Below are positions 1 through 35,829 of a stretch of DNA of 35,829 bases, in pieces. Source of the stretch: Asaia bogorensis (GTDB lineage Bacteria > Pseudomonadota > Alphaproteobacteria > Acetobacterales > Acetobacteraceae). Within the stretch, counting starts at the first letter, position 1; each line of letters opens with the position of its first letter. The notes under the pieces were generated by a model. That model ran no database searches, was not told the DNA's origin, and worked only from the letters and a program-made list of their open reading frames with translations. The stretch is taken from positions 1-35,829 of the forward strand of contig CAMCJI010000011.1 in assembly GCA_945874805.1 (NCBI GenBank). Reading direction: 5' to 3'. The translations under genes and the position numbers were made by a program.

Positions 1-10
1 ATGCCTTTTG

Positions 11-289
11 TCATAAATTGTATTTATAAACCGCTGGCGACATTAGGTTGGACTTATCCTTTTGGCGGTCCACCCGGCCGGTCGTGTCACCGTCCCTCAG
101 CATCGGGCTGGTGGCGACGGACGCAACCGCGTTGGCGTTGAGTATCTGCCGGAACAGCGTGCGGGGCACCATGACCTCGGCCATCTGGAACGCGATCGAG
201 CGGCCAGGTCTGACGATCTTCGCGCCGATCTTCACCAGCCGGTCGCGCAACGCCGTCAGCGACCACTGCCAAACCCACCTGTGTGCACA
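11..289 (-). pseudogene. IS1380-type transposase C-terminal remnant
   Basis: The minus-strand frame reads WSLTALRDRLVKIGAK followed by a stretch ending FQMAEVMVPRTLFRQIL. This resembles the conserved C-terminal segment of IS1380-family DDE transposases, which usually reads WSLTTLREKLVKIGAK then FQMAEV.VPR. Only about 55 residues of the roughly 450-residue enzyme remain, so it cannot be active. The frame runs on from IS5-type sequence on its 5' side (290-505) and ends in unrelated residues near position 11. I see the motif directly; the family is assigned from memory. Confidence 0.7.
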
Positions 290-505
290 AGGCGCGGCGC
301 CCTGGGCACGAATGACCCCCTCGGGCCGGTCGCCCTGATAGGCGCTGTCACCATACGTCTCGCCTGGTGCGTCGGGCAGAATGGCCGCGAGTTCCGAAGC
401 ATCGTGCGCGTTGGCCATCGTGACCGCAACGTCGCGGATCAGGCCAGCCTCCTGGTCGGTTGCCACATGCGCCTTATAGCCATGCACCGGCTTGCGGCGC
501 CGATG
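290..505 (-). pseudogene. IS5-type transposase internal remnant
   Basis: The minus-strand frame reads RRRKPVHGYKAHVATDQEAG and later AAILPDAPGETYGDSAYQGD. This is the central part of an IS5-family DDE transposase, where KAHVA(T/V)D and the second catalytic Asp region (YGDSAY) are conserved. The N-terminal third and the C-terminal catalytic Glu region are missing. The frame fuses directly, with no intervening stop, to an IS1380-type C-terminus at about position 289, so one element apparently inserted into or recombined with the other. A GTG at 487 is the first usable start, but this is very unlikely to be a functional gene. Confidence 0.7.
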
Positions 506-595
506 GAGGCCCTGAGGGAGATCGCCCCAGAGCCTGAGGTCGTCGACTACGTACTAACGGCCTGGGAGGTCGACGAGGAAGACGAGGAGGATTGA
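506..595 (+). pseudogene. Possible 3' remnant of an unknown gene
   Basis: A plus-strand frame ending in TGA at 593-595 encodes a strongly acidic tail, ALREIAPEPEVVDYVLTAW followed by EVDEEDEED. Third codon positions are mostly G or C, as in real genes of this genome. The frame continues upstream only as the antisense of the transposase remnant. I infer that it could be the C-terminal end of a gene cut by the insertion sequence. No family is recognised, and it may be a chance frame. Confidence 0.3.
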
Positions 596-660
596 CCGGA
601 TGCCTGCCATTCTTGCGCCCCGCCTGCCCTGCTTGTAAGCTCGGCCTTCCCGTCGGTGGT

Positions 661-693
661 ATTACCGCTGCGGAAAAGGCTTCCAGCGGTAAT
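661..693. repeat. Perfect 10-bp inverted repeat (hairpin)
   Basis: ATTACCGCTG (661-670) is followed after 13 bases by its exact reverse complement CAGCGGTAAT (684-693). No T-run follows on either strand. It lies about 50 bp downstream of the stop of the leftward small gene at 744-926, so it could end that transcript, or it could be the end of a degraded mobile element. Confidence 0.6.
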
Positions 694-743
694 GGTTCCG
701 GGCTGATTTTCTTGTTGGTTCAATGGGGTAGGCGGGGAGGGCT

Positions 744-926
744 TCAGGGTCCAACCCCCTCCATGTCGGCGCTGGGGCACTCCCTGATCAGCGCCTCTGG
801 GTTCGTGTCGTTCCAGAGGGCGTCACTCTCCTCGTCGGTGAGGGTGAGGCCCGCCCAATCCACGAGGTCGACGTCCGGGCCGTCAATGTAAGACCCCGAA
901 AACAGTGGTTCGCTGGGCTCTGTCAT
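744..926 (-). CDS. Small acidic hypothetical protein (60 aa)
   Basis: I do not recognise a family. The frame encodes 60 residues, begins MTEPSEPLFSGSYIDGPDVD and is rich in Asp and Glu throughout, with no membrane segment or signal peptide. The ATG at 926 is chosen because a strong ribosome-binding site, AAGGAG, lies about 7 bases upstream on the minus strand. An earlier in-frame start would give an N-terminus unlike a protein. The gene sits between insertion-sequence debris and the tmRNA gene and reads the same way as ssrA. It could be a cargo gene of a decayed island at ssrA. The evidence for translation is the ribosome-binding site and the compact, plausible composition. Confidence 0.55.
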   Translation of the reverse strand: MTEPSEPLFSGSYIDGPDVDLVDWAGLTLTDEESDALWNDTNPEALIRECPSADMEGVGP

Positions 927-1078
927 CGACGATCTCCTTGAAGATACGCAACCGTCGCACGGGCGGGCTCCGACCACCAGCAGGCGGGGGCCCGATACAT
1001 TCGCTGGCGCATGATCCACTCTCATGGCAGCCACGCGGCCAACAGTTGCACGGGGCCATTGCACGGGGGTATGGGTTA

Positions 1079-1410
1079 AAATCCCAAGACACTTCAGGGA
1101 TTTCCTGGGTTTTTGGTTCGTAGAGAAAGTAGGGGGGCTTCTGTTGCCCGGTGCCCCCCCGAACCGCGCTTACAGCTTATGCAGCTGCAGCGAGCACCAC
1201 GTTGTTATCGTTGGCACTTGTGATATGGCCCGATGACGGCGGAACCATGCCGAGCAAAAGATGAGTCTTTACCACGCGTGTCGAGCCTGTTTCGCCCCCC
1301 TAAACCCGATGCTTCCGTAACATCAAGGCTGGTGGAGGCGCCGGGCACTGCCCCCGGGTCCACAACGATTATTCCACGCACCGTTTATCGCCATAGCCGG
1401 CAAGCCGGCA
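1079..1410 (-). ncRNA. ssrA: Permuted two-piece tmRNA (alpha-tmRNA)
   Basis: tmRNA rescues stalled ribosomes by trans-translation. The gene is circularly permuted, as known for Alphaproteobacteria. Read on the minus strand, the acceptor RNA comes first and ends GGCGCCTCCACCA, with CCA at 1332-1330, preceded by an unusual T-arm (CCGGG, loop GGCAGTG, CCCGG). A spacer of about 30 bases follows, then the coding RNA begins GGGGGCGAAAC at 1299. Its first seven bases pair with CGCCTCC of the acceptor strand, with one G-U pair. The tag frame (1215-1177) encodes ANDNNVVLAAAA and stops with TAA. A GC hairpin (GGGGGGC at 1132-1138 with GCCCCCC at 1153-1159) and a terminal hairpin (AAATCCC 1079-1085 with GGGATTT 1097-1103) follow. 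A weak promoter may lie at 1445-1417. The outer ends are approximate. Confidence 0.92.
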
Positions 1411-1457
1411 TGCATCATATAGGCCGTCTGCACGCGCGATGAAAGGGACTCGGGGAC

Positions 1458-2396
1458 ATGGCACTCACACCAGAACAGCAGGCCGAGATCGACGCCCAGC
1501 GCGAGGCCCGCTTCGAAACCCGCCGCGCCACCGTCCCTGCTTTGGAAGCTCTGCTCTTCCAGGCCGTCCCGGTGCTCGACCACGGCTTCGTCCGCGCCAT
1601 CGACTACATGGGCGACGACAACGCGGTCGTGCAGGCCGCCCGCGTCAGCTACGGCCGCGGCACCCGCCGCGTGTCGGAGGACGCCGGCCTGATCCGCTAC
1701 CTCATGCGCCACCGCCACTCCACGCCGTTCGAGATGTGCGAGATCAAGTTCCACGTGAAACTGCCGATTTTCGTCGCCCGCCAGTGGATCCGCCACCGCA
1801 CCGCCAACGTGAACGAGTATTCCGCCCGCTACTCCATCCTCGACCGTGAATTCTACCTCCCTGCCCCCGAACACCTCGCCGCCCAATCCGCCGTCAACCG
1901 CCAGGGCCGCGGCGACATCCTCACCGGCCAGGAAGCGGCTGACGTGCTCGACCTCCTGCGCGGCGACGCCATGCGCACCTACGACCACTACGCCCAGATG
2001 CTGAACGAGAACCCCGACGGCACCCCCACCGACCCCACCCGCCAGGGCCTGGCCCGCGAACTCGCCCGCATGAACCTCACGTTGAACACCTACACCCAGT
2101 GGTACTGGAAGACCGACCTGCACAACCTGCTGAATTTCCTGTCCCTACGCGCAGACACCCACGCCCAGTACGAAATCCGCGCCTATGCCCAACCCATGCT
2201 GGAAATGACCCGCGCCTGGGTCCCCCTGACCGCCGCCGCCTTCGAAGACTACCGCATGGGCGCCATCACCCTCTCCGCCGGCATGCTCGCCGCCGTCAAA
2301 CGCATGCTCGCCGGCGAGCCCGTGGACCAGAAGGCCAGCGGCCTCTCCAAACGCGAATGGACGGAAATGATGGGCGCGCTGGGGCGGGAAGGTTGA
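1458..2396 (+). CDS. thyX: FAD-dependent thymidylate synthase ThyX
   Basis: ThyX makes dTMP from dUMP using methylenetetrahydrofolate, with FAD and NADPH as reductants, in the cytoplasm. The protein has 312 residues. The ThyX signature [15 protein letters not shown] occupies residues 112-126, giving the RHR(x7)S motif with R112, H113, R114 and Ser122. A second conserved segment, RHRHSTPFE, lies at 84-92. The length is slightly above the common 230-300 because of an N-terminal extension of about 40 residues, typical of alphaproteobacterial ThyX. The ATG at 1458 has AAAGGG about 10 bases upstream. The gene diverges from ssrA, whose start is under 50 bp away, so the two promoters must overlap closely or lie partly inside the coding region. 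Confidence 0.96.
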
Positions 2397-2400
2397 CTCT

Positions 2401-2415
2401 TACGCGGTTCGCGTA
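2401..2415 (+). terminator. Short hairpin after thyX
   Basis: TACGCG (2401-2406), a 3-base loop and CGCGTA (2410-2415) follow the thyX stop by 4 bases. No T-run follows, so termination is only suggested. The rest of 2416-2549 shows no gene; it holds a TTGACG at 2424 that might be a -35 element for the downstream operon. Confidence 0.35.
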
Positions 2416-2549
2416 GTAATAAGTTGACGATTCGCAGGCGCATCTCGCTGTCAGGAGTGTCGCGGCACGAGCCGATGTAACGCATTTGATAGACCCAAAG
2501 ATGTCGGTGCGGCATCGACGTAGCGCGCGGCCCTCTACGGAGGATGCAA

Positions 2550-2888
2550 ATGTTCATGGAGTTTTACGAACTCTCGGCGCGTGACGTCGTTCGCGTCATC
2601 TTTCGCAGCGGTGACTGCTTCGTCGAATGCCTCGCGGATGCAGCGCTCGAAGGCCGCGTCGCCCGGTTGAGCCAATGCCACTTCGACGGCAGCGGCCCGA
2701 ATACCGTCGGCCTCCGCATTCTGCGGGAGCTGGCGCAGATCGTGATGGAGAGGATCGACGTCGATGAGCTCCGAATTGAGGGCGCGTCTCGCACAACTGG
2801 GGCCGGTCCGGGACATCACCCCCGCCCGCTCGTCTTCCGCCGCGCCGGTCCCGGTCCTGCTGCGCCGGATCGGGTCCTACCGCAATAG
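2550..2888 (+). CDS. Conserved small protein, toxin-like partner of the XRE regulator
   Basis: This 112-residue protein has the segment RIEGASRTTGAGPGHHPRP at residues 75-93. I recognise this as the conserved C-terminal feature (GA.RTTGA.PG..PRP) of a widespread family of small bacterial proteins of unknown biochemistry. The start is set at ATG 2550 because GGAGG (2539-2543) lies 6 bases upstream; an ATG at 2544 is too close to it. The 3' end overlaps the next gene, a HigA-like XRE protein, by 125 bases in another frame. Small gene then XRE regulator is the usual order of HigBA-type toxin-antitoxin pairs, so a toxin role is inferred from context only. An antisense frame (2535-2819) was considered and is less protein-like. 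Confidence 0.6.
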   Translation: MFMEFYELSARDVVRVIFRSGDCFVECLADAALEGRVARLSQCHFDGSGPNTVGLRILRELAQIVMERIDVDELRIEGASRTTGAGPGHHPRPLVFRRAGPGPAAPDRVLPQ

Positions 2889-3282
2889 AATCAGCGTCTT
2901 CCGTCGCCTGTTCGATGACGGCGTGACCGCCCGCGCCGCCAAGGACGCCATCGATATGCTCGCCGCCCGCGATTGGACGATCTGCCCGATCCCCGGCGAT
3001 ACCGACATGACCCGCCTCGCCGCCGACCTGCTGGCGCTCGACGTGCAAGTGCAACTCCGCCGCCCCGAACAGCCCGAAACCGGCGCCTGGATCGCCGCCG
3101 TCCGCGAGCGCCACACCCTCTCCCAGCGCGACTTCGCCGACCGTCTCGGCTTCGATGTCCGCACCCTGCAAAACTGGGAACAGGGCCGCAACCGCCCAGA
3201 CTCGGCCGTGCTCAGCCTCATCCGCCTGTTCGACCGCGACCCCGCCCTCGTCCTCAGTGCCGTCTACGAGCCAATCGCATGA
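2764..3282 (+). CDS. HigA-like XRE-family transcriptional regulator / antitoxin
   Basis: The 172-residue protein ends in a Cro/CI-type helix-turn-helix at residues 110-160, including LSQRDFADRLGFDVRTLQNW and EQGRNRPD. The preceding region (about 30-105) matches the N-terminal layout of HigA/YiaG-like regulators that pair with small toxins. Its role is probably to repress its own operon and neutralise the upstream product; this is inferred. The only early ATG is at 2764, with GGAGAGG 10 bases upstream, which puts 125 bases of its frame inside the preceding gene. Its TGA overlaps the ATG of the ribokinase gene (ATGA, 3279-3282), so the three genes probably form one transcript. Confidence 0.75.
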   Translation: MSSELRARLAQLGPVRDITPARSSSAAPVPVLLRRIGSYRNRISVFRRLFDDGVTARAAKDAIDMLAARDWTICPIPGDTDMTRLAADLLALDVQVQLRRPEQPETGAWIAAVRERHTLSQRDFADRLGFDVRTLQNWEQGRNRPDSAVLSLIRLFDRDPALVLSAVYEPIA

Positions 3283-4157
3283 TCATCGTCTTCGGCTCCA
3301 TCAACCTCGACCTCATCTTCCCCCTCCCGCACCTCCCCACCGCCGGCGAGACCGTCCTCGGCCCGACGATGCGGATCGAGCCCGGCGGCAAGGGCGCCAA
3401 CCAGGCCGTCGCCGCGGCACGGGACGGCGCGCAGGTCGCCTTCGCCGGCGCCGTCGGTGCCGACGCGCTGGCCGATGACGCGCTGCGCCTCCTGCACGAC
3501 TCCGGCGTGAACATGGCCCGCATCGCCACCGCCGAGGCCGCCACCGGCTGTGCCGCCATCTGCGTGGACCCCAAGGGCCGCAACCTCATCGCGGTTGCCA
3601 GCGGCGCCAACCTCGCCGCCCGCCACACCCAGGTGGAGGACGCCCTGCTCCGCCCCGGCGACACCCTGCTCCTGCAAATGGAAGTCCCCGTCCCCGAGAT
3701 CGAAGCCCTCATCGCCCGCGCCCGCGCCGCCGGCATGCGGATCATCCTCAACCTCGCCCCCGCCGCCCCGCTCTCCCTCAACGCCCTCAAATCGCTGGAC
3801 GTCCTGGTCGCCAATGAGGAGGAAGCCGCCTTCCTCGCCACCCATCTCGGCACACCCCCCGGCGCCGCCGCCCTGCATCAGGCGCTGGGCATCGCCATCG
3901 TCGTCACCCTCGGCGGCGACGGCGCCGAGGCCGCCACCCGCACCGGCCGCCTCCGCCTCCCCGCCACGCCCGTCCAGGTGATCGACACCACCGGCGCCGG
4001 CGACTGCTTCACCGGCGTCCTCGCCGCCAGCCTCGACCGCGGCCTCGACCTGGCGGCCGCCATCCACCGCGCCAACACCGCCGCCGGCCTCGCCTGCACG
4101 CGCGCGGGCACCCAAGGGGCGCTGCCAACGGCGGGCGAGACGGATGCGGCGGCGTAA
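3279..4157 (+). CDS. rbsK: Ribokinase (PfkB family)
   Basis: The enzyme phosphorylates D-ribose to ribose 5-phosphate with ATP. The 292-residue protein has the first PfkB signature, GGKGANQA, at residues 36-43. The second, DTTGAGDCFTG, starts at residue 236, with catalytic base Asp242 and the anion hole formed by GAG just before it. The length is slightly short of the usual 300-310. The start ATG overlaps the stop of the XRE gene by four bases, suggesting translational coupling. No ribose transporter genes are nearby, so the substrate could also be a related pentose or nucleoside. A broken inverted copy of the 3' end of a ribokinase gene lies at 19721-19844. Confidence 0.88.
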   Translation: MIIVFGSINLDLIFPLPHLPTAGETVLGPTMRIEPGGKGANQAVAAARDGAQVAFAGAVGADALADDALRLLHDSGVNMARIATAEAATGCAAICVDPKGRNLIAVASGANLAARHTQVEDALLRPGDTLLLQMEVPVPEIEALIARARAAGMRIILNLAPAAPLSLNALKSLDVLVANEEEAAFLATHLGTPPGAAALHQALGIAIVVTLGGDGAEAATRTGRLRLPATPVQVIDTTGAGDCFTGVLAASLDRGLDLAAAIHRANTAAGLACTRAGTQGALPTAGETDAAA

Positions 4158-4160
4158 GTA

Positions 4161-4210
4161 AAGGGAAGGCCAGAAACTTCTTTTTTGAAAAAGAGAAGCA
4201 AAAAACTTTC
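4161..4210 (+). repeat. Palindromic unit R1 (left arm of pair 1)
   Basis: The unit begins 4 bp after the rbsK stop: GGGAAGGCCAGAAA, then CTTCTTTTTT, GA, AAAAGAGAAG, CAAAAAACTTT. It is the same family as six other units in the window. The GAAG/CTTC arms followed by a T-run look like an intrinsic terminator for rbsK. Its inverted partner is R2 at 4321-4378. Confidence 0.8.
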
Positions 4211-4244
4211 ACTCTGGCGTCGCCGCCAAGCCGGACAACCGGCT

Positions 4245-4261
4245 CAAAACCCGGCGAAGCC
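4245..4261 (-). repeat. 17-bp core shared with pair 2
   Basis: The minus strand reads GGCTTCGCCGGGTTTTG, identical to plus-strand 11812-11828. In both places it lies about 57-60 bp inside the CAAAAAACTTT end of a palindromic unit (R2 here, R3 there). Similarity extends further to TGGCGGCGA.GCC. The intergenic space 4211-4320 holds no gene, only this core and a GCCGG/CCGGC hairpin near 4235-4248. Confidence 0.75.
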
Positions 4262-4320
4262 AATATACGTGCTCTCGCCAGAACTCCGCTAAGCGCCTGA
4301 AACCCCAACTCGACGAATAG

Positions 4321-4378
4321 AGTTTTTTTGCTTCTTTTTGTTCACAAAAAGAAGACTCTTGCCTTTCTGCCGCCTGCC
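4321..4378 (-). repeat. Palindromic unit R2 (right arm of pair 1)
   Basis: On the minus strand the unit reads AAAGGCAAGAGT, CTTCTTTTT, GTGAAC, AAAAAGAAG, CAAAAAAACT. It ends 5 bp from the stop of the leftward dehydratase gene at 4383. Together with R1 it brackets about 110 bp between two convergent genes, so each unit sits at the 3' end of its own gene. Confidence 0.8.
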
Positions 4379-4382
4379 TTCC

Positions 4383-5363
4383 CTAAACCGCCGCCAACGC
4401 CCGCCCGAACACCGCCGGATCGACATTCCCGCCGCTGATCACCACCCCCACGACCTGCCCGCGCGCGTCGAACCGGCCGCTCAGCAGGGCTGCCAGCCCC
4501 ACCGCGCCGCCGGGTTCCACCACCAGCTTGAGGTGGCTGAACGCCCAGGCAATGGCCGCCAGCACTTCGTCGTCGCTCACCACCAGCCCGCCGGCCAGGC
4601 GCGGCCGGTTCACCTCAAAGGTCAGCTTGCCCGGCGATTTGGAGAGCAGCGAGTCGCACAGCGTCGACCCGCCCGGCGCATTGCCCTCGCGCGCGCCGCT
4701 GGCCAGCGAGCGGGCGGTGTCGTCCCAGCCCTCCGGCTCCACCGCATAAACGCGCGTGCCGGGCGAGGCGCCCTCGATCGCCAGCGCGCAGCCGGCGATC
4801 AGCCCGCCGCCGCCGGTGCAGGCCAGCAGCGAGTCCATCGTCAGGCCGAGGGCGGCTGCATCCTCCACGAGTTCCAGCGCCAGCGTCCCCTGGCCGGCGA
4901 TCACGTCGGCATGGTCGAACGGCGGCACCAGCACCGCGCCGGTGCGTTCGGCATGGGCGCGGGTCATGCCCTCGCGGTCGTCGGCCATGCGGTCGTAGCG
5001 GATGATCTCCGCCCCCCAGCGGCGCGTGCTCTCCACCTTGATGGCCGGCGCGTCGGCCGGCATGAACACGGTGGCGCGGGTGCCCACCGCTTGAGCCGCG
5101 GACGCGATGGCCTGGCCGTGGTTGCCGGAGGAATGGGTCACCACGCCGGCGCGGATCTGGGCCGCGTCGAGCTGGCGGATGGCGTTGGTGGCGCCGCGCA
5201 GCTTGAAGCTGCCGGTGCGCTGCAAGGGCTCGGGCTTGATCAGGATTGTGCCGCCGGTGCGCGCATCCAGCAGGGGATGGCGCAGCAGCGGCGTGCGCAC
5301 CACGAAGGGGGCGATGCGCGCCCGGGCGGCGGCGACATCGTCGTAGGTTGGCAGGTTCGGCAT
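4383..5363 (-). CDS. Threonine/serine dehydratase-like PLP enzyme
   Basis: This fold-type II PLP enzyme of 326 residues probably deaminates L-threonine or L-serine to a 2-oxoacid. The Schiff-base lysine is Lys54 in TGSFKLRGATNAI. The Asn loop SSGNHGQ and a glycine-rich phosphate-binding loop (CTGGGGLIAG) follow. It lacks the C-terminal ACT/regulatory domain of biosynthetic IlvA, so it resembles the short catabolic TdcB type; a hydroxyaspartate ammonia-lyase is also possible. The ATG at 5363 has GAGGGG about 7 bases upstream, and that site includes the TGA of the preceding gene. It is the last gene of a three-gene leftward operon headed by an Lrp-type regulator. Confidence 0.85.
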   Translation of the reverse strand: MPNLPTYDDVAAARARIAPFVVRTPLLRHPLLDARTGGTILIKPEPLQRTGSFKLRGATNAIRQLDAAQIRAGVVTHSSGNHGQAIASAAQAVGTRATVFMPADAPAIKVESTRRWGAEIIRYDRMADDREGMTRAHAERTGAVLVPPFDHADVIAGQGTLALELVEDAAALGLTMDSLLACTGGGGLIAGCALAIEGASPGTRVYAVEPEGWDDTARSLASGAREGNAPGGSTLCDSLLSKSPGKLTFEVNRPRLAGGLVVSDDEVLAAIAWAFSHLKLVVEPGGAVGLAALLSGRFDARGQVVGVVISGGNVDPAVFGRALAAV

Positions 5364-5374
5364 GGGTGATCCCC

Positions 5375-6820
5375 TCAGTGCGGACGCGGCAGCAGCGCCA
5401 GCGTCGCCCGGTCCGCAATCGCGGTAACACGATAAAGCCGGAACGTCTCCGCCACCATCCCCCGGCGGCTGCGCGAGAGCGTGCCGATCTCGCGGATGTC
5501 CTTCCACTCGCGCGGGTCCGGCCCGCCGGCGCGCCGGGCGCTGCGCAGCAGAATGCCGGCCTCGGCGACCGCCGTGGCATCGGCGTCCGGCAGGCCGAAC
5601 AGCGCCCAGCGCGGATCCGCGCCCAGCACCGGCGCGACGCCGGGGGTGAGCCAGGCCAGCAGGGCGGCGATGCCGTAATTGTCGGCGACGATGTAGCCCG
5701 CCCCCTCCAGTGCCCGCGTCGTCTCTACCTCCGCCGCCAGCTCCGCCCAGCCGCCGAGGCGCAGCAGGGTGGGGTCGGCGCGCATCGGCAGGGCGAGCGG
5801 GGCCAGCGTGCCCTGTACCCAGACCAGCGCCGTCATTCCCAGGCCCAGCGCCACGGACGGCCGCAACAGCCGCTGCCAGCGCCCGGCCAGCAGCCCCGCC
5901 GCGATGGCCGCCTGCGGATACAGGATCGAGGGCCAGTTCGCCTGCACCCGGTCGCCGAGCGCCGACCAGACGAACACGGCCGCGGGGATCAGCGTCAGCC
6001 CGGCCAGCAGCACCATGCCCGGCTCGCCCCGCCGCGCCCCCCGGGCGGCCGCCCAGAGGCCGGCGGCACAGAGCAGGGCGATGCCAGGGGTCGCGAAGCC
6101 AATCTGCCCGCCGATCAGCTCGGCGAGGAACTGCAGGGCCCGGGAAGGGTCCCAGTTGGCGACCCGGCCGCCCTGCTTGACGAAGCTGATCCAGCCATGT
6201 GCGGCGTTCCAGGCCAGCACCGGCGAGAACACCGCCAGCGCCATGCCGACCCCGGCCCAGAGCTGCCAGCGCCGCAGCCAGACCCGCAGGGTGGGCACCA
6301 CCAGCAGCCAGACGAGCACGCCGGGCACCATCAGCACGGCGGTGTATTTGCTCGCCATCGCGCAGCCGAAGGCCGCCCCGGCGAGGAGCCACCAGCGGCC
6401 GTCGCTCTCTGCCCAGAGGCGGCTGAGCGCCCAGAGCGTCACCGTCCAGAAGAACAGCAGCGGGGTATCCGGCGTCATCGTCGCCGCCCCGATACCGAAG
6501 AGCAGCGTAGCGTTCAGCAGCACCGCGGCGCGCAGGCCCGGCCGTTCGGCGGGGAAGAACGTATCGGCCGCGCGCATCAGCAGCACCGAGCCGCCCGCTG
6601 CCGCGAGGGGGCCAGCCAGCCGGATGCCCAGCTCGCTGGCACCGGCCAGCAGCGTGCCGGCCTTGATCCACAGGGCCACCATCGGCGGATGGTCGAAGTA
6701 GCCGCCGGCCAGGGCGGTGGACCAGACCCAGTAATAGGCCTCGTCCGGCGCCAGCGGCGTTGCCGCCGCCACGATCAGGCGCAGCAGGGTCAGCGCGGCG
6801 AGGGCCGCGAGCCACTGCAC
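5375..6820 (-). CDS. GT39-family (ArnT/PMT-like) membrane glycosyltransferase
   Basis: This 481-residue polytopic membrane protein has about ten hydrophobic helices. Near the N-terminus it has the GT39 signature: PDEAYYWVWS at about residues 24-33 with the acidic DE pair, then GYFDHPPMV, and later TMTPDTPLLFFW. Members transfer sugars from polyprenyl-phosphate carriers to lipid A or proteins on the periplasmic face; the acceptor here is unknown. The start is a GTG at 6818-6820 directly abutting the TAG of the lrp-like gene, which indicates translational coupling. The C-terminal half is more soluble and ends LALLPRPH. Why a glycosyltransferase is sandwiched between an Lrp regulator and an amino-acid dehydratase is unclear. 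Confidence 0.85.
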   Translation of the reverse strand: MQWLAALAALTLLRLIVAAATPLAPDEAYYWVWSTALAGGYFDHPPMVALWIKAGTLLAGASELGIRLAGPLAAAGGSVLLMRAADTFFPAERPGLRAAVLLNATLLFGIGAATMTPDTPLLFFWTVTLWALSRLWAESDGRWWLLAGAAFGCAMASKYTAVLMVPGVLVWLLVVPTLRVWLRRWQLWAGVGMALAVFSPVLAWNAAHGWISFVKQGGRVANWDPSRALQFLAELIGGQIGFATPGIALLCAAGLWAAARGARRGEPGMVLLAGLTLIPAAVFVWSALGDRVQANWPSILYPQAAIAAGLLAGRWQRLLRPSVALGLGMTALVWVQGTLAPLALPMRADPTLLRLGGWAELAAEVETTRALEGAGYIVADNYGIAALLAWLTPGVAPVLGADPRWALFGLPDADATAVAEAGILLRSARRAGGPDPREWKDIREIGTLSRSRRGMVAETFRLYRVTAIADRATLALLPRPH

Positions 6821-7300
6821 CTACAAGGGCACTCCCGCCAGGCTTCGGCTGGTGCGGATGGTCTGCAGGGTCTGCACCCGGCTGACATTGGCCGCCCCGG
6901 TCAGCTTCTGGGTGAGCAGGTTCTCATGCGCGGTGTCGCGCGCGACGAGCTTGAGCAGGAAGTCGCCGCCGCCGCGGATCATGTGGCATTCGCGCACCTC
7001 CGGCCAGTCCGCCGCCATCTGCTCGAAGGCGCTGAGCACCGTCTCCTTCTGGCTTTCCAGGCCGACGATGGCGAAGAAGGTGATTTCCCAGCCGAGCTTC
7101 TGCGGGTCCGAATCGGCGTGGTAGCCGCGGATGATCCCCGCCTCCTCCAGCCGGCGCACCCGGCGCAGGCAGGGGGGTGCTGAGATGCCGGCGCGGCGGG
7201 CGAGTTCCACGTTGGTCATCCGCCCGTCCGCCTGGAGCTCCGACAGGATGCGCCGATCGATCAGGTCGAGCGGCGGGGCGTCTTGCAGCTGGGATTTCAT
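6821..7300 (-). CDS. Lrp/AsnC-family transcriptional regulator
   Basis: The protein has 159 residues, the normal size for the family. The N-terminal AsnC-type helix-turn-helix starts LDLIDRRILSELQADGRMTN and continues ELARRAGISAPPCLRRVRRL (to about residue 50). An RAM ligand-binding domain follows, with the GGGDFLLKLVA strand. Such proteins sense amino acids. Being first in an operon with a threonine dehydratase-like gene suggests control by an amino acid, which is inference. The start is placed at ATG 7300, where AGAGG lies about 7 bases upstream, rather than 30 codons earlier. An AT-rich patch at 7387-7396 in the divergent region with trxB is a plausible autoregulatory site. Confidence 0.9.
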   Translation of the reverse strand: MKSQLQDAPPLDLIDRRILSELQADGRMTNVELARRAGISAPPCLRRVRRLEEAGIIRGYHADSDPQKLGWEITFFAIVGLESQKETVLSAFEQMAADWPEVRECHMIRGGGDFLLKLVARDTAHENLLTQKLTGAANVSRVQTLQTIRTSRSLAGVPL

Positions 7301-7490
7301 CCGGCGGACCTCTGGCACCTCGGCCGTGCGGGCGCCCGGACAGGACGATCCCGCCGCGGTGCGTTGCCGCCAGACCAAGGTTGACGACATATTATTTCAC
7401 GCAGCGGCGGGAACAAGGGCAGAGGGGCCGGTTCTTGTGATTGCACGCGCTGGGCCGATATGGTGCGGGCCATCGAAGTTGAGGCTTGCC

Positions 7491-8474
7491 ATGTCCACGA
7501 CCCATCATACCAAGGTTCTCATCATCGGCGCCGGACCGGCCGGCTACACGGCGGCGATCTACGCCGCGCGGGCCGGGCTGGAGCCGCTGCTGGTCGCCGG
7601 GATGCAGCCGGGGGGGCAGCTGACGATCACCACCGATGTGGAGAACTATCCCGGCTTCGCGCAGGCCATCCAGGGACCGTGGCTGATGGATCAGATGCAG
7701 GCGCAGGCCGAGCATGTCGGCACGAAGATTTTGTCCGATCTGATCACCGAGGTGGATTTCACCGGCCGGCCGTTTCGCGCGGTGGCCGATTCGGGGGATG
7801 TGTTCCTCGCCGATGCGGTGATCATCGCAACCGGCGCGCAGGCGCGCTGGCTGGGGCTGGAGTCCGAGAAGCGGCTCTCCGGGTTCGGGGTTTCGGCCTG
7901 TGCGACGTGTGACGGGTTCTTCTTTCGCGGCAAGCGGGTGGCAGTCGTCGGCGGGGGCAATACGGCGGTGGAGGAGGCGCTGTATCTGACCCACCACGCC
8001 AGCCACGTAACATTGATCCATCGGCGCGACAGCCTGCGGGCCGAGCGGATATTGCAGAAGCGGCTGTTCGCGCATCCGAAGGTCAGCGTGGTGTGGAATG
8101 CCGAGGTGGCGGAGGTGCTGGGGGGGCAGACGGTGGAGGCGGTGCGGCTGCGGGATACGCAGACGGGTGGGCTGTCGGACCTGGGGGTGGACGGGGTGTT
8201 CATCGCCATCGGGCACACGCCGACGACGGAGCTGTTTCGCGGCAAGCTCGATCTGGATGGCGATGGCTATATCCTGACGATGCCGGGAAGCACCCGTACA
8301 TCGGTACCCGGCGTGTTCGCGGCGGGCGATGTGCAGGATAAAATTTGGCGTCAGGCGGTTACAGCAGCAGGAACAGGTTGCATGGCGGCGCTGGAAGTCG
8401 AAAAGTGGATACCGAGTCTGGAAACGCCCGGCGGCGTCGATTCGCTGCCGCGCGCATACGCTTCGGCACCCTAG
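7491..8474 (+). CDS. trxB: Thioredoxin-disulfide reductase
   Basis: TrxB transfers electrons from NADPH through FAD and a redox disulfide to thioredoxin. The 327-residue protein has the FAD-binding GAGPAG at residues 13-18, the redox motif CATC at 137-140, the NADPH-binding GGGNTA at 154-159, and the C-terminal FAD motif GVFAAGDVQD. It carries a short C-terminal extension of about 20 residues past the usual end, without cysteines. The ATG at 7491 has TTGAGG 7 bases upstream. It diverges from the lrp-like operon and is followed by an lsrB-type regulator, a linkage common in Alphaproteobacteria. Confidence 0.95.
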   Translation: MSTTHHTKVLIIGAGPAGYTAAIYAARAGLEPLLVAGMQPGGQLTITTDVENYPGFAQAIQGPWLMDQMQAQAEHVGTKILSDLITEVDFTGRPFRAVADSGDVFLADAVIIATGAQARWLGLESEKRLSGFGVSACATCDGFFFRGKRVAVVGGGNTAVEEALYLTHHASHVTLIHRRDSLRAERILQKRLFAHPKVSVVWNAEVAEVLGGQTVEAVRLRDTQTGGLSDLGVDGVFIAIGHTPTTELFRGKLDLDGDGYILTMPGSTRTSVPGVFAAGDVQDKIWRQAVTAAGTGCMAALEVEKWIPSLETPGGVDSLPRAYASAP

Positions 8475-8597
8475 CATCAGAAGGCTGGGCTCGGCGGGGC
8501 TGGTCACGGCCGTCCCCGGAAGGGACGGGTGGCCGCGGGGATGGTGGACATAAGGCCGTTCGGCGCGCAAGCCGGCGGCCAGGGGATGGGCTGAACG

Positions 8598-9479
8598 ATG
8601 GATTGGGACAAGCTGCGCGTTTTCCACGCGGTGGCCGAGGCAGGCAGCTTCACGCATGCCGGCGACACCCTCAACCTCAGCCAGTCCGCCGTTTCGCGGC
8701 AGATCTCGGCGCTGGAGGAGGCGTTGCAGGTACCGCTGTTCCACCGGCATGCGCGGGGGCTGATCCTCACGGAGCAGGGCGAGAGCCTCAACCGCACCGT
8801 GCGCGAGGTGTTCGCCAAGCTGGCGATGACCGAGGCGCTGCTGACGGAGAGCAAGGAGCGGCCGGCCGGGCGCCTGAAGGTGACGACCACCGTGGCCTTC
8901 GGCTCCTCCTGGCTGGCGCCGCGGCTGCATACGTTCCTGGACCAGTATCCGGATGTGACGATGGAGCTGCTGCTGGACGATACCGATCTCGATCTGGCGA
9001 TGCGCGAGGCGGATGTGGCGATCCGGATGCATACGCCCAAGCAGCCCGATCTGGTGCAGCGGCATCTGACGGCGATCGAGTGGCATGTCTGCGCCTCGCC
9101 GGAGTATCTGCGCAAGCATGGCACGCCGAAGACGGTGGAAGAGCTGGACGGGCACAAGCTGATCCTGTTCGGCGACCATCATGCGCCGGTGGCCGACATC
9201 AACTGGCTGGCCGAGGTGGGGCGGCGGCCAGGCAGCCCGCGCAAGGCGCTGCTGGAGGTGAACTCGCTGCGGGGGATGCTCCACGCCGTTAAGTCGGGCC
9301 TGGGGATCGCGGCGGTGCCGGATTACATGCATGCCGAGACCGACGGGTTGGTGCGGATCCTGGCGGATGTGAAGGCGCCGAAGGTGGATGTGTATTTCGT
9401 CTATCCTGAGGAGCTGCGGAATTCCAAGCGGGTGGCGGTGTTCCGCGACTTCCTGCTGGCGCAGCTGAATACGCGCTGA
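8598..9479 (+). CDS. lsrB: LysR-type regulator of the LsrB/VtlR group
   Basis: The 293-residue LysR-type regulator opens MDWDKLRVFHAVAEAGSFTH and continues LSQSAVSRQISALE, the winged helix-turn-helix in residues 1-60. The effector-binding domain fills residues 90-290. The N-terminus closely matches the LsrB/VtlR regulators of rhizobia, Agrobacterium and Brucella, and the position next to trxB matches lsrB. Known members control redox balance, envelope polysaccharide and small RNA genes; here that role is inferred. The gap of 123 bases from trxB contains no obvious terminator, so co-transcription is possible. Confidence 0.85.
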   Translation: MDWDKLRVFHAVAEAGSFTHAGDTLNLSQSAVSRQISALEEALQVPLFHRHARGLILTEQGESLNRTVREVFAKLAMTEALLTESKERPAGRLKVTTTVAFGSSWLAPRLHTFLDQYPDVTMELLLDDTDLDLAMREADVAIRMHTPKQPDLVQRHLTAIEWHVCASPEYLRKHGTPKTVEELDGHKLILFGDHHAPVADINWLAEVGRRPGSPRKALLEVNSLRGMLHAVKSGLGIAAVPDYMHAETDGLVRILADVKAPKVDVYFVYPEELRNSKRVAVFRDFLLAQLNTR

Positions 9480-9486
9480 CGGGGCG

Positions 9487-9510
9487 GCGGGGGGTGCAAG
9501 GCCCCCCCGC
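9487..9510 (+). terminator. GC-rich hairpin after lsrB
   Basis: GCGGGGGG (9487-9494), an 8-base loop and CCCCCCGC (9503-9510) form a strong 8-bp stem 8 bases past the lsrB stop. It lacks a T-run, as is frequent in GC-rich genomes. A second hairpin, ATGGGC (9604-9609) with GCCCAT (9615-9620), lies further on. The rest of 9511-9660 shows no gene. Confidence 0.5.
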
Positions 9511-9664
9511 TATGCCGGTTGCCGGGGGCACCCATGATGCAGCGCGATATCTGCATTTGAATGCAATGAGATTTCTATTTTTCCGTTTGATGTGAAGCGG
9601 TTGATGGGCTTTCTGCCCATTTGGCCTAATCCCGCCTTGCTCGCCCGGCATGGCTGACCATGCT

Positions 9665-9816
9665 GCACCGCGGTAGCAATCGGCAGCCGGCGTTCCTACC
9701 TTTGGTTCACGAGATCAGGCGGGCTCCGGTTCGCCAGATGGGGGTTCCTGGCCCCCTTTGTGACCCAGACGTGAAGCCTCCCTATACCCTTGGCCCCGCG
9801 GTGCGAACTGCGGGGC
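9665..9816 (+). ncRNA. ssrS: Structured RNA resembling 6S RNA
   Basis: A long-range stem pairs GCACCGCGG (9665-9673) exactly with CCGCGGTGC (9796-9804) and closes an RNA of about 140 nt. Inside, TTCACG (9706-9711) pairs with CGTGAA (9770-9775), and an apical GGGGG/CCCCC hairpin surrounds TTCCTGGC. A long rod with a large internal bulge, and sequences such as CCTTTGGTTCACG and TTCCTGG, resemble alphaproteobacterial 6S RNA, which binds RNA polymerase by mimicking an open promoter. No protein reading is plausible here. It is not next to zapA, a common 6S neighbour, so the 6S name is tentative; that it is a structured RNA is better supported. SRP RNA was rejected because its GGAAGCAGCC-type loop is absent. 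Confidence 0.58.
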
Positions 9817-9825
9817 TCTCTTTTT
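9793..9825 (+). terminator. Intrinsic terminator of the 6S-like RNA
   Basis: GCCCCGC (9793-9799) and GCGGGGC (9810-9816) form a 7-bp stem followed by TCTCTTTTT (9817-9825). Its left arm overlaps the 3' strand of the RNA's closing stem, so the two structures are mutually exclusive. Confidence 0.8.
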
Positions 9826-9850
9826 GCAGGTATTTTGTTATGTAAACGTA

Positions 9851-9870
9851 ATAAAAAAGACCGCAGGTCT
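9851..9870 (-). terminator. Intrinsic terminator of the leftward gene
   Basis: On the minus strand AGACC, TGC, GGTCT is followed directly by TTTTTTAT. It lies 10 bases past the stop of the gene at 9880-10470 and faces the 6S-like RNA terminator. Confidence 0.8.
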
Positions 9871-9879
9871 CCCTGGAGC

Positions 9880-10470
9880 TCAAGGGCCGGTTTTGAAGCG
9901 CAGGCCCTGGCGGCGCAGGCGAGCGCGGTCTTTTGGCGGAATGAAACGAATGGCGATGGGGCGGAGGTCGGAAAGGTCGATCTTTGCCCTGGGGGGCTTG
10001 CGCGGCCGCGGCTTGCGCGGCTTCGGCGCGCGGGGCGGCAGGCGGAGATGCTCGGGCAAGGCGATGCCGAACATCCGCGCCCAGGGGCGGAGGATACGCC
10101 CGGCGGCGGGGTGGGCGGCGACGAGGGCTTTCACGTCCGGGTCGTTCAGCAGGCCCTCGATATGGCCGATGTTTTCGGCGGTGAACGGGACGAGCCTGAC
10201 CAGCCACATCCCGGCCGTCGGCAGGCGCAGTTCGGGCTTCGCACGCGGCTTGCCCGGGCGCTTTGCCCTCGGGCGGGATGTGGGGAACTGGCCGCGCTCC
10301 CACTGTAGCATCAGCCGGGTGAAGCGGTTGCGCAGACGGCAGATGCGGTTCCACACGAGGAGAATCAGCGGCGCCAAAGCGCGGAACTTCACGGCGTACT
10401 GGCCCACCTTCTCACGAAGGAGCTCGACGGTGCGGGAGAGGTTCTCGCCGAGGGGGGTGGAGGGGTGCAT
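9880..10470 (-). CDS. Hypothetical basic protein, Acetobacteraceae-type
   Basis: The protein has 196 residues and is Arg/Pro-rich. Its N-terminal part contains KFRALAPLILLVWNRICRLR, a hydrophobic helix with basic flanks at about residues 28-47. A proline/arginine linker and a segment with HPAAGRILRPWARMFGI follow, then another PRKPRPRKPPR stretch. I recall proteins with this pattern (RALAPLIL.WNR and AGRILRP) as a frequent Acetobacteraceae family of unknown function, often in several copies. No catalytic motif is visible. The start at 10470 has no clear ribosome-binding site. A palindrome lies directly upstream (10478-10496) and a terminator directly downstream, so it is an independent unit. 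Confidence 0.7.
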   Translation of the reverse strand: MHPSTPLGENLSRTVELLREKVGQYAVKFRALAPLILLVWNRICRLRNRFTRLMLQWERGQFPTSRPRAKRPGKPRAKPELRLPTAGMWLVRLVPFTAENIGHIEGLLNDPDVKALVAAHPAAGRILRPWARMFGIALPEHLRLPPRAPKPRKPRPRKPPRAKIDLSDLRPIAIRFIPPKDRARLRRQGLRFKTGP

Positions 10471-10477
10471 GTAGAAT

Positions 10478-10496
10478 AACTAACATTGAGTTAGTT
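10478..10496. promoter_or_regulatory. Perfect palindrome at the start of the basic-protein gene
   Basis: AACTAAC (10478-10484), ATTGA and GTTAGTT (10490-10496) form a perfect 7-bp inverted repeat in an AT-rich patch. It lies 8 bp upstream of the leftward start codon at 10470 and 6 bp from the MFS stop. It has the size and form of a dimeric TetR/MarR-type operator. No such regulator is encoded next to it. Confidence 0.55.
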
Positions 10497-10501
10497 TGAT
10501 G

Positions 10502-11635
10502 TCAACGGGAAAACCGCAGCAGCGCCATGGCAGAGGCGACCGAAAGCAGCGCGAACAGCAGGCCAGCCGCGAAGATGGCCAGATGGCTCTCGCCCGTCCA
10601 GGCGAAGAGCGCGGCCAGCGCGAAGGCGACGCTGGCCTGCACCACACCGAAAATCGCGGTGCAGCGCACCCACAAAGCCGCCGAGTTCTGCGGCGCCAAC
10701 TCCCGGCAGACGGCGAGAACCACGGTGGTGACCCCCACCGAGGCGAAGCCGCTGGCCGCGGCCGCGGGCAGGATCAGCCAGGGATGCGGCGTCATCGCCA
10801 GCAGCAGGGCGGCGGCGAGCAGGCCGCTCCAGACCACCAGCGCCCGGCGGCCGCCAATGCGGTCGGCCACCCAGCCGCCGGCGATCGCGCCGCAAATGCC
10901 GATCGTGCCGAACAGCAGCCAGACCAGGGCGCCAGCGGATACCCCGAGCCCAAGGCCGCGCGCCGCGAGATCGGACAGATAGACCATCGGCGCCACCATC
11001 CCCGCCGCCTGCAGGCCATAGGTCAGCAGCAGCCATGGCGCCGGCGGGGCGGTCTGGCGGGCGGCGCCGCGCATCGGCATGTCCGGCCAATGCGGGCGGG
11101 CAGCGATCCAGAGCAGCAGCACCAGCCCGGCCACGCCCAGCCAGGCGGCCGGCAAGCCCCAGGGCACCAGCAGCGGCACCAGCACCGCCCCCAACGCAAT
11201 CCCGACGCCCACGCCGGCCAGCACCACACCACCCGCCGTGCCCCGCCTGGCCGCGGCCGTGCTGGCCTGACTCGCCGGACCCGCCAGCGCCATCAGCAAG
11301 CCGCCGGCAACCCCGGCCATGCCTCGCCAGAAGAGAAACCACAGAAATCCGCCATTCCAGGCACAGGCCGCAAGCGCCGCGATCACCAAAGCCATGCCGA
11401 GATCGAGCGTGGCCGGAACACCGAAGCGCCGCCCCGCCACAGGACCGGCCAGCGTGCCGACGAGATAGCCGGCAAGTGCGGCGGCCCCCAACATCCCGGC
11501 CTGCCCGCCATCCACCCAACCCGCCACAACCATCGCGGGGAACATCGGCACATAGGCAAACCGGGCAATGCCATTGCCGGCACAGGTCGCCGCCGCCCCG
11601 GCCAGCGCGGGGCGCCAGAGTTTGAGGATCAGCAT
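10502..11635 (-). CDS. YbfB/YjiJ-type MFS transporter
   Basis: The integral membrane protein has 377 residues and about twelve hydrophobic helices. The first helix contains CAGNGIARFAYVPMFPAMV, matching the GIGRFAYTP-type signature of the YbfB/YjiJ subgroup of the Major Facilitator Superfamily. A central cytoplasmic loop (about residues 190-205) separates the two halves. The substrate is unknown. The ATG at 11635 is chosen because it begins MLILKLWRPALAGAAATC; the open frame further upstream is a translation of the repeat unit R3 and a 15-bp tandem repeat. No strong ribosome-binding site is visible. Confidence 0.85.
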   Translation of the reverse strand: MLILKLWRPALAGAAATCAGNGIARFAYVPMFPAMVVAGWVDGGQAGMLGAAALAGYLVGTLAGPVAGRRFGVPATLDLGMALVIAALAACAWNGGFLWFLFWRGMAGVAGGLLMALAGPASQASTAAARRGTAGGVVLAGVGVGIALGAVLVPLLVPWGLPAAWLGVAGLVLLLWIAARPHWPDMPMRGAARQTAPPAPWLLLTYGLQAAGMVAPMVYLSDLAARGLGLGVSAGALVWLLFGTIGICGAIAGGWVADRIGGRRALVVWSGLLAAALLLAMTPHPWLILPAAAASGFASVGVTTVVLAVCRELAPQNSAALWVRCTAIFGVVQASVAFALAALFAWTGESHLAIFAAGLLFALLSVASAMALLRFSR

Positions 11636-11675
11636 GGGGGTGGAGCGGGGGTGGTTCGGGGGAGGGAGGCTCGGG

Positions 11676-11720
11676 GCAGGAAGGGAAGTGGCAGGAAGGC
11701 AAGGGGCAGGAAGGCAAGAA
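11676..11720 (+). repeat. Three tandem copies of a 15-bp repeat
   Basis: GCAGGAAGGGAAGTG, GCAGGAAGGCAAGGG and GCAGGAAGGCAAGAA stand head to tail at 11676, 11691 and 11706. The last copy is the outer arm of palindromic unit R3, so the arm itself has been triplicated. Confidence 0.85.
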
Positions 11721-11755
11721 TCTTCTTTTTTGGAAAAAAGAAGCAAAAAACTTTT
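11706..11755 (+). repeat. Palindromic unit R3 (left arm of pair 2)
   Basis: GCAGGAAGGCAAGAAT, CTTCTTTTTT, GG, AAAAAAGAAG, CAAAAAACTTTT. It is the only unit not at a gene 3' end; it lies 70 bp upstream of the MFS start. The shared 17-bp core follows at 11812-11828. Confidence 0.8.
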
Positions 11756-11907
11756 GGACGTTGGGTGGGGGTGGGGGCGCGGGATGGGGTTTTGGGGAGG
11801 GGGAGTTTTTGGGCTTCGCCGGGTTTTGCAATTGGTTTGGGAGGTGGCGGCGAGGCCGTTTGGCGGCTTTGGTCGCGAACGAAGCGTGTGGCCTTAAGGG
11901 GGCGAGC

Positions 11908-11933
11908 GGCGGAAGGCGCTGCGCTTTTCCGCC
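11908..11933. repeat. Interspersed palindrome, GGCGGAA family
   Basis: GGCGGAAGGCGC (11908-11919) faces GCGCTTTTCCGCC (11921-11933), a nearly perfect palindrome with one G-T pair. I recall elements of this shape as common dispersed repeats in Alphaproteobacteria. The whole stretch 11756-12110 is gene-free and holds only such repeats. Confidence 0.6.
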
Positions 11934-12023
11934 CTACCGGACGGGTTTCGCGGCTCTCGATGGCGAAGCCCATCAGTTGATTGGCCGCGTATCGGGCTCG
12001 GCTGATGGTTTGTCAGGCGTGGG

Positions 12024-12044
12024 TGCTCGGAACAAGTCCGAGCA
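12024..12044. repeat. Interspersed palindrome, TGCTCGG family
   Basis: TGCTCGG (12024-12030), loop AACAAGT, CCGAGCA (12038-12044), then TGACG. I recall this unit as a separate dispersed repeat of Alphaproteobacteria; here it is nested inside the cassette between R3 and R4. Confidence 0.6.
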
Positions 12045-12110
12045 TGACGTGGGTGTGGTGGTGCGGGGGGCGAAGCCGGCCAATGGCAGGTTCGCCCCCA
12101 CCCAACGATC

Positions 12111-12163
12111 AAAGTTTTTTTGCTTCTTTTTGTTCACAAAAAGAAGAGTCTTCCTGGCCTTCC
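12111..12163 (-). repeat. Palindromic unit R4 (right arm of pair 2)
   Basis: On the minus strand: GGAAGGCCAGGAAGACT, CTTCTTTTT, GTGAAC, AAAAAGAAG, CAAAAAAACTTT. The outer end is 3 bp from the degP stop at 12166. With R3 it brackets about 355 bp of gene-free DNA. The GGAAGACTCTTC-TTTTT part could end degP transcription. Confidence 0.8.
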
Positions 12164-12165
12164 CG

Positions 12166-13710
12166 TCAGCCCGGCTTCTTGTCCGAAGGCGCGAGGGAGA
12201 GCGGCACCCAGCGCAGGCCGTCGCCGGATTGGACGAGCATGAGGACCGAGCGGCGGTTGGCTTTGCGGATTTTCTCCACGCGGTCCACCACGTCCGCCGG
12301 CGCGCTGACTTCTTCCTGCTGGACTTCGACGATGACGTCGCCGGGTTTCAGGCCGCGTTCGGCGGCGGGGGTGCCGGCGACGACGTCGGTGATCAGCACG
12401 CCTTTCTGGTCCGCGGCGATCTGGAACTTGTCGCGGCCTTCGGGGGTGAGGGCGGAGAGGCGCAGGCCGAGGCCGCTGAGTTCGAGGGCTTTGCTGGGGG
12501 CGGGCTTGTCGGGGTCGGCGCTGGCGGCGCGGATGGCTTCGTCGGGCATTTCGCCGACGCTGACCTGGAGGATGACTTCCTTGCCGTCGCGCCAGACGAC
12601 GACCGGGACGTCTTTGCCGATCGGGGTTTCGGCGACGATGCGCGGGAGGTTGCGCATCTCCTTGACGTCCTGGCCGGCGAATTTGAGAACGACGTCGCCG
12701 CTGCGGATCTTGCCCTTGTCGGCCGGGCCGCCTTCGTTGACGCCGGCGATCATGGCGCCGTTGGGCTCTTTCAGGCCGACGCTTTCGGCGATGTCGGGGC
12801 TGACCTGCTGGATGCGAACGCCGAGCCAGCCGCGCTTGGCGCGGCCGAAGTCGCGCAGCTGGGCGACGACGGAGCGGGCGAGGTTGGAGGGGATGGAGAA
12901 GCCGATGCCGATGGAGCCGCCGGAGGGGGAGTAGATGGCGGTGTTGATGCCGATGACCTCGCCATCCATGTTGAACAGCGGGCCGCCGGAGTTGCCTTTG
13001 TTGATGGCGGCGTCGGTCTGGATGAAGTTGTCGTAGGGGCCTTGGTTGATGTCGCGGTTGCGCGCCGAGACGATGCCGGCGCTGACCGAGCCGCCGAGGC
13101 CGAAGGGGTTGCCGATGGCGAGTACCCAGTCGCCGACGCGCGCTTTGTCCGAATCGCCCCAGGGGACGGCGACGAGGGCGCGGGTGGGCTCGACCTTGAG
13201 GACGGCGAGGTCGGTGCGTTCATCGCGGCCGAGGAGCTTGGCTTTGAGGGACAGGCCGTCGGGGAAGTTGACGGTGATCTCGTCCGCGCCGTCGATGACG
13301 TGGTTGTTGGTGACGACGATGCCCGAGGGGTCGATGACGAAGCCCGAGCCGAGGCTTTGCGCTTTGCGGGGCGGGGCGTCCGGGCGTTGGCCCTGGGGGC
13401 CGGGGGCGTTGGGGCCGCCGCGGGGGCCCTGGCGCTCCATGAAGTCGCGGAAGAACTTCTCGAAGGGCGAGCCGGGGGGGAATTGCGGCATGTCCGGGCC
13501 CGGGCGGTCGGGCCGGGCGGCGACGGTCTGGCTGGTGGAGATGTTGACGACGCCGGGCTGCAGCTTTTCGGCGAGGTCGGCGAAGCTTTCCGGGGCGCTG
13601 CGGGCCTGCGCGATGGGCGCGAGGAGGGCGGCGACGGGGGCGGGGACGAGCGGGGCGGCCAGCAGCAGCGAGAGGGCGACGGCCGTGGCGCGGGTGGCGG
13701 TGGTGTGCAT
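12166..13710 (-). CDS. degP: Periplasmic serine protease DegP/HtrA (Do family)
   Basis: The enzyme degrades or holds misfolded envelope proteins in the periplasm. The 514-residue precursor begins with a signal peptide (about 1-37, cleavage near AQARSA). It has a trypsin-like domain with catalytic His137 (NNHVIDGAD), Asp167 (RTDLAVLKV) and Ser241 (GNSGGPLF), then two PDZ domains (about 265-370 and 405-500). A Gly/Pro-rich LA-loop lies at about 92-115. ATG 13710 is preferred over 13716 because AGGGAA is 8-9 bases upstream of the former. A heat-shock-like promoter is possible upstream on the minus strand (CTTGCCG at 13767, CCCACATT at 13745), low confidence. It diverges from the amidase gene. 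Confidence 0.95.
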   Translation of the reverse strand: MHTTATRATAVALSLLLAAPLVPAPVAALLAPIAQARSAPESFADLAEKLQPGVVNISTSQTVAARPDRPGPDMPQFPPGSPFEKFFRDFMERQGPRGGPNAPGPQGQRPDAPPRKAQSLGSGFVIDPSGIVVTNNHVIDGADEITVNFPDGLSLKAKLLGRDERTDLAVLKVEPTRALVAVPWGDSDKARVGDWVLAIGNPFGLGGSVSAGIVSARNRDINQGPYDNFIQTDAAINKGNSGGPLFNMDGEVIGINTAIYSPSGGSIGIGFSIPSNLARSVVAQLRDFGRAKRGWLGVRIQQVSPDIAESVGLKEPNGAMIAGVNEGGPADKGKIRSGDVVLKFAGQDVKEMRNLPRIVAETPIGKDVPVVVWRDGKEVILQVSVGEMPDEAIRAASADPDKPAPSKALELSGLGLRLSALTPEGRDKFQIAADQKGVLITDVVAGTPAAERGLKPGDVIVEVQQEEVSAPADVVDRVEKIRKANRRSVLMLVQSGDGLRWVPLSLAPSDKKPG

Positions 13711-13891
13711 GGGCATGGTTCCCTGGAATCCATAACGAATGTGGGCGGGGCGCTGGGCATCGGCAAGCGGCAATGCCGCCCATGGCCAAGAGATAATGCG
13801 GTTGTGAGCCGGGGGAAGGGGCCGGGGAGGGCCTCGTCAGGCGCGCGGGTGTCGCTCATCATGGGGGCGTTCGTGGATGAGGAGCGTTGCG

Positions 13892-15439
13892 ATGACCGAT
13901 GTGATCGAGCTGGCCGGGCTGACGGTGGCTGGGGTGCGGCAGGGGCTGGCGGAGGGGCGGTTCAGCTGCGAGGCGCTGACGGCGGCGTGCCTGGCGCGGA
14001 TCGCGCGGTACAATCCGATCTATAACGCCGTCATCTTCGTCAATCCGGAGGCGCTGGCGGATGCGCGGGCGATCGATGCGCGGATCGCGACGGGGGAGGC
14101 GCTGGGGTCGCTGGCGGGGGTGCCGGTGGTGATCAAGGACCCGATGGACATGGTGGGGTTTCCCACCACCGGAGGGTGGTCTCAGCTCTACAGCGGGGCG
14201 GGCGGGGTGGATCTGATGCCGGGCAGCGACAGCGCGGTGGTGGCGCGGATGCGCGCGGCGGGGGCGATCTTGCTCGGCAAGACGAATGTGCCGGTGCTGA
14301 GCGCCAGCGGGACGCATGCCAATAACAGCTGGGCGGGGCCGACCGTGAACGCGGCGGCGCCGGACTTCGCGCCGGGGGCGAGCTCGGCGGGGACGGCGAG
14401 CGCGGTGGCGGCGGGGATGGCGGTGCTGGGGCTGGCGGAGGAGACCGGGGGGTCGATCCAGAATCCGGCCGGGGCGCAGGCGCTGGTGGGGATCAAGCCG
14501 ACGCATGGGCTGGTGCCGAATACCGGGGTGCTGCCGCTTTCCAGCCAGCGGGATGTGGTGGGGCCGATCGCGCGGTGCGTCGCGGATGCGGCGCTGTGCC
14601 TGGATGTGCTCGCGGGGTTCACCATGGCGGACCCGAAGACGGTGGCCGCGGTGGGGCGGTTGCCCGTCGGCGGGTATGCGGCGGGGCTGAGCACCACGGC
14701 GCTGGCGGGGCGGCGGGTGGGGCTGTACGGGCCGGGGTGGCGGACGGCGGAGCGCGGGGGTGCGCTGGCCGAGGAGACGGCGGGGCTTTACGCGCAGGCG
14801 CAGGCGGATATCGCGGCGCGCGGGGCGGTGCTGGTGGAGGACCCGTTTGCCGGGTCCGGGTTTGCCGATATCTCGGTGGCCGGCGTCGGCGGGATGACGT
14901 ACGACCGGCGGGGCATGGAGTCGCTGCCTTACGACATGCAGAAATATCTGGAGCGGCTGGGGCCGGATGCGGCGTTGCGCAGTTTTGCGGCGTTTGCCGC
15001 GGCGACGCAGGCGCAGGACCCGTTCGCGCCGGGCGGGGTGCTGCAATACATGGCGGAGATGCCGGCGTTCCAGGCGAGCCTGGCCGATCCGGCGGCGGTG
15101 CCGGAGCTGCGGGAGTTCGTGGCGGCGCGGGAGGCGTATCTGGCGGTGTTCGATGCGGTGATGGAGCGGCACGGGCTGGATGTGCTGGCGTTTCCGCAAC
15201 AGCGCGCGCCGCTGCCGGCGCTGCACGGCGAGGCGCAGATCCGCACGACGACGGTCTCGGAGATCAATATTGCGGGGTTGCCGGGGGTGGTGGTGCCGGC
15301 GGGGTATCATGCCGATGGCTCGCCGTTTGCGCTGATCTGGCTGGGACGGCGGTTCAGCGAGGCGACGCTGCTGGCGCTGGCGTACGACTATGAGCAGGCG
15401 ACGCAGCACCGGCGGGTGCCGGTGCTGCGGGAGGCGTAG
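13892..15439 (+). CDS. Amidase-signature family hydrolase
   Basis: The 515-residue cytoplasmic enzyme has the Ser-cisSer-Lys triad of the amidase signature family. Lys82 is in VVIKDPMDM, cis-Ser164 in PGASSAGTASAVAAG, and the nucleophile Ser188 in ETGGSIQNPAG. The motif ASSAG replaces the usual GSSGG, which may alter substrate preference. The substrate (an amide, nitrile-derived amide or peptide end) cannot be told from sequence; GatA is unlikely because no gatB or gatC is adjacent. ATG 13892 has GGAG 9 bases upstream. The gene ends 7 bp from the stop of convergent hflC with no room for a separate terminator. Confidence 0.88.
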   Translation: MTDVIELAGLTVAGVRQGLAEGRFSCEALTAACLARIARYNPIYNAVIFVNPEALADARAIDARIATGEALGSLAGVPVVIKDPMDMVGFPTTGGWSQLYSGAGGVDLMPGSDSAVVARMRAAGAILLGKTNVPVLSASGTHANNSWAGPTVNAAAPDFAPGASSAGTASAVAAGMAVLGLAEETGGSIQNPAGAQALVGIKPTHGLVPNTGVLPLSSQRDVVGPIARCVADAALCLDVLAGFTMADPKTVAAVGRLPVGGYAAGLSTTALAGRRVGLYGPGWRTAERGGALAEETAGLYAQAQADIAARGAVLVEDPFAGSGFADISVAGVGGMTYDRRGMESLPYDMQKYLERLGPDAALRSFAAFAAATQAQDPFAPGGVLQYMAEMPAFQASLADPAAVPELREFVAAREAYLAVFDAVMERHGLDVLAFPQQRAPLPALHGEAQIRTTTVSEINIAGLPGVVVPAGYHADGSPFALIWLGRRFSEATLLALAYDYEQATQHRRVPVLREA

Positions 15440-15446
15440 GGAGCCT

Positions 15447-16322
15447 TTACGGAGTGGGCTTGGGCGCCTCGCGGAGGAGCTTCAGGAAGTCCGACGAGGG
15501 GGTCATCACGAGGCGGGAGGTGCCGCCGGCGAAGGACTCGCGGTAGGCTTGCAGGGTGCGCCAGACCTGGAAGAACTGCTTGTCCCGGTTGAAGGCGTCG
15601 GCGTAGATCGCGATGGCCTGGGCTTCACCCTCGCCGCGCAGGTTGTCGGCGGTGGCGCGGGCCTGGGCGATCAGGACGGTGCGTTCGCGTTCGGCCTCGG
15701 CACGGATGCGCGAGCTGGCTTCCGCACCCTCGGCGCGTGCCTGGGCGGCGACGCGCTGACGCTCGGACTGCATGCGCGACAGAATCGCCTGGGTGTTTTC
15801 CTCCGGCAGGTCGGCGCGGCGGATGCGGACATCCTCCACCGAGACGCCGAAGTTTTTCATCTCGGCGTTCACCTGGTCGCGGATGGTGCTCATGATGCGG
15901 GCGCGGTTGGAGGACAGCACGTTGAGCAACTGCTCGTTGCCGAGCACGCGGCGCAGGGACGAGGAGACGACGGAGGTGAGGCGCGAGCGGATGCCATCCT
16001 CCGTCGGGCCGACGGCCTGATAGTAGCGCAGCGGGTCGGTGATGCGGAAGCGGGTGAAGCTGTCCACGATCAGGCGGCGCTGGTCGCCGAGGATGACTTC
16101 CTCGGAGGGGACTTCATAGTCGAGCAGGCGGCGGTCGAAGCTCAGCACCGTCTGGATCAGCGGGATCTTGACGTGCAGGCCCGGCGTGTTGATGGCGCGG
16201 ATCGGCTGGCCGAACTGGGTGATCAGCACCTGTTCGGTCTGCTGCACGACGAACAGCGAGGAGCCGGCGATGAGGACCACGGCGCCGATGCCGGCGACGA
16301 GGATGGTGAGGAGGCGGTTCAT
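15447..16322 (-). CDS. hflC: HflC, membrane protease modulator
   Basis: HflC forms with HflK a large SPFH-domain complex around the FtsH protease in the inner membrane and modulates its activity. The 291-residue protein has an N-terminal membrane anchor (about residues 5-25, ILVAGIGAVVLIAG), an SPFH/band-7 domain (about 25-200, including TEQVLITQFGQPIR) and a charged coiled-coil rich in Ala, Glu and Arg (about 185-240). Its ATG overlaps the hflK stop (ATGA at 16322-16319), so translation is coupled. It converges on the amidase gene with a 7-bp gap. Confidence 0.95.
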   Translation of the reverse strand: MNRLLTILVAGIGAVVLIAGSSLFVVQQTEQVLITQFGQPIRAINTPGLHVKIPLIQTVLSFDRRLLDYEVPSEEVILGDQRRLIVDSFTRFRITDPLRYYQAVGPTEDGIRSRLTSVVSSSLRRVLGNEQLLNVLSSNRARIMSTIRDQVNAEMKNFGVSVEDVRIRRADLPEENTQAILSRMQSERQRVAAQARAEGAEASSRIRAEAERERTVLIAQARATADNLRGEGEAQAIAIYADAFNRDKQFFQVWRTLQAYRESFAGGTSRLVMTPSSDFLKLLREAPKPTP

Positions 16323-17665
16323 CGCGGGGCTCCCGTGGGCGCGGCAGGTGCGGTGGTGCGGGCCGGCGGGCGGTTGACTTCGCCGAGCGGCAGATAGGGG
16401 ACGATGCCCTGGAGCTTGTCATCGACGATGACGGAGGGGGTGCTGGTGAGCACCTCCTGCATCGTTTCGATATACAGGCGCTCCATCGTCACGTCCTTGC
16501 TGGCCTGGTAGGCGCGCAGCACCGAGAGGAAGCGCTGCGCCTCACCGGTGGAGGCGGTGATGGAGACCTGCCGGGCGCCCTCGGCCTCGGCGACGAGGCG
16601 TGCGGATTCGCCGCGGGCGCGGGGGACGATGTCGTTGCGGTAGGATTCCGCCTCGTTGCGCACCCTGTCCGCATCGGTGTTGGCGCGCTGGACGTCGCGG
16701 AAGCTTTCGATGACGGCGGCAGGGGGATCGACCTTTTGCAGCTGGATCTGGGTGATCTCCACGCCGGCGCCGTACTGGTCGAGGATGGTCTGCACGCCGC
16801 GCAGCACGGCGGCTTCGACGGCGGCGCGGGCATCGGTCAGCGCGGGCTGGATGGGGGTGCGGCCGATGACCTCGCGCATGACGCTCTCGGCGGCGGATTT
16901 CACCGTGTTGGCGGCGTTGCGGGTGTTGAACAGGTAGTTCGAGGCGTCCCGGATGCGCCAGAAGACGGCGAAGTCGATGTCGATGATGTTTTCATCGCCG
17001 GTGAGCATCAGGCTTTCTTCGATGACGTCCCGCGAGTTGGCGTTGCTGCCGCGCGGGCCGCGCAGATCGGTGCCGACAGTGCGGTAGCCGACCTCGACCC
17101 GGTTGATGCGGGTGACGGCGGGCTTGAAGACGGCCTCGACCGGCCAGGGGACGTGGTAGTTCAGGCCGGGGAAGGTGGTGCGGTCATAGGCGCCGAAGCG
17201 CAGCACCACGCCCTGCTCGTCGGGCTGGATGCGGTAGAAGCCGCTGGAGAGCCAGCCGCCGACGGCGACCACGGCGATCAACGCGAGGACGCGGCCGCTG
17301 GCGAGGGGACCAACACTCATTCCGCCGCCGCCGCCGGATGGGCCGTTCGGGCCGCCGCCGCCGGGGACGAAGCCGCGCAGGAAGGCCTGGGCGCGGGCGA
17401 TCACCTCATCGATGTCAGGCCCGCCGCCGCCGCCGCCGCGATTGCCGCCGCCACCGCCGCCGCCGAAGGGGCCGCCGCGGTTGCCGCCGCCGGGGTTGCC
17501 CCAAGGGCCGCGGGTCGGGCCGTCGTTGTCGCTGCCGCTGTTGTCAGCCGGGCGCGAGCCGCCGGGGCTGCCCCAGGGGTTCTGCGGGCCTTGCCCGCCG
17601 GGCTTGCCATCCTTGCCGTCGCCGCCCGACCCGGAATTCCCCGAGCCGCCGTTGTTCCATGACAT
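16319..17665 (-). CDS. hflK: HflK, membrane protease modulator
   Basis: HflK is the partner of HflC in the FtsH-HflKC complex. The 448-residue protein starts MSWNNGGSGNSG. A Gly/Asn/Pro-rich cytoplasmic tail (about 3-117), typical of HflK, is followed by a membrane segment (about 124-142) and the SPFH domain beginning RIQPDEQGVVLRFGAY. A coiled-coil and short C-terminal tail follow. The long runs of glycine codons make this tail a low-complexity GC stretch. ATG 17665 is chosen because the family starts with MSW; no close ribosome-binding site is visible. The gene diverges from mrp. Confidence 0.95.
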   Translation of the reverse strand: MSWNNGGSGNSGSGGDGKDGKPGGQGPQNPWGSPGGSRPADNSGSDNDGPTRGPWGNPGGGNRGGPFGGGGGGGNRGGGGGGPDIDEVIARAQAFLRGFVPGGGGPNGPSGGGGGMSVGPLASGRVLALIAVVAVGGWLSSGFYRIQPDEQGVVLRFGAYDRTTFPGLNYHVPWPVEAVFKPAVTRINRVEVGYRTVGTDLRGPRGSNANSRDVIEESLMLTGDENIIDIDFAVFWRIRDASNYLFNTRNAANTVKSAAESVMREVIGRTPIQPALTDARAAVEAAVLRGVQTILDQYGAGVEITQIQLQKVDPPAAVIESFRDVQRANTDADRVRNEAESYRNDIVPRARGESARLVAEAEGARQVSITASTGEAQRFLSVLRAYQASKDVTMERLYIETMQEVLTSTPSVIVDDKLQGIVPYLPLGEVNRPPARTTAPAAPTGAPR

Positions 17666-17778
17666 CGTGCGGAAACGCTCCTGTATCGCGGCCCTGAGCG
17701 GGGCCGTGCGCGGACTTGTGAGATAGGCCATTGGCAGCGACGCAACGCAGCGTCATATCCCCTGCATGGCCCACCCCT

Positions 17779-17807
17779 ATATCGACCGGCTTCTGAGGGT
17801 TTTCAAG
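17779..17807 (-). promoter_or_regulatory. Possible heat-shock (sigma-32-like) promoter for hflKC
   Basis: On the minus strand CTTGAAA (17807-17801) exactly matches the sigma-32 -35 element. CGATAT (17784-17779) follows after 16 bases and partly resembles the alphaproteobacterial -10. It would give a leader of about 105 bases before hflK. The element is immediately upstream of the mrp start used here. Confidence 0.35.
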
Positions 17808-17810
17808 CGA

Positions 17811-18932
17811 ATGTCCCACCCGCCACAGATGACGTCTTCGCAAGGTTCGCTCAGGGCGGCGCTGGCCGCCGTGCGCGACCCCGCCAGCGGGCTTGATATC
17901 GTCGCCGCGGGGCTGGTGGACTCGATCCAGCTCAAGGACGGAATGGTGCAGGTGAGCCTGCTGACCTCACGCGCGCAGGCCGCCGCGATGGAGCCGGTGC
18001 GGGCCGAAGTGGAGCGGGTGCTGGCCGCCCAGCCGGGAGTGCGTAATGCCACTGCGGTGCTGACGTCGGGGATGCCGGCGCCTTCCCCCGCTGCCGCTGC
18101 TCCGGCCCCGGCCCCGAAGGGCGGGGAGAAGCCGAAGCTGCTGGCCGATGTGCGCGCCGTGGTCGCGGTGGCCAGCGGCAAGGGCGGCGTGGGCAAAAGC
18201 ACGGTGGCGGTGAACCTCGCCGTGTCGCTCGCGCGGATGGGGCTGCGGGTGGGGATGCTGGATGCGGATATCTACGGGCCGTCGCTGCCGCGTATGCTCG
18301 GGCTGAACCGCAAGCCGGAAGTGCGCGGCGACCGGATGATCCCGCTGCCCGCCTGGGGGCTCAAGGCGATGTCGATCGGCTTCCTCGTCGAGGAGGAGAC
18401 GCCGATGATCTGGCGCGGGCCGATGGTGATGGGCGCGCTGGAGCAGATGATGGGCCAGGTGGAGTGGGGGCCGCTTGATATCATGATCGTCGACATGCCG
18501 CCGGGGACGGGGGACGCGCAGCTGACGATGGCGCAGCGGGTGGCGCTCGCCGGGGCGGTGATCGTCTCGACGCCGCAGGATATCGCGCTGCTGGACGCGC
18601 GGCGGGGGGTGCGGATGTTCGAGCGGACGATGGTGCCGGTGCTCGGGCTGATCGAGAACATGAGCTACTATTGCTGCCCGAATTGCGGGCACCGGGCCGA
18701 AATCTTCGGGCATGGCGGGGCGCGGGCGGAGGCGGGGCGGCTGGGATGCGAATTCCTCGGCGAGATTCCGCTGTTGCTCGACATCCGCACGGCGGCGGAC
18801 GCCGGCACGCCGATCGCCGCGAGCGATCCGGACAGCGCGGCGGCACAGGCCTATGCGGTGGTGGCGAAGCGGCTGTGGGAGAAGGTTTCGGGCGAGCCGG
18901 CGGCGAAGGGGCCGACGATCCGGATCAGTTGA
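17811..18932 (+). CDS. mrp: Mrp/ApbC-type Fe-S cluster carrier ATPase
   Basis: The protein belongs to the Mrp/NBP35 P-loop family that carries and inserts [4Fe-4S] clusters. The 373-residue protein has an N-terminal MIP18/DUF59 domain (about 8-90), a Pro/Ala linker (about 88-105), and the P-loop domain. That domain has the deviant Walker A GKGGVGKST at 123-131, DMPPGTGD, and the cluster-binding CPNC at 289-292. The start is uncertain between ATG 17811 and ATG 17829. The last 92 bases recur at 19841-19932, exactly 1000 bases downstream, with 12 mismatches. Confidence 0.93.
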   Translation: MSHPPQMTSSQGSLRAALAAVRDPASGLDIVAAGLVDSIQLKDGMVQVSLLTSRAQAAAMEPVRAEVERVLAAQPGVRNATAVLTSGMPAPSPAAAAPAPAPKGGEKPKLLADVRAVVAVASGKGGVGKSTVAVNLAVSLARMGLRVGMLDADIYGPSLPRMLGLNRKPEVRGDRMIPLPAWGLKAMSIGFLVEEETPMIWRGPMVMGALEQMMGQVEWGPLDIMIVDMPPGTGDAQLTMAQRVALAGAVIVSTPQDIALLDARRGVRMFERTMVPVLGLIENMSYYCCPNCGHRAEIFGHGGARAEAGRLGCEFLGEIPLLLDIRTAADAGTPIAASDPDSAAAQAYAVVAKRLWEKVSGEPAAKGPTIRIS

Positions 18933-18946
18933 GAGCCTTCCCTCCC

Positions 18947-18965
18947 CCCGCCCGTCAGGGGCGGG
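18947..18965 (+). terminator. GC hairpin after mrp
   Basis: CCCGCCC (18947-18953) and GGGCGGG (18959-18965) form a perfect 7-bp stem 14 bases after the mrp stop. A weak T-rich tract (GTTTCATTTT) follows about 15 bases later. Confidence 0.5.
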
Positions 18966-19097
18966 TGGGGCGTGCTGGATGTTTCATTTTGTAGAATCCG
19001 CCTCGAAATACGCCATTTGCCGGCGCTGCGGCTTGTGGGGGCACGGCCGTGCAGCTAGTTCGACTGCATCGATTCCATCATCATTCAGGTTCAAAGC

Positions 19098-19664
19098 ATG
19101 TCACCGACCGCCGCCCTTCGCGCCACCGCCATCGCCACCGTGCTGCTCTGCGGCACCGCCGCCGCAGAGGCGGCCACGATCACCCGCACCTTCTCCTTCT
19201 CCTTCGGCCCGGTAAGCACGATCTACGGCCCCGAGCTCACCGCCCCCATCGACCCTTTCACCGGCTCGGTGACGGTCACCTGGGACCCCAGCATCGCCAC
19301 GTTCAACTCCACCACCGGCATCACCCTGACCACCCCCGGCTTCACGATGACGGAGACCCCTGGGTTTACCTACAACCCTGCCGACTACGACGCGCTGAGG
19401 ATCGGCGGCGTCAGCATGTTCTCCGACGCCGACAACGTCGCGTATCTTGCGAACGACATCGCGCTGAGCATCGGCAACGCCAGCACCGCCGGCCCCTATG
19501 GCGGCCAGCTCTACCTCGGCATCACCAGCAGTGAGTCGCTGTTCGTGTTCTACGGCGGCGCCATCACCGAGGGCGCCCCTGCCCCGGCGCCCGAGCCTGC
19601 CTCGCTCGCGCTGCTCGCGACCGGCCTGCTCGGCCTGCGCCTCGCCCGCCGCCGCGCGGCCTGA
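19098..19664 (+). CDS. Secreted PEP-CTERM protein
   Basis: The 188-residue protein has a signal peptide (residues 1-25, ending AAAEAA) and a C-terminal PEP-CTERM sorting signal: PEPASLALLATGLLGLRLAR, then RRAA. PEP-CTERM proteins are processed at the membrane by an exosortase, which must be encoded elsewhere. The body is Thr/Ser-rich and predicted to be beta-rich (FSFSFGPVSTIYG, GSVTVTWDPS); no enzyme motif is seen. The gene is flanked on both sides by copies of the mrp 3' end, so it may have arrived as part of an insertion. The upstream stretch 18966-19097 shows no other gene. Confidence 0.85.
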   Translation: MSPTAALRATAIATVLLCGTAAAEAATITRTFSFSFGPVSTIYGPELTAPIDPFTGSVTVTWDPSIATFNSTTGITLTTPGFTMTETPGFTYNPADYDALRIGGVSMFSDADNVAYLANDIALSIGNASTAGPYGGQLYLGITSSESLFVFYGGAITEGAPAPAPEPASLALLATGLLGLRLARRRAA

Positions 19665-19673
19665 CGCTGGGAA

Positions 19674-19714
19674 GAAGGGCCTTCTTTTTCGAGAAAGAGA
19701 AGACTCTTACTTCC
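19674..19714 (-). repeat. Palindromic unit R5 (unpaired, degenerate)
   Basis: AAGAAGGGCCTTCTTTTTC, then GAG, AAAGAGAAG and ACTCTTACTTCC. It keeps the CTTCTTTTT/AAAGAGAAG arms and the outer ACTCTT arm of the right-hand units but has lost CAAAAAACTTT. It lies 10 bp after the PEP-CTERM stop and directly before the inverted ribokinase fragment. AAGAAGG/CCTTCTT plus a T-run may end the PEP-CTERM gene. Confidence 0.65.
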
Positions 19715-19720
19715 TGTCGG

Positions 19721-19844
19721 TCTCCTCACGAGAGGGCAGCGCCCCCTGCGTGCCCGGCCTGGTGCAGGCCAGGCCGGCGCCGGTGGTGTCGATCACAGCG
19801 ACGGGGGTGGCGGGGAGGCGGAGGAGGCCGGTGCGGGTGGCGGC
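19721..19844 (-). pseudogene. Inverted, internally deleted ribokinase 3' fragment
   Basis: On the minus strand this matches the 3' end of rbsK in this window. Block 19773-19844 equals the reverse complement of 3930-4001 at 67 of 72 positions. Block 19721-19772 aligns, more weakly, with the reverse complement of 4083-4140. The rbsK segment between (about 4002-4082) is missing, and both deletion ends carry GCCGGCG, so the deletion probably arose at a short direct repeat. It encodes no functional protein. The donor may be this rbsK or a paralog. Confidence 0.85.
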
Positions 19845-19932
19845 ACGGGCCTATGCGGCGGTGGCCAAGCGGCTGTGGGAGAAGGTTTCGGGCGACACCC
19901 GGCCGAAGGGGCCGAGCATCCGGATCAGCTGA
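19841..19932 (+). pseudogene. Second copy of the mrp 3' end
   Basis: Bases 19841-19932 match mrp 18841-18932 at 80 of 92 positions without gaps, including the stop codon. The encoded peptide, AAVAKRLWEKVSG followed by KGPSIRIS, corresponds to the mrp C-terminus AVVAKRLWEKVSG and KGPTIRIS. It is joined on the left to the inverted ribokinase fragment at a shared GGCGGC. The remaining bases to motB (19933-20042) hold no other gene. Confidence 0.9.
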
Positions 19933-20042
19933 AAGCGGGGCTGCCCGGATTGCCGTGGGGTGGATTTGGGGTGGGCCCGGGTGGAGGGTTAGGGGTTTCT
20001 TAGGGGGATGGTGGCAGGTTCGGGGCCTTCGTTGGGGGCCCC

Positions 20043-21122
20043 ATGGCAGGCAAAGCGCGCGATCGCGGCAGCGTCATCATCAAGAAGTACGAGATCGTCG
20101 AGGGGGGGCATCACGGCGGCGCCTGGAAGGTCGCGTATGCCGACTTCGTGACGGCGATGATGGCGTTCTTTCTGCTGATGTGGCTGCTGAACGCCACCAG
20201 CGAGGACCAGCGCAAGGGCCTCGCGGATTTTTTCACGCCGAGCAATGAGATCAGCCGCGGCTCGTCCGGCTCCGGTCAGCCGTTTGGCGGGCGGACGCCG
20301 TTCGAGCAGGGGGAGCTGGTATCCGATCGCGGGGCGCAGACGGTGATCGAGGGGAAATCCCAGGCGGTGCCGGAAGAGGACGACCCCGATGCCGAGAAGG
20401 GGCCGCAGCGCACCGCCGGCGGCAAGCCGGCGCGCCCGCCCGGCGGCGACGGTGCCGAGGACGCTATGCGGGCCAGGCAGATGGCGATGCAAGCCAATGG
20501 CGAGCCGGGCGGCACGGCGGCGGCAAAGGCGCGCGTGCAGTCTCAGGCGCTTGGCCAGGCGCAGACGCTGGCCAATGCCGGCGAGGGCCTGCAGATGGCC
20601 GCCGCCGACGAGGCAGCACTGAAGGCCGAGATCGAACGGCGCGAGCGCGAGGCGTTCGAGCAGGCGACCCAGCAGATCAAGGAGGCGATCCGCAGCGACC
20701 CGCGGCTCGCCGAGTTGCTGAATCAGCTCACCATCGACCAGACGCCGGAGGGGCTGCGCATCCAGCTGCTCGACGAGGACAAGCGGCCGATGTTCGCCAC
20801 CGGCTCGGCCACGCTGGCCGAGCACCCCAGGCTGCTGCTGGGCAAGATCGCGCCGATCCTGGCGAAGCTGCCGGAGGGCATCTCGATCGCCGGGCATACG
20901 GACGCCGCGCCCTTCCGGGGTGGGGAGCGCAGCAATTGGGAGCTCTCGGCCGAGCGCGCGAACGCCACGCGGCGGCTGCTGGTGGAGGCGGGGCTGGCCG
21001 AGCGGCGCATCCGCCATGTCGCCGGCAATGCCGACCGCGATCCGCTGCTGCCGGCCGATCCCTTCGCCGCCGCCAACCGCCGCATCGCCATCGTGGTGCT
21101 GCGCGCGGCGCGGCCGAACTGA
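20043..21122 (+). CDS. motB: Flagellar motor stator protein MotB
   Basis: MotB anchors the flagellar stator to peptidoglycan and conducts protons. The 359-residue protein has a cytoplasmic N-terminus and one membrane helix at about 29-50, with the proton-carrying Asp34 in AYADFVTAMMAFFLLMWLLN. A long charged linker follows (about 60-215, rich in Gly, Ala, Glu and Gln), then a C-terminal OmpA-like domain with IAGHTDAAPF, NWELSAERAN and RRIAIVV. The ATG at 20043 gives a normal MotB start; no strong ribosome-binding site is visible. motB precedes motA here, the reverse of the E. coli order, and no other flagellar genes are in the window. Confidence 0.93.
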   Translation: MAGKARDRGSVIIKKYEIVEGGHHGGAWKVAYADFVTAMMAFFLLMWLLNATSEDQRKGLADFFTPSNEISRGSSGSGQPFGGRTPFEQGELVSDRGAQTVIEGKSQAVPEEDDPDAEKGPQRTAGGKPARPPGGDGAEDAMRARQMAMQANGEPGGTAAAKARVQSQALGQAQTLANAGEGLQMAAADEAALKAEIERREREAFEQATQQIKEAIRSDPRLAELLNQLTIDQTPEGLRIQLLDEDKRPMFATGSATLAEHPRLLLGKIAPILAKLPEGISIAGHTDAAPFRGGERSNWELSAERANATRRLLVEAGLAERRIRHVAGNADRDPLLPADPFAAANRRIAIVVLRAARPN

Positions 21123-21131
21123 GGCGGCGCG

Positions 21132-21998
21132 ATGCTGACCATCGGCGGCCTGGTCTTTCTGCTGTTCTGCGTGTTCGGCAGCTATGTTGTCCACGGCGGT
21201 AGCCTCGGCCCGATCATGAAGGCGCTGCCGTTCGAGCTGTGGGCGATCGGCGGGGCGGCGCTGGGCACCTTCATCATGTCGAATTCGATGCACGACGTGA
21301 AACACACGCTCGGCGGCTTCGGCAAGATCATGAAGGGCGGCAGCTATCAGAAGGCCGATTACATCGATCTGCTGAGCCTGCTGTATTTTTTCGTGCGGCT
21401 GGCGAGCACCAAGGGGTCGATGGCGCTGGAGCCGCATATCGAAAAGCCGGCGGAGAGTGCCGCGTTTCAGAAGTTTCCGAAGATCCTGAAGAACCACCAC
21501 GCCAGCGATATCATCTGCGACTATCTGCGTATGGTCGGGATGAACGCCGATGATCCGAACCAGATCGAAGACCTGATGAGCCGGGAGCTGAAGAAGGTGC
21601 TCAACGAGGAGCTGCACGGCGCGCATGCGATGCAGAGCATGGCGGACGGACTGCCCGCACTTGGGATCGTCGCCGCGGTGATGGGGGTGATCAAGACGAT
21701 GGGCTCGATCAACGAGCCGCCGGCGGTGCTGGGCGGGATGATCGGCTCGGCGCTGGTCGGCACCTTTCTCGGCGTGCTGCTGGCCTACGGGATGATGGCG
21801 CCGTTCGCGGCGCGGCTGCAGGGCGTGGTGCAGGAGGAGGCGAAGTATTTCGACGTCATACGCGCCGTGCTGGTGGCGCATCTGCACGGCAACGCGCCGC
21901 AGGTGAGCGTGGAGACCGGGCGGAAGATGGCGCCGAGCCAATACATGCCGAGCTTCGCGGAGCTCGAGCAGGCGACGCAGAACCTGCAGATCGCCTGA
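21132..21998 (+). CDS. motA: Flagellar motor stator protein MotA
   Basis: MotA is the other stator subunit; five MotA surround two MotB. The 288-residue protein has four hydrophobic segments: two near the N-terminus (about 1-20 and 33-50) and two at about 173-192 and 200-225. Between them is a large cytoplasmic domain. The signature ADGLPALGIVAAVMGVIKTM lies at 171-190, with the conserved proline at 175. The gene begins 9 bp after motB and surely shares its transcript. No downstream terminator is evident before the next gene, 74 bp away. Confidence 0.93.
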   Translation: MLTIGGLVFLLFCVFGSYVVHGGSLGPIMKALPFELWAIGGAALGTFIMSNSMHDVKHTLGGFGKIMKGGSYQKADYIDLLSLLYFFVRLASTKGSMALEPHIEKPAESAAFQKFPKILKNHHASDIICDYLRMVGMNADDPNQIEDLMSRELKKVLNEELHGAHAMQSMADGLPALGIVAAVMGVIKTMGSINEPPAVLGGMIGSALVGTFLGVLLAYGMMAPFAARLQGVVQEEAKYFDVIRAVLVAHLHGNAPQVSVETGRKMAPSQYMPSFAELEQATQNLQIA

Positions 21999-22072
21999 TC
22001 CGGCTGCACGGCGTTGGTTGACAGATGGGGCTGGCAGGGGCGAGCGTGGGCGCAATAAAAAAGGAGGGGCGG

Positions 22073-23122
22073 ATGTCCAGAGGCTTCCAGCGGCGCGGCG
22101 TGCTTGCCGGGCTCGCCGCCACGGCGATGCTGCCGGGGGCGCGGACCCTGGCGCAATCCACCGCTCCCTCGGCGGAGTTGATCGCGGCGGCGACCAAGGA
22201 GGGCACGGCGGTGTTCCACACCTCCATCGACCTGCCGGTGGCGCAGAAGATGGTGACTGCATTCCAGAACAAGTTTCCGGGCATCCGCATCCAGCTGGAG
22301 CGCTCGGGCGCGGAGCGGGTGCTGCAGCGGGTGGAGCAGGAATACGCCAGCAATATCAAGGTGGCCGATGTTGTCGAGAGCTCCGACATCTCGATGTTCA
22401 TCGGCTGGAAGAAGAAGGGGTGGCTGGCCCGCCATCTGGCGCCGGACGCCGTGCAGTACTGGCCGGCCGACCAGAAGGACGCGGACGGGCAGTTCGCCAC
22501 GGTGCGCGGGCAGCTCAGCTGCATCGCCTACAACACCAGGCAGGTGAAGCCGGAGGACGCGCCGACGAGCTTCGCCGATCTGCTGGCGCCGAAATGGCGG
22601 ATGCGCATGGTCAAGGCGCATCCGGGCTATAGCGGCACGATCCTGACGAGCACGTTTGCCACCGCGAATGCGCTTGGCTGGGCATATTTCGAGGGTCTGG
22701 CGAAGCAGCGGGTGATGCAGGTGCAGTCCGCCTCCGATCCGCCAAAGAAAGTGGCGCAGGGCGAACGCTCCATCATGATCGACGGCAGCGAATATGTGGT
22801 GTTCTACCTCAAGGAGGCCGGCAACCCGATCGAGGTGGTGTATCCCACCGAGGGGACGCCGATGATCGAGGGGCAGGTTTCGGTGATGGCGGCGGCGCCG
22901 CATCCGAACGCGGCGAAGCTGTTCCTGAACTACTGCTACACGGCGGAATGCCAGCAGCTGCTCTCCGATGTCGGCGGGCTGCGGTCGTTCCATCCGGACG
23001 TGAAGCTGACGCCGGGGCGCAAGAAGCTATCGGAGATCAAGACCCTGCATGTTGACCCCTATGCGCTCACCGCCGCGACGGATGACGTGAAGAAGAAATA
23101 CACGGAGATCTTCGGCGTCTGA
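22073..23122 (+). CDS. ABC transporter substrate-binding protein (FbpA/AfuA-like)
   Basis: This is a periplasmic solute receptor of the family 1/iron(III)-type group. The 349-residue precursor starts MSRGFQRRGVLAGLAATAML, a signal with a twin-arginine look (QRRGVLAG), cleaved near TLAQS. The mature part has the bilobal pattern FHTSIDLPVAQKMVTAFQNK and later YPTEGTPMIEGQVSVMAAA. The adjacent double tyrosine typical of ferric-iron binders is not seen (NYCYTAECQ instead), so the ligand may not be iron. ATG 22073 is chosen for a strong GGAGG 5-6 bases upstream. No permease or ATPase genes are adjacent, so it is an orphan here. Confidence 0.85.
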   Translation: MSRGFQRRGVLAGLAATAMLPGARTLAQSTAPSAELIAAATKEGTAVFHTSIDLPVAQKMVTAFQNKFPGIRIQLERSGAERVLQRVEQEYASNIKVADVVESSDISMFIGWKKKGWLARHLAPDAVQYWPADQKDADGQFATVRGQLSCIAYNTRQVKPEDAPTSFADLLAPKWRMRMVKAHPGYSGTILTSTFATANALGWAYFEGLAKQRVMQVQSASDPPKKVAQGERSIMIDGSEYVVFYLKEAGNPIEVVYPTEGTPMIEGQVSVMAAAPHPNAAKLFLNYCYTAECQQLLSDVGGLRSFHPDVKLTPGRKKLSEIKTLHVDPYALTAATDDVKKKYTEIFGV

Positions 23123-23129
23123 CCGGCTC

Positions 23130-23151
23130 GCCCCGGGCTTCAGTTCGGGGC
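23130..23151. terminator. Hairpin between convergent genes
   Basis: GCCCCG (23130-23135) and CGGGGC (23146-23151) form a 6-bp stem directly after the substrate-binding protein stop, and the loop holds the stop codon of the leftward gene. It could serve the rightward gene; no T-run is present. Confidence 0.35.
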
Positions 23152-23442
23152 CAGCTGCTCGACCTCGCGGCGGACGGCGCGCCAGAAGCCGTTATGGCCG
23201 GCTAGGGCGCCCGAGACGTCACGGGCGGTGCTGCGGCCCTGGGTGAGCAGGAAATCCGCCATGCCCTGCGGTGAGCGCAGGGCATGGGCGGTATCCGGCG
23301 GGCTCGCGGGCACCGGTGGAAGCATGCGGTGCAGGAAGCCCTGCCAGGCCGAGCCGTGCAGCGGCTGGCCGGGATGGGTGAGCCCCTCGTCACGCTCGAG
23401 AATTTCGGCCGGAACATCTTCGTAGAGGCGGATCGTGTTCAT
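23140..23442 (-). CDS. Hypothetical protein (100 aa)
   Basis: No family is recognised. The 100-residue protein begins MNTIRLYEDVPAEILERDEG and contains SPQGMADFLLTQGRSTARDV and a final charged helix VRREVEQLAPN. It has no signal peptide or membrane segment, and is rich in Pro in the middle. ATG 23442 has CGGAG about 9 bases upstream; an in-frame ATG 11 codons earlier lacks a site. It converges on the substrate-binding protein gene and is otherwise isolated, with 172 bp to the divergent TPR gene. That gap holds no further gene. Confidence 0.6.
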   Translation of the reverse strand: MNTIRLYEDVPAEILERDEGLTHPGQPLHGSAWQGFLHRMLPPVPASPPDTAHALRSPQGMADFLLTQGRSTARDVSGALAGHNGFWRAVRREVEQLAPN

Positions 23443-23614
23443 GGTTGCGGTCTCCGTCGCGCTAGGCTGTTGCATCAGCTACGGGCCATCGCGTGCGTTG
23501 GATGCGATGATGCGGCAAATTCTGCCGGGCGGTGGTAAACAGGCCGTGAATCATCCGGCCACGCGGATAAAAGCCGTACTCGCACCGCGCCACGCCCGCT
23601 GATACACTCCGCGC

Positions 23615-25321
23615 ATGCATCAATCACACGCACTGCGCCGTCTGGTCCTGCTCGCCGCCATTACGCTTTCGGCGTGCGCGGCATCGAACCCAATTTCGCC
23701 CTCGCTGGCGCAATCGCCCAGCCCGCGGGTGCGAATCGGCGGGCCGGTGGCCGCCCAGCTGGTGGCGCGCCACGCGCTCTCGGCCGGTGATATCGACGTG
23801 GCCACCGAGGCGTATCAGAGCCTGCTGGCACGCGACACCGACAACATGGAACTGCGCCAGCAGGCCTTTCTGACGGCGCTGGTCGCTGGGCGGCCGGAGG
23901 CGGTGCGCCTGGCGCGGCTGCTGCCGAACAACCAGGGCGCTCTGCTGCTGCTGGCCGGCAACGATGCGCGCGAGGGCAACTGGCGCGGTGCGGAGGCACG
24001 GCTGAACACCTTGCCGCGCCAGGGGCTGATGGACCTGCTGCGGCCGATGCTGGTGGCGTGGCTGCAGGCCGGGGCGGGGCAGACGGAGGCCGCACTGGCG
24101 ATCCTGAGGCCGCTGACCGAGGCGCCGCGGCTGCGCGCCATCTACGCCATCAACGCGGCGACCATCGCCGACCTCGGTGGCAACAATGCTGAGGCGGGGC
24201 GCTACTACCGCATGGCCAATGCCGAGAACGGCGGCGGCAATCTGCAGGTCGCCCGGCTCTATGCCAGCTGGCTCGCGCGGCAGGGCGAAAGTGGTGAGGC
24301 CGAGCGGGTGATGCTGGGCATCAGTGTCAACGACGACGTGGCGATGGTGATGCCGGCGATCATGCGCAACATCGCCGAACGGCAGATCACCAAGGCGACG
24401 GACGGGATGGCGGAGGTTTATACCGCGCTCGCCGCCCTGTTGCGCACGCAGGATTCCGGCGAGTTTCCGGTGGTGATGCTGCGCCTGGCGCTGCATCTGC
24501 GCCCCGACCACACGACGGCGCGCCTGCTGCTGGCCGAGATCGCCGCGGCCGGCAAGCATCCGGAGACGGCGCTGCCGGTTATCGCCTCGGTCGCGGCGGA
24601 TGATCCGCTTTCGGCGGTGGTGCGGATGCGCCGCGTCGCCATCCTGCACAAGCTGCGGCGCAGCGACGAGGCGCTGGGCGTGCTTGATCAGCTCGCCCGC
24701 GAACTGCCGGACCGGCCGGAGCCGCTGGCCGCGCGCGGGGACATCCTGCGCAACCTGCACCGCTACGGGGAGGCGGTGGCAGCTTATGACAAGGCCGTCG
24801 CCCTGGTGCCCTCACCGACGCGGGCGGAGTGGGTGCTGTTCTATGATCGCGGCATCGCGCTGGATCGGGACAAGCAATGGGCGAAGGCGGAGGCAGACCT
24901 GCTGCGCGCCCTCGATCTCGCGCCGGATCAGCCCTTCGTGTTGAATTATCTCGGTTATTCCTGGGCGGAGCAGGGCACCAACCTGCCGCGCGCGCGGGCG
25001 ATGATCGAGAGGGCGGCCAACCTGCGCCCCGATGACGGGGCGATCACCGACAGCCTCGGCTGGGTGATGTTCAAGCTCGGCGATGTGCCGGCCGCGGTGC
25101 GGCTGATGGAGCGCGCGGTGGAGCTGGAACCGCAGGACGCGACGATCACCGCGCATCTCGGCGACGTGTATTGGGCGGCCGGCCGGCAGCTGGAGGCGGT
25201 GTTTCAGTGGCGCCGCGCCCTGGCGCTGAACCCCGATGCGGAGGAGACCCGCAAGCTGGAGGCGCGCATCCGCGAGGGCGAGATCGTGCTGGGGGGCAAC
25301 AAGGCGGCCGCCCTGCCGTGA
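23615..25321 (+). CDS. TPR-repeat lipoprotein
   Basis: The 568-residue protein begins with a lipoprotein signal, [11 protein letters not shown] with the lipidated Cys21, and continues as arrays of tetratricopeptide repeats. The clearest TPR units are in the C-terminal half (about 350-540), for example [40 protein letters not shown] and [18 protein letters not shown]. It is probably an envelope scaffold; proteins like this next to ispE are common in Rhodospirillales. The stop overlaps the GTG start of ispE (GTGA at 25318-25321). ATG 23615 gives a proper signal peptide; a TATA-like -10 (GATACACT) precedes it by about 15 bases. Confidence 0.88.
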
Positions 25322-26169
25322 CCCCGGCGGACGGCTACGCGCGCGCCAAGGTCAATCTGTTCCTGCACGTCACCGGCCGGCGCGCGGACGGCTACCATCT
25401 GCTCGACAGCCTCGCGGTGTTCCCCGATGTCGGCGACCGGCTGACGGTCGCTCCGGCGGTGGCATTGAGCCTGGACGTGCATGGGCCCTTCGCGCCGGGC
25501 CTTGCGGGCGAGGCGGATAATCTCGTGCTGCGGGCGGCGCGGGCACTGGGAGGCCAGGGCGTGCGGCTGGGGCTGGAGAAGAACCTGCCGATCGCCTCGG
25601 GCATCGGCGGCGGCTCGGCCGATGCCGCCGCGGCCCTACGGCTGCTGGCGGCACTATGGGGCGTGGCTGCCGATCTGCCGGCGATCGCGCTGGGGCTGGG
25701 GGCGGATGTTCCGGTGTGCCTGGCCAGCCGGCCGGCGCGGATGCAGGGGGTCGGCGAAATCCTGCTGGCCGCACCCGCTTTGCCGGCCTGTGGCATCGTG
25801 CTCGTCAACCCCGGCGTGGCGGTGGCAACCCCCTCCGTGTTCCGCGCCCGCGCGCCCGGCTTCACCCCGCCCGCCGTGCTGCCGGAGGGCTGGGGGGACG
25901 CGGCGGCGATGGCCCGCGACCTCGCCGCCTGCACCAACGATCTGCAAGCCGCCGCCATCGGCCTGTACCCGGCCATCGCCGAGGTGCTCGCCGCGCTGGC
26001 CGCAGCACCCGGGGCGCTGCTGGCGCGGATGAGCGGCTCCGGCGCCACCTGTTTCGCGCTGTTCGCTGACGCCGCGGCCGCACGCACCGCCGCCGCCGGC
26101 CTCGCCCGGCCGGGCTGGTGGTGCTGGGGCGGGCGGATGGGGGTTGCGAGCGGCGAAGGCGGCCCCTAA
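25318..26169 (+). CDS. ispE: 4-diphosphocytidyl-2-C-methyl-D-erythritol kinase
   Basis: IspE phosphorylates CDP-methylerythritol in the MEP pathway to isoprenoids. The 283-residue GHMP kinase has Lys11 in [23 protein letters not shown], the ATP-binding [13 protein letters not shown] at 91-103, catalytic Asp130 in GADVPVCL, and the C-terminal [12 protein letters not shown]. The start is GTG 25318, overlapping the TGA of the TPR lipoprotein gene, so translation is coupled. It ends 13 bp before tRNA-Gln. The C-terminus ([17 protein letters not shown]) is ordinary for the family. Confidence 0.94.
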
Positions 26170-26182
26170 TAGCGGGGGCCGG

Positions 26183-26257
26183 TGGGGCGTCGCCAAGCGG
26201 TAAGGCAGCGGATTTTGATTCCGCCATTCGGAGGTTCGATCCCTCCCGCCCCAGCCA
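26183..26257 (+). tRNA. tRNA-Gln (anticodon TTG)
   Basis: A full cloverleaf is visible. The acceptor stem pairs TGGGGCG (26183-26189) with CGCCCCA (26247-26253), then discriminator G and an encoded CCA (26255-26257). The anticodon loop TTTTGAT has TTG at 26215-26217 on stem GCGGA/TCCGC. The T-arm is GGAGG-TTCGATC-CCTCC. It directly precedes a compositionally distinct gene bracketed by repeat units. Confidence 0.96.
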
Positions 26258-26287
26258 GCGCCAGGGCTCGCAGACAAGGGAATTGAG

Positions 26288-26348
26288 CTTCTTCTTGCGA
26301 TGAACGAGCGACGGCGAAGGCGCCGCGCAGGAAAGAAGCAAAACATTT
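26288..26348 (+). repeat. Palindromic unit R6 (left arm of pair 3)
   Basis: CTTCTTCTTGCG, about 30 bp of GC-rich insert, then GAAAGAAGCAAAACATTT. It keeps the outer and inner ends of the family but carries extra DNA in the loop. It lies 31 bp after tRNA-Gln and 41 bp before the adenylation gene. Confidence 0.6.
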
Positions 26349-26388
26349 CGTCCGTGCCTGAACCGACGATTGATAGTGTAGGAAACGA

Positions 26389-27930
26389 ATGGTTCCGCCC
26401 GTGTTGTCGGCCGCCGAACATGCTGAACCCACCGCTATCACCCTGATTGAGAAACAGGCGGGGCTTCGGGGGTCGCAGGTGGCACTGATCGGTAGCGATC
26501 GCACCTTGACGTTCGACGAGATGAACCGTTCCGCGAACCGATTGGCATTCACGCTGCAGGAAACACTTGGGCTCGCGGCAGGCTTCGTCGCCGTGTGCCT
26601 GCCACCTTCCGTGGACCGAATCATCGCAGTGCTTGGCATACTCAAGTCCGGCCGGGGCTATGCCGTGATTGATCCCCGTCTGCATGATCAGGGCCTGCGC
26701 GATCTGGTTGGACATGCCGAAGCTCTGTGTGTTGTGACCAACCCAATCCTTGCCGCCCGTTTCGACGGGGAAGTGCGAACACTCGACATTGCGGAATGCT
26801 ATCGGTGCGGGCGGGATAGTAATCCGGGCATAGGCGCAGGGCCGGACGCCCCAGCCTATCTGCGCTACACGTCAGGTTCCACCGGCACGCCGAAGGGCGT
26901 GCTTCACAGCCACCGTGCCGCCTTGGGCCAAGGTTTCGCATTTGTGGAATCCGTAGACCTGCGCGCTGGCGACCGACTTTGCTGTTTCACGTTCTTTCCG
27001 CACGCGTCGGTCTTTGGCACTCTGATGACCGGTGCAGCCCTGCATATCGTCGATACCATGAGCGAGGGCCTTCGCGCGATCGCAGGCCGATTGCGGCAGG
27101 ATCGGGTCACCGTGCTGTCCAGTTTTCCTTCGATGCTCAGATCCCTGTCGGTGGTGCTTCTGCCCGGTGGGCGCCTGGCCGATTTGCGCAGGATCAGCTT
27201 CAGTGGCGAGCCGATCACCGCAAGCGATATCAATTTGGCGATGCGCCTCATGCCCGAAGGCGGCGTAGCCACGAACAGCTATGGCAGTACGGAATTCGTC
27301 ATGATTGCATCGCATTCTGTCCGCGGTGCGTTACCGGACTCCGCCGTGGTGCCATCTGGCCGGCCGCTGTCCGGGGTGGAGGTGCGTCTTGTCGACGCCC
27401 GCGGAGATCCTGTGCCAAATGGTGAAACCGGCGAAATAACCGTTCGTGCTCCATTCATGAGTTCAGGATATTGGAAGAACCCCGATCTGACGCGCGAAAT
27501 ATTCGGAAGCGCTACGCCCCAGGACGGCAAGACCTATTACCATACCGGTGATGTCGGGCTTGTGGATTCGACTGGGATCATCACAGTCCTCGGTCGGGAG
27601 GACAACCAGATTAAGCTGCGCGCACACCGCATCACACCGGAGGAGATCGAGACTGTGTTGCTGCGTCATCCCACGATCGGTGCAGCGGCCGTTCGAGCCT
27701 TTACGGACGAACAGGGAAGATCTTCCCTCGTCGCATACTTGGTGTCCGCACCCGATGCCGTAGTGGAACCGGCGGTGTTGCGCGCCTTTGCGCAACGACA
27801 TCTCCCCACATACATGGTGCCATCCGCCTTTCTTCCGATCGAGGCGTTGCCGCAGACGGTTGGTGGCAAGCTGGATCGCGCTGCGTTGCCGCACCCTCTG
27901 CCGCTAACGCGCGCCAGCCAGCGCCGCTAG
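26389..27930 (+). CDS. Stand-alone adenylation (ANL superfamily) enzyme
   Basis: The enzyme should activate a carboxylic acid with ATP to an acyl-adenylate. The 513-residue protein has the NRPS-type core motifs: TSGSTGTPKG (161-170), NSYGSTEF, YHTGDVG, GREDNQIKLRAHRI and the C-terminal VGGKLDR with catalytic Lys494. It stops right after this motif, without the carrier-protein domain found in NRPS modules. At the place of the A4 motif FDxS it has PHAS (204-207). The Asp that binds the amino group in alpha-amino-acid A domains is thus replaced by His, so the substrate is probably not a normal alpha-amino acid. Codon use is visibly less GC-rich than in neighbours, suggesting transfer. AGGA is 5 bases before ATG 26389. 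No partner carrier protein is nearby. Confidence 0.85.
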   Translation: MVPPVLSAAEHAEPTAITLIEKQAGLRGSQVALIGSDRTLTFDEMNRSANRLAFTLQETLGLAAGFVAVCLPPSVDRIIAVLGILKSGRGYAVIDPRLHDQGLRDLVGHAEALCVVTNPILAARFDGEVRTLDIAECYRCGRDSNPGIGAGPDAPAYLRYTSGSTGTPKGVLHSHRAALGQGFAFVESVDLRAGDRLCCFTFFPHASVFGTLMTGAALHIVDTMSEGLRAIAGRLRQDRVTVLSSFPSMLRSLSVVLLPGGRLADLRRISFSGEPITASDINLAMRLMPEGGVATNSYGSTEFVMIASHSVRGALPDSAVVPSGRPLSGVEVRLVDARGDPVPNGETGEITVRAPFMSSGYWKNPDLTREIFGSATPQDGKTYYHTGDVGLVDSTGIITVLGREDNQIKLRAHRITPEEIETVLLRHPTIGAAAVRAFTDEQGRSSLVAYLVSAPDAVVEPAVLRAFAQRHLPTYMVPSAFLPIEALPQTVGGKLDRAALPHPLPLTRASQRR

Positions 27931-28070
27931 AGCGAAAGCCGGCCTGACAGACGGTCGATTTTCAGTCCAGCCACTCGATCAAGAACGCAAATCTTCCGAT
28001 TGGCCAGCAGTTGCGAACTCTCAATCCGTCGATCAGTCTTCGAGACTGACCGACGATCTGGGACAGCTCC

Positions 28071-28121
28071 AAAGCTTGCTGTTTCCTCTTTTCAAAAAGG
28101 AAGACGCTTTCGTTGCCTTCC
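28071..28121 (-). repeat. Palindromic unit R7 (right arm of pair 3)
   Basis: On the minus strand: GGAAGGCAACGAAAGCGT, CTTCCTTTTTG, AAAAGAGGAAAC, AGCAAGCTTT. GGAAG/CTTCC followed by TTTTT is a convincing intrinsic terminator for the DUF2059 gene, whose stop is 6 bp away. With R6 it encloses the adenylation gene. The preceding stretch 27931-28070 has no gene, only a TCAGTC/GACTGA hairpin near 28034-28050. Confidence 0.7.
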
Positions 28122-28126
28122 GGCGA

Positions 28127-28630
28127 TCAAAGCTTGAACCCCCGCCGCCGCAGGGTCTCGCCGTGCTTCGCCATTGCCTCGTTGCTCACCCGCTGCCCCC
28201 AGAGCGCGCCGAGTTCGAAGGTCAGCCGGCCGAGCTGGGCTTGCTGGCGCAGCAGGGTCTGGCCAATCGGGGAGGCGTAGAAGGCCTGCAGGCCGCGCAG
28301 GTCTTCGGCGGAGAACAGGGTGGCGTAGACCTCGGTGATCGCGTTGGTCAGCTCGGGCATGCGGGCGCGGAAATCCGGCAGCAGCACGTCATCGACGGCT
28401 TCCGCCGCCTGCGCCTCCGTTTTGCCGCTGCCTTGGGCGAGGAGGCGGATGAACTGGCCGCGCAGGGCGCCGAGCATCTCGCGCTGCTGTTCGACCAGGT
28501 TGATCTGGGTGACCAGCGCCGCCGCTTCGCGCCGCGAATCGGGCGTGGCGGCTGGCGGCTGGGCGCGGGCGGGGGCCGCCAGCAGGCCGGTCAGCAGGGC
28601 GGCGGCGATCAGGCGGGGGAAGCGGGGCAT
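28127..28630 (-). CDS. Secreted DUF2059-family protein
   Basis: The 167-residue protein has a signal peptide (residues 1-24, ending APARAQ) and an all-helical body. The body contains LFSAEDLRGLQAFYASPIGQ followed by TLLRQQ, the hallmark of DUF2059. Members are periplasmic or exported proteins of unknown function. ATG 28630 is chosen because GGAGA lies about 9 bases upstream and the signal peptide then starts cleanly (MPRFPRLIAAALL). It diverges from the MaoC-like gene with a 190-bp intergenic region carrying the paired TACGTA sites. Confidence 0.85.
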   Translation of the reverse strand: MPRFPRLIAAALLTGLLAAPARAQPPAATPDSRREAAALVTQINLVEQQREMLGALRGQFIRLLAQGSGKTEAQAAEAVDDVLLPDFRARMPELTNAITEVYATLFSAEDLRGLQAFYASPIGQTLLRQQAQLGRLTFELGALWGQRVSNEAMAKHGETLRRRGFKL

Positions 28631-28755
28631 GGGGACAATTCTCCAGGATCGCGCCAATCTAGCTGGTTCCGGCCTGAACACGCAGCGGCAAGCGTATACC
28701 GTTCGGGGCGCCGAGGGCGATCACCAAACCGTGAATGGAATTTTTCTGTCAAATT

Positions 28756-28772
28756 TACGTAACCAGTACGTA
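28756..28772. promoter_or_regulatory. Paired TACGTA boxes in a divergent promoter region
   Basis: Two identical palindromic hexamers TACGTA (28756-28761 and 28767-28772) are spaced 11 bp centre to centre, one helical turn, in the AT-rich part of the intergenic region. They overlap a plausible promoter for the downstream fatty-acid genes. This looks like an operator for a dimeric regulator (TetR-type regulators of fatty-acid genes use ACGT-containing sites); the regulator is unknown. Confidence 0.45.
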
Positions 28773-28820
28773 GGATTGAGACACCGCCAGCCAAGGCGGA
28801 CGCAAAAAAGGGATGGACGC

Positions 28821-29621
28821 ATGGATCCGCTGTCGCTCGGTCCCTATCGGGTCAAGGCCCACAACACCGCGCAGGCGAGCGAGAATCGCATCCACAGCGA
28901 TGCGATGGCGCGCCGCTTCGGGTTTACCGGCGGGCTGGTGCCGGGGGTGGAGGTGTATGCCTACATGACGCATCTGCCGGTGCTGCGCTGGGGGGAGGCG
29001 TTCCTGGCGGGGGGCTGGATGAATTGCCGGTTTGCCTCACCGGTTTATGACGGCGACGATGCCGTTGTCTCGGCCAGCGCCACGGAGGAGGGCATTGCCA
29101 TCTCGGTCGAAAGCCGGGGGGCGGCTTGCGCCAGCGGGGCGGCGGGGTTGCTGGCGGCCCCGCCCGCGCTGCCGGTATTGCCTGCCGCCGCGCCGCCGTT
29201 GGCCGGGCAGCGCCCGCCGGCGAGCGAGGCGAGCCTGGCGCCGGGGACCGTGTTCGCCACCACGCCGGAGCGGATGGAGCCGGCGGTGGTGGCGCAGTAT
29301 CTGCGCGATATCCGCGAGACCAGCCGGCTGTTCGCGCGGACGGGGGCGCTGCATCCGGGCCTGGTGCTGCGCGCGTGCAACCGGCTGCTGATGGAGAACG
29401 TGGTGCTCGGCCCCTGGATCCATGCCGGCAGCGAGGTGCGCAATCTCGGCCTGGCCCGCGTTGGCGCCCAGCTCTCCGCACATGGCGTGGTGGCCGTGCG
29501 CGAGGTGCGGGGCGGGCATCACTTCGTGGAGCTGGATGTGGTGGTGAGTGCGGACGCCGCTCCCATCGCGCTGGTGCGCCACGTGGCGATCTGGCGGCCG
29601 CGGCAGGTGGGCGCGGACTGA
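28821..29621 (+). CDS. MaoC-like hotdog-fold protein
   Basis: The 266-residue protein starts with a segment typical of MaoC-type hydratases: SENRIHSDAMARRFGFTGGL then VPGVEVYAYM (about residues 20-49). A second, more diverged hotdog-like half follows, giving a double-hotdog size. The usual catalytic D-x-H dyad of (R)-hydratases is not evident: the position reads IHSDAMARRFGF. It may bind acyl-CoA or have an altered chemistry; this is inferred. ATG 28821 has AGGGA about 9 bases upstream. It precedes a FadJ-type gene by 86 bp, supporting a role in acyl-CoA metabolism. Confidence 0.65.
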   Translation: MDPLSLGPYRVKAHNTAQASENRIHSDAMARRFGFTGGLVPGVEVYAYMTHLPVLRWGEAFLAGGWMNCRFASPVYDGDDAVVSASATEEGIAISVESRGAACASGAAGLLAAPPALPVLPAAAPPLAGQRPPASEASLAPGTVFATTPERMEPAVVAQYLRDIRETSRLFARTGALHPGLVLRACNRLLMENVVLGPWIHAGSEVRNLGLARVGAQLSAHGVVAVREVRGGHHFVELDVVVSADAAPIALVRHVAIWRPRQVGAD

Positions 29622-29707
29622 GGCCTCACCCAACCGGCCGGCATGGCGACAAGCCCGCGCAATCGCGCTAGAGACCCTGGCAGGAACGACAGATCCAGGG
29701 GGTCCCG

Positions 29708-31786
<2,079 letters not shown>

Positions 31787-31792
31787 CGCTTG

Positions 31793-32899
31793 ATGGCAGT
31801 GCGGGTGGATGTCGCCTGCTGCTTCGATGCGGCGATGGCGCTCCCTGCGGCCGTGCTTGCGGCCTCGATCGCGAGGGCAACGCGGGATGCCGAGGTGACG
31901 CTGCATCTGGTGCATCTACCCGGTGCGCGGGCCGATGCGGCGCGGATCGTCCGGGCGCAGGGCTCGGCCAGGTTTTGCGTTGCCTGCTACGAGGTCGCGC
32001 CGCAGAGTCTGGGCCTGGAGGCCGACGAAATCTCCTTCGCGCCCACCTATCTGCGCCTCGCATTGGCTCGGGTGCTGCCGGTGGAGCGGGTGATCTATCT
32101 CGACTGCGACACGGTGGTGCTGCGCTCGCTGCGGCCGCTGGCGGAGCTTGATCTCGGCGGCGCGATAGTGGCGGCGGTGGGCGACCACTATCTCAGCGGG
32201 CATCAGCGCGGCACCGGCGAGCGGCTGCGGTTCCAGGGCGGGACGCTGAGCGTTGATGACTATGTGCGCGACGTCGTGCAGTTGCCGGGCGGGCCGGATG
32301 CCTACTGCAATGCCGGAGTGGTGGTGGTGGACCTCGCCGCCTGGCGGGCGGCGGGGATGACGGAGCAGTGCCTGGCCTTTACCCGGCGGGTACGGGACCG
32401 GCATTTCCATGATCAGGACGCGATCAACCATCTGATCCAGGGGCGCTTTGTCCGGTTGGACCCGCGCTGGAACGCGCTGTGCTTCGCTGTGGGCTTTTAT
32501 CAGGTGCCGGGCCGCGGGCTGCCGTTTCCGGGCGGGGTTTGGGGGGAGGTGCTGGCGCAGTGGCGCGACGATCCCTGGATCGTGCATTTCGCCGCCGGGT
32601 CTGGCCCGTGGCGCCATCCGCATACGCCATCTGGGCGGGCGGCGGCGTTCTGGCGGTTCGCGACCCCCGTGGCGGTCGGGGTACCGCACGGGCTGCGGCT
32701 GCTGGCATTGCGGGCAAGGGTGACGGCGGCGGCGCTGCCCTATCGCCGCCGGCACTTGGCCAGCAGGCTGCGCGGCATGGCGCGGGCCGTGCTGGGGCGC
32801 TGCGCCGCCTGGCTGCGGGCGCTGCCCGGCCTGCGCCGCCTGCGCCCGCGCAGCCGCATCATCCGCGCCTGGCGCTGGTTCTCTCGCCGCGGCGCGTAG
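31793..32899 (+). CDS. GT8-family glycosyltransferase
   Basis: The 368-residue protein is a GT-A-fold retaining glycosyltransferase of family 8 (LPS galactosyl/glucosyltransferase type). The metal-binding DxD is Asp104-Cys-Asp106 in VIYLDCDTVVLRSL. YCNAGVVVVDLAAWR, FHDQDAINHLIQGR and a late HFAAGSGPW follow, all typical of the family. The last 70 residues are unusually rich in Arg and amphipathic (for example LPYRRRHLASRLRGMARAVL), probably a membrane-contacting tail. The ATG at 31793 comes 6 bp after the fadJ-type stop, so the two are co-transcribed although functionally unrelated. A TTG just before it is an alternative start. Confidence 0.87.
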   Translation: MAVRVDVACCFDAAMALPAAVLAASIARATRDAEVTLHLVHLPGARADAARIVRAQGSARFCVACYEVAPQSLGLEADEISFAPTYLRLALARVLPVERVIYLDCDTVVLRSLRPLAELDLGGAIVAAVGDHYLSGHQRGTGERLRFQGGTLSVDDYVRDVVQLPGGPDAYCNAGVVVVDLAAWRAAGMTEQCLAFTRRVRDRHFHDQDAINHLIQGRFVRLDPRWNALCFAVGFYQVPGRGLPFPGGVWGEVLAQWRDDPWIVHFAAGSGPWRHPHTPSGRAAAFWRFATPVAVGVPHGLRLLALRARVTAAALPYRRRHLASRLRGMARAVLGRCAAWLRALPGLRRLRPRSRIIRAWRWFSRRGA

Positions 32900-32906
32900 C
32901 GCTGCC

Positions 32907-33875
32907 TTAACGGCGGCGGCGGAGCAGTCCCAACCCCGCCAGCCCGGCGCCGAGCAGCAGCATCGAGGCGGGTTCGGGGATCGAATTGCCGTCGCTGACC
33001 TGCGCCTCGCCGGTAACGGCGAAGGCGGCGACGAAGATGTTGTCGTTGCGCGAGGGGTTGGCGGTGTTGATGACGATCGAGGTGTCGCCATTCATGATCT
33101 GGGCGATCAGGTTGTAGCGCTCATGGTCGTTGGCATAGCTCGGCAGGAAAGGCGAGAAGGCGTCGTTGTCGCCGCCCATGGTGATCAGGTTGCCGTCGCT
33201 GAGCCCGCCATCGATATTGTCGTCATTGTTGCCGGCTGTCTCGGTGATGGTGGTGCCGTTGACGGTGATGGTGGATTGCTGGCTGCAGCAGGAGAAGCCG
33301 ATGCCCAGCCGCATTTCCGCCCGGAAACCGGGGGCCGCGGGGTTGAGCGCGGCGGCGAAGTTGAAGGTGGTGGTATCGCCGGCGGTGGCCGAGAAGCCGT
33401 CGAGGATCGCCACCGTCGTCGTCGGCAGGCTGCCGAGCGAATAGACAAGCACCAGCGCGCCGCCGTCTTGTGAGGCGTCGGTCTCGGTATAGCTGAAGTT
33501 GTAGGCCCCGCCCGCCCCGCCGTTGATCGCGGCGGCGACGATGCCGGTGACGTTGGCCCGCCCGGCGGCGAGAGCGCAGCAGGAGTCCGCGACGTCACCG
33601 AGGTTGGTGTAACTGATGGTATTGCCGTTCAGCGTGCCGCCGACGCCGGACAGCGTCGGGTTGTTGTATGTGGAGGTATAGAGATAGGCCGCCGTCACCA
33701 CGGCGCCGACCGGCGCGTTCAGCGTCATCGTGCAGAATTGGCCGGTGGAGCCGCAGCCGTCCGACGAAAGGTCGTAGGCGCCGGTGAAGGCTTGCAGCAG
33801 GCTCAGGCTGGCCGACGCGGGGGACGCGAAGGCGAGCCCGGCGACAGCCAGTGCCATGATCAGGAAACGGCGCAT
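32907..33875 (-). CDS. Secreted PEP-CTERM protein with vicinal Cys pairs
   Basis: The 322-residue protein has a signal peptide (1-22, ending ASPASAS) and ends in a canonical PEP-CTERM signal, IPEPASMLLLGAGLAGLGLL then RRRR. The body is beta-rich and Gly/Thr/Asn-rich. Six cysteines occur as C41, C48 and two adjacent pairs, C99-C100 and C196-C197, probably disulfide-linked outside the cell. No enzymatic motif is seen; a surface or matrix role is inferred from the sorting signal. ATG 33875 gives a clean signal peptide with AGCGGGAGT nearby upstream on the minus strand. It converges on the GT8 gene with a 7-bp gap. Confidence 0.85.
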   Translation of the reverse strand: MRRFLIMALAVAGLAFASPASASLSLLQAFTGAYDLSSDGCGSTGQFCTMTLNAPVGAVVTAAYLYTSTYNNPTLSGVGGTLNGNTISYTNLGDVADSCCALAAGRANVTGIVAAAINGGAGGAYNFSYTETDASQDGGALVLVYSLGSLPTTTVAILDGFSATAGDTTTFNFAAALNPAAPGFRAEMRLGIGFSCCSQQSTITVNGTTITETAGNNDDNIDGGLSDGNLITMGGDNDAFSPFLPSYANDHERYNLIAQIMNGDTSIVINTANPSRNDNIFVAAFAVTGEAQVSDGNSIPEPASMLLLGAGLAGLGLLRRRR

Positions 33876-34009
33876 AGGGTCACTCCCGCTTGAGATGCGG
33901 GGATCAATGCAAATTCCGTGCCTTGGATATTTTTAGTTATAGATCAATGCGCTGTCGCCGGGCAGTCCGGTTCAAAACACGAATGTGTAAAGTTTTCCGT
34001 CACATCCGC

Positions 34010-34732
34010 TCAGCCGTGGCGGTGCGGACTCCCCTGCCTGCGCCGCCGCAGGGTGGTCAGGGCCGCGAGCCCAAGCCCGAACACCCCCAGCGTTGCGGGT
34101 TCCGGCACGTCCTGCGTGGTCACCGTGAGGAATTGCAGTTGCGACTGGCTTTGGCCGAGGATCGTCGCGTCGCCGAAGGATACGCTCAGGCCCGAGCTTG
34201 TGGTTGGGCCGAGGGCGAGGGAGACGATGCTGTTCCCGTCGATCGACAGGCTGATGCCGCCTGGGCCGGCGGTGAGGCGGTAGTCGTGGAAGGCGTCCGT
34301 GGTGTCGAAGGCGACGATGGAGGAGGCGCCGCTCAGCTGGTCATTGCCGAGGAAGACGGCGCTGCTGGTGATGTGCAGTGCCGCGTCCCGCCCGGCGCTG
34401 TCGAACAGCACGATGTTGTAGCCGCCGCGGGGGAAGGGGTGGAAAGTGGCGTAGTCGATGCGCAGGCGGGCATCGACGGTGACCGGCGCCTGGGTGAAAT
34501 CGTAGCTCAGCGCCGTGCTGTACCAGTATTGAGCGCCGGAATAATCGGTCGTCCCCTGGTAGAGCACGCCGCCGCTGACGCTCGGCGCGGGTGGGGCCCC
34601 GCCGAGTTGTTCGAAGGTCCAGCCCTGCGCTTCCGGCAGGCTGCCGAGCGAGGCGTCATAGGTGAGGAGGGCCGCCTGGGCCGGCAGGGCGAGCAGCAGA
34701 GCCAGTCCGGCGGCGGGGGCTGTGATGCGCAT
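34010..34732 (-). CDS. Secreted PEP-CTERM protein, lectin-like body
   Basis: The 240-residue protein has a signal peptide (1-20, ending LPAQA) and a PEP-CTERM signal VPEPATLGVFGLGLAALTTL followed by RRRRQGSPHRHG, slightly longer than usual after the basic cluster. The body (for example ALHITSSAVFLGNDQ and AFHDYRLTAGPGGISLSIDG) has the strand pattern of a LamG/concanavalin-like jelly roll, which is a tentative reading. ATG 34732 has GAGGAA about 9 bases upstream. The 134 bp between it and the other PEP-CTERM gene (33876-34009) contain no gene but are AT-richer and may hold the promoter of the latter. Confidence 0.82.
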   Translation of the reverse strand: MRITAPAAGLALLLALPAQAALLTYDASLGSLPEAQGWTFEQLGGAPPAPSVSGGVLYQGTTDYSGAQYWYSTALSYDFTQAPVTVDARLRIDYATFHPFPRGGYNIVLFDSAGRDAALHITSSAVFLGNDQLSGASSIVAFDTTDAFHDYRLTAGPGGISLSIDGNSIVSLALGPTTSSGLSVSFGDATILGQSQSQLQFLTVTTQDVPEPATLGVFGLGLAALTTLRRRRQGSPHRHG

Positions 34733-34777
34733 GTGGTTGCAATTCCTCACTAAAAACACCGTGTTGATCAGCGCCCC

Positions 34778-35829
34778 TTAGTATACCGCCCCGCGCGCCG
34801 CAATCGGCCACAGGCATTCCACGCGGCCTTTGCGCACGCCGACATACCAGTCGAACCGGTCCACCGTCGGGTCGCAATGGCCGGGGACGAGGCGCACGGG
34901 CTCGCCGATTTTCGGGCCGGTGGTCTCCGGGCCGAATTCCAGCTTGCCGTGTTCGTCGGACGCGCCGGTGTAGCGCACGTCCGGCCGGCCCCAGACCAGG
35001 GGCATGCCGCTGTCGATCGCCACGGCCTTGTGGCCGGCGTCCGTCACCGCGATGCCGGGGCGGGGGGCGCTCATCACGGTGGCGAGCACGAACAGGGAGT
35101 TGCGGAAGGTGCTGACGCCCTGGCCGTGGTTGTCCAGATTGCGGCCGTAGTCGGCGTCCATGAAGCAGTAGCTGCCGGCCTGGATTTCGTTGAACACGCC
35201 GGAGGCGGCTTCCAGCGGGAAGGTGCCGGTGCCGGCGCCGCCGACGATCTGGCATTCCAGGCCCTGCTGGCGCAGTTGCTCGACCGTGCGGCGCGTGTCG
35301 TCCACCGTGGCGGCGATGGCGAAATGGCGCTCCTCCGGTTTGCGGAGATGCTGGGCGCGGCCGTGGTAGGATTGCAGGCCGCCGAAGCGCAGATGCGGGC
35401 TGGCGGCGATGGCCTTTGCCAGTTCGACCGCCTGGCTGCCGGGCTCCACCCCGCAGCGGCCGCCGCCGGAGTTGATTTCGACCAGCACGGTCAGGCGGAT
35501 GCCCGCATCGCGCGCGGCCCGCTCCATCGCGGCCACATGGGCCGGGTCGTCGGCACAGACGGCGACGCGGGAGATGCCGGATAGCGCGGCGAGGCGGGCG
35601 AGTTTGGAGGCGCCGATCACCTCGTTGCTCACCAGGATGTCCGGCACGCCGCCCCAGGCCAGCGCCTCGGCCTCGCCGACCTTCTGGGTGCACTGGCCGA
35701 CGGCGCCGCGGGCGATCTGCTGGTGTGCGATCACCGCGCATTTATGGGTTTTGGCGTGGGCGCGCAGGCGGGTGCCGGTGCCTTCCAGCAGCTTGGCCAT
35801 GGTGTCGAGATTGTATTCGAAGGCGTCGA
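34778..35829 (-). CDS. DSD1/D-threonine aldolase-like PLP enzyme (5' end outside window)
   Basis: This fold-type III (alanine-racemase-like) PLP enzyme is cut by the window edge; at least 350 residues are present. The PLP lysine lies in RLRAHAKTHKC, matching the R.H.KTHK motif of D-threonine aldolases and D-serine dehydratases of the DSD1 family. The C-terminal metal-binding motif is PGHCDPTVD, and VGGAGTGTFP forms part of the phosphate-binding region. It likely cleaves or dehydrates a D-3-hydroxy-amino acid; the exact substrate cannot be told. The ATG at 35800 is internal, because the same frame continues upstream (DAFEYNLDT) to the edge. Confidence 0.87.
   Translation of the reverse strand, partial: DAFEYNLDTMAKLLEGTGTRLRAHAKTHKCAVIAHQQIARGAVGQCTQKVGEAEALAWGGVPDILVSNEVIGASKLARLAALSGISRVAVCADDPAHVAAMERAARDAGIRLTVLVEINSGGGRCGVEPGSQAVELAKAIAASPHLRFGGLQSYHGRAQHLRKPEERHFAIAATVDDTRRTVEQLRQQGLECQIVGGAGTGTFPLEAASGVFNEIQAGSYCFMDADYGRNLDNHGQGVSTFRNSLFVLATVMSAPRPGIAVTDAGHKAVAIDSGMPLVWGRPDVRYTGASDEHGKLEFGPETTGPKIGEPVRLVPGHCDPTVDRFDWYVGVRKGRVECLWPIAARGAVY

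Follow-up and report, generated by a model that had tools for sequence, protein, structure and literature searches.

The 3' end of an mrp gene is present twice in the 35,829-nucleotide stretch of Asaia bogorensis DNA analysed here (hereafter, the window), and the two copies enclose a gene encoding a PEP-CTERM protein together with the 3' end of the ribokinase gene rbsK. With moderate confidence, we regard this arrangement as the scar of a recombination event in the gap between mrp and rbsK, by which a segment was imported from a related strain, followed by an inversion. The scar is well resolved but fairly ordinary.

The two tails (18841-18932 and 19841-19932) are identical at 80 of 92 positions without any gap, and the match lengthens to 18839-18936/19839-19936 (E 2e-28), with a TGA stop inside each copy and a start-to-start distance of exactly 1000 bp. 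As the tail scores at most 48/92, ungapped, against all other 92-mers of the window on both strands, the repeat that a preliminary description of this DNA had placed at the mrp 3' end, stop codons included, is real. The protein encoded by the intact gene reaches 315 bits against PRK11670/ApbC, under the equivalog cut-off of 348. The main features of the region are listed in the table.

Table. Features of the doubled mrp 3' end, of its contents and of the inversion (positions in the window)
Feature	Positions	Strand	Evidence
ORF with full-length rbsK, PfkB family, match from residue ~102	2973-4157	+	PF00294, E 2.8e-55; convergent with mrp in the sister
Interval of the left inversion breakpoint, occupied by a single copy of the ~225-bp dispersed repeat, whose ends form hairpins	4158-4382	.	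Comparison with relatives
Intact gene of an mrp/apbC-type Fe-S carrier ATPase, ending in tail copy 1	17766-18932	+	PF10609, E 2.3e-100
mrp 3' end, copy 1	18839-18936	+	Sequence match to copy 2
PEP-CTERM protein gene (188 aa), the cargo	19098-19664	+	PF07589, 24.3 bits (cut-off 20.7); TIGR02595 above cut-off
Hairpin, with 22 bp similar to the tip of the 225-bp dispersed repeat	19670-19712	.	Sequence comparison
rbsK 3' end pseudogene, 45 codons, TAA stop near 19710	19710-19844	-	Match to the window's own rbsK
mrp 3' end, copy 2; orphan, reading frame unbroken up to the stop	19839-19936	+	Match to copy 1
Junction, 6-bp GGCGGC common to the rbsK and mrp sequences	19839-19844	.	Microhomology
Right inversion breakpoint interval, before motB, in unique sequence	19933-20042	.	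Comparison with relatives
motB; its ancestral upstream neighbour is the PALP gene, today at 4383-5372	20043-21122	+	Comparison with the sister and other genera

Between the tails, the PEP-CTERM gene and the ribokinase fragment announced by the preliminary description are borne out, whereas its "repeat unit" apparently amounts to no more than a 22-bp piece, the hairpin tip of the 225-bp dispersed repeat. A search of 40 relatives found no close homologue of the PEP-CTERM gene, the top outside match having 38% identity. The rbsK fragment, which translates as AATRTGLLRLPATPVAVIDTTGAGLACTRPGTQGALPSREETDRK followed by the stop, matches the window's full rbsK at 93% (3930-4001) and 82% (4070-4126) but has lost, in frame, 29 codons (87 bp) that cover the catalytic GAGD motif. 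The stretch deleted from the fragment is flanked on each side by a GCCGGC repeat, which the deletion may therefore have used.

In about 20 related loci, mrp and rbsK are convergent neighbours, and the distance between them ranges from -4 to 1,095 bp. The shortest gap, -4 bp, is that of the sister G001, the one genome of the same genus, where the mrp stop abuts rbsK (L039/L119). Elsewhere, the gap often holds accessory genes that differ by genus, namely a peptidoglycan-binding/TIGR02594-type gene in L070 and other, unrelated ORFs in L042, L075, L078 and L098. In the window, mrp is followed by the PEP-CTERM gene, then by the rbsK 3' end in reversed orientation and then by the second mrp 3' end. 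Since mrp and rbsK are ancestrally convergent, this order reads as a head-to-tail repeat of their ends, joined at GGCGGC, and copy 2 should be followed by the full rbsK. The full gene lies instead 14 kb from mrp, in the opposite orientation.

This displacement is explained by one inversion of about 15.7 kb, which, taking two contigs of the sister as adjacent, is shown by comparison to separate the window from the ancestral order. Indeed, sister contig L119 carries homologues of window positions 12168-18894, then rbsK (4126-3278 reversed), then 2389-1127 reversed, and on sister contig L118 motA-motB is directly joined to homologues of 4414-9826. The sister keeps both ancestral neighbourhoods, with mrp beside rbsK and the PALP gene beside motB, the latter two being neighbours also in L153 (G010), L155 (G018) and L163 (G006). 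Both junctions of the window differ from those of the relatives by the reversal of one segment, and mrp lies upstream of motB because of this later inversion. Therefore, relatives should not be expected to show the empty site predicted by the preliminary description, with motB directly after mrp; it was not seen, the sister and other genera having the PALP gene before motB and mrp facing rbsK.

The intergenic repeat that occupies 4158-4382 has hairpin ends, one being the inverted repeat of the other, and related pieces lie at 11694-11828 and 12095-12163. The genome contains at least 40 copies, about 73-81% identical (40 of 322 candidates scored), and the repeat looks like a MITE- or REP-like family.

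The proposed scheme starts from the ancestral convergent pair documented by comparison, with its variable gap and accessory genes that differ by genus. DNA of a related strain, carrying an mrp end, the PEP-CTERM gene and an rbsK end, would have recombined into this locus by a crossover within mrp, mediated by homology, on the left and by joining at the 6-bp microhomology inside the resident mrp tail on the right. The resident mrp 3' end and rbsK would thereby have been displaced downstream. The inversion, shown by the two sister contigs and the other genera, then followed; with one breakpoint separating copy 2 from rbsK and the other the PALP gene from motB, it took the full rbsK 14 kb off and brought motB beside the scar. 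No mobile-element enzyme would be needed.

Such a mechanism would work like homology-facilitated illegitimate recombination (HFIR), for which PMC5361080 cites Acinetobacter, Streptococcus and Pseudomonas stutzeri and which, according to PMC3240628, was tested in E. coli conjugation. In HFIR, as is proposed for the scar, homology at one end and an illegitimate joint at the other bring in a novel gene and displace resident sequence downstream; unlike these cases, the scar is deduced from one draft genome and was followed by an inversion. The window displays a short microhomology at one end (GGCGGC at 19839-19844). The homologous stretch at the other end may be the mrp tail present in both copies, although the identity profile of mrp against four relatives makes no left crossover point visible, and the sequence between the ends may be foreign, no homologue of the PEP-CTERM gene being found at the mrp-rbsK slot of the sister or of any other relative examined. 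HFIR has also been proposed for the displaced 3' genes of Vibrio T6SS effector arrays and Rhs loci (PMC5361080), which share with the scar a conserved upstream anchor and an old 3' part left behind the newcomer; however, those loci carry effector/immunity modules, whereas the scar involves core housekeeping genes and a PEP-CTERM cargo. The gap also resembles, by its fixed position and its genes differing by lineage, the flexible genomic islands exchanged by homologous recombination that are described in PMC4033161, but the mrp-rbsK slot is very small in comparison (0-1.1 kb). If the import reading is true, doubled gene tails would record, in legible form, that uncultured bacteria have acquired genes by illegitimate recombination.

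A local origin of the repeat, although a serious possibility, appears less probable. The lineage's own mrp 3' end, gap and rbsK 3' end, or a larger block later trimmed, would have been duplicated in tandem by microhomology, the PEP-CTERM gene entering one copy of the gap before or after, and the same inversion would have followed. This would produce the identical order without any donor: the window indeed shows the succession mrp 3' end, gap, reversed rbsK 3' end and mrp 3' end expected of a simple tandem duplication, with the full rbsK relocated by the inversion. The 6-bp microhomology at the novel joint and the RIS ending, common to both tails and not seen in the sister, point the same way. 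However, the spare ends do not show the unconstrained drift of a non-functional copy. The differences between the mrp tails affect 0/40 columns conserved among relatives versus 12/50 variable ones (Fisher p=4e-4), and those of the rbsK fragment 3/54 versus 23/81 (p=6e-4), half of the latter falling at third codon positions; conservation thresholds of 0.6, 0.7 and 0.8 all gave the same direction, with p between 4e-4 and 0.03, the quoted values being the strongest for each gene. As the differences avoid conserved columns, the spare ends would have diverged mostly within working genes, unlike those of a small duplication dead from birth. Furthermore, the divergence from the sister is no greater for copy 2 than for copy 1, and no PEP-CTERM gene remains beside the full rbsK at 4158-4382.

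The question of which tail is native, raised in the preliminary description, is only weakly resolved: of the 12 differing sites, the sister agrees with copy 2 at 7 and with copy 1 at 2, a weak polarity, and the consensus of all relatives is flat (6 versus 5). Because of the constraint on the spare ends, the 7:2 match to the sister, which is suggestive only, and a parallel case in another genus, these comparisons favour, but do not prove, the import of a related strain's mrp-3'/cargo/rbsK-3' segment over a recent, decayed duplication. The constraint tests would agree equally with a larger duplication whose copies were functional for a time before being trimmed.

The parallel case is G015, from another genus of the family, in which a TIGR02594-type gene comes after mrp and precedes a second mrp tail (L120 8166-8981, on G015:C5, minus strand). 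This tail, of 53 bp and about 92% identity, lies behind a peptidoglycan-binding/TIGR02594 gene that is missing beside mrp in the congeners G041, G042 and G044, and is itself followed by a stretch resembling the end of the gene that follows mrp in G044. A 52%-identical homologue of the G015 cargo gene is found in L070, in the order mrp-X-rbsK. G015 is an independent case of a second mrp tail behind a different cargo gene. Among the matches listed when 130 genomes of the family were searched with an mrp C-terminus profile, which mrp genes with another C-terminus matched weakly only, second tails near mrp were found only in G015 and in the window's own genome (G000). When 844 kb of related loci were scanned, 3'-end repeats emerged in three places, at mrp in the window, at mrp in G015 and in L067, the last being assumed to correspond to paralogous genes; three such repeats are too few for claiming enrichment, and a general hot spot at mrp was not retained. 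More speculatively, and in our view rather improbably, the mrp-rbsK gap of Acetobacteraceae could be a natural slot that repeatedly receives single cargo genes through mrp-anchored, one-sided homologous recombination, second tails being the scars.

Integrative elements that insert at gene 3' ends target, for example, icd, guaA and tRNA genes, and the scar shares with them the direct repeat of a gene 3' end. It is nevertheless very improbable that a mobile element targeting the mrp 3' end and supplying a substitute end produced the arrangement, although the repeat surrounds a cargo gene and an mrp tail is likewise repeated around one in another genome, G015. The segment of about 1 kb between the tails contains the PEP-CTERM gene and the rbsK fragment, and no integrase or other recombinase, transposase, tRNA or att core was found in it. 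The repeated parts differ, 92 bp in the window versus 53 bp in G015, where the repeat starts past the block that is identical here; since they do not span the same part of the mrp end, they lack a common core. Moreover, such repeats occur in only 2 of the 130 family members searched, among the matches listed, and the scar, unlike these elements, holds a fragment of a neighbouring gene. Of the element with a substitute 3' end envisaged in the preliminary description, one part survives, namely that the two tails probably derive from different mrp alleles and that one of these probably brought the intervening DNA along; site-specific integration does not, given the lack of recombinase and att core, the rbsK 3' end lying inside in its ancestral orientation and the microhomology joint. 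The window illustrates how the 3' end of a gene can come to be repeated around a cargo gene with no mobile-element enzyme involved, and the presence of an ancestral neighbour's gene end inside the insert is a simple test that separates recombination scars from integrative elements.

A metagenome assembly artefact is just as improbable: the draft assembly to which the window belongs is in 401 contigs and the left breakpoint falls on a repeat with at least 40 copies, but identity among these copies is only about 73-81%, the spare ends differ by 7-18% rather than being identical, and the right breakpoint lies in unique sequence.

The only RNA families recognized in the window are a tmRNA and a tRNA; the tmRNA gene, at 1086-1448, is of the permuted alphaproteobacterial type.
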